Shown here piece after piece: positions 1-47,878 of a stretch of 47,878 nt of DNA. The DNA comes from a virus. The stretch lies in the IMG/VR virus record IMGVR_UViG_3300042349_000656, positions 1 to 47,878 of that record, one strand, 5' to 3'. A model generated the notes under the pieces. It ran no database searches. It was not told where the DNA came from and was given only the letters and a program-made list of their open reading frames with translations. The first letter of the stretch is position 1. Every line of letters begins with the position of its first letter. The position numbers and the translations under genes were made by a program.

Positions 1-1
1 G

Positions 2-175
2 GGATACGAGGTTCAGGTGATCCGCGACGCCCTGTCAGACTACCGCCGCGAGTGGATCAACAACGTCCGCGACTGCCGCGAGGGACGCCGCCCGAACATG
101 TCCCTGGAGGGTGCCGAGATGATCCTGGAGGATACCGAGCGCCTGATGCGCCTTCTGTCTGAGTGTGCCGCCTGA
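2..175 (+). CDS. Hypothetical protein, 5' end cut by window edge
   Basis: The reading frame is open from base 2 to a TGA at 173-175 and gives 57 residues of a protein that starts left of the window. It is rich in charged residues (IRDALSDYRREWI near the start, MRLLSECAA at the end) and looks helical. Its GC-rich codons match the small genes to its right, and a G/C hairpin follows its stop, as with other members of this cluster. I do not recognise the family and suggest no function. Confidence 0.6.
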   Translation, partial: GYEVQVIRDALSDYRREWINNVRDCREGRRPNMSLEGAEMILEDTERLMRLLSECAA

Positions 176-187
176 GGTAGTGGCACA

Positions 188-203
188 CACCCCTTGTGGG
201 GTG
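188..203 (+). terminator. Hairpin after the first gene
   Basis: The arms CACCCC and GGGGTG enclose TTGT, 12 bases after the stop of the first gene. There is no T-run, so Rho-independent termination is uncertain. The GTG at 196 lies inside this hairpin and is unlikely to be a start codon. Confidence 0.45.
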
Positions 204-216
204 CCTGAATCCGTTC

Positions 217-222
217 TATTCT
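217..222 (+). promoter_or_regulatory. -10-like box for the HNH gene
   Basis: TATTCT lies 30 bases before the ATG at 247, the same distance as in the other cassettes. The upstream TGAYC box seen elsewhere is not well conserved here. Confidence 0.4.
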
Positions 223-246
223 ACGTTTGTTCCTGAGGAATTCCAA

Positions 247-669
247 ATGGCAACACTCTCTCAGACAATGAAGGCAAAGTATTTTGCTGAGGGTCACATT
301 CACCCAGAATGTGTAAATCAAGGTTGCAACAGTAAGGTTCTGGTTCGTGAGTGGAAGTACTGGTCTTTCAAGTCTGAATGCTCCCGCTGCACTGATGCTC
401 GCAAAAAGGGTAAAGTTCTTCCTGGTATTATCATTCACAAAAAGAACTTTTGTGAGAATGTTGATGGGCAACTTGGTTGGGTTTGCCCTGTTCCCCGTGA
501 CGGATGGATCGGGTTTGAGAATAGTCTGGACTTGGATCATTTGGACGGCGATCATCATAACAACGTCCCCCACAACGTTAAAACCTACTGCAAACTTTGT
601 CACGGTAGGAAGTCACTGATCAATGGAGATTGCAACAGCAACAAACAATCAAGTCGAGTGATCGGGTGA
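247..669 (+). CDS. HNH endonuclease, homing-type candidate
   Basis: This 140-residue protein has two metal-binding parts. The N-terminal part has cysteine pairs C22/C27 and C45/C48, probably a zinc finger. The C-terminal part has the HNH signature DLDHLDGDHHNN at residues 95-106, followed by N110 and C115-x2-C118-H119. HNH proteins of this size are usually DNA nicking or cutting enzymes, often homing endonucleases. The ATG at 247 is chosen because TGAGG lies just upstream and the -10-like box at 217 would exclude the longer GTG start at 196. Its GC content is clearly lower than that of its neighbours, which suggests a separate origin. The target site cannot be read from the sequence. Confidence 0.8.
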   Translation: MATLSQTMKAKYFAEGHIHPECVNQGCNSKVLVREWKYWSFKSECSRCTDARKKGKVLPGIIIHKKNFCENVDGQLGWVCPVPRDGWIGFENSLDLDHLDGDHHNNVPHNVKTYCKLCHGRKSLINGDCNSNKQSSRVIG

Positions 670-698
670 CAGTTCCCAAACCGTCTACCTGACCCTGC

Positions 699-718
699 AG
701 GGGTCGCCGCTGACCCCT
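699..718 (+). terminator. Hairpin overlapping the next promoter
   Basis: The 7-bp arms AGGGGTC and GACCCCT enclose GCCGCT. The right arm is also the upstream half of the next promoter box (TGACCCCT before TATACT), so hairpin and promoter share bases. Confidence 0.5.
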
Positions 719-724
719 TATACT
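711..724 (+). promoter_or_regulatory. Cassette promoter, TGACCCCT + TATACT
   Basis: The -10-like TATACT at 719-724 is preceded by TGACCCCT and followed by the leader GATCTCAGTTCAAACGACAC. The ATG at 748 is 29 bases from the hexamer start. The same module recurs at 1189 and 1494. No -35 box is visible. Confidence 0.7.
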
Positions 725-747
725 GATCTCAGTTCAAACGACACACC

Positions 748-987
748 ATGCGCCTCAAGCAAGTCACCGTCACCAGCACCGAAGTGGAATTGGCAGATGG
801 CACCTGTGTGCTGTTCTCCTACAGCACTCCCGTTGCCGCCCTGGTGCCTGGTAAGGGTTGGATCCGCACCGAGAAAAAGTGGAGCGTGACGACCTCGAAG
901 CACATTAACCGCTGGCTGGCAGAGAACTGCGGCGGTGAGGTTCAGACTGTGCCACAATGGGATCTGGATCAACTGGTGGCGTTCTGA
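748..987 (+). CDS. Small conserved phage protein, DUF8033-like
   Basis: This 79-residue protein carries VLFSYSTPVAALVPG near residues 26-40 and, near residue 53, TTSKHINRWL. That pattern (SY-TPVA, a WS-TTS block, HINRWL) is one I associate with a small family of unknown function in phages and plasmids, probably DUF8033; the name is from memory. There is no membrane segment and no catalytic signature. The start is set by the promoter module 29 bases upstream. There is no Shine-Dalgarno sequence. The role may be host takeover or regulation, but this is only inferred from position among small early-type genes. Confidence 0.8.
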   Translation: MRLKQVTVTSTEVELADGTCVLFSYSTPVAALVPGKGWIRTEKKWSVTTSKHINRWLAENCGGEVQTVPQWDLDQLVAF

Positions 988-1000
988 GGGGCGCCACCCC
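988..1000 (+). terminator. Short GGGG/CCCC hairpin
   Basis: GGGG at 988-991 can pair with CCCC at 997-1000. It starts one base after the TGA of the previous gene and ends two bases before the next -10-like box. Four base pairs is weak alone; it is listed because the arrangement repeats in the cluster. Confidence 0.35.
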
Positions 1001-1001
1001 C

Positions 1002-1007
1002 TACAAT
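1002..1007 (+). promoter_or_regulatory. Cassette promoter, TACAAT
   Basis: TACAAT is followed by ACTCTCACAACGACGAA and lies 27 bases before the ATG at 1029. It belongs to the same family as 1709 and 2387, but the upstream TGAYC part is replaced by C-rich sequence. Confidence 0.6.
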
Positions 1008-1028
1008 ACTCTCACAACGACGAACCTG

Positions 1029-1181
1029 ATGACTGACGACCTGACCTTCCCCCAATGGGGCGCCGCGATGGGCGAGTGGAGTGCTGATCTGGAGCATGAT
1101 GACCTGATGACCGCTGACGACTACGACCGCCGCCGTATGGAGCGGGACGGTTGGCAAAGCGCACACTGGGACGGGCGCTGA
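1029..1181 (+). CDS. Small acidic hypothetical protein
   Basis: This 50-residue protein is strongly acidic in the middle (SADLEHDDLMTADDYDRRR) and has Trp residues near both ends (FPQWGAAMGEW and DGWQSAHWDGR). An upstream in-frame ATG at 957 would place the start inside the previous gene and the promoter, so the ATG at 1029 is preferred. No family is recognised. Small acidic proteins made early by phages often bind host proteins, but nothing here shows a target. Confidence 0.65.
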   Translation: MTDDLTFPQWGAAMGEWSADLEHDDLMTADDYDRRRMERDGWQSAHWDGR

Positions 1182-1188
1182 CCCCACC

Positions 1189-1202
1189 TGACCCCTTATA
1201 CT
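1189..1202 (+). promoter_or_regulatory. Cassette promoter, TGACCCCT + TATACT
   Basis: This is the same box as at 711, with TATACT at 1197-1202 and the leader AATCTCAGTTCACACGACAC differing from the first copy at two positions. The ATG at 1225 is 28 bases from the hexamer start. Confidence 0.7.
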
Positions 1203-1224
1203 AATCTCAGTTCACACGACACCG

Positions 1225-1461
1225 ATGAGCACCGCAACCGACACCACTTTCAATGGTTGGGCAAACTGGGAGACCTGGAACGTCTCCCTGTGGATTCAGA
1301 ATGACGAGTCCCTCTATGATGCTGCCCGCCGCTGCCGCTCCTATCAGGATCTGGTGGCAATGCTCTGGGAGTGTGGCAGCAAGGAGACCCCAGACGGTTG
1401 CCGCTGGGATGACCCCGCCATCGATGGACTGGAAATCTGCGCCATGATGGACGACCTCTAA
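1225..1461 (+). CDS. Small conserved protein, DUF7249-like
   Basis: This 78-residue protein begins with an N-terminal motif, NGWANWETWNVSLWIQNDE at residues 10-28, that is highly characteristic of a family found in phages, plasmids and bacteria; I recall it as DUF7249. A tyrosine-rich middle and a DGCRWDDPAIDGLEI segment near residue 58 also fit. The function of the family is unknown to me. The start is fixed by the promoter and leader module upstream. A six-bp G/C hairpin follows the stop, so it is probably transcribed alone. Confidence 0.85.
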   Translation: MSTATDTTFNGWANWETWNVSLWIQNDESLYDAARRCRSYQDLVAMLWECGSKETPDGCRWDDPAIDGLEICAMMDDL

Positions 1462-1471
1462 ACTGACACAA

Positions 1472-1490
1472 GGGGGGCACCGAACCCCCC
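1472..1490 (+). terminator. GGGGGG/CCCCCC hairpin
   Basis: Six G at 1472-1477 pair with six C at 1485-1490 around a 7-base loop, ten bases after the TAA at 1461. This is the clearest terminator-like structure of the cluster, although no T-run follows. Confidence 0.55.
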
Positions 1491-1493
1491 TCC

Positions 1494-1507
1494 TGACCCC
1501 TTATACT
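1494..1507 (+). promoter_or_regulatory. Cassette promoter, TGACCCCT + TATACT
   Basis: Box plus leader are identical to the copy at 711-744 over the 20-base leader. The ATG at 1530 is 28 bases from the hexamer start. Confidence 0.7.
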
Positions 1508-1529
1508 GATCTCAGTTCAAACGACACCG

Positions 1530-1691
1530 ATGACCCGCTACGACGTGATCTGCCCCTCCGCTCCTTGGGAGAACACCACCACCGATGAGGATCGCGCCTG
1601 GGATCTGTGCCTGTCCCTCTCTGAAGAATACGGGTACGCTCAGGTTCGCCAGAATGGCATGATCATCGGAGACTACACTGAGGGGCGCTGA
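1530..1691 (+). CDS. Small hypothetical protein
   Basis: This 53-residue protein begins MTRYDVICPSAPWENTTTDE and contains AWDLCLSLSEEYGYAQV, then a short hydrophobic GMIIGDYTEGR end. The pattern of a helix followed by an exposed strand suggests a small folded domain; it resembles the small phage proteins of the type that modify or sense a partner, but I cannot name it. It has its own promoter. The stop codon lies in the loop of a G/C hairpin. Confidence 0.75.
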   Translation: MTRYDVICPSAPWENTTTDEDRAWDLCLSLSEEYGYAQVRQNGMIIGDYTEGR

Positions 1692-1695
1692 CCCC
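1682..1695 (+). terminator. Hairpin with the stop codon in its loop
   Basis: GGGG at 1682-1685 faces a run of seven C at 1692-1698. The loop CGCTGA contains the stop codon of the preceding gene. Confidence 0.35.
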
Positions 1696-1700
1696 CCCGC

Positions 1701-1714
1701 CGATCTGCTACAAT
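1701..1714 (+). promoter_or_regulatory. Cassette promoter, CGATCTGC + TACAAT
   Basis: TACAAT at 1709-1714 is followed by ACTCTCAACCACAACGAAC. It is nearly identical to the box at 2379-2392. The ATG at 1737 is 28 bases from the hexamer start. Confidence 0.7.
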
Positions 1715-1736
1715 ACTCTCAACCACAACGAACCCG

Positions 1737-1910
1737 ATGTCCTTCCTGACCCGCTTCCTGACCTTTACCCTGATCGGGTGGGTCATCCTGCAAGTGGCAG
1801 CAAAGGCAACCACCGCCGACCTGCAGGAGCACAACGCCGATGCCGTCTGTACCGCCTCTCCCGTTGTCTGTGGATTGGGCGATGGGTCGGGCGCTCCGAT
1901 GGACTTCTGA
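1737..1910 (+). CDS. Small exported or membrane protein with a cysteine pair
   Basis: This 57-residue protein has a single hydrophobic segment (FLTRFLTFTLIGWVILQVAAKA, residues 3-24) after a short N-terminus, which could be a signal peptide or a membrane anchor. The rest is short and polar, with two cysteines in HNADAVCTASPVVCG. The gene at 2949 has the same plan and a similar Asp-Ala-rich stretch before a cysteine pair, so the two may be distant paralogues. It may act in the host envelope or thylakoid membrane, for example in lysis or superinfection exclusion; this is inference only. Confidence 0.7.
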   Translation: MSFLTRFLTFTLIGWVILQVAAKATTADLQEHNADAVCTASPVVCGLGDGSGAPMDF

Positions 1911-1921
1911 CCTGATACAAT
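1908..1921 (+). promoter_or_regulatory. Cassette promoter, TGACCTGA + TACAAT
   Basis: The first three bases of the box are the TGA stop codon of the preceding gene. TACAAT lies at 1916-1921. Unlike the others it is 63 bases from its gene, with a hairpin in the leader. Confidence 0.55.
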
Positions 1922-1926
1922 GGGAA

Positions 1927-1950
1927 CGGCAGCGCCCTTAAAGACTGCCG
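1927..1950 (+). promoter_or_regulatory. Leader hairpin before the gene at 1979
   Basis: The 6-bp arms CGGCAG and CTGCCG enclose a 12-base loop in the long leader of this cassette. No other cassette has a comparable leader structure. It may affect translation or transcript stability. Confidence 0.35.
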
Positions 1951-1978
1951 CCAAACTCACAACGATTCCGACTTTATC

Positions 1979-2116
1979 ATGACCCGCGAACTCGCCCTGT
2001 CCCTGCTGCGCTCTGGCAACGATGGCGCTCAGATCCTGCAGATCCTGGAAACCATCGCTACCGATCAGGATGGCACCCCTGCAGGCGAACCGACCGCCGA
2101 AGAGATCCAATTCTGA
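1979..2116 (+). CDS. Small hypothetical protein
   Basis: This 45-residue protein begins MTRELALSLLRSGNDGAQIL and continues with a helical stretch QILETIATDQDG before an acidic end AGEPTAEEIQF. It looks like a two-helix protein. The family is typical of short phage and cyanobacterial proteins of the form LLR-GN-G--IL-IL, but no function is known to me. Its stop is followed by a second in-frame-independent TAG and a G/C hairpin. Confidence 0.7.
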   Translation: MTRELALSLLRSGNDGAQILQILETIATDQDGTPAGEPTAEEIQF

Positions 2117-2130
2117 TAGTGGCACAGCGG

Positions 2131-2144
2131 AGGGGGGCACCCCT
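2131..2144 (+). terminator. AGGGG/CCCCT hairpin
   Basis: AGGGG at 2131-2135 pairs with CCCCT at 2140-2144 around GGCA, 15 bases after the TGA at 2114-2116. Confidence 0.45.
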
Positions 2145-2157
2145 TCCCCTTTGCCTC

Positions 2158-2163
2158 TATACT
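2158..2163 (+). promoter_or_regulatory. Cassette promoter, TATACT variant
   Basis: TATACT is followed by GATCTCAGTTCAGACAAAGA, so the first 12 bases of the leader match the copies at 725 and 1508. The upstream TGAC part is changed to TTGC. The ATG at 2187 is 29 bases from the hexamer start. Confidence 0.65.
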
Positions 2164-2186
2164 GATCTCAGTTCAGACAAAGACCG

Positions 2187-2381
2187 ATGACCGAAGACCG
2201 CCTGCTCTGCCTCTACGAAGAACTGCTGGTGCTGGCAGAGCGTCAGGCAGTTGACCTCTATGGTTGCGACCTGGATCGCCTGGACCCTGAGATCCTGGAG
2301 TTCTATGGGTCCAAACTGACGGAGGACAACCTGGAGGAACTGGCATCCGACCTTGCCCACGAGGCATGGTTCGCCAACTGA
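2187..2381 (+). CDS. Small acidic helical protein
   Basis: This 64-residue protein is mostly helical and acidic. It runs MTEDRLLCLYEELLVLAER, then DLYGCDLDRLDPEILEFYG, and ends with NLEELASDLAHEAWFAN. Heptad-like leucines suggest a helical bundle or a protein-binding role. No known family is recognised. Its TGA stop at 2379-2381 is also the first three bases of the next promoter, so the two cassettes are fused without spacer. Confidence 0.75.
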   Translation: MTEDRLLCLYEELLVLAERQAVDLYGCDLDRLDPEILEFYGSKLTEDNLEELASDLAHEAWFAN

Positions 2382-2392
2382 TCTGCTACAAT
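2379..2392 (+). promoter_or_regulatory. Cassette promoter, TGATCTGC + TACAAT
   Basis: The box begins with the TGA stop codon of the upstream gene. TACAAT at 2387-2392 is followed by ACTCTCAACCGCAACGGAC. The ATG at 2415 is 28 bases from the hexamer start. Confidence 0.7.
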
Positions 2393-2414
2393 ACTCTCAA
2401 CCGCAACGGACCTC

Positions 2415-2618
2415 ATGACCACCGCCGAACTGACCGCCGCCATCGCCGCTGGTGATTTCACCGTTACCGTCCTGCCTGCCCGCAAACCCCGTAAGGCAGA
2501 TCTGATCATGTCCTGCGTTGGCGGTGCTAAGTCCCGCTTCTACGCCGCAACGGGCAGCGGACGCAACGGACGCGAGCAGGAGCAGCGCCAGCGCCTGGCA
2601 GGTGTTGCCGCTCACTGA
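2415..2618 (+). CDS. Small basic hypothetical protein
   Basis: This 67-residue protein starts with a helix and strand (MTTAELTAAIAAGDFTVTVL), followed by a basic region ARKPRKADLIMS, then GGAKSRFYAATGSGRNG and a Gln/Arg-rich helix REQEQRQRLAG. It is the most basic protein of the cluster and could bind nucleic acid, but no domain is recognised. The start is fixed by the promoter 28 bases upstream. Confidence 0.7.
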   Translation: MTTAELTAAIAAGDFTVTVLPARKPRKADLIMSCVGGAKSRFYAATGSGRNGREQEQRQRLAGVAAH

Positions 2619-2627
2619 TTCCCTCGA

Positions 2628-2649
2628 GGGGGGTTCCCAAATGCCCCCC
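2628..2649 (+). terminator. GGGGGG/CCCCCC hairpin
   Basis: Six G at 2628-2633 pair with six C at 2644-2649 around a 10-base loop. It directly abuts the next promoter box, whose first bases overlap its right arm. A CCCTCGAGGG palindrome at 2621-2630 overlaps its left arm. Confidence 0.5.
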
Positions 2650-2662
2650 GATCCTGTAGACT
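2649..2662 (+). promoter_or_regulatory. Cassette promoter, CGATCCTG + TAGACT
   Basis: TAGACT at 2657-2662 is followed by TCTCTCACAACCGCAAGG. Aligning the CTCA downstream with the other boxes sets the register. The ATG at 2687 is 30 bases from the hexamer start. Confidence 0.6.
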
Positions 2663-2686
2663 TCTCTCACAACCGCAAGGCACCCC

Positions 2687-2905
2687 ATGTTCATCGGTAT
2701 CCCTGTTGACTGCCTGGACTCTGACTCCATCGACACCCTGAGCGCCAACCCAATCACTGGCGATGTCTACGTCCGCTTCCAACGCTATCGGACCCGCCGC
2801 CCTTACGCCTTCAAAGCATCCCGCCGCGCCATCCTCTCCCTTCTGGTGAATTCCAAAGGATCAAAGGGAAAGTGGGTGAACCTTCATTGCACCCCCGCCG
2901 CCTGA
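2687..2905 (+). CDS. Small KTSC-like protein
   Basis: This 72-residue protein has the pattern of the KTSC domain: a serine-rich start (LDSDSIDTLSANPITGDVYV), an aromatic strand pair (RFQRYRTRRPYAFKA), a helix (SRRAILSLLV) and an ending with SKGSKGKWVNLHC that corresponds to the family's S-GKY-N motif. KTSC domains are small, often stand-alone or fused to lysyl-tRNA synthetase-like proteins, and are common in phages; their function is not established. The match is from memory of the pattern, so the family call is moderate and the coding call is stronger. Confidence 0.7.
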   Translation: MFIGIPVDCLDSDSIDTLSANPITGDVYVRFQRYRTRRPYAFKASRRAILSLLVNSKGSKGKWVNLHCTPAA

Positions 2906-2908
2906 CCC

Positions 2909-2922
2909 CGATCCTGTAGACT
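2909..2922 (+). promoter_or_regulatory. Cassette promoter, CGATCCTG + TAGACT
   Basis: This 14-base box is identical to the one at 2649. The leader is longer (ATG at 2949, 32 bases from the hexamer start). No hairpin separates it from the preceding gene. Confidence 0.6.
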
Positions 2923-2948
2923 GACTTCAGATCAACCGACCCGCTCTC

Positions 2949-3095
2949 ATGGCAAACCTGATCCGCCTCTCTGCTCTCGTCATGATCCTATGGATGGGAG
3001 GCAATCTGTTCGGCGCCGCTGCTCAGGTCACCAAGGCACACGCCGACCGCACCGCTTCCGCCATCTGTGAGGCGACAGGAGATTGCAACCGCTGA
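2949..3095 (+). CDS. Small exported or membrane protein with a cysteine pair
   Basis: This 48-residue protein has a hydrophobic N-terminal segment (LIRLSALVMILWMGGNLFGA, residues 4-23), with small residues GAAAQ where a signal peptidase could cut. The mature part is about 22 residues and ends HADRTASAICEATGDCNR, with two cysteines. It shares its layout with the protein at 1737. Exported microproteins of this kind could act in the periplasm or membrane. No family is recognised. Confidence 0.65.
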   Translation: MANLIRLSALVMILWMGGNLFGAAAQVTKAHADRTASAICEATGDCNR

Positions 3096-3108
3096 GGGGT
3101 TGACCCCT
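3095..3108 (+). terminator. AGGGG/CCCCT hairpin at the stop codon
   Basis: AGGGG at 3095-3099 pairs with CCCCT at 3104-3108 around TTGA. The left arm starts with the last base of the stop codon. Confidence 0.4.
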
Positions 3109-3115
3109 GACCCCC

Positions 3116-3129
3116 TGACCCTGTAGAAT
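3116..3129 (+). promoter_or_regulatory. Cassette promoter, TGACCCTG + TAGAAT
   Basis: TAGAAT at 3124-3129 is preceded by TGACCCTG. The identical 14-base box occurs at 3379. The ATG at 3154 is 30 bases from the hexamer start. Confidence 0.65.
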
Positions 3130-3153
3130 TCCAAAGCAAACGCAAGGCAACCG

Positions 3154-3345
3154 ATGACCGACTCCTGCTTCCCCGCTGAGATCGCCGCTATCACCAATCC
3201 TGAGAATGGCACCATCTACTGGATCGAAGCGGCATACGCTGCCAAGATCCATGGTCTGTGGGATGACTTCCGCACCGACTACGGGACGACCGCTTCCTTC
3301 GGTGGGGTCGATGCTGGTGAGTTCCTCTCCTGGTTAGGTTACTGA
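3154..3345 (+). CDS. Small hypothetical protein
   Basis: This 63-residue protein has an aromatic core, TIYWIEAAYAAKIHGLWDDF, followed by RTDYGTTASFGG and a hydrophobic end GEFLSWLGY. It is mildly acidic with no membrane segment or catalytic signature. The start is set by the promoter 30 bases upstream. It may be an early host-interaction protein by its position only. Confidence 0.7.
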   Translation: MTDSCFPAEIAAITNPENGTIYWIEAAYAAKIHGLWDDFRTDYGTTASFGGVDAGEFLSWLGY

Positions 3346-3351
3346 TCCGCG

Positions 3352-3379
3352 AGGGGGGTGGGTTGACCGTCCGCCCCCT
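3352..3379 (+). terminator. AGGGGG/CCCCCT hairpin
   Basis: Six-bp arms at 3352-3357 and 3374-3379 enclose a 16-base loop that itself holds the palindrome GGTTGACC. The right arm touches the next promoter box at 3379. Confidence 0.4.
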
Positions 3380-3392
3380 GACCCTGTAGAAT
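3379..3392 (+). promoter_or_regulatory. Cassette promoter, TGACCCTG + TAGAAT
   Basis: This is an identical copy of the box at 3116. TAGAAT at 3387-3392 is followed by TCTCAAGTCAACCGATCC. The ATG at 3417 is 30 bases from the hexamer start. Confidence 0.65.
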
Positions 3393-3416
3393 TCTCAAGT
3401 CAACCGATCCGATCCG

Positions 3417-3608
3417 ATGTCCCGCTTCCCTCTCGCCATGTGCTCTGACCTGGAGACCCGTCAGATCAAGTGGATCTCCCGCGCTGATCAACTGAAGAAC
3501 GGTTCGCGTCCCTCCGCCTACATTCACTGGGGACTGCCCGCCACCGTGATCGCCGCCCAGTATGCCGAGACTCATGCCGACGAAGTCCGCCCCGTGACCT
3601 TCGGGTGA
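3417..3608 (+). CDS. Small hypothetical protein
   Basis: This 63-residue protein contains LETRQIKWISRADQLKNGSR followed by AYIHWGLPATVIAAQYAE. It has a near-neutral charge and a Trp/Ile/His middle that suggests a compact alpha-beta fold. No family is recognised. The start is fixed by the promoter 30 bases upstream. A seven-bp hairpin follows the stop, so the transcript probably ends there in part. Confidence 0.7.
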   Translation: MSRFPLAMCSDLETRQIKWISRADQLKNGSRPSAYIHWGLPATVIAAQYAETHADEVRPVTFG

Positions 3609-3614
3609 TCCTGC

Positions 3615-3634
3615 AGGGGGGACCTCTCCCCCCT
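3615..3634 (+). terminator. AGGGGGG/CCCCCCT hairpin
   Basis: Seven-bp arms at 3615-3621 and 3628-3634 enclose ACCTCT, seven bases after the stop at 3608. The pyrimidine-rich sequence that follows (TCTCTGTCCCTC) contains no strong T-run. Confidence 0.55.
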
Positions 3635-3660
3635 TCTCTGTCCCTCTGCTCTGCTGACCC

Positions 3661-3924
3661 ATGTTCTACGTCTCCTGCCCTCAGGGTATCTACCTCACCG
3701 AAGGACCCTTCCTAACCGAAGAGGATGCCCGCGAGTGTGCCATCTGCCTGTCTGCTGATTCTGCAGAATTTTTCGATGGGGACTGCCAACCGATGCTGAT
3801 CCGCGAGGGCGCCACCGATGGTGAGGTGGTTGCCACTGTCACCGCTGATGCCCCCCTCGATCCCTCATCATCCGATCTGAGTTGGGAGAGCACTCAAGCG
3901 GAACTGGATTCTCTTGGCGGGTAG
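3661..3924 (+). CDS. Small acidic protein, last gene of the cassette array
   Basis: This 87-residue protein starts MFYVSCPQGIYLTEGPFLTE and continues with EDARECAICLSADSAEFF, an acidic middle and an acidic Ser-rich tail SSSDLSWESTQAELDSLGG. It has four cysteines but no spacing that I recognise as a metal site. It is the only intact gene of the array without a visible -10-like box 28-32 bases upstream, so it may depend on readthrough past the hairpin at 3615. Its codon use is still that of the GC-rich block. Confidence 0.7.
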   Translation: MFYVSCPQGIYLTEGPFLTEEDARECAICLSADSAEFFDGDCQPMLIREGATDGEVVATVTADAPLDPSSSDLSWESTQAELDSLGG

Positions 3925-3990
3925 CACGAACGAATGGGCACGGGGTCTTCGTGGAGCAACACGACAGTTGTGGTGAGCGGGTAGTACGGG
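3917..3990 (+). repeat. Direct repeat pair at the composition boundary
   Basis: GCGGGTAGCACGAA at 3917-3930 and GCGGGTAGTACGGG at 3977-3990 match at 12 of 14 positions, 60 bases apart. The first copy includes the stop codon of the last cassette gene. They border the drop in GC content. Confidence 0.5.
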
Positions 3991-4191
3991 TGTTCGCCCG
4001 CCCTAAGCGTTAAGCGTATACCCCCCCCCGTATAAAAAAGCGAAACTACCCTAACCTACAGAGGTGACAAAAGGCGAGAGAGATATCAATCTCATATAAA
4101 AAAAATTTTCAGGTGTGTCGACAAACTCTAAGGGTTCATATATAATTGCGGATATATTCCATTTCTGGTAAAAAAAATTTCCGCAGAAAAT
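3925..4191. other. Gene-free junction between GC-rich and AT-rich DNA
   Basis: No ORF with plausible coding character is seen. The segment holds a hairpin (CGGG/CCCG) around 3987-4000, a tandem TAAGCGT pair at 4004-4017, and a C9 tract at 4021-4029 flanked by GTATA on both sides. From about 4030 on the DNA is AT-rich, ending in the promoter at 4118. No tRNA can be folded here by eye. Confidence 0.6.
4118..4146 (+). promoter_or_regulatory. Canonical sigma-70 promoter
   Basis: TCGACA (one mismatch to TTGACA) at 4118-4123 and a perfect TATAAT at 4141-4146 are separated by 17 bases. It would drive the genes from 4192 on. It contrasts with the cassette boxes, which lack a visible -35. Confidence 0.75.
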
Positions 4192-4398
4192 ATGACTGAA
4201 ATCCCCCCTTCAAAAATCTATCACATCTATGCAAAGGATAGGTGCTTGTTTCATTCAATCAAGGAGGAAGAGTTTAGTGCCACTTGGAATACATTGAAGA
4301 ATATGGTTGGACTCATGAAAACTGATTATGAAGTAGAAGATCTTTCTTATGAAGAACTTGTATTACCTAAGAGGAATACCGAATCCCCATCATATTGA
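4192..4398 (+). CDS. Conserved cyanophage hypothetical protein
   Basis: This 68-residue protein contains IYHIYAKDRCLFHSIKEEEF followed by TWNTLKNMVGL and a DYEVEDLSYEELVLPK end. I recognise this pattern from many T4-like cyanophage genomes, where it is an uncharacterised small gene. No catalytic motif is visible. It is the first gene after the composition change and lies downstream of the sigma-70 promoter. No good Shine-Dalgarno sequence precedes the ATG. Confidence 0.85.
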   Translation: MTEIPPSKIYHIYAKDRCLFHSIKEEEFSATWNTLKNMVGLMKTDYEVEDLSYEELVLPKRNTESPSY

Positions 4399-4404
4399 CA
4401 CACT

Positions 4405-4411
4405 CTAAATA
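4405..4411 (+). promoter_or_regulatory. Possible late promoter, CTAAATA
   Basis: CTAAATA resembles the T4-type late box (TATAAATA) and lies 43 bases before the ATG at 4448, in the gap after the previous gene. Confidence 0.45.
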
Positions 4412-4447
4412 AGACGTTAGAATTGAACTGAAGGTTATTCAAAACTT

Positions 4448-5218
4448 ATGGCAAAAGGATTTACTGTTAAAGAAAAGCCGTCTCAAGGAACCAATGCTGA
4501 AACTTGGGACTATGAAGCAATTAAAGAAAGAATGCGTGGTAAGAATATTGTATTCTGCCTACCTGGACGCGGATGCTCATATCTCTTTCTGAAGAGTTTT
4601 GTACAGATGTGTTTTGATCTGGTACAGAACAACATGAGTATTCAGATCTCTCAGGACTACTCTTCAATGGTTAACTTTGCACGTTGTAAAGTACTAGGTG
4701 CAAATGTTCTACGTGGTCCTAAGCAAATTCCTTGGGATGGTAAACTGCAATATGATTATCAACTCTGGATTGATAATGACATTGTTTTTAACACTGAAAA
4801 GTTCTGGCAACTGTGTGATGTTGCTCTGAATGATAAAGGTGAAGAAAAAGAAATCGTTGCTGGTTGGTACGCTACAGAAGATGGTCACACTACTTCTGTT
4901 GCTCACTGGTTGGAAGAAGATGATTTCCGTAAGAACGGTGGTGTGATGAATCATGAAACCGTTGATTCAATCTCCAAGCGTCGTCGTCCATTTACTGTTG
5001 ATTACACTGGTTTTGGTTGGGTTCTAATTAAGAACGGTGTATTTGAGAATCTTGAGTATCCTTGGTTTGCTCCTCAGATGCAAGTCTTTGAGTCTGGTAA
5101 GGTTCAAGATATGTGCGGTGAAGACGTTTCATTCTGTCTGGATGCAAAGAAAGCAGGATTTGAAATTTGGTGTGATCCACGTATTCGTGTTGGTCACGAG
5201 AAAACTCGCATTATCTGA
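4448..5218 (+). CDS. Glycosyltransferase-like protein, GT-A fold candidate
   Basis: This 256-residue protein has an early block KNIVFCLPGRGCSYLFLKSF at about residues 32-51 and a D109-N110-D111 motif in LWIDNDIVF, which fits the metal-binding DxD of GT-A glycosyltransferases. Later segments VDYTGFGWVLIKNGVFE and CGEDVSFCLDAKKAGFEIW fit the acceptor-site and ED motifs of family-2-like enzymes; the EDVSFC block is typical. It is common in T4-like cyanophages, where its substrate is unknown; a sugar transfer to phage or host polymer is likely. Its stop overlaps the next start (TGATG), showing a translational link. Confidence 0.75.
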   Translation: MAKGFTVKEKPSQGTNAETWDYEAIKERMRGKNIVFCLPGRGCSYLFLKSFVQMCFDLVQNNMSIQISQDYSSMVNFARCKVLGANVLRGPKQIPWDGKLQYDYQLWIDNDIVFNTEKFWQLCDVALNDKGEEKEIVAGWYATEDGHTTSVAHWLEEDDFRKNGGVMNHETVDSISKRRRPFTVDYTGFGWVLIKNGVFENLEYPWFAPQMQVFESGKVQDMCGEDVSFCLDAKKAGFEIWCDPRIRVGHEKTRII

Positions 5219-5364
5219 TGTACAATATTCTCTATAGGGGTAGGATAATTCATAAGGATCTTACCCTTGAAGAATGTACTGAGGTACTTGACGAATACTC
5301 CCAAAAATATTATGAGGGAGATGATAACATTGATATTACTGAAATTGAATTGGAGGAAATCTAA
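5218..5364 (+). CDS. Small acidic cyanophage protein
   Basis: This 48-residue protein, MYNILYRGRIIHKDLTLEEC at its start, ends with a very acidic stretch (YEGDDNIDITEIELEEI). Its ATG overlaps the TGA of the upstream gene by one base. I recognise the type, a short strand pair then a LT-EEC helix and acidic tail, from cyanophage genomes, where it is uncharacterised. Confidence 0.8.
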   Translation: MYNILYRGRIIHKDLTLEECTEVLDEYSQKYYEGDDNIDITEIELEEI

Positions 5365-5505
5365 ATGGCAAAGCGTCCTAATCTGAATGGTCAGTTGATT
5401 GAATCTCACCCCAAATCTACCCGTCAGGGTATGGGGAAACATACAAAATACGCTGCAACGAGCAGAAACGTTGCTAAGAAAAAGTACAGAGGTCAAGGAA
5501 AATGA
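5365..5505 (+). CDS. Small basic cyanophage protein
   Basis: This 46-residue protein is very basic: it begins MAKRPNLNGQLIESHPK and ends NVAKKKYRGQGK. It starts directly after the previous stop (TAAATG), with GGAGG in the end of the upstream gene serving as ribosome binding site. It may bind nucleic acid or an acidic partner such as the protein before it. The family is not named. Confidence 0.75.
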   Translation: MAKRPNLNGQLIESHPKSTRQGMGKHTKYAATSRNVAKKKYRGQGK

Positions 5506-5675
5506 CAGAAGAAAACACACAATCCACTGAAACACAATCATTTGGATGGGTTGCAGGAGTTCCTGTGGGTATGCAGGATCATCCTGATACTCGTCGCTCT
5601 ATTGAAGAGCGTCGGAAACTTTATCAACAACAACAAGAATCTCAGAGTTCTTCTGAGTCTTCTGATCCTTCTTGA
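5502..5675 (+). CDS. Small hydrophilic protein with a Gln/Ser tail
   Basis: This 57-residue protein overlaps the previous gene by four bases (ATGA). It has one conserved-looking block, FGWVAGVPVGMQDHPDTRRS, then an RRKLYQQQQESQ helix and a low-complexity Ser-rich end. Genes 4448 to 5675 form one tightly packed operon. No known function. Confidence 0.75.
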   Translation: MTEENTQSTETQSFGWVAGVPVGMQDHPDTRRSIEERRKLYQQQQESQSSSESSDPS

Positions 5676-5720
5676 ATCTTACATCCGCGTATCTCTCTAA
5701 GAGGGCGAAAATCTCTCTTC

Positions 5721-5742
5721 TATAACTATTTCAACAGTTATA
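5721..5742 (+). terminator. Inverted repeat between operons
   Basis: TATAACT at 5721-5727 and AGTTATA at 5736-5742 form a perfect 7-bp inverted repeat with an 8-base loop, 10 bases before the ATG at 5753. Without a T-run it may be a processing or translation signal rather than a terminator. Confidence 0.35.
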
Positions 5743-5752
5743 AGATGCTAAC

Positions 5753-6355
5753 ATGGGATATTTCCTAGATGTCAATGATGAATGGAATCAGATACATCCA
5801 AAAGACATTTGGGCATATAATAAACTATCACTAAGTCGGGTATTGGAATATACTTGTGGTCCTACTGGGACTACAGTTCCAGTACCCGACTTTTATATTA
5901 TCCGCCCATCTATTAATTTACTTGGTATGAGTAGGTTTGCTCGTAAAGAATGGATAGAAAATGAAACGGAAGACTTCCATCCTTCTGAATTTTGGTGTGA
6001 AATCTTCGAAGGACCACATTTAAGTGTTGATTTTCATGAAAAGAAGTCAGAGTTGGTCGTATTAGGTGAAAAAAACGCGGAAGACCCCTTATACAAATGG
6101 CAAAAATGGTCAAAAATTGATGCCGAAGTTGAATTTCCTTCAATTTTAAGTGACTTGGTCGGTGATTATGAGTGGATCAATTGTGAATTTATAGGAAATC
6201 ATCTAATTGAGGTACAATTTCGCCAAAATCCCGATTTTCGTTATGGAAACTCAGTTGCAATTCCAGTCTGGAATGATAAAATAAATAGTGATAACAGTGA
6301 TTATCAGTTTATAGAAGATAAAGATTACCTAAGAGAAGGATTTTATATTAATTAA
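5753..6355 (+). CDS. Conserved cyanophage hypothetical protein
   Basis: This 200-residue soluble protein starts with DIWAYNKLSLSRVLEYTCGP, then GTTVPVPDFYIIRPSINLLG, MSRFARKEWIE and FHPSEFWCEIFEGPHLSVDF. I know this sequence type (IWAYNKL-LSR, VP-P--Y--RP, GEFWCEIF) from cyanomyoviruses, where it is annotated only as hypothetical. The first half resembles the lid part of ATP-grasp-like phage proteins, but I see no clear nucleotide site. The codon use is that of the AT-rich part of the window. Confidence 0.8.
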   Translation: MGYFLDVNDEWNQIHPKDIWAYNKLSLSRVLEYTCGPTGTTVPVPDFYIIRPSINLLGMSRFARKEWIENETEDFHPSEFWCEIFEGPHLSVDFHEKKSELVVLGEKNAEDPLYKWQKWSKIDAEVEFPSILSDLVGDYEWINCEFIGNHLIEVQFRQNPDFRYGNSVAIPVWNDKINSDNSDYQFIEDKDYLREGFYIN

Positions 6356-6373
6356 GGGATAGCAACCCCTTAA
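6352..6373 (+). terminator. Hairpin at the stop of the 200-residue gene
   Basis: TTAAGGG at 6352-6358 and CCCTTAA at 6367-6373 pair over 7 bp with an 8-base loop. The left arm overlaps the TAA stop. It is followed by AAAAG, not a T-run. A second hairpin starts 7 bases later. Confidence 0.5.
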
Positions 6374-6379
6374 AAAGTT

Positions 6380-6396
6380 CTGATTTTAAAAATCAG
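6380..6396 (+). promoter_or_regulatory. Hairpin touching the ribosome binding site of the next gene
   Basis: CTGATTTT and AAAATCAG form a perfect inverted repeat with one base between them. The Shine-Dalgarno AGGAGG at 6395-6400 begins within the right arm, six bases before the ATG at 6406. This could restrict ribosome access. Confidence 0.45.
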
Positions 6397-6405
6397 GAGG
6401 CAAAA

Positions 6406-6654
6406 ATGGGTCAACCATCAGATAGAGACACAAATTTTATGATGAATGAGTGGGGAACCAATAAACTGATCACAGATTATGGTTCACTTGATGAATTGCA
6501 CTCTAAACTTGAGGTAGGAGACAATCCTTTACCAGAAATTTCTGGAGGAATGAAAGAAAAATTTGAATATCAGAACGATATTCACTCAAGTATTCGTAAT
6601 GATAATGATTATGATGACTGGGAATATGGAACAGAGCCAATTATATTCAGATAA
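6406..6654 (+). CDS. Small acidic hypothetical protein
   Basis: This 82-residue protein contains TNFMMNEWGTNKLITDYGSL and ends with an acidic segment NDNDYDDWEYGTEPIIFR. It has a strong Shine-Dalgarno sequence (AGGAGG) partly inside a hairpin. It sits between the conserved hypothetical gene at 5753 and gp25, a position where cyanophages carry small unnamed genes. No domain is recognised. Confidence 0.75.
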   Translation: MGQPSDRDTNFMMNEWGTNKLITDYGSLDELHSKLEVGDNPLPEISGGMKEKFEYQNDIHSSIRNDNDYDDWEYGTEPIIFR

Positions 6655-6665
6655 TTAAAGAACAG

Positions 6666-6674
6666 TAATAAATA
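6666..6674 (+). promoter_or_regulatory. Late promoter of the baseplate operon, TAATAAATA
   Basis: TAATAAATA lies 20-28 bases before the gp25 start and matches the T4-type late box except at one position. It probably starts transcription of gp25 and the genes after it. Confidence 0.6.
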
Positions 6675-6693
6675 AGATAGATTTATACACTAA

Positions 6694-7101
6694 ATGCCAG
6701 AACAAAAACGCATTAGTAAAGGATTTAAGGACATTAGTTTGTCCTTTCAATACAATCCTGTCAACTACGACCTAATTGCAGTTAAAAATGAAACGGCAAT
6801 ATCACGTTCAATACGTAATATTGCCTCATACTATACTGGCGAAAAGTTATTTAATGCTTCATTTGGATCTGCTTTACCAAGATCTCTTTTTGAAAACCTA
6901 GATCAAGTTGGTGCAGATATGATCGCGGTTGATTTGGAAAGAGTTATCAAAGAATATGAACCAAGAGTTGAGTTATTAAGAGTTTCAGCAACTCCTGATT
7001 ATGATGGCAATAATCTTAATGTCATTATTGTCTATAACATCATAGGTCTTAGCATTGGATCTCAAGAACTTTCATTTGCATTAATACCAACTAGAAGATA
7101 A
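6694..7101 (+). CDS. gp25: Baseplate wedge protein gp25
   Basis: At 135 residues it is close to T4 gp25 (132). The block TGEKLFNASFGSALPRSLFE and the later VIKEYEPRVELLRV carry the family's lysozyme-like fold signature and EPR motif. gp25 joins gp6 and gp53 in the inner baseplate wedge near the tube. The late promoter sits just upstream, and the stop overlaps the gp6 start (TAATG). Confidence 0.95.
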   Translation: MPEQKRISKGFKDISLSFQYNPVNYDLIAVKNETAISRSIRNIASYYTGEKLFNASFGSALPRSLFENLDQVGADMIAVDLERVIKEYEPRVELLRVSATPDYDGNNLNVIIVYNIIGLSIGSQELSFALIPTRR

Positions 7102-9065
7102 TGGCACTCGTAGACTTAACAAACTTAAATTTTGACGAGATTAAAACCTCTATCAAAGCGTATTTAAGAGCAAATTCAAACTTTACGGATTATGATTTTG
7201 AAGGATCTAATCTATCCGTAATACTTGATATCCTTGCGTATAACACATATATTACGTCTTACAATGCCAACATGGTTGGCAATGAAGTTTTTATTGATAG
7301 TGCAACGCTTAGAGAGAATGTTGTTTCACTGGCAAGAAATATTGGATATGTTCCAAAATCAAAAACAGCAGCAAAAACAATTGTAACCTTTGGTGTTGAT
7401 ACTTCAGCATTTGTAACACAACCTCTCACTCTAACTCTTAAAAAAGGAACGGTTGCAGTAAGTAAAGAGACTTTTGGAAATCAAAACTACACGTTCATGA
7501 TTCCAGAAGACATTACTGTTCCAGTAGTTGAGCAATATGCACAATTCAATAATATTGAAATATATGAGGGTTCATATGCAGTGTCTACATTTACAGTAGA
7601 TACTGCTCTTGAGGACCAAAGATTTATTTTAGATAATGAAAATATTGATACAACTACTTTGTCACTTAAGGTTAGACCATCAAAAAGTAGTACAGTTGTA
7701 AGTAAATTTAGTATGGTCGAATCCATTCTAAATGTAAAATCAGATTCCAAAATCTTCTTTATTCAAGAAGTTGCAGATCAAAGATATGAACTTTTATTTG
7801 GAGATGGTATCTTTGGTGAAAAATTATCTAATGGAAATTATATTGAAGTATCGTATTGTATAACAAATGGAGAAGATGGAAACGGCATAACCAATCTTGA
7901 TTTCTCTGGAAGAATTATTGATAATAATGATCGCATCATTACTACAGGAGTAACTGAGATTTTTGTAGAGGCATCATCTCAGGGTGGACAAGAGATTCAA
8001 TCCATAAACTCAGTAAGAAAGTATGCACCAAGACTTTATGCATCTCAAAACCGTGCAGTAACAGCATCTGATTATGAAGCACTGATTCCGACAATTTATC
8101 CAGAAGCGGAATATGTTACAGTTTTTGGGGGAGAGGATCTGAGTCCTCCTCAATTTGGAAAAGTTTATATCGTTATCAAACCATATAATGGTCAATTTAT
8201 TTCCAATGCAATTAAGTCAAACTTAAAGCAGACTCTCAAGAAATACTCAGTTTCTGGGGTAAAAGTTGAATTTGTTGATCTAAAATATGTTTATGTTGAA
8301 ACAGATTCTAAGATTTACTATAATCAAAATAAGGCTCCTTCCGCACAGTATGTGAAGACTATAGTATCTGATAATATTAACCAATATTCCAGGTCAAGAG
8401 AAATCAACCAGTACGGATCTAAGTTTAAATATAGCAAATTCCTCAAAATTGTTGATGATAGTCATGAGTCAATTACCTCAAATATCACCACTGTTCAGAT
8501 TAGAAGAAATCTAAAACCTGTAATAAATAGTCTTGCAGAGTATGAAATTTGCTATGGAAATTCATTTTATGTGAGATTTGATAAGGATAAGAATAGATTA
8601 TCCTCTTCACAACCTCAAGATACTGCAATGAATTGTGATGGTTATAACATTAAATCATCTGGATTTAATGTTGAGGGAATTGCTGATACTGTCTATATTT
8701 CAGATTTTCCATATTCTGATGGAAAAAATGGTGAGATATTCTTGTTTAGACTTGATTCTGAATCTCAACCTATTATTATTAGAAGAAATGTTGGCACTGT
8801 TCATTATGATAAGGGAGAAATTCTTTTAAAACCAATAAAGATAATTTCTACTCTTAAAAACTTTGGCGGAGAATCAATTATTGAAATATCTGCAACTCCA
8901 CTATCAAACGATGTTGTTGGACTCCAAGATTTATTTGTACAATATGAAATATCAAGGAGCAATATTGACATGGTTCCAGACGTAATAACCTCTGGATATG
9001 ATCCATCGGCATTAAGTCACAAATCAAGTTCAAGTTATGTTAATGGGTCTCTTATAAGAAATTAA
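7101..9065 (+). CDS. gp6: Baseplate wedge protein gp6
   Basis: Its 654 residues compare with 660 in T4 gp6, the wedge protein that forms the ring of the baseplate and links wedges together. The N-terminal half contains NVVSLARNIGYVPKS near residue 73 and the baseplate-J type FGDG at residues 233-236. APRLYASQNRAVTASDYEAL at 309-328 is the family signature. The start overlaps the gp25 stop by one base, so the two are translationally linked. The order 25-6-7-8 is that of cyanomyoviruses rather than T4, where gp25 is in another cluster. Confidence 0.95.
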   Translation: MALVDLTNLNFDEIKTSIKAYLRANSNFTDYDFEGSNLSVILDILAYNTYITSYNANMVGNEVFIDSATLRENVVSLARNIGYVPKSKTAAKTIVTFGVDTSAFVTQPLTLTLKKGTVAVSKETFGNQNYTFMIPEDITVPVVEQYAQFNNIEIYEGSYAVSTFTVDTALEDQRFILDNENIDTTTLSLKVRPSKSSTVVSKFSMVESILNVKSDSKIFFIQEVADQRYELLFGDGIFGEKLSNGNYIEVSYCITNGEDGNGITNLDFSGRIIDNNDRIITTGVTEIFVEASSQGGQEIQSINSVRKYAPRLYASQNRAVTASDYEALIPTIYPEAEYVTVFGGEDLSPPQFGKVYIVIKPYNGQFISNAIKSNLKQTLKKYSVSGVKVEFVDLKYVYVETDSKIYYNQNKAPSAQYVKTIVSDNINQYSRSREINQYGSKFKYSKFLKIVDDSHESITSNITTVQIRRNLKPVINSLAEYEICYGNSFYVRFDKDKNRLSSSQPQDTAMNCDGYNIKSSGFNVEGIADTVYISDFPYSDGKNGEIFLFRLDSESQPIIIRRNVGTVHYDKGEILLKPIKIISTLKNFGGESIIEISATPLSNDVVGLQDLFVQYEISRSNIDMVPDVITSGYDPSALSHKSSSSYVNGSLIRN

Positions 9066-9066
9066 T

Positions 9067-12000
9067 ATGAAAGATAGTAGAATTAAGACTAGATTCATCC
9101 TAGAAAACCATATACCTAGTTTTGTTCGGGAAGAATATCCGCTATTTGTTGAATTTTTAAAGAGATACTATGATTCTATAGAATATAAGGGCGCACCTAA
9201 GGACCTTATTGAAAATATTGACGAATATACGAAGGTAGCAAATATAACAAACAGGGTAGATTCAACTACTCTTATAGAAGATGTCGAATTATATTCAACA
9301 TCTATCAAAGTTGAATCTGTAAAAGGATTTCCAGAAAGATCTGGCCTGATTCAAATAAATGATGAAATTATATATTACGAATCTAAAAATAAAGGAACTA
9401 ATACTTTTGAAGGGTGCTCTCGCGGATTTACTGGGAGAGTATTAAAGGATGGTGGAAAAGAAAATGAATTAATATTCAAACCTTCATTCGCTTCATCACA
9501 TAAAGGTGAATCTGTTGTAAAGAATCTTGGCGAACAATTCTTAAAAATTTTCTTAGAAAATACTAAAAAGCTCTTAGTTCCTGGATTTGACAATCGACAA
9601 TTTGTGGAGGGTTTGGATGAAGAACTCTTCATAAAACAAGCAAGAGATTTTTATTCGGCAAAGGGATCTCCAGAGTCTTTTAATGTACTTTTCAAGGCAT
9701 TATTTGGTAAAGAAGCAAAGATTACAAATCCCTACGACAATGTAATCAAAGCATCTAATGCAAACTATAGAGTAGATACAGTTCTTACTGTTGAAATTTT
9801 GGACGGAGACCCTTCAAAAATATTAAATAAAACTCTATATCAAGACCAATATGGCACTATAAACAAAGCATATGGAACTATAAATGATATTTTAAGGATA
9901 TCTGAAGATAATAGAGAGTATTATAGATTATCCATTGATAATGACTTTATTTTTGGCGAAAGCAGTATATTTGGATCTTTTACTGTACATCCAGCAACAT
10001 TTTTAATAAATTCTGCTGATATTGGAGACGATACTTTAGACGTTGAATCTACAGTTGGTTTCCCAGAGAGTGGAACTCTTTTTGTTAAATTCGATGATAA
10101 AGTAAATGTGTATATTGATTATACATCAAAATCATCAACTCAATTTTTTGGGTGTAGTAATATTACTAGACTTATTGACGCAAAGAAAAGAATATCTCTG
10201 AATACTTTTGCATATTCTTATGGTGATGATGAAAATGATATTATTTCTATGAGGATTACTGGAATATTATCAGATCTTTTATATCCTGAAAATATTGATT
10301 TAATGCTTAAGAATGATACAATTGAAATAACTTCTTTAGGTTATTCTAATGAAAATGATTTTCGTTCAAATAATTGGATTTTTAATCATCCAACAAAGCA
10401 TAAAATTAAAAGTCTAACTAATATTGGCAATTTTAATTATGAATTGGTAACACATGATCCTATTAACATTATAACTGGCGATACCATTATTTTGAATGGT
10501 ATCATGAAAGATAGGTTTGGCAATATTCAGAATGTAGAAAGAATTTTTGATGCTGCTCCTGGATCAAGTCCAAAAAATTCGGTAAGGATTACTAATGATG
10601 TTGAAATTGTTTATGTATATTCTATAGAAAGAAAATTAAGAAAAGTACCTGGATTGAAATATAATGCAGATGTTCAGAATACTTATGTAGATTCCGATAG
10701 GAATACATATGTAACTTCTCCATCATTGGCAAGATATTATAATGATAGTTTAGAACTTAGAAGTAGGATAGCAAAATTTGATGCAAATTTAAATTCAGAA
10801 GAGACACTTCCTGTATTTAATCATGGTTTCTTAACTGGAGATGCAGTTGTATATTTTCCAGACCCAGAGGATTCGAATAATTCATTAGATATTCCAAAAG
10901 CAATATATTTTGTTAAAAAAGTAGATAATGACCGTATAAAATTATCAAAGAGTAGATCTGACATTTTTAATGGAGATTTCTTAAAGATAAGTGGAATAGC
11001 AACGAATAATACTTTTGCTCCATTAGAGTTTACTGAAGTTAGTTCCGTACCAAATGAGGGTCTTAAATTTAGAACAGTTGAATCTCAAGATCTTGTTAGA
11101 AAATTACAAAATCCAGAATTAACAGAAAAAACATACAAAACCTTACCTGGAAAAACTGGAATTTTAGTTAATGGAGTAGAAATTCTTAACTATAAATCTC
11201 CAGATGTTATAAAATATGGTGCCCTTGAAGAAATTATTGTTTCTGCTCCTGGACAAAACTATGATATTATAAATCCACCTCTAGTTCATATTTCAGATCA
11301 AGTTGGATCTGGATCTACCGCATATGCTAGAGTTACGGGTTCTTTAGAAAGAATTGACATCATACATCCAGGATTTGATTATCTAACTACTCCTTTTATA
11401 TCAATTTCTGGAGGAAATGGAGATGGTGCATTTGTCCAACCAAATCTTGTTGCATATAGACATAAAGTAGAATTTAATGCAGTACAACAAGCAAAAAGAG
11501 TGGATATTAATGCTAATATCATAACATTTTCAAAATATCATCAATTTAGAGATGGTGAAAAGGTAATTTACAACACTCAAGGAGGAGCTGCAATAGGTGG
11601 TCTTGTTAATAATTCATCTTATTATGTTTCTGTAGTTGGATCTCGTCAAGTAAAACTTCATAGATCTCTCGAAGATGCTAGGGAAGCCAAACTATCATAC
11701 AACCCAGCAGTTGGTATTGTTACTGGTGCTAATAATGAAATTGAATTAACTTCTTTCGGTTCTGGAAATCATATACTGGAATCTTATGAAAGAAGAAAAA
11801 AAATAGGCGGAATTAGAGTTGTAAATAAAGGAAAAAATTATTCAAATAGAAAAACAATATTTGAATCACAGGATGTAAATCTATATGCCAATAGTATTAC
11901 TATAAAAAAACATGGATATAACAGTGGAGAAATAATTGTATATAATTCTTCTTCTCCAGTTGGAGGATTAGTAAGTTCTACTTCTTATTATGTAACAAGT

Positions 12001-15000
12001 ATAGATGAAAATACTATTCGTTTATCTGAAATAGGCACTACTGATAATACAAAGGCGTATTTCTATCAGAATAAAATTTATATTGACTTAACTTCTCTCG
12101 GAAATGGATCATTCAATTATCCACCTATACAGTTAGATGTTTCTGGAAAAATTGGAATTTCATCCTCTTACTTCACTGGAGTAAATACTAGCGCAACCTT
12201 TAATACAGATATTCCTAATTTTATTGGAATTGATACATCAAACATAAAAGTAGGACATGTTGTTAATGAATTATCTGGATATATTTCTTCAGACGTAAAA
12301 GTAACTTCTATTGGAATAGGAAGTATAGGAATTAGTACTGGACATTTATTCACATCTGGCGGAATATCAACTACAACTTTATCTTTTAGTGAATTTATAG
12401 ATTTTAAAGCAAGACTAATTCCAGTTTTTAGGGGTGAAATTCATTCTTTAGTATTAGAAGAGAAAGGAAGTAACTATGGATCTGAAGATATTATAAATTA
12501 TGATAGACAGCCTCTCATTCAATTGACTGAAGGATTGGATGCACGAGCAATTCCTATTATAAGTGAAGGTTCTATAAAGAGTGTTATTGTTCAAAATAAA
12601 GGTAGATATTACAAAGCACAACCAGATATTCAAGTAGTTGGTGATGGTGTCGGAGCACAACTTTCTGCTGTTATTGATAATGACGGAAAATTATCTGAAA
12701 TAGTAGTTGTTACTGGAGGTCTTGGATATACTGCAAATAATACTAGAATTGTTATATCTACTCCAGGTGTTGGAGCTAATTTTGATGTTAAAATGACTCA
12801 ATGGACAATCAATACATTCAGTCGCTTATTAAATAGTGGACAAATTTCTAATGATGGTGGAGTTCTAACGAAAGGAAGAAGAGGACTACAATATACTCAT
12901 ACATATGCACCAACAGTTCTAAGATCTCAAGTTTATTCTGAAAAAATTGTTGGAACAGCAATAGTATATCAATCTGATGCAAGAAATGACAGGGCAAGAA
13001 TAAAATTCCACTCTCCCATTATTGGGTGGGCATATGATGGAAATCCAATATATGGACCATATGGATATGAAAATCCAAATGAAGGTAGTGTTGTAACTCA
13101 AATGAGATCTGGTTACAGTTTAGTCAGACTGGAAAATAGACCATCTGGATTCCCATCTGGTTATTTTATCGAGGATCATCAATTCACTAATTCTGGAACT
13201 TTGGATTCACATAATGGAAGATATTGTAGAACTCCAGAATTTCCAGACGGAGTTTACGCTTATTTCTCAACTTTTACTCCAAATATTGTTGACAATGGAC
13301 CATTTAGTGGACAAAAATTACCACAATTCCCCTATCTGATTGGAAATAGTTTTAGATCTTTACCGATTGATTTTAACTATAGAGGTGATTCGAATCAAAG
13401 AGATTTTGATTTAGTAGGAAATGAATTAATCAGAAACACTTATTTTTATAGTTTGAATTCTGATAATTCAGAATATCCATATTTTGTAAATTCTTATAAA
13501 ATTAGAAAACAGTTATCCGATGTAAAAGCTTCTTCTATAGGAACTGTTGATGACATTTCTATTATTTCTGGTGGAGATAATTATGAAGTTGGAGATCAAA
13601 TAATATTTAATAACAGTAAAACTCTTGGAGGTTTTGGTGCATATGCAACAGTATCTGAAGTTACTGGTAAAACAATTGAACGTATAGAATCAGAAACTAC
13701 AATTATAGAAAATGTAGAGATTATAAAGTCCAAAGAAAATCCAAATGAGTACATATTTTTATCTAATCTTCCTCATAATTTTTCAACTCAAGAAATTATT
13801 TCAATTTCTGGAATTAACACAAACTCGGTGAAGTTTAAGTCTTCATATCCTATTAGAATACTATCAAATACATTACAATTAAAATCTGGAATTAATACTG
13901 TATCAGTTTCAGGTATTGTCACTACATTTGAAGTATCTGGGACCTTAGATGAACCAAATTTCATGGTAAATGATTATTATAAAATTGGCAATGAACTTGT
14001 TAAAATTCTCGATGTTGATAAGTTAAATTCAAAAATTACCATATTAAGGAGCCAAAATGGAGTAGATAATAGTCATCTTGCTGGAACTTTCTTAATTGAA
14101 GCATCAAGAAAGTTCAAAGTAGCAGATGAATTTAAAAATTATCCATTTAACAAAACAACTCAAAGATATTTTAATCCAAGTAGAACTCTCGGAATAGGAA
14201 CTGTAGGAATAACTTCAACAATCTTCCTCAACCTAATACAGCCAGGATTTTCTGCTTCTGTAGGAATTGGTACTAGCACAGCAATTTATTTCACAAATTC
14301 AGATGAAATAAAATCGTTCAGAAATGGCGGATACGTTAGTATTGCTTCATCTGTAGTTGGTCTTTCTTCAGAAAGAAAGAAAATTATTTCTGTCGGAACA
14401 ACATCAATATCAATTGATTTTAATACGTCATCAGTCTCATATTCTGGACAAATTTGCACAGTAACTAAGTGGAATTCTGTAACTTTAGATTCTGCATCTT
14501 TATATCTTCCACAACATGGATACAGAACTGGACAAAACCTTGTATATGACGCAAATGTTGGAACTGGAATAACAGTATCCAAAGATGGAATATCTCAATT
14601 TGTTTTAGAATCTGGACAAAATGTATATGTTGCAAAATATAATGATGATATTATTGGTCTATCAACAGTCGCAATCGGGGTTGGAACTGATGGAAATTTT
14701 GTTGGTTTAGGTACAACTTCTTCTAATTTGTTATATTTTGTAGGATTTGGGACAGGAACTTACAATAGTTTTAAAAATGTACCAGAGGATATAGTAACCG
14801 TAGATATAAACCAACATTTAGCTACAGTATATACTGATGAAGATCATGAATTATTGATAGGGGATAGTGTTAATATTTCATGCATACCAAATATCAATGA
14901 AGATTATAATATTGTTTACAACGACGCAAATAGAGTATTACTGACAAAGCAAAGGAATTTTTCAGCGCCCAATGTTAACGTAGTAAAATCAACGATAACA

Positions 15001-18000
15001 ATTGGAAATCATGGATATTATGATGGTGAAAAAATTCTTCATACTTCAGCAGCGCCAATTAGTGGATTGCAGGATAATAAAATTTATTATATAACAGTGT
15101 TGGACTCTGATAGAATTAGATTATCTACTTCATACTTTGACAGAGCAAACACTATTGTATCATTAAACAGCGAATCTTATGGCACAATTTCATCAATCAA
15201 TCCAAAAATTGAACTGACAAAAGGTAAGTTGCTAACATTTAATCTTTCAGATTCTTCATTATCGTATTTTAAAGGAAATAAGAGACTACCTGCATTTACA
15301 TTTGATATTTTTACCGATAGTCAATTTAAATCTACATTCTCTTCTTCATTAGGTACAGGAAATTTTGAAGTTGCTAGATATGGTACTATTGGCGTTTCTG
15401 CAAATGCAAGACTTACTATAAGAGCAACAGAATCTCTTCCAGTTGATTTGTTCTATAAATTAACTCCAGTTTTCGATTCGGCATCTTTACCTGAAGCGAA
15501 AAAAGGAATTATTATAAGCGATGAGTCTAATCCAGAGCATAGTAAAATATCCAAAGTTAATAGTATATTCTCTGGACTTCAGAATATTGTAGGAATATCA
15601 TCAACTTCCTTCTCATATACTACTACTAAAGCACCAGAAGAAAGTCAATATCAGAAAAATGAAGGATTTATAGAATATTTTACAAGATCAGAATCAGCTC
15701 ATGGGGGCATTAGTGATGTTAAATTCTTATCAAATGGTCAAAGATATAAGAAATTGCCATACATCGAAAGAATATTGACAACTTCTGGAAAAGATGCTCT
15801 TCTATTTCCAACTTCTAAGACAATAGGAAAAGTATTAAACACTAAACTGGGTGGAGATCCTGGATATGATTATCCATCAGACGGAACTCTAAAGCCTCAA
15901 GCAAAATTCCCACAAATCATTAAAGTAGATCCATTATCCTCATTTGTAAGTATTGATGTTACAAGTGAAGGAATTAATTATTCTATTGCGCCATCGTTAG
16001 TTGTTATAGATGGATTTACACTGAAAGTAGTAGATGATGTAACCCTCTCATATGCAACAGGTTCACGTAAAGTGGAAATTATTGAAAATACTACTGGAAT
16101 TTATGACGTAACACCAATATTCATACCTATTAATAATAGTAATGGTATTAAAATTACGAATATTGTATATGATAGGGAAACAAATGATGCAAGATTATTC
16201 TTGGATCCAGATTATAGTGATATTGATGATTTCCCTTTCCCAGTGGGATCAAGATTCTTATTGGAAAATATTACAACAACTGATGAAGTTGGATATAAAA
16301 ATACTGGTTATAGCAGTTCTGGATATGAATATAAATTATTTACTGTTAAGAGTATAGACCCAAATATTGGAGGATCTAATGGTTCTATTGTTTTCAATAT
16401 GAACGATTTTATCATTAAAACTACAGAATCTCCTGGAATCTATTCTACAGAAAATGAGTTTGCTAGAATTATTCCAGAAAGTTATTTTCCAGTTTTTAGT
16501 GCAAAACTGAAGAGAAATAATTTTCTTATTGGCGAAAATGTGGAAACAGTTCCTCAGGATCCTAGTAGTATATTGACTAGAATTTATGGCGATAATTTAC
16601 GCTCAACTACGGAAAAAATTCTCAAAAAAAATGAATTGAATTTAAGATTTAAAAATATTACTCTCAAGAAAGGGCAAGTTGAAGATTGGGATCTTGATAA
16701 TCAATACATTAAAATTTCCTCAAATACATTTTTTAATGTTGGACATACTATTAAAGGAAAATCTTCAAACGCAAAAGCTGTAATCACTAGCACATTAGAT
16801 TATACTGGAAATTACTTAGTCAATTCTTATTCAAGTATTGAAAGAGGATGGTTGACAGAAGATGGATTTTTAAATGATTCACTTCAAAAAATACATGATA
16901 ATGATTATTATCAAGCATTATCTTATGCAATAAAATCAACTGTATCTATGGATCAATGGGACGATGCAGTTAGTACCTTGTTACATCCATCTGGATTTAA
17001 GAAATTTAGCGATTTATCAGTCGAAACTAATTCTATTTCTGGAATTTCTTCTGTTCAGAATTTTAGCGATTTTACATCACAAGTTATCTTAAGCGAAGTT
17101 GTTGACACGCAAGCAATTTATGATTTTGATTTGGCAACTGAAGATGCAATTACTATTGCTGGAAGAAATATCTCTGAAAATATTAATCTAAATTCTCAAA
17201 TTATTCAGGACTATCAAAGATCTGTTGGCAATAAAGTACTACTTGTTGATGACATATCAGAGCAATTTAGTAGTGAACCGAGATTTACAAAATACAGTAT
17301 AGTTAATAGATTTAGATTGAGTGACTTAAGATCGAGAAAATATATCATGGCAGTTCGCGACAGGCGTTTTACTGCAGAGAAACAAATTTTATTAATTAGT
17401 ATTTTTCAGTCAACTGGAGAAATTTATTTAAATCAATATGGAAGAATTGATACAGTTGGTGATCTAGGTTATTTTGATACTCAAATAATTGGAGATGAAG
17501 TTTTACTTTTATTCTATCCAAATAAATTTGAGTTTAATGATTATCAAACATCATTCCTCTCATTTGATTTAGATTTAACTGAAGATACTGGAACACTTTC
17601 ATTAGGCAATTCTATTGAAATTGTAAATAATGTTTCTACAATATCTTCTGGAATTGGCAGCACAACTATCTTCTCAATGCCAACTTCTAGAAGAGCATCT
17701 AAAATTATTGTTGGATATGCTAAGACTTCAGGAAAGTATGAATTTGATGAGATCTCATTGATTCACAATGGAACAGACGTTCAATTGATAGAGTATGGTC
17801 AGATCAGTAATGAGCAATCATCATCTTCTTATTCTGGAGTTGGTTTTGGAACATATCGTCCATATATCAGTGGGTCTAATGTTAAATTAGATTTAATTTT
17901 AAATAACACAACAGAAAATATTCGCGTTGATTATTTGGCAGTTAATGTATCAGATACTTTGAGTGGAGTTGGATCAACATCCGTAAATACGGGAACAGTA

Positions 18001-18381
18001 AGATCATTCCAGACAAGTATAGCATCTTCCACTGCTCCAACATCTAATGTAGTTGCTCAATACTATAATTATCCATCTGGAGTTAGTTCTGAAGGGATGG
18101 GAGCTTACTTATTTGCATGTGTATCTGATACTACAAACTCTCGCTATGAGGTATCTGAATTATGTCTTACAAGTGAAGATTTGTATTCATCTATTACAGA
18201 ATTTGCATTATTACAATCATCATCGGGGGATAAATTAGGGGTATTTGACTCAGATTCTGACGGAACAAATACTTATGTGAAATTCACACCAATTCCAAAC
18301 ATAAATGTAAAGGTTACTATTTTCCAATCATCAGTGAGAATCCCTACAACATTCTATGATGAAACCAGTATAGATATTTAA
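9067..18381 (+). CDS. gp7: Giant gp7-like baseplate wedge protein with a YHYH domain
   Basis: This 3104-residue protein occupies the gp7 position between gp6 and gp8. T4 gp7 (1032 residues) starts baseplate wedge assembly. Two parts recall its C-terminal region: F195-Y-S-A-K-G...LFKALFGKEAKI near 195-219 (T4 has FYSTKG and FKVLYNEEVEI), and YYQALSYAIKSTV...LLHPSGF at 2614-2644 (T4 has YYVMKIKS...VHPVGF). About 2400 residues lie between these two halves. That insert contains a YHYH-type domain (IGWAYDGNPIYGPYGY, 1319-1334), many GxGY beta repeats, and several HG-tGe-V-Y repeats, so it is mostly beta structure. The C-terminal 450 residues are Ser/Thr-rich and unlike T4. No frameshift is visible. 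The gp7 assignment rests on position and these motifs. Confidence 0.8.
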   Translation: MKDSRIKTRFILENHIPSFVREEYPLFVEFLKRYYDSIEYKGAPKDLIENIDEYTKVANITNRVDSTTLIEDVELYSTSIKVESVKGFPERSGLIQINDEIIYYESKNKGTNTFEGCSRGFTGRVLKDGGKENELIFKPSFASSHKGESVVKNLGEQFLKIFLENTKKLLVPGFDNRQFVEGLDEELFIKQARDFYSAKGSPESFNVLFKALFGKEAKITNPYDNVIKASNANYRVDTVLTVEILDGDPSKILNKTLYQDQYGTINKAYGTINDILRISEDNREYYRLSIDNDFIFGESSIFGSFTVHPATFLINSADIGDDTLDVESTVGFPESGTLFVKFDDKVNVYIDYTSKSSTQFFGCSNITRLIDAKKRISLNTFAYSYGDDENDIISMRITGILSDLLYPENIDLMLKNDTIEITSLGYSNENDFRSNNWIFNHPTKHKIKSLTNIGNFNYELVTHDPINIITGDTIILNGIMKDRFGNIQNVERIFDAAPGSSPKNSVRITNDVEIVYVYSIERKLRKVPGLKYNADVQNTYVDSDRNTYVTSPSLARYYNDSLELRSRIAKFDANLNSEETLPVFNHGFLTGDAVVYFPDPEDSNNSLDIPKAIYFVKKVDNDRIKLSKSRSDIFNGDFLKISGIATNNTFAPLEFTEVSSVPNEGLKFRTVESQDLVRKLQNPELTEKTYKTLPGKTGILVNGVEILNYKSPDVIKYGALEEIIVSAPGQNYDIINPPLVHISDQVGSGSTAYARVTGSLERIDIIHPGFDYLTTPFISISGGNGDGAFVQPNLVAYRHKVEFNAVQQAKRVDINANIITFSKYHQFRDGEKVIYNTQGGAAIGGLVNNSSYYVSVVGSRQVKLHRSLEDAREAKLSYNPAVGIVTGANNEIELTSFGSGNHILESYERRKKIGGIRVVNKGKNYSNRKTIFESQDVNLYANSITIKKHGYNSGEIIVYNSSSPVGGLVSSTSYYVTSIDENTIRLSEIGTTDNTKAYFYQNKIYIDLTSLGNGSFNYPPIQLDVSGKIGISSSYFTGVNTSATFNTDIPNFIGIDTSNIKVGHVVNELSGYISSDVKVTSIGIGSIGISTGHLFTSGGISTTTLSFSEFIDFKARLIPVFRGEIHSLVLEEKGSNYGSEDIINYDRQPLIQLTEGLDARAIPIISEGSIKSVIVQNKGRYYKAQPDIQVVGDGVGAQLSAVIDNDGKLSEIVVVTGGLGYTANNTRIVISTPGVGANFDVKMTQWTINTFSRLLNSGQISNDGGVLTKGRRGLQYTHTYAPTVLRSQVYSEKIVGTAIVYQSDARNDRARIKFHSPIIGWAYDGNPIYGPYGYENPNEGSVVTQMRSGYSLVRLENRPSGFPSGYFIEDHQFTNSGTLDSHNGRYCRTPEFPDGVYAYFSTFTPNIVDNGPFSGQKLPQFPYLIGNSFRSLPIDFNYRGDSNQRDFDLVGNELIRNTYFYSLNSDNSEYPYFVNSYKIRKQLSDVKASSIGTVDDISIISGGDNYEVGDQIIFNNSKTLGGFGAYATVSEVTGKTIERIESETTIIENVEIIKSKENPNEYIFLSNLPHNFSTQEIISISGINTNSVKFKSSYPIRILSNTLQLKSGINTVSVSGIVTTFEVSGTLDEPNFMVNDYYKIGNELVKILDVDKLNSKITILRSQNGVDNSHLAGTFLIEASRKFKVADEFKNYPFNKTTQRYFNPSRTLGIGTVGITSTIFLNLIQPGFSASVGIGTSTAIYFTNSDEIKSFRNGGYVSIASSVVGLSSERKKIISVGTTSISIDFNTSSVSYSGQICTVTKWNSVTLDSASLYLPQHGYRTGQNLVYDANVGTGITVSKDGISQFVLESGQNVYVAKYNDDIIGLSTVAIGVGTDGNFVGLGTTSSNLLYFVGFGTGTYNSFKNVPEDIVTVDINQHLATVYTDEDHELLIGDSVNISCIPNINEDYNIVYNDANRVLLTKQRNFSAPNVNVVKSTITIGNHGYYDGEKILHTSAAPISGLQDNKIYYITVLDSDRIRLSTSYFDRANTIVSLNSESYGTISSINPKIELTKGKLLTFNLSDSSLSYFKGNKRLPAFTFDIFTDSQFKSTFSSSLGTGNFEVARYGTIGVSANARLTIRATESLPVDLFYKLTPVFDSASLPEAKKGIIISDESNPEHSKISKVNSIFSGLQNIVGISSTSFSYTTTKAPEESQYQKNEGFIEYFTRSESAHGGISDVKFLSNGQRYKKLPYIERILTTSGKDALLFPTSKTIGKVLNTKLGGDPGYDYPSDGTLKPQAKFPQIIKVDPLSSFVSIDVTSEGINYSIAPSLVVIDGFTLKVVDDVTLSYATGSRKVEIIENTTGIYDVTPIFIPINNSNGIKITNIVYDRETNDARLFLDPDYSDIDDFPFPVGSRFLLENITTTDEVGYKNTGYSSSGYEYKLFTVKSIDPNIGGSNGSIVFNMNDFIIKTTESPGIYSTENEFARIIPESYFPVFSAKLKRNNFLIGENVETVPQDPSSILTRIYGDNLRSTTEKILKKNELNLRFKNITLKKGQVEDWDLDNQYIKISSNTFFNVGHTIKGKSSNAKAVITSTLDYTGNYLVNSYSSIERGWLTEDGFLNDSLQKIHDNDYYQALSYAIKSTVSMDQWDDAVSTLLHPSGFKKFSDLSVETNSISGISSVQNFSDFTSQVILSEVVDTQAIYDFDLATEDAITIAGRNISENINLNSQIIQDYQRSVGNKVLLVDDISEQFSSEPRFTKYSIVNRFRLSDLRSRKYIMAVRDRRFTAEKQILLISIFQSTGEIYLNQYGRIDTVGDLGYFDTQIIGDEVLLLFYPNKFEFNDYQTSFLSFDLDLTEDTGTLSLGNSIEIVNNVSTISSGIGSTTIFSMPTSRRASKIIVGYAKTSGKYEFDEISLIHNGTDVQLIEYGQISNEQSSSSYSGVGFGTYRPYISGSNVKLDLILNNTTENIRVDYLAVNVSDTLSGVGSTSVNTGTVRSFQTSIASSTAPTSNVVAQYYNYPSGVSSEGMGAYLFACVSDTTNSRYEVSELCLTSEDLYSSITEFALLQSSSGDKLGVFDSDSDGTNTYVKFTPIPNINVKVTIFQSSVRIPTTFYDETSIDI

Positions 18382-18396
18382 AAGGTAAAACAAGAA

Positions 18397-21300
18397 ATGG
18401 GTGCTTTAATCAATAGTGGTATTGGCGCATATGAGGCAACTTCAAATGCCGTTAAAACTTCGTTTGATTTGCTCCATAAGGGAAATCCAATATTCGAAAG
18501 ATATTTTAATGGAGAAAGTTCTGTAACAATTGATATTGCAACAAATAGAATAGCTATCCCAAATCATAATTTTGTTACAGGGGAAGAGGTTGAATATGAT
18601 TATAACTATGATTTTTTACATCGTCCAATAGGAATAGTAACGACAAACATACCTGGAGTAGGATCAACTGATATACTACCTTCAACTCTTTATATTGTTA
18701 AAGATGATGATCTTTATGTAAGATTTGCATCTTCTCCTTCAGATGCAAATGTAGAATTTCCAACAGTTCTTGATATTAATAGTGTTGGTGTCGGAACTTT
18801 GCATAGAATACTGTCCAAAAACACGGAGAGTAGAACTTTATTTTCTATTGACAATGTAATTCAATCGCCTATTGTAGGCACAGGTGTCACATCGTCTCTA
18901 GTAACTTCAATTAATACTATTACTGACATTATTGGAGTAAGCACAACCGTAAACTTATATAATGGTGATTTCATCAAAATTAATGATGAAATTATGCAAA
19001 TAAGAACTGTAGGATTTACAAGTTCTAACTATCTTTTAGTAAAAAGACCAGTTGTTGGAACAAATCTTGGAGTTCATACAATCGGAAATATTGTTGAAAA
19101 ACTATCTGGAAATTATACTATTACTGGTAGTACTGTAAACTTTACAGGAGCTCCGTTTGGAGTGAATCCAGTAGCACTGGGATCATCAGAAGGGTTTTCA
19201 TATAACGATTTTGATTATGCTGGAATCAACACTTCTTCAAAATTTAGTGGGAGATGTTTTATAAGATCATCTATCCCTGGAGACACTAGAAAAGCTTACT
19301 ATGACAATTACATTTTTGATGATATATCTGAAGGATTTAGTGGGGTCGCATCCGATTTTTATCTAAGATCAAATAAAACAAATATTTCTAATTTTGATTT
19401 AGATTCGGCTATTCTTTTAGTAAGAAATGTATTCCAAAATCCCAAAGTAACGTACAATAATTCCAGCTCTGGAAATTATGAAATTAATATTGGCGTAAGT
19501 TCAGTTTCACTAAACTTTACTGGATTGGTTCCATTTTTACAAGAAGATGTTAATAGTTCAGGTGTTCCTGTCGGTGGTGTTATTTCCTCAATTGGATCTT
19601 CTGAGGGATCTGGATATCAAAAATTAAAAAAAGCTGGATTATCAGCAACCTTAAGTCCATCTGGGTCAATTCAGTCTATACAAATAAATGATCCAGGTTC
19701 TGGTTATAGACCAAATATTCAAACTCCTATTAATGTATATGCAAAAACTGGTAATTTTCTAAATCAATTAATTGAAAAAATTGGAGAAGCAGTAATAGGT
19801 TCTGATATTGAAACTAGAGGAAAAGTAGTTTCGGTTAATATTAGTAATTTTGGATCGGGATATTCTACAGAAAATTCACCAGAAATACTTATAGACGAAC
19901 CACTAAATTACACTGGTATTCCTTTAGTTTATAGTGCATCTTCTCAGGCAGGCATCGGAACTGGTGCTAAGATAGATGTTGTTGTTGGGGAAGATTCTAA
20001 TATTATTGCATTTGAGATGAAAGAATATGGTTATGGATATAAACCAGGAGATATTCTAACTTTACCATTCGGATATGATTCTGGAGGAGTAGAAGGTTTA
20101 ATTGATTATGATTATAATATTTTAACTGTAAACCAAAGTATAAATCCAGGTATTACTACAACTTTTGATAGTCCAACTGTAGTTGATGATGGAGTATTGG
20201 TATATGTTGATGATACAGGAACATTAATAATTGGAGATAATAAATATGTTTCAATATTAGAAGAATTTCAAATATATATTGATGCTGTATACAAGGATGA
20301 TTTTAGTGCATGGTCATTTGGCGAATTGGAAGTATTTGATTCTCCAGAAAGATTATTTAATGGAACTAGAAGAATATTCCCACTAACAATAAATGGAGTA
20401 TCAAAATCAATCATTGGAGATTCTAGATTAGATTTACAATCTGCTTTATTAGTATTTGTTAATGGAATCCTTCAAATTCCAGGAGAGGGGTATACTTTTA
20501 CTGGAGGGAGCACTATAACCTTTACAGAAGCTCCAAATGGACCTTTGGCAGGAACACAAAATACTGGAGATACTTGTCAGATAATGTTCTATAAGGGGAC
20601 AAAAAATGTTGATGTTACCGATGTTGATATTTTAGAAAGTATTAAAAAGGGTGATAGTGTTAGATTACTTGATACTGATGATAAATTAAAGCAAGATAGT
20701 AGACTGGTTCATGATATAACTTCAACGACTCGCATTTTGACCAATTTATATGCTGGTGTAGGAATTGTATCGGATACTACTTTGCAGAGATCGCTATATT
20801 GGAGTAAGCAAAAAGAAGATTTATTTATTGGAGGTTTAGAGGTAACTAAAGATAGACCTTTATATGAACCAAAGATAAACCCAATAACTAACATTATTAA
20901 AAATGTTGGAACTGCTTTATCAACATCAATATATGTTGAAAATGTTAAAACATCATTTGACAACTATAAAGAAGATATTAGTGGAGATAGATTTGGTGAT
21001 ATTGAAATAATCGATCAAGCGGAAAAAATAAGAGCAAGAGCAACTGCACTTATTTCTTCTGGTATTGTAACTTCTTTTGTTTTTATTGATAGAGGTTTTG
21101 GATATACAGTGGGAACCAATCCATCAGTCTCAATGACTAGTCCTATTGGTATCGGATCTACTGGTAGAGCAAGAGGATACGCAAATGTTAATGCTGCTGG
21201 AAGAATAAGTTCAATAACAATTACAAATCCTGGATATGGATATACTACTCCTCCAGATGTTCTTATCGAACAACCAATTGGAAATAGAGAAAAGATTTCA

Positions 21301-21945
21301 AATGTAACTTATAGTGGGGATTATGGAGTAGTTACAGGAATTGCAACTACAGCAGTTGGAGTTGGATCTACAGGATTAATTTTTAGTTTGTATGTTCCTG
21401 AAGGATCAACTATAAGAGATGTTTCAATAACTGGAACTGCAATTACTTCAAGTCAACTCCGTCAAGGCGATTACTTTGTTCTTCGAAATTCATATGTAGG
21501 ACAAGGAATAACTTCACTGGATCTTAGTGGAAATATTATTGGAATAGCAACAACAGGAATAGATAATGTCTATCAAGTATATTCTTCAACGTTTGAGAGT
21601 AAAGTTTTCACCACTACAGATATCATAAGTGGATTTGAAATATATAATAGTCCAGGTTTAATTAATGAGGGAGTAACTATAACTGTAGATGATGACGCGA
21701 TATTGGTTATTGATGACTTTTCAACTACAAATGTAACAGTTAGAGTTGCGGAAGTTTATCCAAGTATCAGTACTCTAGCGCCAACATTATTCTATGCAGA
21801 TTATTCTTGGGGTAAAATACAAACAACATCAAGAAAATCTCCAAAATCTTTCGTAGCATACACGCAAAGAGGAGTTGTTGGATTGGAAACTTCTGCATTT
21901 GTTAGAAGAGTCAATCCATTAAATTACTTCGATTATATTTCATAA
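18397..21945 (+). CDS. Large baseplate-region structural protein, unknown
   Basis: This 1182-residue protein lies between the gp7-like gene and gp8, where T4 has no gene. It begins MGALINSGIGAYEATSNAVK, followed by one HNFVTGEEVEYDY repeat, an INDEIMQI segment like that in gp15, and five GxGY-type beta repeats with tyrosines at 437, 489, 548, 903 and 949. A block starting at residue 648 (DSPERLFNGTRRIFPLTING, then LLVFVNGILQIPGEGYTF) is one I know from virion proteins of many phages, often fibre-like. No enzyme motif is seen. It is probably an outer baseplate or fibre-base protein; this is inferred from position and repeats. Confidence 0.8.
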   Translation: MGALINSGIGAYEATSNAVKTSFDLLHKGNPIFERYFNGESSVTIDIATNRIAIPNHNFVTGEEVEYDYNYDFLHRPIGIVTTNIPGVGSTDILPSTLYIVKDDDLYVRFASSPSDANVEFPTVLDINSVGVGTLHRILSKNTESRTLFSIDNVIQSPIVGTGVTSSLVTSINTITDIIGVSTTVNLYNGDFIKINDEIMQIRTVGFTSSNYLLVKRPVVGTNLGVHTIGNIVEKLSGNYTITGSTVNFTGAPFGVNPVALGSSEGFSYNDFDYAGINTSSKFSGRCFIRSSIPGDTRKAYYDNYIFDDISEGFSGVASDFYLRSNKTNISNFDLDSAILLVRNVFQNPKVTYNNSSSGNYEINIGVSSVSLNFTGLVPFLQEDVNSSGVPVGGVISSIGSSEGSGYQKLKKAGLSATLSPSGSIQSIQINDPGSGYRPNIQTPINVYAKTGNFLNQLIEKIGEAVIGSDIETRGKVVSVNISNFGSGYSTENSPEILIDEPLNYTGIPLVYSASSQAGIGTGAKIDVVVGEDSNIIAFEMKEYGYGYKPGDILTLPFGYDSGGVEGLIDYDYNILTVNQSINPGITTTFDSPTVVDDGVLVYVDDTGTLIIGDNKYVSILEEFQIYIDAVYKDDFSAWSFGELEVFDSPERLFNGTRRIFPLTINGVSKSIIGDSRLDLQSALLVFVNGILQIPGEGYTFTGGSTITFTEAPNGPLAGTQNTGDTCQIMFYKGTKNVDVTDVDILESIKKGDSVRLLDTDDKLKQDSRLVHDITSTTRILTNLYAGVGIVSDTTLQRSLYWSKQKEDLFIGGLEVTKDRPLYEPKINPITNIIKNVGTALSTSIYVENVKTSFDNYKEDISGDRFGDIEIIDQAEKIRARATALISSGIVTSFVFIDRGFGYTVGTNPSVSMTSPIGIGSTGRARGYANVNAAGRISSITITNPGYGYTTPPDVLIEQPIGNREKISNVTYSGDYGVVTGIATTAVGVGSTGLIFSLYVPEGSTIRDVSITGTAITSSQLRQGDYFVLRNSYVGQGITSLDLSGNIIGIATTGIDNVYQVYSSTFESKVFTTTDIISGFEIYNSPGLINEGVTITVDDDAILVIDDFSTTNVTVRVAEVYPSISTLAPTLFYADYSWGKIQTTSRKSPKSFVAYTQRGVVGLETSAFVRRVNPLNYFDYIS

Positions 21946-21948
21946 ATA
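21942..21948 (+). promoter_or_regulatory. Late promoter of gp8, ATAAATA
   Basis: ATAAATA (with a further AATA after it) overlaps the stop codon of the upstream gene and lies 17 bases before the gp8 start. Confidence 0.5.
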
Positions 21949-21964
21949 AATAAAAAAGTTTAAA

Positions 21965-23536
21965 ATGGCAGCAATAATAACGGATCAATTAAGAGTGTTG
22001 ACTGCAAAGTTATTTGTAGACAATGCAACTGATCCCAATAATTCATATTATAGTTTTATTGGATTACCAAACCCAACTGATATTTTATCAACTTGGGATA
22101 CAAATCCTCCTGCTCCAAAAGATTGTTTAGATGAAGAAAATAATTATTGGGATACAACTATAGCATTGAAAAAAATTACTTCTGATAATGTTAGATTGGC
22201 GATCAGAAAATATCAATGGCAAAGTGGAACAGTTTATGATATGTATCGTCATGATGTGTCAAGGACTAACCTTTCTAGACCATCAAAATCAACAACTCTA
22301 TACAGAGCTCCATTTTACGTAATAAATCAAGATTATAGAGTTTATATTTGTCTACAAAATGGAACAACTCCAGAAACTCCAGATGGTTCACCTTCATTAG
22401 ATGAACCAACATTTACTGATTTGGAACCAAGAGAAGCTGGAACAAGTGGAGATGGTTATATTTGGAAATATCTTTATACTGTTAAACCAGCGGACATTGT
22501 TAAGTTTGATTCGATTGATTTTGTACCCACTCCCCCAAATTGGAGTACAAATGATGAATATGCTTCTATTAGAAATAATGCTTCAAGTAGTGGACAATTA
22601 AAGATAGTAACAATTACAAACAGAGGTGCTGGAATTGGAACTGCAAATGCAGTTTATACAAATGTTCCAATTTCTGGGGATGGTGAGGGTGCTGAAGCAA
22701 CTATTGTAATTGATAATGATTCAAAGGTTGAGTCTATTACTGTTTCAAAAGGTGGTAGTGGATATACTTTTGGCACAATAAACTTAGTTGCTGGTAATGT
22801 CCCATCTGGAACAACAAACCCAACATTTGATGTGGTAATTCCACCAAAGGGAGGTCATGGAGCAGATTTATATAGTGAACTAGGTGCATTTAATGTTCTT
22901 CTATATACTAGAATTGATAATGACGAATTGAATCCAGATTTCATAACTGGAAATAAAATTGCAAGACTTGGAATTATTGAAAATCCAACTTCATATAATT
23001 CTTCTGTTATTTTGAATGTGGAAAAAGCAAGTGCATTATACGGGATTCGTTTGACAGGATCTACAGGATCTGTTCAAACTGCAGTATTTGAACAAAATAG
23101 TTTTGTTTATCAAACTATAGGTTTAGGTGTTACTGCTGTTGGTAGGGTTGTTTCTTATGACCCCCAAACTGGAGTTTTAAAACTATGGCAAGATAGAACT
23201 TTTGCTGGTTTTAGTACAAGTGGATCTAGAACTACAAATCCACCATATGGATTTGTATTAAATTCATTCACATCAACACCAGATATTGGAGGAAGCTTAA
23301 CAATTACTGGCGGTTCAATTAATTTAGACATTGATACTGGATTCAGTGGTATATCAACTACAATAAATAATGCAGGTAATTTCAAAACTTACTATCTGGG
23401 ACAAACTTTTGTCGATGGAATAGCAAATCCAGAAGTACAAAAATATTCTGGAACAACATTATATGTTGATAATAGACCAGCGATCACCAGATCAAAGTCA
23501 CAAAAAGAAGATATCAAAGTCATTTTGCAGTTCTAA
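21965..23536 (+). CDS. gp8: Baseplate wedge protein gp8 with an inserted repeat domain
   Basis: gp8 of T4 has 334 residues; this one has 523. Its C-terminal end GTTLYVDNRPAITRSKSQKE then DIKVILQF matches T4 gp8 (IYMENRPPI...Q-EEINILFTF), and DGYIWKYLYTV matches T4 DGYVWEYLFEI. The N-terminal half has WDTTIALKKITSDNVRLAIR and WQSGTVYDMY, typical of cyanophage gp8. The additional length lies mostly at residues 220-380 and includes GxGY-type beta repeats (IGTANAVYTNVPISGDGEGA, KGGSGYTFGT). gp8 dimers form part of the baseplate wedge and contact gp7. Confidence 0.92.
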   Translation: MAAIITDQLRVLTAKLFVDNATDPNNSYYSFIGLPNPTDILSTWDTNPPAPKDCLDEENNYWDTTIALKKITSDNVRLAIRKYQWQSGTVYDMYRHDVSRTNLSRPSKSTTLYRAPFYVINQDYRVYICLQNGTTPETPDGSPSLDEPTFTDLEPREAGTSGDGYIWKYLYTVKPADIVKFDSIDFVPTPPNWSTNDEYASIRNNASSSGQLKIVTITNRGAGIGTANAVYTNVPISGDGEGAEATIVIDNDSKVESITVSKGGSGYTFGTINLVAGNVPSGTTNPTFDVVIPPKGGHGADLYSELGAFNVLLYTRIDNDELNPDFITGNKIARLGIIENPTSYNSSVILNVEKASALYGIRLTGSTGSVQTAVFEQNSFVYQTIGLGVTAVGRVVSYDPQTGVLKLWQDRTFAGFSTSGSRTTNPPYGFVLNSFTSTPDIGGSLTITGGSINLDIDTGFSGISTTINNAGNFKTYYLGQTFVDGIANPEVQKYSGTTLYVDNRPAITRSKSQKEDIKVILQF

Positions 23537-23542
23537 AAAATC

Positions 23543-26500
23543 ATGCCCCAAGAAACTAATTTAAATATTTCTCCATATTTTGACGATTTTGATCCAAATA
23601 AGAATTTTTATAAGGTTCTTTTCAAGCCAGGTTATCCAGTTCAAGCAAGAGAACTAACTGGATTACAGTCAATTCTGCAAAATCAGATTGAACAGTTTGG
23701 AAATCATGTATTTAAAGAAGGTTCTGTAGTAATTCCTGGCCAAATAAATTATAATAATCAATTTTTTGCAGTTGAAGTTGAAGATTCTTATGCAGGAATA
23801 TCTCTTTCATACTATTTGGACGATTTAGTAGGAAAGACAATTAAAGGGGCTACGTCTAACGTTCAAGCAAAAATTATAAAAGTACTTGACACTTCTTTTT
23901 CTGAGAGATCATATATTACACTTTATCTTTCTTATCAGGGAGCTGGGGTAGATAATCAGGCAGTTTTTTCTGATGCAGAAACTCTTTTACTTGAAGAAAA
24001 CTTAGTTAAGGGACAATTTGTTATTCAGAGTGGAGAGGGATTTGCAAATACTGCAGGAGTTAGTGCAACTTCAATAGGTTCTGCTGTCATTCTTTCTGAG
24101 GGTGTTTATTTTATTAGAGGAACTTTTGTAAATGTTGACAGTCAAACTTTAATTTTAGACGCACATTCAAATTTCCCATCATATAAAGTAGGTTTTGATA
24201 TAGTTGAAGAAGTTATATCTGCAGATGATGATCCTACACTATATGATAATGCAAGAGGTTTTGCAAATTATGCAGCTTCTGGTGCAGATAGATTTAGAAT
24301 AAGAGCAATATTATCCAAAAAACCACTTAATAGTTCTGATAATCAGAGTTTTATTAGCCTCTTAGAAATAAGGGAAGGTATTTTAATATCTGGTAAGAAA
24401 AAGGAATCAACATATAATATTCTGCAAGATGAAATTGCAAGAAGAACTTATGATGAATCAGGAGATTATTATGTAAGACCTTTCTCAATAACAGCAAAAG
24501 AGTCTTTAAATAACAATCTTGGGAATAATGGAGTATTTAACAGTAATCAATTAACATACTCAAATAATGTTCCAAGTAATTCTTTGGGCGTATATAAAAT
24601 TTCTCCTGGAAAAGCATATGTACAAGGATATGAGGTAGAAACTTTATCTACAACATATATTGATTTTGAAAAACCAAGAACCACAAATACTAATCTTAAT
24701 CAAGAAATTGTATATCAAACTGGATCAACGTATACTTTGAATAGGGTATATGGATCTCCATCTATTAACTTAGCCGCACCATTTACGGTAAGTTTAAGAG
24801 ATTCTAGAATTGGAGGAATTCATACAACATCTGCAGGAAAGGAAATTGGTCTAGCAAGAGTATATGACTTTTCGTTAGAATCTGGTTCTTATCTAGCAGC
24901 AGATCCAAATTCAAATCAATGGGATATTTCTTTATTCGATATTCAAACATATACTGAAATTTCATTAAATGAACCTATAACACTAACTACCCCCAAATTC
25001 ATTAAAGGGAAGTCTAGCGGGGCGACAGGATACCTTAGAACAAACGTTAGTAACTCTAAGTTACTAACGTTGTATGGAACAAAAGGTACGTTCTCAAAAG
25101 GAGAAAAATTTGTTTTCAATGGTACAGAAACAGATAGTAGAGTTGCTATAGCAGTTACTCAATATAATGTTGACGATGTTCAGTCCATCTCTAATGTAGG
25201 CACATCATCGACTATTTTTAATGCAGATATTATTCCCGATGTTAAGCAATTTTTTGGAGATGTACTTATAACTCAAGAAAGAAATAATGGTAGTGGAGTA
25301 GGAATTTCGACAGTTAGAGTAACAGATAGTCAAGATATTATATTTACAAATATTGTAAAACCTGGAAATTTAGTTTCATATACTAAAGTTGGACACACTG
25401 CTCAAACTTTATCTAAAGTACTTACAGTAAACGAAAAAGAAATTATAGTCGCTGGTATAACTACAGTGACAAATATTTGTGATGGTGGATTGCCACAGTC
25501 ACAAATGGATATTAAGGATTTTGCTCTACTCTCCTCAAGATTCTTACCTTCTGGAGATAATACTTTATATACAAACCTTCCGCGACCATTTATAGCTAAC
25601 GTAGATTTAACAGAATCAAATCTAACAGTTAGAAAAGAATTCCCAATTACAATCAGTGCAAATCAAACCAATACAATTACAGCAGGAGATAATGAAACAT
25701 TCCTACCTTTTGATGAGGAAAGATATGTTTTAACAACTTCTTCTGGTCAATTTGAAGTCCTAACCCCAGATAGATTTGTCTTTGAAAGTGGACAAAAACA
25801 ATTAACTATAGTTGGTCTAGCAAATACTAGTGCTTCAAATTGCAGATTAATTGCTACTTTGAGAAAAATTAATGTTACCAGCAAGACAAAATCTAAAAAA
25901 AGAATTAACAGTCTTGTATTTGATAGATCTAGAGATATCTCATCTGGAATAGGAACCACAACTCTTAATGATGGTCTTTCATATGGTACAAGTTATCCAT
26001 ACGGAACTCGAATTCAGGATGAAGATCTTTGCCTATTAGTTCCAGATGTAACAAAGGTATACTCTATTTTAGAATCAACAAATACAAATGATCCTATTTT
26101 ACCTACAATAATCCTATCAAATCTTAGTGGATCTTCAGCAACAACTCAGGAACTTATAGTTGGAGAAGAATTTATAGGAGAAATAAGTGGAGCTGTTGGA
26201 GTTGTTGTTTCTAAGATTGATGACGTTAGAGTAGAGTTTAGTTATCTAAATGAAAATATACTACAAGAATTAGAACCAATAAGATTTAAAGAATCTGGAG
26301 TAACTGCAGTATCTCAAGCAGTAAACGCTGGTAGTAGAAATATTATTGCTAATTTCTCATTCGATTATGGACAAAGAGATACTTTATATGATTATACATC
26401 TTTAAGGAGAAATGCAAATTCTCCAGAACCAAAAGGAAAACTGAGGGTAATTTATGAGACTGCAGAATTCTCACCTTCAGATACTGGTGATATTGTAACT

Positions 26501-29500
26501 GCAAACTCTTACAGTCAGTTTGATTATTGTACAATTACATTTGCGAAAGAAACTGTAAACAATGCAGATATTATTGATGGACGTTTAAGAGTAAAACCAT
26601 TCGATATTAATATTACTGATAGATCTCCATTTGAATTTTTAGGAAGATCATTTAATGAAATAAACAATTGCACCAAGCACGTTTTAGCAAGTGATGAATC
26701 ATTTGTCGCATCATATTCATATTATTTACCAAGAATTGATAAAATATATCTAACAAAAGATGGTGTTTTCCAATTAAATAAAGGAACTCCAGCGGAGATG
26801 CCTGAAGAACCAGCATCTGTAGATGGAGCAATGGAAGTTGCAACCATTTCAATTCAACCATATCTCTGCGATGCATCTAGAGTTTCAATTGATCTAACCG
26901 ATCATAAACGCTTTAGAATGAGAGATATTGCAAAACTTGAAGAAAGAGTAAGAAATCTTGAAAAATATACTTCACTAAACTTACTTGAGTCTGCAACTGA
27001 AAATCTTAAGATTAAGGATTCTAACGGTCTTGATAGATTTAAGTCTGGATTCTTTGTAGATGATTTTACAACAACAAGTTCTCAAAATAAGAGTACTATT
27101 GTAAAAAATAGTATCGATACTAAAAATTCCGAGTTGAGACCAGCACCATATACTACACAGATTGACCTCATTATTGGATCAAAATCTTTAGTTGGAATTG
27201 GTTCAACCCTAAATCCACTTGCAGATGCTCAATATGTAACAGATCTCATTGGCAATGGATCTAAGAGAACAGGTCAACTTATATCTCTTGACTATGAAGA
27301 TGTTGTTAAAGTTGAAAATCCATATGCAACGAGAACAGAAAATATAACTCCGTTCCTTGTAGTTTCATATACTGGTACAATAATACTATTCCCATCATCA
27401 GATACTTGGGTAGATCAAGTTAGAGTTGATGCCAAGAATGTTGAGATTGATAATTTTACCCAGACACAGCAACAACTTATTGCTCAGGGTTGGGACCCTC
27501 AAACTGGATTAAGTCCAGTAAGTTGGGGAGCATGGGAAACAACTTGGACTGGAGAAACAACTACAACTACGGTTAGCAGTCGTCGTTATTATGGAGGACG
27601 TTGGTGGTGGGGCAGTAAGTGGTGGAATAGAGGTTATTATGGATGGAATTGGAATAGATTCCCATACTATAATGGTTATTGGGGACATTATTATGGTTGG
27701 CATGGTTGGAATTATAACAGATACTATTGGGGATATCCTTGGTATGGTGGATATTGGGGACGTGTTGCAACTCAGGTTGCAACAACAACTACAAAGACAG
27801 GTACTTCAACAAGAACAGGTACTCAGCAAAAACTTACAGAAGAAGTAAAAACAGTATCTCTTGGGGATTCTGTAATTTCTACAGAAGTTGTTCCATTTAT
27901 GAGATCTAGGAACGTTGAATTTATTGGAAGTAGATTTAAACCATTTACAAGAGTATATGCTTTCTTTGATGGTCAAGATCTTAATAAATTTGTTATTCCA
28001 AAACTTCTTCAAGTTCAAATGAGCTCTGGAGTATTCCAAGTTGGAGAAACAGTTACTGGTATTGTTCAGACAACATCTTTATCTACAGACCCAACTCCAG
28101 GAATTACTGATGTTCAAATCAAATTTAGATTAGCATCTTCAAATCATAGAACTGGTCCATTTAATTCGCCAACTGATATCTTTAACGTAAATCCATACGA
28201 TAAAGATAATAATACATTAATACAGGAACAATATTCTACAACTTCTACAATTCTGAATGTCGACGTTCGTAGTCTTGCTGAACAAGCACTTGGAAATTAT
28301 TATGGATATGTAAGTCCAGGAATGATATTAAGAGGACAAACAAGTGGTGCAGAAGCTAGAATAACAGATGTTAAGTTGGTAACAGATGCTGTTGGAGCAG
28401 TCTATGGTTCTTATTTCATTCCAAATCCAAACGTTCCATCGAATCCAACTTTTGAAACTGGAAAGAAAACGTTTAGACTGACTAGTAGTTCTGTTAACTC
28501 ACAAATACCTGGAGTAACTCAGACCAGTGGTGAAGAAATTTATGAAGCAAGTGGAAAACTTGAAACTATCCAAGAAACTATTCAGACTACTAGAAATGCA
28601 AAGATTACTTCTGAGACTTTAACAGAATCTAAGCAGGTTTCTGAAACGACAACCACAGTTTCAACCTCAGTGAGAGGTTGGTATGGATGGCCATATTCAT
28701 GGAAATATAGATATGGAAAATGGGGATGGTGCCGTTTTGACCCTCTTGCACAATCTTTCTTTGTTGAAGAAGAAAATGGAATTTATGTAACCAAAGTTGA
28801 AGTATTCTTTAGAACAAAGGATGCAAAATTACCAGTTGTTGTTCAGTTGCGTCCAATGCAACTTGGATTACCACAAACTGATGTATATCCTTTTAGTGAA
28901 GTTATTATTCAACCGAAGGATATTAACTTATCTGAAGATGGAAGTGTTGCAACAACAATTACTTTCCCATCACCAGTATATCTAAAGGGTGGAGCAGAAC
29001 ATGCTCTGGTTCTAATGTCAGAATCAAATGAGTATAATGTTTGGATCTCTAGAATGGGAGAGATTGATGTGAGTACATTATCACTACCACAGTCTCAGCA
29101 AATTGTTGTCACTCAACAACCATTACTAGGATCTCTATTTAAATCACAAAATGGAAGTACTTGGGATGCAAGTCAATATGAAGATCTTAAATTTACCCTA
29201 TTCAAAGCTAAATTTACCTCAACAGTAGGAAAGGTTAACTTCTATAACCCAGATTTAAATGTTGGTAACAAGCAGATTGCCAATCTCTTGACAGATTCTC
29301 TGGTCTTCAATTCAAGAAGAATTAGAGTTGGTTTAGGATCTACTGTTCAGGATAATAATTTGCAATTTGGCAACACAGTCATTCAAAGAAGTTCTAATGG
29401 AACTGGCAATTATGTCGCTAAAGCTGGTGTTGCAAGTAGCACCCTGAGCATTATCAATAATGGAACAGGATATGTTAATGGATACTATTCAAATGTAAGT

Positions 29501-31252
29501 TTGGTTAGTGTAACTGGAACTGGAAAAAATGCTACTGCAAATATTACTATTTCTGGTGGAGAAGTAGTTGCTTTAGGAGCAACTATCAATTCTGGAGGAA
29601 CTGGATATAAAGTTGGAGATGTTGTAACAATATCATCTCTTGGTGGATCAACTTTAGGAAGAAATCTAAGACTATCAATTTCCAATATTAGTGGTTTTAA
29701 TGAGATTATTTTAGATCAAGTTCAAGGAACATTCTTAACTGGAGTTGGAAATACTATTAGATTCATTGCTGCAGGAATCGGAAGTACTGATTTAAATTCA
29801 ACCCTTGGTGGTGGAGTGACAATTCAATCAATTACTCCAGATTATGAAGATAGCGATGGTCTCCATGTTTTGGTAAATCACAAAAATCACGGAATGCACT
29901 TCAAGTCCAGCAGCGTTTCAATTACAGGATGCTACTCTGATATTGATGCTTCCAATTTAGATTTTGAATATGATAGAGCATCAACTGGTGATATTATACT
30001 AACAGATATGATTATAAATCCAGATACTGGAGAAAGTGCATTCTTAAAATTTGAGGGACTTCCAGTTAGCGAATCAAATCCAGGTTATGTAAAAATTGAT
30101 CAAGAAATAATTGCATATACTGGAGTTGATGATAATACTTTAACTGGTATTACCAGAGGAATTGATGATACTCTATCATTTACTTATCAATCTGGAACAA
30201 ATGTTATGAAGTATGAGGTGAATGGCATTTCTCTGAGAAGAATTAATAAGATACACACTCTACAAGATTCTACAATTACCAGAACTGTAGATATTGATTC
30301 TTATTATATTAAGATTGATACTTCTCAAGCAGGAAAAACATCATCTTTACCTCAGGGTCAAGTTGATAGAAGCGGATCTGGAGTACTTCCTGCATTATAT
30401 CCATTTGCTAAGAAGAGTGCTGGAGGATCTAACATCTTTGCTACACAAAATATTCCTTTTGAAATTGTTAAACCTATTGTTCAGGTAATGAAACCAGCAG
30501 ATACTTCTGTAACTGCTAAGATTAGAACAGTAACTGGTTCAAGTGTCGATGGAATTGAATCTCCTTACCTTGATGTTGGGTATGAAGATATTAGTTTAGA
30601 CAATAATACTTATCTTTCAACGCCAAGAATTGTTGCATCTAAGCAAAATGAACTTCAATATCTCAGTGATATGCCTGGAAATAAGTCATTTACACTTGAA
30701 ATGACATTAAATAGCTCTGATCAAAACATCTCTCCAGTAATTGATCTTGATAGAGTTGGAATGATTTTCATCAGTAATAGGGTTAACAAACCAATTCAAA
30801 ATTATACTCAAGATTTTAGAGTTTCTACTCTCGCTAATGATCCATCTGCCTTTGTTTATGCTACAAACCCAATAACACTGGAAGTTCCAGCATCTTCAAT
30901 TAAGGTTCTACTCACTGCACACATTAATTCTTTTGCTGATTTAAGAGCTTTATATGCAATTATGGATGAACCTACTGAAGAGCCCGTTTATTATCCATTC
31001 CCAGGATTTAATAACAAAATCAAATCTGGTCAGGTTATTAATCTTGAAAACAGCGATGGAACTCCAGATGATAAAGTTGCATACGCAGAATCAACTGGTT
31101 TCTTGAGTAATGAAATCATTTACAAAGATTATGAGTTTACAATTGATAATCTACCAAACTTTAAATATTATAGTATTAAATTAATTGGTTCTTCTTCCAA
31201 TCAAGCATATCCACCCAGATTGAGAGATCTGAGAATTATATCACTTGCATAA
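23543..31252 (+). CDS. Giant DUF4815-like fibre or tail protein with a Trp/Tyr/Gly patch
   Basis: This 2569-residue protein starts with a DUF4815-like block: ISPYFDDFDPNKNFYKVLFK, then PGYPVQARELTGLQSILQNQ, GNHVFKEGSVVIPG. Further along are PFMRSRNVEFIG with KPFTRVYAFFDGQDLNKF near 1452-1480, an aromatic patch at 1349-1407, a second one at 1712-1732 ending CRFDPLAQSFFVEE (the family's DPLAQ-F motif), two GxGY repeats with tyrosines at 1977 and 2022, and an IDQEIIAYTG segment like that in gp15. The C-terminal region (DLRALYAIMDEP...EYPFPGF-type sequence) is usual for the family. Its position, where T4 has gp9-gp12, suggests a fibre or fibre-connector role. The function of DUF4815 itself is not known to me. 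Confidence 0.85.
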   Translation: MPQETNLNISPYFDDFDPNKNFYKVLFKPGYPVQARELTGLQSILQNQIEQFGNHVFKEGSVVIPGQINYNNQFFAVEVEDSYAGISLSYYLDDLVGKTIKGATSNVQAKIIKVLDTSFSERSYITLYLSYQGAGVDNQAVFSDAETLLLEENLVKGQFVIQSGEGFANTAGVSATSIGSAVILSEGVYFIRGTFVNVDSQTLILDAHSNFPSYKVGFDIVEEVISADDDPTLYDNARGFANYAASGADRFRIRAILSKKPLNSSDNQSFISLLEIREGILISGKKKESTYNILQDEIARRTYDESGDYYVRPFSITAKESLNNNLGNNGVFNSNQLTYSNNVPSNSLGVYKISPGKAYVQGYEVETLSTTYIDFEKPRTTNTNLNQEIVYQTGSTYTLNRVYGSPSINLAAPFTVSLRDSRIGGIHTTSAGKEIGLARVYDFSLESGSYLAADPNSNQWDISLFDIQTYTEISLNEPITLTTPKFIKGKSSGATGYLRTNVSNSKLLTLYGTKGTFSKGEKFVFNGTETDSRVAIAVTQYNVDDVQSISNVGTSSTIFNADIIPDVKQFFGDVLITQERNNGSGVGISTVRVTDSQDIIFTNIVKPGNLVSYTKVGHTAQTLSKVLTVNEKEIIVAGITTVTNICDGGLPQSQMDIKDFALLSSRFLPSGDNTLYTNLPRPFIANVDLTESNLTVRKEFPITISANQTNTITAGDNETFLPFDEERYVLTTSSGQFEVLTPDRFVFESGQKQLTIVGLANTSASNCRLIATLRKINVTSKTKSKKRINSLVFDRSRDISSGIGTTTLNDGLSYGTSYPYGTRIQDEDLCLLVPDVTKVYSILESTNTNDPILPTIILSNLSGSSATTQELIVGEEFIGEISGAVGVVVSKIDDVRVEFSYLNENILQELEPIRFKESGVTAVSQAVNAGSRNIIANFSFDYGQRDTLYDYTSLRRNANSPEPKGKLRVIYETAEFSPSDTGDIVTANSYSQFDYCTITFAKETVNNADIIDGRLRVKPFDINITDRSPFEFLGRSFNEINNCTKHVLASDESFVASYSYYLPRIDKIYLTKDGVFQLNKGTPAEMPEEPASVDGAMEVATISIQPYLCDASRVSIDLTDHKRFRMRDIAKLEERVRNLEKYTSLNLLESATENLKIKDSNGLDRFKSGFFVDDFTTTSSQNKSTIVKNSIDTKNSELRPAPYTTQIDLIIGSKSLVGIGSTLNPLADAQYVTDLIGNGSKRTGQLISLDYEDVVKVENPYATRTENITPFLVVSYTGTIILFPSSDTWVDQVRVDAKNVEIDNFTQTQQQLIAQGWDPQTGLSPVSWGAWETTWTGETTTTTVSSRRYYGGRWWWGSKWWNRGYYGWNWNRFPYYNGYWGHYYGWHGWNYNRYYWGYPWYGGYWGRVATQVATTTTKTGTSTRTGTQQKLTEEVKTVSLGDSVISTEVVPFMRSRNVEFIGSRFKPFTRVYAFFDGQDLNKFVIPKLLQVQMSSGVFQVGETVTGIVQTTSLSTDPTPGITDVQIKFRLASSNHRTGPFNSPTDIFNVNPYDKDNNTLIQEQYSTTSTILNVDVRSLAEQALGNYYGYVSPGMILRGQTSGAEARITDVKLVTDAVGAVYGSYFIPNPNVPSNPTFETGKKTFRLTSSSVNSQIPGVTQTSGEEIYEASGKLETIQETIQTTRNAKITSETLTESKQVSETTTTVSTSVRGWYGWPYSWKYRYGKWGWCRFDPLAQSFFVEEENGIYVTKVEVFFRTKDAKLPVVVQLRPMQLGLPQTDVYPFSEVIIQPKDINLSEDGSVATTITFPSPVYLKGGAEHALVLMSESNEYNVWISRMGEIDVSTLSLPQSQQIVVTQQPLLGSLFKSQNGSTWDASQYEDLKFTLFKAKFTSTVGKVNFYNPDLNVGNKQIANLLTDSLVFNSRRIRVGLGSTVQDNNLQFGNTVIQRSSNGTGNYVAKAGVASSTLSIINNGTGYVNGYYSNVSLVSVTGTGKNATANITISGGEVVALGATINSGGTGYKVGDVVTISSLGGSTLGRNLRLSISNISGFNEIILDQVQGTFLTGVGNTIRFIAAGIGSTDLNSTLGGGVTIQSITPDYEDSDGLHVLVNHKNHGMHFKSSSVSITGCYSDIDASNLDFEYDRASTGDIILTDMIINPDTGESAFLKFEGLPVSESNPGYVKIDQEIIAYTGVDDNTLTGITRGIDDTLSFTYQSGTNVMKYEVNGISLRRINKIHTLQDSTITRTVDIDSYYIKIDTSQAGKTSSLPQGQVDRSGSGVLPALYPFAKKSAGGSNIFATQNIPFEIVKPIVQVMKPADTSVTAKIRTVTGSSVDGIESPYLDVGYEDISLDNNTYLSTPRIVASKQNELQYLSDMPGNKSFTLEMTLNSSDQNISPVIDLDRVGMIFISNRVNKPIQNYTQDFRVSTLANDPSAFVYATNPITLEVPASSIKVLLTAHINSFADLRALYAIMDEPTEEPVYYPFPGFNNKIKSGQVINLENSDGTPDDKVAYAESTGFLSNEIIYKDYEFTIDNLPNFKYYSIKLIGSSSNQAYPPRLRDLRIISLA
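25043..25071 (+). repeat. Perfect 13-bp inverted repeat inside the giant fibre gene
   Basis: AACGTTAGTAACT at 25043-25055 and AGTTACTAACGTT at 25059-25071 are exact reverse complements with CTA between them. It lies within coding sequence near residue 505 and reads in frame as RTNVSNSKLLTL. Confidence 0.85.
27587..27763 (+). other. Aromatic Trp/Tyr/Gly patch within the fibre protein
   Basis: Residues 1349-1407 contain 13 Trp, 15 Tyr, 1 Phe and 13 Gly in 59 positions, with Thr-rich flanks (GETTTTTVSS before, TTTTKTGTSTRTGT after). Fragments: GGRWWWGSKWWNRGYYGW and WGHYYGWHGWNYNRYYWG. No known fold is suggested; it resembles glycine-rich aromatic beta or adhesive segments. It may be a surface-binding element. 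Confidence 0.85.
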
Positions 31253-31258
31253 TAATCT

Positions 31259-31525
31259 ATGAATAACATTAGTAACAGTGAGGAAGGTCAACTTCCTCCT
31301 GAATTATTAAACTTCAGTTTTGTTGAAGGGCATCCAAACTTAGTAAGAGATGAGAGGACAAATGCCATTTTAAATACAAATTATGATGAATATAAAACTT
31401 ATATTGAATTGAAAAAAATTAAAGAATCAGAAACCAAACGAATAGAATCCATTGAGTCTAATATTACAAATCTTAAGGATGACTTGGATGAAATTAAATC
31501 TCTCCTAAGGAACCTATTGAAATAA
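31259..31525 (+). CDS. Small coiled-coil protein before the neck genes
   Basis: This 88-residue protein has a hydrophilic first half with NLVRDERTNAILNTNYDEYK, a pattern I know from cyanophages, and a C-terminal coiled coil of about 45 residues (IELKKIKESETKRIESIESN and on to LDEIKSLLRNLLK). It occupies the place where T4 has the whisker gene wac; it could be a short fibritin-like or whisker-base protein, but no wac foldon is present. A GAGGAAG/CTTCCTC hairpin lies 20-40 bases after the start codon and may affect its translation. Confidence 0.75.
   Translation: MNNISNSEEGQLPPELLNFSFVEGHPNLVRDERTNAILNTNYDEYKTYIELKKIKESETKRIESIESNITNLKDDLDEIKSLLRNLLK
31280..31298 (+). promoter_or_regulatory. 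Hairpin just after the start codon
   Basis: GAGGAAG at 31280-31286 pairs with CTTCCTC at 31292-31298 around GTCAA, inside the coding sequence of the small coiled-coil gene and 20 bases after its start. Confidence 0.35.
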
Positions 31526-31576
31526 TATAGATAGTATATTGATTTTTAAATTGTAGTCCTATAATCAAGTTGTAAC

Positions 31577-32419
31577 ATGGCACAACCATCTTCAAGACAA
31601 GAACTTGTCGATTATTGTTTAAGAAAATTGGGAGCTCCAGTATTAGAGATTAATATTGCTGATGAGCAAATTGACGATCTTGTCGATGATGCCCTACAAC
31701 TCTTTCAAGAAAGACATTTTGATGGGGTTTATCAAACATATTTAAAATATCAAGTCAGACAAGAAGATATTGATAGAGGTAGGGCAAAAGGAATCACTGG
31801 GGTTGGCATAGCATCAACATCAGCTAGTGCTGGTATAGGTACAACAACAGTAACTTTCAATTACTACGAAAATAGTAATTATTTACAAGTTCCTTCTCAT
31901 GTAATAGGAGTAAATAAAATATTTCATTTTGAAGGATCTAATTCAGTATCAAGTGGAATGTTTGGTATTAAATATCAATTGTTCTTAAATGATATTTACT
32001 ATTGGGGTTCGACTGAATTACTTTCATATTCAATGGTAAAAAGATATCTTGAAGATATTGATTGGTTATTAACTACACAGAAGCAAATACGTTTTAATAA
32101 GAGGCAGGATAGATTATATCTTGATATTGATTGGTCTAGTTTACAAGTTGGTCATTATATTATTATAGACTGTTATAGAATGATGGATCCTGGAGATTAT
32201 TCTAGAGTTTGGAATGATTCATTTTTAAAACCATATTTAACCGCATTAATTAAAAGACAATGGGGACAAAATCTTATTAAATTTCAGGGAGTTAAACTTC
32301 CTGGTGGAGTTGAATTGAATGGAAGACAATTGTTTGACGATGGACAAAGAGAAATTGATGTCATCATGGATAAGATGTCATCAACATACGAACTTCCACC
32401 TCTAGACATGATCGGATAA
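31577..32419 (+). CDS. gp13: Neck protein gp13
   Basis: Its 280 residues compare with 309 in T4 gp13. The N-terminal block YCLRKLGAPVLEINIADEQI and HFDGVYQTYLKY matches T4 (LRRLGAPIINVELTPDQI...YHFDGV). The C-terminal block with PYLTALIKRQWGQNLIKFQG and LPGGVELNGRQLFDDGQREI also matches (GQILARHQG, LPGGVTIDGQRLIEEAR). gp13 with gp14 forms the neck that closes the filled head and lets the tail attach. A Gly/Ser/Thr segment near residues 75-95 (GVGIASTSASAGIGTTTV) is a cyanophage-type insertion. Confidence 0.95.
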   Translation: MAQPSSRQELVDYCLRKLGAPVLEINIADEQIDDLVDDALQLFQERHFDGVYQTYLKYQVRQEDIDRGRAKGITGVGIASTSASAGIGTTTVTFNYYENSNYLQVPSHVIGVNKIFHFEGSNSVSSGMFGIKYQLFLNDIYYWGSTELLSYSMVKRYLEDIDWLLTTQKQIRFNKRQDRLYLDIDWSSLQVGHYIIIDCYRMMDPGDYSRVWNDSFLKPYLTALIKRQWGQNLIKFQGVKLPGGVELNGRQLFDDGQREIDVIMDKMSSTYELPPLDMIG

Positions 32420-32423
32420 TAAT

Positions 32424-33827
32424 ATGTTAAATCCATTCTTTCTTCAGGGTTCAAAGGGTGAGCAGAACCTAGTACAAGATCTTATTAATGAACAACTTAG
32501 AATGTATGGAGTTGAAGTTTATTACATACCAAGACAATTTATTACAGAAAGAACTGTAATAAGAGAAGTTATAGAATCTGAGTTTAAAAATGCATATCCT
32601 TTAGAAGCATATGTAGATAATTTTAACGGATATGGCGGACAAGGTACTATTTTATCTAAATTTGGAATTCAAGAACTTGATGACCTAACTCTTATAATAT
32701 CTAAAGAAAGATTTGAAACTTATATAACTCCTTTGATTTCTGGTTTACCAAATATTAAAACATCTAAGAGACCAAAAGAAGGAGATTTGATATGGTTTCC
32801 TCTTGGAGATAGAATTTTTGAAATTAAATATGTTGAGCATGAAAAACCTTTTTATCAACTTCAAAAAAATTATGTCTATGAATTACAGTGCGAACTCTTT
32901 AGATATGGAGATGAAGTAATTGATACTGGAATTCAAGAAATAGACGATAATACTGAAGATATTGCAAGTATTAGAACTCTTAAAATGATTGGCATTGGTT
33001 CGACTGCAACTGCAATAACAAGCATTGTCAATGGTGGTATCAGATTTGCAACAGTGACAAATAGAGGAAGTGGTTACTCTTCAGTTCCAACTATTGGATT
33101 CTCATCTGCTCCTACAGGAGGCAGAACAGCATCTGGAATTGCAACTATGATTTATGGTATTGTTGATTTCTGTGAGGTTGACGAAACTCTTGGAAGAGTT
33201 CAGGGAATAGAAATGATTAATGTAGGATCTGGATATACAGTTGCTCCAGGTATTGCATTCTACAGTGACAGTGGAGTTGGAGCTGCTGCAACATCTACTA
33301 TAGGAGATGGAATTGTAGGTGTTATTACAGTTACTAGTGGGGGATCTGGATACGCAAATGCACCATCTGTAACTTTTACAGGAATATCTTCAGTATCCGC
33401 ACAAGCTAGAGCCATTATTGAAAATGGATCTGTACGTGAAATTAGGATTATTAATGCAGGATTGGGATACAGTGCAATACCAACTATTGCGATAGGATCG
33501 CCAGTATTAATTGGATCTGGAAAATATGAATATAATGAAGTTATTGTAGGAAGTATTAGTAGTACATTAGCAAGAGTAAAATCTTGGAATGCAATTTCAA
33601 GATTTCTTGAAGTTTCAAATATTACTGGAGAGTTTATTGTTGGAGAAACTTTAATAGGACAAGATTCTGGGGCAACATATGTTATTTCAGAAGATGCCCT
33701 GCAAAATCTTGCAGACCCAGAGGATGAACTAAATAGAGCAGATATTTATGCTGCAAATGATGAGATTCAAATTGCAGCTAATGAAATACTGGATTTCAGT
33801 GAGAAAAATCCATTTGGAACACCATAA
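32424..33827 (+). CDS. gp14: Neck protein gp14 with a 39-residue repeat insertion
   Basis: This 467-residue protein exceeds T4 gp14 (256) by about 210 residues. The N-terminal 180 residues are typical gp14 (MLNPFFLQGSKGEQNLVQDL, YGVEVYYIPR, NAYPLEAYVDNFNGYGGQGT, FEIKYVEHEKPFYQ). The insert holds four GxGY beta repeats with tyrosines at 218, 271, 310 and 349, the last three exactly 39 residues apart. After the repeats comes IGQDSGATYVIS, then the family end DLADPEDELNRADIYAANDE. gp14 completes the head neck together with gp13. A repeat-bearing neck protein would place beta domains around the collar. Confidence 0.92.
   Translation: MLNPFFLQGSKGEQNLVQDLINEQLRMYGVEVYYIPRQFITERTVIREVIESEFKNAYPLEAYVDNFNGYGGQGTILSKFGIQELDDLTLIISKERFETYITPLISGLPNIKTSKRPKEGDLIWFPLGDRIFEIKYVEHEKPFYQLQKNYVYELQCELFRYGDEVIDTGIQEIDDNTEDIASIRTLKMIGIGSTATAITSIVNGGIRFATVTNRGSGYSSVPTIGFSSAPTGGRTASGIATMIYGIVDFCEVDETLGRVQGIEMINVGSGYTVAPGIAFYSDSGVGAAATSTIGDGIVGVITVTSGGSGYANAPSVTFTGISSVSAQARAIIENGSVREIRIINAGLGYSAIPTIAIGSPVLIGSGKYEYNEVIVGSISSTLARVKSWNAISRFLEVSNITGEFIVGETLIGQDSGATYVISEDALQNLADPEDELNRADIYAANDEIQIAANEILDFSEKNPFGTP
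33063..33488 (+). repeat. Tandem 39-residue protein repeats in gp14
   Basis: The coding sequence for residues about 214-355 contains four copies of the pattern G-x-G-Y-x4-P-x-hydrophobic, then a GxGAxA block and a GxVxxIxVxxxG strand. Spacing of the tyrosines is 53, 39 and 39. The same unit recurs in gp7, gp8, the gene at 18397 and the DUF4815 gene. Confidence 0.75.
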
Positions 33828-33831
33828 ATTT

Positions 33832-33846
33832 GTTAAATAGTAAATA
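33832..33846 (+). promoter_or_regulatory. Late promoter of gp15, TTAAATA/GTAAATA
   Basis: GTTAAATA followed by GTAAATAA lies 15-29 bases before the gp15 start; either copy could serve as the late -10 box. Confidence 0.5.
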
Positions 33847-33860
33847 ATAAGTTAAGAATT

Positions 33861-34856
33861 ATGTTTGAATATTTTTATCACGAGACTCTAAGAAGAACTA
33901 TTGTAACTTTTGGAACCTTATTTAATAATATACAGATAAAGAAAACAGACAATAGTGGTAATGTTGTCGAAGTTGTTAAGGTTCCTTTAGCATATGGTCC
34001 CACTCAAAAGTTTTTATCAAGACTTAGAGAGTCTCCAGATGATTTAAACAATCCAGTTCAAATTACATTGCCAAGAATGTCATTTGAATTTAACGGATTA
34101 TTTTATGACGTTTCTAGAAAACTACAAACAACTCAAACATTTATTTCAAAAACTTCTGAAGGTGATTTAAGAAAGGCATACATGCCTGTTCCATACACCA
34201 TGCAATTTGAAATGAGTATAATGACAAAATTAAATGATGATATGTTGCAAATTATTGAACAAATTGTTCCTTATTTTCAACCATCATATACTCTTACGGT
34301 TGATTTACTTGATACTATTGGAGAAAAAAGAGATATTCCAATAACCCTTGAAGGTATTACAATGGAAGATGACTATGAGGGAGATTTTTCAACTCGAAGA
34401 GCATTAATTTATACTTTAAAGTTCAATGCAAAAACTTATCTGTTTGGCCCAATTGCAACTGGTGTCGAAAAAGATATCATCAAAAAAGTTTCTATTGGAT
34501 ATCTTTCTGGAGGTGCAAATTCTACAAACAGAGATGTTACTTATACTTCAGAACCAAAAGCAACTACTTCACTCGCAAATCAAACTGTTGCGGTTCTAGA
34601 GACAGATATTCAAATTTCAGATGCAGTCTTTGAAGTATCCGATGCTACAAATATTCCAGTTAAATCATACATTTCCATAGACAATGAGACATTATTTGTA
34701 ACTAGTAAAACAGGAAACAAATTGAATGTTACAAGAGGTTCTTATGGAACAAGAATAACAAATCATCTACTTGGATCGCAAATTTATAAGATAACAGCAG
34801 CTGATGATGCGCTTGTAAGTTACGGTGATGATTTTGGATTCAATTCATCTTTCTGA
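33861..34856 (+). CDS. gp15: Tail sheath stabiliser gp15 with C-terminal extension
   Basis: This 331-residue protein starts like T4 gp15 (272): MFEYFYHETLRRTIVTFGTL, FNNIQIKK, then LPRMSFEF and DDMLQIIEQIVPYFQPSYT (T4 DDMFQIVEQILPYFQPHF). gp15 caps the tail tube and sheath and binds the neck. About 60 extra residues at the C-terminus hold an IDNETLFVTSKTG...NVTRGSYGTRITNHLLGS segment of a repeat that is also present in gp7 and the fibre protein. Confidence 0.93.
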   Translation: MFEYFYHETLRRTIVTFGTLFNNIQIKKTDNSGNVVEVVKVPLAYGPTQKFLSRLRESPDDLNNPVQITLPRMSFEFNGLFYDVSRKLQTTQTFISKTSEGDLRKAYMPVPYTMQFEMSIMTKLNDDMLQIIEQIVPYFQPSYTLTVDLLDTIGEKRDIPITLEGITMEDDYEGDFSTRRALIYTLKFNAKTYLFGPIATGVEKDIIKKVSIGYLSGGANSTNRDVTYTSEPKATTSLANQTVAVLETDIQISDAVFEVSDATNIPVKSYISIDNETLFVTSKTGNKLNVTRGSYGTRITNHLLGSQIYKITAADDALVSYGDDFGFNSSF

Positions 34857-34857
34857 T

Positions 34858-35307
34858 ATGAAAAAAAATTTTGACAGCCTAAATCAAACATTTGGACTTT
34901 CCAATGATGAGGTTTCAGAAATTTCTCCAGTGGAAGTTTCTGAGACTTCTGTTGAGAAGATTGAAAAAATATCAAAGTCTACAGAATCTGATCACATAAA
35001 AAAAGACTATGAATATACTAGAGGTAATTTATATTCTTTAATAGAAAAAGGTCAAGAGGCAATTAATGGAATTCTTGAACTTGCTCAAGAAAGTGAAATG
35101 CCCAGAGCATATGAAGTTGCTGGACAATTAATTAAAAATGTAGCAGATGCTACAGATAAGTTAATGGATTTACAGAAAAAACTAAAAGATATTGAAGAAG
35201 AAAAGCAATCAAAAGGTCCAACTAATGTAACAAATGCATTATTTGTTGGTTCAACTGCAGAATTAGCAAAACTTCTTAAACAACAAACAAAAAATGAAGA
35301 CATTTAA
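34858..35307 (+). CDS. gp16: Small terminase subunit gp16
   Basis: The ATG at 34858, two bases after the gp15 stop, gives 149 residues (T4 gp16 has 164); an in-frame ATG at 34825 lies inside gp15 and would add 11 residues. Typical gp16 blocks are GNLYSLIEKGQEAINGILEL, SEMPRAYEVAGQLIKN, ATDKLMDLQKKLKDIEEE and ALFVGSTAELAKLLK. gp16 is the ring-forming DNA recognition subunit that works with gp17 in packaging. T4 gp16 and gp17 are adjacent; here four genes lie between them. Confidence 0.93.
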   Translation: MKKNFDSLNQTFGLSNDEVSEISPVEVSETSVEKIEKISKSTESDHIKKDYEYTRGNLYSLIEKGQEAINGILELAQESEMPRAYEVAGQLIKNVADATDKLMDLQKKLKDIEEEKQSKGPTNVTNALFVGSTAELAKLLKQQTKNEDI

Positions 35308-35449
35308 ACAATTTCAAGAAGATTGGTCTAATAAATATAAAAAGAGTATTGATTGCTCAAATCCAAAAGGATTTTCTCAACGTGCCCATTGCGCTGCGAG
35401 AAAAAAGAGAGCAAAAGGTGAAAAGACAAAATCAAAACCAGTTGAATGA
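35294..35449 (+). CDS. Small basic protein with CTS-like N-terminus
   Basis: This 51-residue protein overlaps the end of gp16 by 14 bases and the next gene by 4 (ATGA). It starts MKTFKQFQEDW, which resembles the capsid-targeting start of T4 internal proteins (MKTYQEFIAEA). The middle, IDCSNPKGFSQRAHCAARKK, is a cyanophage-typical block with two cysteines, and the end is very basic (KRAKGEKTKSKPVE). It may be a DNA-binding protein packed with the genome. The FQE motif at residues 7-9 is a weak version of the gp21 cut site. Confidence 0.75.
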   Translation: MKTFKQFQEDWSNKYKKSIDCSNPKGFSQRAHCAARKKRAKGEKTKSKPVE

Positions 35450-37725
35450 AAACTCCAAAATTTTCTCACAAAACACCCCATCTTCCAAAAAAACAACATC
35501 AGCTGGATCCAAATCTGGATTTAAAGCAGTTGGTTCATCATGCAACAGTTCAGTATGTTGATCGTGATGCTGATGGTGATATTGACATTTATGATACTGC
35601 TAAAAAAGGAATTCCAGATGAGAATGTTTCTAGCACATCCCATGCTCAGGAATATTCAAATAAATTGATTGCTAAACAAAAAGGGGAAATTAAACATAGT
35701 AAAAAGAAAATAGCATATGAAGATCTAAGAAACTGGTTTGATAAAGATCATCCCGAAGGAAATTGGAAGAGATATAACACTAAAGGTGAAGCAATTGGAC
35801 CATGTGCGCGTGAACCTGGAGAACCAAAACCAAAATGTCTTTCAAATGAAAAGGCAGAAAAAATGTCTAAGAGTGAGATTGCTGCTTCAGTAAAAAGAAA
35901 AAGAAAAGCAGATCCTGTAGCAAATCGCAAAGGAAAGGGAGGAAAACCAATCATGTCTTCTAATAATATTGAAGAAGGTTTAGTCGGTGATCTAGTTGAT
36001 AAAATAAAAGGAAGAAAGCAGATTGGAACAACTGGTAGTGGAGGGAAGGTTTATGTACCAACCAGATCTAAAAAATCCACTGCGAAGTATGGTGAGGATA
36101 AACCAAATGCGGTAAAACCAAAACCATTAACAAGATCACAAGCAGTTAAAGCCGCTGCAGAGGATCCATGGACTAGGGGTGCTATTTCTAGAGATGATGT
36201 GATGAGAGCAAGGCAGGATATGAGAGCAGCAAGAACAGAAGAACATGAGCATGATATGAGTGGTGAAGAGGAAAGATATTGTCCGCTTTGTGATAAGAGA
36301 GAAATCCGTTCAGAATGTGCTTATGGCGAAAAAGCATGGGATAAAGTTTCAATTAAAGATGAAGAATATTCAATGGCAAGATCTGAACTTGAAACTATTT
36401 CTAAAGCAGTTTCGAGACTGAAGAATAAAGTTAATAAAGGCGAAGGTGATTTAGAGGCATGGGTGCAATCAAAGATTACCAAAGCGGCAGATTATATTGA
36501 TACTGCAGCGGACTATCTTGAAAGCGGGGAATCCGAGATTGAAGAAGCGTGTTGGAAAGGTTACAAGCAAGTGGGGATGAAGAAGAAGGGTAAGAAAGAA
36601 GTTCCTAATTGTGTTCCTGAAAGTGCAATTCCAGCGGCAATTGATCCCAAAAAGCATAGAGAACAAAATCGTGCTGCTAAGATTAGAACTCTTGCTCAGA
36701 GAGGATCTACTGAGGGTGAGAGAGCAGCAGCGGAAAGAAAAACAACTGGACCATCATTAGCAAAAGGAAGCATTAAAACAGGAGTCGTTAATGCTGGTTA
36801 TGAACCTTCTTTAGTAGATAAAATTTTACTTGAGATGGAAGCAGAAGTTCTTAATGAAAAGAACGTTCCCACTAATCCTTCACTTTGGTCTAAGATGAAG
36901 GCAAAGGCAAAAGCAAAGTTTGATGTATATCCTTCTGCTTATGCAAATGGTTGGGCTGCTAAAGAATATAAGAAAGCAGGTGGTGGATGGAAATCTGCAA
37001 ATGAAAGTGTTGTTGTTACTGATGCAAATGGAAATCCTTTCGTAGAATTTGTAGATCTTATCAAACCAGATCCTCTAGTAAAAGAAGAAAAGAAAGAGTG
37101 TAATTGTAAGTGTGGACAGTCTCCTTGCATAACCTGTGGAGAAGACCATCATGAAAAACCAGCTGGAGGAAGTGCAGCAAAACCAGGCCCAAATAAAAAT
37201 TATGTGAAACCAATGGGAGAGCAAATTGAAGAGGCAGTATCCCTAAAATCTGCACGCGGAAATCTTTTATTAGTTTATGTTTCCTGGAAAGGATCTTTTT
37301 ACTCATTAAAGATCTTCTTCCCAAATTCAAAAATGCCTAATAGAGGGGAAGTTCAAGATCAAATTAATAAGATCTATCCAGGAGGTAAGGTAACTTACTT
37401 TAAAGCAGATAATATTATGCCAGGCGAGCAAATTCTCCAAGCATTTGCAGAATCAATTGATAAAGATAAAATGAAATGCAATAAACCAAAAGCACAAGCA
37501 GTTGGTGATTCTCTGACTGGCAAATCTCATGTTGTCAAGGCATGTTCAGATGGAAAAGAAAAAATTATTCGTTTTGGGCAAAGAGGTGTAAAAGGTTCCC
37601 CCAAAAAAGAAGGAGAATCTAAAGAATATGCAAGTCGACGTAAAAGATTTAAAACAAGACATGCAAAAAACATTGATAAAGGTCCAATGTCTGCAGCATA
37701 CTGGGCAAACAAGGTTAAGTGGTGA
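35446..37725 (+). CDS. Mosaic protein, probable internal-head polyprotein
   Basis: This 759-residue, lysine-rich protein strings together modules I know as separate small phage proteins. Visible in order: a Ca-loop-like DRDADGDIDIYDTAKKG near 40-56; a LRNWFDKDHPEGNWKRY and GPCAREPGEPKPKCL module at about 94-133; a CPLCDK...CAYGEKAW part; ACWKGYKQVGMKKKGKKEVP at 368-387; an AKAKFDVYPSAYANGWAAKE module near 487-506; a cysteine-rich CNCKCGQSPCITCGEDHH segment; a V-W-GS-Y-L module at 597-669; and an IIRFGQRGVKGSPKKEGESK...HAKNIDKGPMSAAYWANKVK module at the end. Candidate gp21 sites occur as IEE|G (177), IEE|A (367), IEE|A (596) and FAE|S (669), at the joints of modules. It lies between gp16 and gp17. 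Confidence 0.8.
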   Translation: MKTPKFSHKTPHLPKKQHQLDPNLDLKQLVHHATVQYVDRDADGDIDIYDTAKKGIPDENVSSTSHAQEYSNKLIAKQKGEIKHSKKKIAYEDLRNWFDKDHPEGNWKRYNTKGEAIGPCAREPGEPKPKCLSNEKAEKMSKSEIAASVKRKRKADPVANRKGKGGKPIMSSNNIEEGLVGDLVDKIKGRKQIGTTGSGGKVYVPTRSKKSTAKYGEDKPNAVKPKPLTRSQAVKAAAEDPWTRGAISRDDVMRARQDMRAARTEEHEHDMSGEEERYCPLCDKREIRSECAYGEKAWDKVSIKDEEYSMARSELETISKAVSRLKNKVNKGEGDLEAWVQSKITKAADYIDTAADYLESGESEIEEACWKGYKQVGMKKKGKKEVPNCVPESAIPAAIDPKKHREQNRAAKIRTLAQRGSTEGERAAAERKTTGPSLAKGSIKTGVVNAGYEPSLVDKILLEMEAEVLNEKNVPTNPSLWSKMKAKAKAKFDVYPSAYANGWAAKEYKKAGGGWKSANESVVVTDANGNPFVEFVDLIKPDPLVKEEKKECNCKCGQSPCITCGEDHHEKPAGGSAAKPGPNKNYVKPMGEQIEEAVSLKSARGNLLLVYVSWKGSFYSLKIFFPNSKMPNRGEVQDQINKIYPGGKVTYFKADNIMPGEQILQAFAESIDKDKMKCNKPKAQAVGDSLTGKSHVVKACSDGKEKIIRFGQRGVKGSPKKEGESKEYASRRKRFKTRHAKNIDKGPMSAAYWANKVKW

Positions 37726-37730
37726 TTAAA

Positions 37731-38048
37731 ATGAAAAGTTTCAAACAGTTTCTATCTGAGTCAGTAAACATCTCAGGAGATTTCAACGGAAATCTCTACA
37801 TCAACTCACAACCAGAACAACCTCAGCAAGTGGGGGAAAGTTACGTTGCCGATGTTATGTGGCAAGGCAGCATATATAGACTTGAACTTGTCACAAAAAC
37901 AGGAGTTCCATCTAAACAGGAATTAGGAGAACAACTTCAAGGAAACTATCCTGGAGCAATTGTCCATAATATCTATCCTGCGGAAGAAAAGAATTTTAAT
38001 ATTCAAAACGCAAAACGATATCATCCAGGAAAATTAGAGTGGATTTAA
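37731..38048 (+). CDS. Candidate internal head protein with a T4-like CTS
   Basis: This 105-residue protein (ATG at 37731; the longer GTG start at 37719 lies inside the previous gene) begins MKSFKQFLSES. T4 internal proteins begin MKTYQEFIAEA, a capsid-targeting sequence removed by gp21 after residue 10 at (I/L)xE; here the cut would be L8-S9-E10|S11. The mature part has the pattern DVMWQGSIYRLELVTKTGVP and EQLQGNYPGAIVHNIYPAEE, which matches residues 597-669 of the preceding protein. It is therefore a candidate packaged protein delivered into the host. Confidence 0.75.
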   Translation: MKSFKQFLSESVNISGDFNGNLYINSQPEQPQQVGESYVADVMWQGSIYRLELVTKTGVPSKQELGEQLQGNYPGAIVHNIYPAEEKNFNIQNAKRYHPGKLEWI

Positions 38049-38051
38049 TTT

Positions 38052-39326
38052 ATGGCTATATGGAATAAGAACGAACAAGACTTTCTAAATCAAGAAAGAT
38101 CTTTATTTGAAGTTTATAATATCGCAGATCACTGGGGAAACCAGACAGACTGGAGACCTCAATTTACCAACAACAACAGATTCAAAATATCTCCTTATCA
38201 AACAGTATTCTTCAACACCTTCCAGTATGGTAAAGAGACTGATGTATGGGATGAAAGAGTAGTTGGAGTTGGAACTGCAACATTTAATGCAAATGCCAGT
38301 AATGTTATAATGCAAGTTGGTTCCACTACAGGAAGCAAAGTAATTCGCCAAACCAAGAATGTGATGAGATACATTCCTGGCAGAGGTGCAACACTCGCAT
38401 TCGCAGTTCGTCTAGAACAACCAAAAGTAGGTATTCGTAGAAGATTTGGATTGTTTGATGAAAACAACGGTGTTTATTTTGAGGATGATGGAGGAACATA
38501 TTCTTATGTGCTCCGTAGTAGTGTAACTGGAATTGTTACAGAAACCAGAGTATACAGAGATGAATGGAATGGTGAGAAGTTTGATGGTAATGGGTGGACT
38601 GGAGTAACTGCAGATCCAACAAAACAACAAATGATTTCCATCAATTATGAATGGTATGGTGCAGGTATAATTCAATTTGCTTGGTTAATGAAGAATGAGA
38701 CTGTTGCATCTCATACTTTTGATAATGCAAATACCAACCCAGGAGTTTGGTGTTCCACTCCTTTCTTGCCTATTAGACTTGAGATAGAAAATGTAACTGG
38801 TGTTGCAGGAACTCATTACATGTATCAGGGTTCTAATTCTCTTATTCAGGAAGGAGAACCAGAAAAACTCGGAACTCTTTTGAGCATATCAAATCCCATC
38901 ACAGGGACAACGATGGCATCAGCAAATACATTCTATCCAATTATAAGCATTCGTTTAAAATCCAATAATCTAACTGGTGTAATGCTCTTGAGATCATTAC
39001 AGGCAGCAACTGATGACAATACGAATGTTTATTGGCAACTTCTACAAAATGCAACACTGACTGGAGGAACTTGGGTAAATCATCCCGATCCAAACTCCTT
39101 TATGCAGTATAATATCACTCAAACTGCAGTATCTGGTGGAAGTGATCTTTTGAGTGGTTTTGTAATTAATGGTAGTGGTGCGTTAGTTGATCTTGATATT
39201 AAAGCAGCACTTCAGTTAGGTAGAAGTGGCATTGGAACAATTAGTGACACTTATACACTTGCTTGTGCATCTCCAAATACCAACAAAAAAGCACTTGCAG
39301 TATTGAACTGGATTGAACAAAGGTAA
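38052..39326 (+). CDS. Virion structural protein, beta-rich
   Basis: This 424-residue protein begins MAIWNKNEQDFLNQERSLFE and contains MRYIPGRGATLAFAVRLEQP, GIRRRFGLFDENNGVYF, WTGVTADPTKQQMISINYEW and YGAGIIQFAWLMKNETVASH. I recognise this pattern from marine T4-like phages as a conserved structural protein, probably a head- or tail-associated beta sandwich. It starts four bases after the CTS protein and ends six bases before gp17. No repeats of the baseplate type are present. Confidence 0.8.
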   Translation: MAIWNKNEQDFLNQERSLFEVYNIADHWGNQTDWRPQFTNNNRFKISPYQTVFFNTFQYGKETDVWDERVVGVGTATFNANASNVIMQVGSTTGSKVIRQTKNVMRYIPGRGATLAFAVRLEQPKVGIRRRFGLFDENNGVYFEDDGGTYSYVLRSSVTGIVTETRVYRDEWNGEKFDGNGWTGVTADPTKQQMISINYEWYGAGIIQFAWLMKNETVASHTFDNANTNPGVWCSTPFLPIRLEIENVTGVAGTHYMYQGSNSLIQEGEPEKLGTLLSISNPITGTTMASANTFYPIISIRLKSNNLTGVMLLRSLQAATDDNTNVYWQLLQNATLTGGTWVNHPDPNSFMQYNITQTAVSGGSDLLSGFVINGSGALVDLDIKAALQLGRSGIGTISDTYTLACASPNTNKKALAVLNWIEQR

Positions 39327-39331
39327 CTTTT

Positions 39332-40978
39332 ATGACTGATAATGTATATCTTGGCAATCCAAATTTAAAAAGAGCAAATACTCAAATTGAATTTAGTCAG
39401 GAACAAATTTTAGAATTTGTTAAGTGTAAAGATGATCCAGTTTATTTTGCAAATAATTATATTAAAATTGTTTCTCTTGATGAGGGATTAACTCAATTTC
39501 ATCCATACCACTTTCAAGAAAAGTTAATTAATAACTTTCATAAACATAGATTTAACATTTGTAAAATGCCTCGCCAGACAGGCAAATCTACAACTGTAGT
39601 TTCTTATCTCTTACATTATCTAATTTTTAACGATAGTGTCAATATTGGTATTCTTGCAAACAAGGCTGCAACTGCTAGAGAACTTTTAAGTAGACTTGCA
39701 ACAGCATATGAAAATTTACCAAAATGGATGCAGCAGGGAATTATTGCTTGGAATAAAGGAAATATTGAATTAGAAAACGGATCAAAAATACTTGCTGCTT
39801 CAACTTCTGCATCAGCAGTAAGAGGTATGTCATTTAATATCTTGTTCTTGGACGAATTTGCTTTCGTTCCAAATCATATTGCTGACGATTTCTTTGCATC
39901 CGTATACCCAACAATTTCATCTGGTAAAAATACTAAGGTTATTGTAGTATCTACGCCACACGGTATGAATCATTTCTACCGAATGTGGCATGATGCGGAA
40001 AAGGGAAAAAATGAATACGTACCAACTGATGTTCATTGGTCAGAAGTTCCTGGAAGAGACGCTGCCTGGAAAGAACAAACAATTAACAACACTTCAGAAC
40101 AACAATTCAAAATTGAGTTTGAATGTGAATTCTTAGGATCAGTCGATACACTAATTGCGCCAAGCAAATTGAGAAATTTAGTGTATGATAATCCAATAAA
40201 AAGGAATGCTGGTCTAGATGTTTATGAGGACGTGGTTCAAGGACACGACTATATTATTACAGTTGACGTTGCAAGAGGAGTCAGTGAGGACTATTCAGCT
40301 TTTGTCGTAGTTGATATAACTGAATTTCCACATAAAGTTGTCGCAAAATATAGAAACAATGAGATTAAACCAATGCTATTTCCAAATATCATTTATGAAG
40401 TAGCAAAAAATTATAACCGCGCATACATTCTTTGTGAGGTAAATGATATAGGTGATCAGGTAGCATCTTTATTGCATTATGATTTAGAATATCAAAATGT
40501 CCTCATGTGTTCTATGAGAGGTAGAGCTGGTCAAATTGTTGGGCAAGGATTTTCTGGTAAGAAAACGCAACTTGGCGTTAAGATGTCCAAAACTGTAAAA
40601 AAAGTTGGTTCACTGAATTTAAAAACTTTAATTGAGGAAGATAAACTTATTTTTAATGATTATGAAATCATAGCAGAGTTAACAACCTTTATACAGAAAA
40701 ACAATTCATTTGAAGCTGAAGATGGATGTAATGATGACCTTGCAATGTGTCTTGTAATTTATGCATGGCTAGTTGCACAAGATTACTTTAAAGAACTCAC
40801 TGATCAAGATATTAGAAAGAGATTGTATGAAGAGCAAAAAAATCAAATAGAACAAGATATGTCACCATTTGGTTTTGTTGTTGATGGATTAGATAATTCT
40901 AGTTTTGTAGATTCTGATGGAGACAGATGGTTTTCTGATGAATATGGTGATATGTCCTATATGTGGGATTATGTCTAA
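39332..40978 (+). CDS. gp17: Large terminase subunit gp17
   Basis: This 548-residue protein has a Walker A box in MPRQTGKSTT (79-88), Walker B with D174 and E175 in ILFLDEFAF, and the nuclease acidic residues D312 in ITVDVARG, E369 in LCEVNDIGD and D468-D469 in GCNDDLAMC, matching T4 gp17 (610 residues). gp17 is the ATP-driven packaging motor and headful nuclease docked on the gp20 portal. It is separated from gp16 by four genes. The stop overlaps the next ATG by one base. Confidence 0.97.
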   Translation: MTDNVYLGNPNLKRANTQIEFSQEQILEFVKCKDDPVYFANNYIKIVSLDEGLTQFHPYHFQEKLINNFHKHRFNICKMPRQTGKSTTVVSYLLHYLIFNDSVNIGILANKAATARELLSRLATAYENLPKWMQQGIIAWNKGNIELENGSKILAASTSASAVRGMSFNILFLDEFAFVPNHIADDFFASVYPTISSGKNTKVIVVSTPHGMNHFYRMWHDAEKGKNEYVPTDVHWSEVPGRDAAWKEQTINNTSEQQFKIEFECEFLGSVDTLIAPSKLRNLVYDNPIKRNAGLDVYEDVVQGHDYIITVDVARGVSEDYSAFVVVDITEFPHKVVAKYRNNEIKPMLFPNIIYEVAKNYNRAYILCEVNDIGDQVASLLHYDLEYQNVLMCSMRGRAGQIVGQGFSGKKTQLGVKMSKTVKKVGSLNLKTLIEEDKLIFNDYEIIAELTTFIQKNNSFEAEDGCNDDLAMCLVIYAWLVAQDYFKELTDQDIRKRLYEEQKNQIEQDMSPFGFVVDGLDNSSFVDSDGDRWFSDEYGDMSYMWDYV

Positions 40979-41223
40979 TGGACTTAGATGGACAAATAAG
41001 ATTAGGTCATCTTCTATTAAACGATAGAAAGTGTAGATCTTGCGGTCAAATAAAAAATTTAATCGACTCTTTTTATAGAACTAGAAAAGATAGAGGATCT
41101 GTTCCTTCATCATATTCTTATGAATGCAAAGAATGTACCATAAAAAGAATCAAAAAAAGTAGAAAATTATACCCACAAAAATCAGCATTAGATAACACAG
41201 TTTGGGAATATCCAGATTGGTAA
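40978..41223 (+). CDS. Small zinc-binding protein resembling the endonuclease VII finger
   Basis: The ATG at 40978 overlaps the gp17 stop and gives 81 residues; the longer start at 40963 lies in gp17. A zinc-binding pair C-x2-C (CRSCGQIKNL) and CKEC (SYECKECTIKRIKKS) frames FYRTRKDRGSVPSSYS. This is the zinc site pattern found at the front of T4 endonuclease VII-like and HNH proteins. The catalytic part is absent: no His-Asn core follows. The basic stretch suggests DNA binding. It may be a packaging-associated DNA-binding factor or a remnant nuclease. Confidence 0.7.
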   Translation: MDLDGQIRLGHLLLNDRKCRSCGQIKNLIDSFYRTRKDRGSVPSSYSYECKECTIKRIKKSRKLYPQKSALDNTVWEYPDW

Positions 41224-41246
41224 GTGTTCATGCATCGTTTCCCCAT

Positions 41247-41276
41247 TGAAAATATACTTTTTAATAAATATTTTCA
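41247..41276 (+). promoter_or_regulatory. Inverted repeat carrying the late promoter of gp18
   Basis: TGAAAATAT at 41247-41255 and ATATTTTCA at 41268-41276 form a perfect 9-bp inverted repeat. The late box TAATAAATA at 41262-41270 lies partly in the loop and partly in the right arm, 33-41 bases before the gp18 start. The structure could be a terminator for gp17 transcripts. Confidence 0.5.
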
Positions 41277-41302
41277 GATAAACTGAGATTACGGAGAAAA
41301 AC

Positions 41303-43810
41303 ATGGCGACTCCTCAATTATCTCCTGGAGTACTAATCAGGGAGGTTGATTTAACTGTAGGAAGAGCTGATAATGTACTTGACAATATTGGTGCTATTGC
41401 TGGACCTTTCCCTAAAGGTCCAGTTGAAGAACCAGTAGATATTACAACCGAAAGTGAACTGATTGATGTATTTGGAGAACCACAAACTACAGATGGTCAG
41501 TACGAATTTTGGATGACCGCATCATCCTTCCTTTCATATGGCGGCGTTCTAAAGGTTACCAGATGTTCTGGAGATAACCTAAACAATGCTAACGCTATTA
41601 GCACAGGAATTGGAACTGATGATGTAATCATCAAGAACTTTGAAGATTATGATGCAAATTGGGCAGACGATATTGCCGATTACATCTTTGTTGCTAAAAA
41701 CCCAGGAACATGGGCAAATAATCTGAAAATTGCTTTTATTGACGATAAAGCAGATCAGATTATTGGAATCAAGACTACTAATCTCAGGCAGGTTGGAGTT
41801 GCAATTTCAGTAGGAGCTGGAATTAGTTTTAAACTGGAAGATCAAAAACTACCAGGAAGAGGACAAGCAGCTACATTTGATGGTGTCCTCAAAGGAATCA
41901 TTACTGGTATTACAACAACTGTAGAAAGAACCGATCTTGAAGTTAAGATTGTATCCCGCGTAAGAGACCCTTACACTGATATTCAGAATGTAAGACAGAC
42001 TACTACTGCATATAATGAGGGAGCATCTGGAGTTGGAGTAACAAATAGAGTTTATGTAAATTCAACTCTTGATGTATCTCCAAATGATGTAATTTCCGTT
42101 GCTGGTCTTGGATCAACAACATCTGATTTTTATGGATCAGCATCTGTTGTTTCTGTTGGTGGCACATTTGTCACTATTGGATCAACTGTTGCAAATATCA
42201 GAACTGGTATTGCAGTAAGTTTCACTCGTCAGATTGCTATTGGAGCGTCCGAGATCTTCATTAACTATGCAGATAAGAATCAGACAACTGCATTTAGACC
42301 AGGAAACAGAGTAACTCTTACACAAGTTGGAGAGGGAACCACTTCAATTAGTGGAATTTCAACTTTCAATATTGAAAGTGCAAAAGACTGGTATGATCAG
42401 CAGTATATTAGACTTCAGAATACAAATATTCTCTGGAGATCTATTGCACCAAAACCAACAACAACCCGTTGGGCACAAGAGAGAAACTCTAGAAATGATG
42501 CAATGCATATTGCAGTTATTGATGATTTAGGAACAGTAACTGGAATTAAAGGAGCTCTTCTCGAGAAGCATGTTTCTCTATCTAAAGCAAGTGATGCAAC
42601 ATCAGCAGTAAATGCTCCTCAGAAAATTTGGTGGAAGGATTACCTTGCACGTTATTCAAGATATCTTTATGCTGGAGATAACCCATCAGATAACGGAGTT
42701 GTTTCTGAAACAGTATATAGATCTGGATTCAGTGATACTGTAGAAATGGGAGCTTCTGGAGGTGCTCAGTACACCTTAGGAGACCTTGCTGATCAACTTT
42801 GGAACCAACCAGCACAAGACATTACATTTAGTGTAATGGGTAATGTTTCCTATACCTTAGGTGGTGGAAAAGATTATTCTGGAGAAAATAACGAAGGTGG
42901 TCTTGCAGCAACTCTAGGAGATCTTATCAGTGCATATAGAACATTTGAAAATAGAGATGATGTACCTCTAGATTATCTTCTCATGGGTCCTGGTCTTGGC
43001 AATAAGTTTGAATCTCAAGCAAAAGCTCAAGAATTGATTGCAATTGCTGAAGATAGAAAAGATTGCATGGCAATGATTTCTCCTCATAGGGCGGATGTTG
43101 TTGACATTACAAACTCAGATACTCAGACAGATAATATCATTGAATTCTATAGTTCAATGCCATCATCATCATATGCAGTATTTGATACTGGTTATAAGTA
43201 CACTTATGATAGATTCAATAATAAGTTCCGCTATATTCCAACAAATGGAGACATTGCTGGTCTTTGCGTAAGAACTTCAATCTTTGCATATCCTTGGTTC
43301 TCACCTGCAGGACAGCAAAGAGGTATTCTGAATAATGCAATTAAACTTGCATATAATCCAAATAAGGCACAAAGAGATCAACTCTATCCTCAGAGAATCA
43401 ACGCAATTGTTACTCAACCAGGAATTGGAACTCTTCTCTTTGGCGATAAAACAGGTCTTGGTTATGCATCAGCATTTGATAGAATTAACGTCCGTAGACT
43501 GTTCCTCACTGTTGAGCAAGCACTGGAGAGAAGCGCACAAGCACAACTCTTCGAACTCAACGATGAAATTACAAGAGCTAACTTCATCAACATTGTTGAA
43601 CCATATCTACGTGAGGTTCAGGCAAAGAGAGGTCTCTACGGATTCCTAGTTGTTTGTGATGAAACAAATAACACTCCTGACATTATTGATAATAATGAAT
43701 TTAGAGCTGACATTTATCTGAAACCAGCTAAATCTATTAACTATGTCACTCTAACATTTGTTGCTACCAGAACTGGAGTCAGCTTTGAAGAAGTGGCTGG
43801 TAGAGTTTAA
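41303..43810 (+). CDS. gp18: Tail sheath protein gp18
   Basis: This 835-residue protein is longer than T4 gp18 (659). It begins MATPQLSPGVLIREVDLT with GAIAGPFPKGPVEEPVDI, as in the family, and its last 110 residues match the T4 fold core (NVRRLFLTVEQALERSAQAQ, NFINIVEPYLREVQAKRG, CDETNNTPDIIDNNEFRADI, KPAKSINYVTLTFVAT). The extra length lies mostly in residues 200-430, probably outward-facing domains. gp18 forms the contractile sheath. A hairpin with 10-bp arms lies 98-121 bases after the start. Confidence 0.97.
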   Translation: MATPQLSPGVLIREVDLTVGRADNVLDNIGAIAGPFPKGPVEEPVDITTESELIDVFGEPQTTDGQYEFWMTASSFLSYGGVLKVTRCSGDNLNNANAISTGIGTDDVIIKNFEDYDANWADDIADYIFVAKNPGTWANNLKIAFIDDKADQIIGIKTTNLRQVGVAISVGAGISFKLEDQKLPGRGQAATFDGVLKGIITGITTTVERTDLEVKIVSRVRDPYTDIQNVRQTTTAYNEGASGVGVTNRVYVNSTLDVSPNDVISVAGLGSTTSDFYGSASVVSVGGTFVTIGSTVANIRTGIAVSFTRQIAIGASEIFINYADKNQTTAFRPGNRVTLTQVGEGTTSISGISTFNIESAKDWYDQQYIRLQNTNILWRSIAPKPTTTRWAQERNSRNDAMHIAVIDDLGTVTGIKGALLEKHVSLSKASDATSAVNAPQKIWWKDYLARYSRYLYAGDNPSDNGVVSETVYRSGFSDTVEMGASGGAQYTLGDLADQLWNQPAQDITFSVMGNVSYTLGGGKDYSGENNEGGLAATLGDLISAYRTFENRDDVPLDYLLMGPGLGNKFESQAKAQELIAIAEDRKDCMAMISPHRADVVDITNSDTQTDNIIEFYSSMPSSSYAVFDTGYKYTYDRFNNKFRYIPTNGDIAGLCVRTSIFAYPWFSPAGQQRGILNNAIKLAYNPNKAQRDQLYPQRINAIVTQPGIGTLLFGDKTGLGYASAFDRINVRRLFLTVEQALERSAQAQLFELNDEITRANFINIVEPYLREVQAKRGLYGFLVVCDETNNTPDIIDNNEFRADIYLKPAKSINYVTLTFVATRTGVSFEEVAGRV
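41400..41423 (+). promoter_or_regulatory. Strong hairpin early in gp18
   Basis: CTGGACCTTT and AAAGGTCCAG are exact reverse complements around CCCT, at codons 33-41 of gp18. It is stable by eye (10 bp, 4-base loop) and lies within the coding sequence for the conserved AGPFPKGPVE segment. Confidence 0.5.
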
Positions 43811-43848
43811 TTTTAACCAATAACTAAAACGGAAAGGAGGATTAAAAA

Positions 43849-44505
43849 ATGGCTGATTCCACTAACAAACCATCTATAAAGAATATATCATCATTCAAAA
43901 ATAGACTAGCTGGTGGTGGTGCAAGACCAAACTTATTTGAAGTTGCCCTTGATGATTTCCCCGCAGAAGTTCAATCTCAGTGGGATAGTGAGTCAAAGGT
44001 AGACTTTAGATTCCTTTGTAAAGCAGCTGCTCTGCCAGCTTCAAACGTTGCTCCTATTGATGTTCCCTTCAGAGGAAGAATTCTTAAGGTTGCTGGTGAT
44101 AGAACCTTTGATACTTGGACAGTTACCGTTATTAACGATGAGGACTTTAAGATCAGACATGCTTTCGAGGCATGGATGAATCTCCTCAGCAAGTTAGATA
44201 ACGCTACTGGAGCATCAAATCCAACTTCTTACATGAAGAATGCGATTGTTTATCAACTGGGAAGAAGCAATGCGAAGGAAGGGACCAAAGTTGTAAATAG
44301 CATTTCTGCTCAGGGTCCTGGATTTAGTGCTACTGGAGACGGTCAAGCGACTGTTCTTAGATCATACAAAATGTATGATATTTTCCCAACAAACGTATCT
44401 CAGATCGATCTATCATATGATAGTTCAGATACTATTGAAGAATTCACTGTTGAATTCCAAGTTCAGTATTTTGAAATCAATGATGGTCCTTCTTCACTAC
44501 TCTAA
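43849..44505 (+). CDS. gp19: Tail tube protein gp19
   Basis: This 218-residue protein (T4 gp19 has 163) contains the family blocks FLCKAAALPASNVAPIDVPF, RGRILKVAGDRTFDTWTVTV and NDEDFKIRHAFEAWMNLLSK. Hexameric rings of it form the inner tail tube through which DNA passes. A strong AGGAGG ribosome binding site lies just before the ATG, consistent with high expression. It follows gp18 by 38 bases with no clear late box between, so it is probably co-transcribed. Confidence 0.96.
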   Translation: MADSTNKPSIKNISSFKNRLAGGGARPNLFEVALDDFPAEVQSQWDSESKVDFRFLCKAAALPASNVAPIDVPFRGRILKVAGDRTFDTWTVTVINDEDFKIRHAFEAWMNLLSKLDNATGASNPTSYMKNAIVYQLGRSNAKEGTKVVNSISAQGPGFSATGDGQATVLRSYKMYDIFPTNVSQIDLSYDSSDTIEEFTVEFQVQYFEINDGPSSLL

Positions 44506-44511
44506 TAAATA
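44503..44511 (+). promoter_or_regulatory. Late promoter of gp20, TAATAAATA
   Basis: TAATAAATA overlaps the gp19 stop codon and lies 31-39 bases before the gp20 start. Confidence 0.6.
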
Positions 44512-44541
44512 GGACAGTAGAAAGAAACCTAATCTTTATTC

Positions 44542-46200
44542 ATGGCAAAATTATTTGGATTCTCTATTGAGGATAAGGCCCAACAGTCAGATAACATAGT
44601 CTCCCCCGTTCCACCTAATAATGAGGATGGGGTTGACCATTATCTGACTAGTGGGTTTTTTGGTTCGTATGTAGATATAGAAGGTGTTTATAGGACAGAA
44701 TTTGATCTAATTAAAAGATATCGTGAAATGGCACTTCATCCAGAAGTTGATAGTGCAATTGAAGATATTATTAGCGAGGCAATTGTATCGGATACGTATG
44801 ATACTCCAGTAGAAATTGAACTTTCAAACTTAAATGCTAGTGATGGAATAAAAAGAAAAATAAGAGAAGAATTTAAAAGAATCTTAGAACTATTAGATTT
44901 TAATAAAAAATCTCATGAAATTTATAGAAATTGGTACGTTGATGGAAGACTTTACTATCATAAAGTAATTGATATTAAAAATCCACAAGAAGGAATACAA
45001 GAGCTAAGATATATTGACGCAATGAAAATGCGTTATGTAAGACAACAAAGAAAGACTGATGATGATAGATTTGCCATTGCGAAAAAAACTCAAGAAAATA
45101 CAACTGATCTGGATTTTCCTGAAATTGATGAATATTTTCTATATTTACCAAAAACTGCAGGACAGATTGGTAGTGCAAATAATTCGGGTTCCAGTTCTGG
45201 TGGTGGAATAAAAATTGCAAAAGATGCAATTACATATTGCAATTCTGGACTTTTAGATAGAAATAAGGGAACAGTGCTTTCATATTTGCACAAAGCAATT
45301 AAGTCTCTCAATCAACTTCGTATGATTGAAGATTCTCTTGTTATCTACAGATTATCTCGCGCACCAGAGCGTCGTATTTTCTATATTGATGTTGGAAATC
45401 TCCCTAAAGCAAAAGCAGAACAATATTTACGTGATGTTATGATGCGCTATCGTAACAAGTTAGTATACGATGCATCAACTGGGGAAGTTCGTGATGATAA
45501 GAAGTTTATGAGTATGCTTGAAGATTTTTGGTTACCACGTAGAGAAGGTGGAAGAGGAACAGAAATTACTACACTTCCAGGTGGTCAAAATCTTGGAGAG
45601 ATTACTGATATTAAGTATTTTCAAAGCAAACTTTATAGGTCATTAAACGTTCCCCCATCAAGAATGGAGGGAGAGGGTGGATTTAATCTCGGACGTTCAT
45701 CAGAAATTCTTAGAGATGAACTTAAATTCACAAAATTTGTAGGACGCTTAAGAAAGAGATTCTCTAACATGTTTAATGACATGTTAAAAACTCAATTAAT
45801 TCTCAAGAATATTATTACTCTAGAAGATTGGGATAAAATGTCCCAACATATTCAATATGATTTCTTATATGATAATCATTTCTCAGAGTTAAAAGAAGCA
45901 GAACTTCTTACAGAAAGATTGAACCTTGCAGCAACTGCGGAACCATATATTGGAAAATATTACTCACAAGATTATGTTAGACGTAAAATTCTACGTCAAA
46001 CTGATCAAGAAATAGTTGAGCAAGATATGATCATTCAAAAAGAAATTGAAGAGGGAATTATTCCAGATCCAAATGCTCCAGTTGATCCAGAAACAGGAGA
46101 ACCTATTAGCGATTCTATAGATGGACAATCTGGACAAGTTCCAGTCGAACCAGAAATTGATGCATCTGCAGTAGAACCTCCTTCTGGAGGGGAAATATAA
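44542..46200 (+). CDS. gp20: Portal protein gp20
   Basis: This 552-residue protein (T4 gp20 has 524) has typical blocks: LIKRYREMALHPEVDSAIED, RKIREEFKRILELLDFNKKS, YRNWYVDGRLYYHKVIDIKN, LRMIEDSLVIYRLSRAPERR and the lengthy middle with TEITTLPGGQNLGEI followed by YFQSKLYRSLNVPPSRM. It forms the dodecameric portal at the head vertex where gp17 docks and later the neck attaches. The acidic Pro-rich C-terminus (DPNAPVDPETGEPISDSIDG) is longer than usual. Confidence 0.97.
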   Translation: MAKLFGFSIEDKAQQSDNIVSPVPPNNEDGVDHYLTSGFFGSYVDIEGVYRTEFDLIKRYREMALHPEVDSAIEDIISEAIVSDTYDTPVEIELSNLNASDGIKRKIREEFKRILELLDFNKKSHEIYRNWYVDGRLYYHKVIDIKNPQEGIQELRYIDAMKMRYVRQQRKTDDDRFAIAKKTQENTTDLDFPEIDEYFLYLPKTAGQIGSANNSGSSSGGGIKIAKDAITYCNSGLLDRNKGTVLSYLHKAIKSLNQLRMIEDSLVIYRLSRAPERRIFYIDVGNLPKAKAEQYLRDVMMRYRNKLVYDASTGEVRDDKKFMSMLEDFWLPRREGGRGTEITTLPGGQNLGEITDIKYFQSKLYRSLNVPPSRMEGEGGFNLGRSSEILRDELKFTKFVGRLRKRFSNMFNDMLKTQLILKNIITLEDWDKMSQHIQYDFLYDNHFSELKEAELLTERLNLAATAEPYIGKYYSQDYVRRKILRQTDQEIVEQDMIIQKEIEEGIIPDPNAPVDPETGEPISDSIDGQSGQVPVEPEIDASAVEPPSGGEI

Positions 46201-46203
46201 ATA
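46196..46203 (+). promoter_or_regulatory. Late promoter, TATAAATA (perfect)
   Basis: A perfect T4-type late -10 box overlaps the gp20 stop codon and lies 29-36 bases before the start of the core-protein gene. A CCTCC/GGAGG hairpin precedes it by six bases. Confidence 0.75.
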
Positions 46204-46231
46204 ATAGAAATTAATTAACTTGGTAATTAAA

Positions 46232-46423
46232 ATGGACGAACTTATGGACATGATTATTGCTGATGAGTCCCCATCAAGCATTAGCGATAAAATTAAAGAA
46301 ATGTTATTTGCAAAGGCAGCAGATAGAGTTGATGGTCTTAGACCTGAAGTTGCTAATGAACTTTTTGGAGATCCTGCAGGAGATGTGGGAGATGAAGAAG
46401 AAGAGATTATTGATGAGGAATAA
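46232..46423 (+). CDS. gp67: Prohead core protein, gp67-like
   Basis: This 63-residue protein follows gp20 as gp67 does in T4. It starts MDELMDMIIADESPSSISDK, has a helix IKEMLFAKAADRVDGLR and ends with a run of acidic residues (GDEEEEIIDEE). The same plan (helical start, strongly acidic tail) applies to T4 gp67, a scaffold-core protein degraded by gp21 during maturation. The ATG at 46232 is preferred over an in-frame TTG at 46220. Confidence 0.8.
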   Translation: MDELMDMIIADESPSSISDKIKEMLFAKAADRVDGLRPEVANELFGDPAGDVGDEEEEIIDEE

Positions 46424-46441
46424 TACCTCAAGTTAAATAAG

Positions 46442-46450
46442 TAATAAATA
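46442..46450 (+). promoter_or_regulatory. Late promoter, TAATAAATA
   Basis: TAATAAATA lies 26-34 bases before the start of the gene at 46476; GTTAAATAA just upstream is a second possible box. Confidence 0.6.
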
Positions 46451-46475
46451 ACTACTATAAGACTTTATTATAACG

Positions 46476-46745
46476 ATGCAAAGGACAAAGGTAATAGCAA
46501 CTGAAGTTGCTCTTGGTACAAGTGCTGGAGCAGGTTCAAGTATTTCTGACGCAACTTGCGTAAGACTATATAACGGATCTGGTGGTGTAGCTACAGTTAG
46601 TATTGCTAGTACAGTTGGAGCAGCAGACACTGCAACATTTACTATGCCAAATGCAACTGTAGAATTTTTAGAAAAACCCCCATCATATGTTATCTGGGCA
46701 TCGTCTGCTTCTGTGAAAGCCGCTAAAGTAGGACTTACTAACTAA
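46476..46745 (+). CDS. Small head-region structural protein
   Basis: This 89-residue protein begins MQRTKVIATEVALGTSAGAG and contains ATCVRLYNGSGGVATVSIAS, TATFTMPNATVEFLEKPPSY and ends KAAKVGLTN. The pattern VRLYN...TFTMP...EFLEKP...VAYTN-like end is common among cyanophage small virion proteins and looks like a small beta sandwich. It lies in the T4 gp68 position but does not resemble gp68, a core protein. It could be a head decoration protein; that is inferred. Confidence 0.75.
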   Translation: MQRTKVIATEVALGTSAGAGSSISDATCVRLYNGSGGVATVSIASTVGAADTATFTMPNATVEFLEKPPSYVIWASSASVKAAKVGLTN

Positions 46746-46751
46746 GAAAAA

Positions 46752-47405
46752 ATGAAACTAATCAGAGAAGAAATCGAAAAGGTAGAAGTTCTTACAGAAG
46801 GAACTGGAAAACAACAAAAACTTTTCGTTAAGGGTCCTTTTCTTCAAGCAGAATGTGTTAACCGTAATGGAAGGATGTATCCTATGTCCATTATGGAACG
46901 TGAAGTAAAGCGTTATACTGAACAATATGTTGAAAAAGGACGTGCTCTTGGTGAACTTGGACATCCTGATGGTCCAACTATAAATCTGGATAGAGTATCA
47001 CATAAAATTATTGAACTCTATCGTGAAGGAAATAATTTTATCGGTAAAGCACAAATTCTATCCACTCCAATGGGTAAAATTGCAGAGTCACTTCTCAAGG
47101 ACGGAGTTACTCTTGGCGTATCTTCTCGGGGAATCGGATCTCTGAAAGAAAATCATAGAGAAGGATATAAAGAAGTCGGTGAAGACTTTATGCTTGCAAC
47201 TGCAGCAGATATTGTTGCAGATCCTTCTGCACCTGATGCTTTTGTTCAGGGAATCATGGAAGGTAAAGAATGGGTATGGGATGGAGGTATTCTTCGTGAG
47301 AAGTATGCTTCTCAAGCATATAAAAAAATCAATAGTTTAGTAGATCAAAAACAACTTGAAGAAAATAAGATTAATCTTTTCAACGACTTCTTAAATTCAC
47401 TATAA
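46752..47405 (+). CDS. gp21: Prohead maturation protease gp21
   Basis: This 217-residue protein (T4 gp21 has 212) has family blocks GPFLQAECVNRNGRMYPMSI, RALGELGHPDGPTINLDRVS with the catalytic His, and GVTLGVSSRGIGSLKE with the catalytic Ser. gp21 cleaves core and shell proteins after (I/L)xE inside the prohead. An LTE|G near residue 16 may be its own processing site. It could also cut the candidate proteins between gp16 and gp17. Confidence 0.97.
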   Translation: MKLIREEIEKVEVLTEGTGKQQKLFVKGPFLQAECVNRNGRMYPMSIMEREVKRYTEQYVEKGRALGELGHPDGPTINLDRVSHKIIELYREGNNFIGKAQILSTPMGKIAESLLKDGVTLGVSSRGIGSLKENHREGYKEVGEDFMLATAADIVADPSAPDAFVQGIMEGKEWVWDGGILREKYASQAYKKINSLVDQKQLEENKINLFNDFLNSL

Positions 47406-47424
47406 GTGGTGTAATTCTTCAAAT

Positions 47425-47432
47425 TATAAATA
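47425..47432 (+). promoter_or_regulatory. Late promoter of the scaffold gene, TATAAATA (perfect)
   Basis: A perfect late box with a second overlapping TAAATA copy lies 39-46 bases before the ATG at 47471. Confidence 0.75.
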
Positions 47433-47470
47433 AATATAGATTTAATACAAAGGTAAATCGGAGAGTTCAA

Positions 47471-47878
47471 ATGTCTCGTGGCAATCAATTACAAGAAATG
47501 GAAGCAGGCACTAAGCAATCCAAAACTGCCGTAAATTCTGGTGCAAAACCTGCAGAAGCTATGCCAAAGCTAACTACAGGTATTGCTCCTGGACAAACAG
47601 GTAGTTGGGAAGATCTTGGTGGACCTACTCCAGAAAACTATAAGTCTGATGATGATTCATCAAAACTTAAAGAACCATCACTAAAGACTGTTAGTGATGT
47701 AGTTACTCGTGGCGCCAAAGGTGCAGATTCTATGCAGAAACTGTCTGGTGCTGTTAAAGAGGAAGAGGAAGTTGATGACGAAGATCTTCTTGATGAAGAG
47801 CAAGAACTCGAAGATGATTCCGAATCTACTGAAGAAATTGAAGAAGTAGAGGAAGAAGAGGAAGAGGAAGAGGAAGAG
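47471..47878 (+). CDS. gp22: Prohead core scaffold gp22, 3' end cut by window edge
   Basis: 136 residues are visible before the window ends. The start MSRGNQLQEMEAGTKQSKTA, after GGAGAG upstream, is followed by a Gly/Pro-rich stretch and then a very acidic region (EEEEVDDEDLLDEEQELEDD and a run of Glu). Position after gp21 and composition match the main scaffold protein gp22, around which the gp23 shell forms. LQE at residues 7-9 fits the gp21 cut rule. Confidence 0.8.
   Translation, partial: MSRGNQLQEMEAGTKQSKTAVNSGAKPAEAMPKLTTGIAPGQTGSWEDLGGPTPENYKSDDDSSKLKEPSLKTVSDVVTRGAKGADSMQKLSGAVKEEEEVDDEDLLDEEQELEDDSESTEEIEEVEEEEEEEEEE

Follow-up and report, generated by a model that had tools for sequence, protein, structure and literature searches.

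The closest described relatives of the locus reported here are the promoter-early stem-loop (PeSL) cassettes of the T4-type phages RB49/phi1, T4/PST and KVP40/nt-1, reportedly described by Arbiol in 2010 and Comeau in 2014. A composite of a stem-loop and a sigma-70-like promoter is said to lie there between the small variable genes of a hyperplastic region, and whole-gene insertions and deletions reportedly break at this composite element. Among cyanophages, S-PM2 carries the "ORFanage", a shuffled block of orphan genes enriched in freshwater and hypersaline metagenomes, whose authors found too few PeSLs in it and judged PeSL shuffling unlikely (Puxty 2015, PMC4503421). In the halovirus HF2, intergenic repeats were reportedly tested as promoters (PMC8707807).

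The window, the whole stretch of 47,878 nucleotides that was analysed (IMG/VR record IMGVR_UViG_3300042349_000656), is a fragment of a cyanomyovirus. We consider it likely that its first 3,924 positions are an array of promoter-gene cassettes exchanged whole at a fixed, hyper-variable site of cyanomyoviruses. This site lies upstream of the baseplate genes gp25-gp6. The ORF listing and inspection of the gaps confirmed the fifteen small genes in under 4 kb of the preliminary description, all on the + strand. The array has a GC content of 54-60% per kb versus 28-40% elsewhere in the fragment, with a sharp step at ~3,950 and a GC3 of ~0.7 in its genes. Its features, and the gene that borders it, are as follows.

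1-3924, +, GC-rich array; most of its 15 small genes form promoter-gene cassettes (GC, ORFs, gaps, relatives)
2-175, +, cassette gene 1 of family 22, truncated at its 5' end by the window edge (contig L101)
247-669, +, HNH endonuclease gene, an insertion in the array with 45% GC and no array-type promoter (PHROG HNH profiles, best E 2e-4)
719-736, +, class I promoter box TATACTGATCTCAGTTCA (box search)
748-987, +, cassette gene, family 5 (phrog_5643), 40 loci (profile match, relatives)
1001-1014, +, class II promoter box CTACAATACTCTCA (exact 14-mer)
1029-1181, +, cassette gene, family 25, 11 loci (relatives)
1197-1214, +, class I promoter box, one mismatch
1225-1461, +, cassette gene, family 3 (Pfam DUF7249, phrog_871), 46 loci (profile matches)
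1470-1491, +, G/C stem-loop 5' of a class I promoter, terminator-like, without U-tract
1502-1519, +, class I promoter box
1530-1691, +, cassette gene, family 2 (phrog_17176), 48 loci (profile match, relatives)
1708-1721, +, class II promoter box CTACAATACTCTCA (exact 14-mer)
1737-1910, +, cassette gene, family 23, hydrophobic segment at the N-terminus
1922-1949, +, candidate pseudoknot RNA element GGGAACGGCAGCGCCCTTAAAGACTGCC
1979-2116, +, cassette gene of family 0, which at 69 loci is the widest spread; in most cases it has no array promoter of its own
2128-2151, +, G/C stem-loop 5' of a class I promoter
2158-2175, +, class I promoter box
2187-2381, +, cassette gene, family 17, 17 loci
2386-2399, +, class II promoter box CTACAATACTCTCA, without stem-loop (exact 14-mer)
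2415-2618, +, cassette gene, family 15, 21 loci
2657-2662, +, class III -10 box TAGACT
2687-2905, +, cassette gene, family 10 (phrog_7365), 26 loci (profile match, relatives)
2917-2922, +, class III -10 box TAGACT
2949-3095, +, cassette gene, family 24, hydrophobic segment at the N-terminus
3100-3129, +, class III promoter: -35-like TTGACC, 18 nt spacer, TAGAAT (-10 at 3124)
3154-3345, +, cassette gene, family 6, 32 loci
3363-3392, +, class III promoter: -35-like TTGACC, 18 nt spacer, TAGAAT (-10 at 3387)
3417-3608, +, cassette gene of family 1, found in 51 loci, most often at the array's 3' end
3661-3924, +, final gene of the array, from family 82 (2 loci), preceded by a stem-loop, without -10 box
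4448-5218, +, conserved right border gene (phrog_1574), neighbour common to most arrays

The repeated boxes fall into three classes: class I, TATACT(G/A)ATCTCAGTTCA, at 719, 1197, 1502 and 2158; class II, CTACAATACTCTCA, the 14-mer of the preliminary description, at 1001, 1708 and 2386; and class III, (C)CTGTAGA(A/C)T, with its -10 at 2657, 2917, 3124 and 3387. The three exact class II copies are the only ones in the 47.9 kb, and 8 sites with up to two mismatches occur there versus 0.65 expected. The class I 18-mer TATACTNATCTCAGTTCA was found in at least 119 IMG/VR contigs, and 208 of 212 exact class I sites are followed, 3-25 nt downstream, by the start of a small ORF (9-17 nt for sites with at most one mismatch); a reversed-sequence control for this box gave no hits up to 3 mismatches. 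Within the window, a -10 box of one of the three classes lies 21-27 nt before the start codon in 11 of 14 in-window starts. Gene 1 is the twelfth boxed gene: its start is supplied by contig L101, 99.93% identical to the window over 5,848 bp, in which positions 5588-5803 hold the full 71-aa gene with a class I promoter. An array-type box is absent before 3 of the 15 genes (247-669, 1979-2116 and 3661-3924).

The boxes look sigma-70-like and not late-type. The pattern TAnnnT is kept in all classes at a sigma-70-like distance from a CTCA start-like motif, and the spacing from box to start codon is tight. Late-type ATAAATA motifs lie before gp25, 21965, 41303 and 44542, and none is present in the array. 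A review infers that cyanomyovirus early genes use the unmodified host polymerase with sigma-70 (PMC2984593). The kept TAnnnT pattern, the tight spacing and the review argue against the unlikely alternative that the box is a site for a phage-encoded factor, such as a middle-phase activator, a 5'-leader RNA signal or a recombination site, instead of an early host-polymerase promoter. That alternative draws on the scarcity of -35-like TTGAC in class I (8/203 sites, compared with 20/168 in class II and 25/64 in class III) and on the conservation of class I beyond the -10 through the start region (AGTTCA). In addition, 257 Gb of bacterial and archaeal genomes contain the 18-mer no more often than chance predicts, and a phage factor could therefore read the box. 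The 11 chance-like matches, none of them in a picocyanobacterium, led us to reject a host origin of the 18-mer. The chance-level occurrence in cellular genomes also weighs against a recent block of host DNA as the source of the GC step and the GC3, a reading that we regard as barely credible. Moreover, the array families recur in more than 100 viral contigs, and the class I box is also present in AT-rich arrays (L034 and L097). As for the leaders, their identity is 0.47 within a contig, 0.41 between contigs and 0.49 within the same family; because the value within a contig is only slightly higher than that between contigs, a concerted evolution of entire leaders inside one genome was rejected and is not claimed.

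Nine of the 14 gaps between the array genes hold a clear G/C stem-loop, one holds the candidate pseudoknot and four hold nothing strong. The initial observation, of small genes mostly built alike from hairpin, box, leader and ORF, is confirmed. Among relatives, a stem-loop lies beside the promoter in about two thirds of the units. In units with at least 20 nt from stop codon to -10, the mean fold z-score, taken against mononucleotide shuffles, is -2.05 versus -0.24 for coding controls, and 66% of these units fall below -1.5 versus 18% of the controls. Most stem-loops lack a U-tract, in the window as in relatives (TTTT in 17/194 of the latter), and a rapid scan for U-tract terminators gave no excess.

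The element at 1922-1949 is conserved among relatives and has the candidate pairing pattern GGG...CCC interleaved with GGCAG...CTGCC. Cyanophages appear to reuse it right after stop codons, in the slot upstream of a promoter where a stem-loop would otherwise be, and at the start of other genes, where it follows a -10 box by 8 nt. It matched none of 4,227 Rfam families, which eliminated a known riboswitch or other Rfam RNA as its identity, and stop-codon readthrough was discarded since the 68-nt gap in the window is not in frame. Tentatively, and at somewhat less than even chances, the array may carry an undescribed mobile mRNA-end RNA, an H-type pseudoknot of 27-29 nt that would protect, terminate or regulate early phage messages.

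The genes of the array belong to a pool of 125 families in 113 loci, of which 48 occur in at least five loci; the HNH gene family is confined to four. Arrays of this kind are carried by viruses infecting cyanobacteria from fresh and coastal waters. Substitutions favour third codon positions in each of the 13 families tested. Searches of PHROGs, Pfam and NCBIfam returned only families of unknown function and HNH. The predicted model of DUF7249 is confident (pLDDT 91) and has no match in the PDB; that of family 5 is weak (pLDDT 68). Of the 125 families, 47 occur behind a class I box, and families including 1, 2, 6 and 10 are found behind classes I, II and III.

Comparison of close relatives revealed 45 distinct indels (de-duplicated, flanks at least 85% identical). 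All 45 take out whole genes, versus 11.2 in random placements, and 33 take out exactly one. The junction midpoint is intergenic in 34 of 45 (random 12.1±2.9; 0 of 2000 reach 34), and in 92 of 125 junctions with a looser cut (33.5 at random). Junctions peak 0-40 nt upstream of starts, on the promoter. Whole-cassette indels are seen at 95-99% flank identity; L108 and L012, for example, differ by one 208-bp cassette with flanks of 99% and 98%. The array occupies a fixed site upstream of the same neighbour genes in about 70 loci, with varying content, and to its right lie homologues of gp25/gp6, both in relatives and in S-PM2, whose annotation calls them gp25 and gp6. These data strongly support the earlier proposal of a platform on which genes are gained and lost under shared control, as does the occurrence of one family behind different promoter classes.

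A plain early operon passed on vertically, whose repeats are decorative and whose genes are not exchanged as modules, is already disfavoured and highly improbable. Gene order retains a residual signal (mean Kendall tau 0.57), and some neighbours are fixed, family 9 having only two right-hand neighbour families in 26 cases. Against this stand the whole-cassette indels between near-identical flanks, a median gene-content Jaccard index of 0.17 between non-redundant loci, and the fact that only 40% of shared adjacent gene pairs remain adjacent. Relatives with the same genes in the same order and without repeat units were not seen.

A more substantial rival, possible but on balance doubtful, is illegitimate joining anywhere followed by purifying selection for intact genes, with the repeated promoters a consequence and not a cause of exchange. 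Selection by itself would also put junctions between genes; 22 of 45 junctions share less than 15 nt, and there are 187-bp indels in which overlapping ORFs meet without a promoter. The other 23 junctions overlap by 15-48 nt, mostly promoter sequence, with the -10/CTCA motif within 19 of them, whereas only 0.02% of random pairs share at least 10 nt. This shared sequence is not decisive, because units start alike under any mechanism.

In the preferred cassette model, each unit would carry a single ORF, in most cases of 40-100 codons, behind a -10 element with its conserved start region and a leader of ~18 nt that is unstructured and has no Shine-Dalgarno sequence; a G/C stem-loop may come first, following the stop codon of the unit before. 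Since most units open with one of a small set of interchangeable promoter sequences, recombination or other joining at unit boundaries would add, remove or swap whole genes and leave each gene with a working start. Judging from the sequence, transcription of the units probably begins as soon as the phage infects, by the host RNA polymerase with a sigma-70-type factor; the stem-loops may partly insulate neighbouring units by termination. The cassettes may serve early host takeover, as initially suggested, or counter-defence.

How phages gain and lose their many tiny early genes is poorly understood. The array amounts to a natural parts library: more than 100 viruses hold, at a single site, members of 125 families and a few standard promoters, and the exchange of cassettes can be followed there one by one. 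It yields cyanobacterial promoter parts to test, and its proteins are candidates for host takeover or counter-defence. For the type phage S-PM2 the annotation is also corrected, as a smaller array, mostly unannotated, is located at 21-25 kb of its genome.

Integron cassettes are small interchangeable genes at one site; they depend on attC sites and an integrase, and most have no promoter. The array resembles them in its small swappable genes at a single site and differs in that most of its units carry their own promoter; no att-like site was noticed in it. With HF2 it shares repeated intergenic sequences, tested as promoters there and putative promoters here, but HF2 is an archaeal virus and its sequence is unrelated. 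The published hot spot upstream of gp25 has the same location and small genes of unknown function, and the portion of its description considered here mentions no repeated promoter unit or cassette mechanism. The ORFanage likewise belongs to a cyanomyovirus and lies, like the array, in the genome part upstream of gp25, but is a separate block at 5.8-15.3 kb of S-PM2, with 35-40% GC in the part examined. The array is a dense cyanophage counterpart of the PeSL cassettes. In both, a variable region holds many copies of an almost identical promoter, each ahead of an unrelated small gene, with a stem-loop beside the promoter and indel breaks at the composite element. The array differs in its three virus-specific box classes, mostly without a -35 and without a U-tract, and in its setting in cyanobacterial viruses, as a GC island with units every 150-300 bp and up to 26 genes. 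The principle is known; the sequence, the host and the density are new, and promoter-stem-loop shuffling is extended to cyanophages.

The window, a fragment of 47,878 bases from a T4-like cyanobacterial virus, opens with an array of 15 small ORFs, all on the + strand. The array (positions 1-3924) has a GC content of 54-60%, against 28-40% in the remainder, and GC at third codon positions of about 0.7 in all ORFs except the HNH endonuclease gene. In 11 of the 15 genes, a -10 box belonging to one of three repeated classes lies 21-27 nt upstream of the start codon:

Class I box, TATACT(G/A)ATCTCAGTTCA, + strand, 4 copies in the window array
Class II box, CTACAATACTCTCA, + strand, 3 exact copies in the window array
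Class III box, CTGTAGA(A/C)T, + strand, 4 copies in the window array

The repeated 14-base box singled out in the preliminary description is the class II box, and its three exact copies were recovered. None of the three classes was found upstream of the HNH gene or the genes at 1979 and 3661. Gene 1 is truncated at the window edge, but its copy in L101, a related contig 99.93% identical to the window across 5,848 bp, carries a class I promoter; the array therefore does not depend on a single assembly. Clear G/C stem-loops occupy 9 of the 14 gaps. At the right border, 267 non-coding nucleotides (3925-4191) contain CCCCCCCCCGTATAAAAAA, and GC drops abruptly from 60% to 38%.

The boxes recur far beyond this fragment. 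At least 119 IMG/VR contigs contain the exact class I 18-mer. Bacterial and archaeal genomes totalling 257 Gb contain it 11 times, below the roughly 30 expected from 17 fixed bases and uniform composition, with none of these in picocyanobacteria. An ORF starts 3-25 nt downstream of 208 of the 212 exact sites in the fetched loci (9-17 nt for sites with at most one mismatch), and the reversed sequences of these loci contain no class I site even at up to three mismatches. A -35 element is nearly missing from class I (8 of 203 sites) and commoner in class III (25 of 64). In the 194 units with 20 nt or more between the upstream stop codon and the -10 box, the intervening sequence shows strong folding, with a mean z of -2.05 against mononucleotide shuffles; z falls below -1.5 in 66% of units versus 18% of coding controls (control mean -0.24), and the other third of units lack a stem-loop. 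Averaging 18 nt, the 5' leaders are without structure and in most cases have no Shine-Dalgarno sequence. The class I promoter is also present in the AT-rich phages L034 and L097 (GC 0.36), so high GC is a trait of the arrays of some lineages and not of the promoter.

The 980 array genes of 113 loci cluster into 125 families, 48 of them in at least five loci, and 13 of the 15 window genes fall in families with 11-69 loci. Third codon positions hold most nucleotide differences in all 13 families tested, which marks the ORFs as genuine genes. The class I box precedes members of 47 families, and one family may follow several classes (family 1: III, 14; II, 20; I, 5; family 10: I, 10; II, 9; III, 4). 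Searches of PHROGs, Pfam and NCBIfam returned only families of unknown function or HNH. Two genes stand out:

247-669, + strand, HNH endonuclease gene; GC 45%, clearly below the array; matches in profile searches
1225-1461, + strand, DUF7249/phrog_871 gene; family found in 391 phage records

The HNH gene, common to few relatives (L051, L101 and L116), is possibly a homing passenger. The DUF7249 family extends to phages of Escherichia (E. coli), Klebsiella and Campylobacter, among others; the model of its fold, mainly helical and predicted with confidence (pLDDT 91), matched no solved structure in the PDB. The products of the genes at 1737-1910 and 2949-3095, which are alike in layout, are short, carry a hydrophobic segment at the N-terminus and are possibly small membrane proteins.

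Gene content differs strongly among loci (median Jaccard 0.17), and order is partly retained (Kendall tau averages 0.57; of the neighbours shared, 40% are still adjacent). Comparing loci whose flanks match at 85% identity or more gave 45 distinct indels (median 255 bp) in the GC-rich part. Each of the 45 takes out whole genes (11.2 expected at random), exactly one gene in 33. In 34 the midpoint of the junction lies between genes, versus 12.1 (sd 2.9) at random and with none of 2000 draws reaching 34; a looser cut gives 92 of 125 versus 33.5. Junctions peak 0-40 nt before the start codon, the promoter and leader zone, which supports the earlier proposal that small genes are gained and lost between promoter units. 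In the cleanest case, the related loci L108 and L012 differ by one 208-bp cassette with the shared edge CTGATCTGCTACAATACTC, between flanks 99% and 98% identical. Junctions share 15-48 nt in 23 of the 45 indels, the promoter motif lying inside 19 of these. Because all units begin alike, such sharing alone fits both homologous recombination at the boxes and random joining followed by selection. Some 187-bp indels join overlapping ORFs with the promoter absent; promoters are thus not the sole joints.

All boxes retain TAnnnT followed by a CTCA-like start, the pattern expected of sites for the host sigma-70 polymerase. According to a review, cyanomyoviruses are without the T4 polymerase-modifying genes; it infers that their early transcription uses unmodified host polymerase and their late transcription starts from NATAAATA (PMC2984593). 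ATAAATA does not occur within the array and sits immediately upstream of gp25 and of the genes at 21965, 41303 and 44542. A phage factor may also read the boxes, as box conservation extends beyond the -10 and the 18-mer is absent from host genomes. On the host-polymerase reading, with promoter use, timing, termination and mechanism all inferred, the sigma-70-like boxes, with ATAAATA outside the array, suggest that most units would be early transcription units, which could be added or removed singly with their neighbours undisturbed.

The most widespread array gene, family 0 (1979-2116 in the window), is found in 69 loci and usually has no array promoter; a different element precedes it:

1922-1949, + strand, candidate pseudoknot element, GGGAACGGCAGCGCCCTTAAAGACTGCC, upstream of the family 0 gene

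Its core pattern, GGGANNGNNNGCGCC...AAAGAC..., recurs at many loci (for example the related contigs at L229:1501 and L230:1501), in at least 119 IMG/VR contigs among the matches listed, a few of them by chance, or about 100 viral contigs, and in the isolates S-RSM4, DSL-LC03, S-CAM4 and ACG-2014 strains. Its contexts are:

Family 0: immediately after the upstream stop
Family 9: in the stem-loop slot, directly before the promoter
Other genes: 8 nt after the -10 box, often in AT-rich phages

As judged from base pairing, GGG/CCC interleaved with GGCAG/CTGCC makes a candidate H-type pseudoknot. The second stem varies on both strands (C-G/G-C, A-U/U-A) and is fully formed, straight or with a one-base bulge, in 25 of 28 distinct cores; redealt 3' strands form it in 14.0±2.0, with a maximum of 22 in 2000 redeals that ignore kinship. 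The element may alternatively be a DNA-level dyad bound by a protein. The candidate pseudoknot had no match in Rfam.

The type phage S-PM2 (L123) has a smaller array near its ORFanage, in a GC-rich island at 21-25 kb, where GC is 51-58%. Promoter-early stem-loop (PeSL) cassettes have been rejected as an explanation of that ORFanage (5.8-15.3 kb), too few having been found there (Puxty 2015, PMC4503421). Gene calling at 21,546-24,299 gives about nine unannotated + strand cassette genes, some overlapping annotated ORFs that are minus-strand or shifted; the minus-strand annotations at 20,455 and 21,656 score as non-coding by the array codon model. Promoter-stem-loop cassettes were reportedly described in T4-type phages in two founding PeSL papers, both cited in Puxty 2015. 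The array would be of the same kind as PeSL cassettes rather than a homologous member whose boxes descend from the T4-type elements. The two are alike in anatomy and probably in function.
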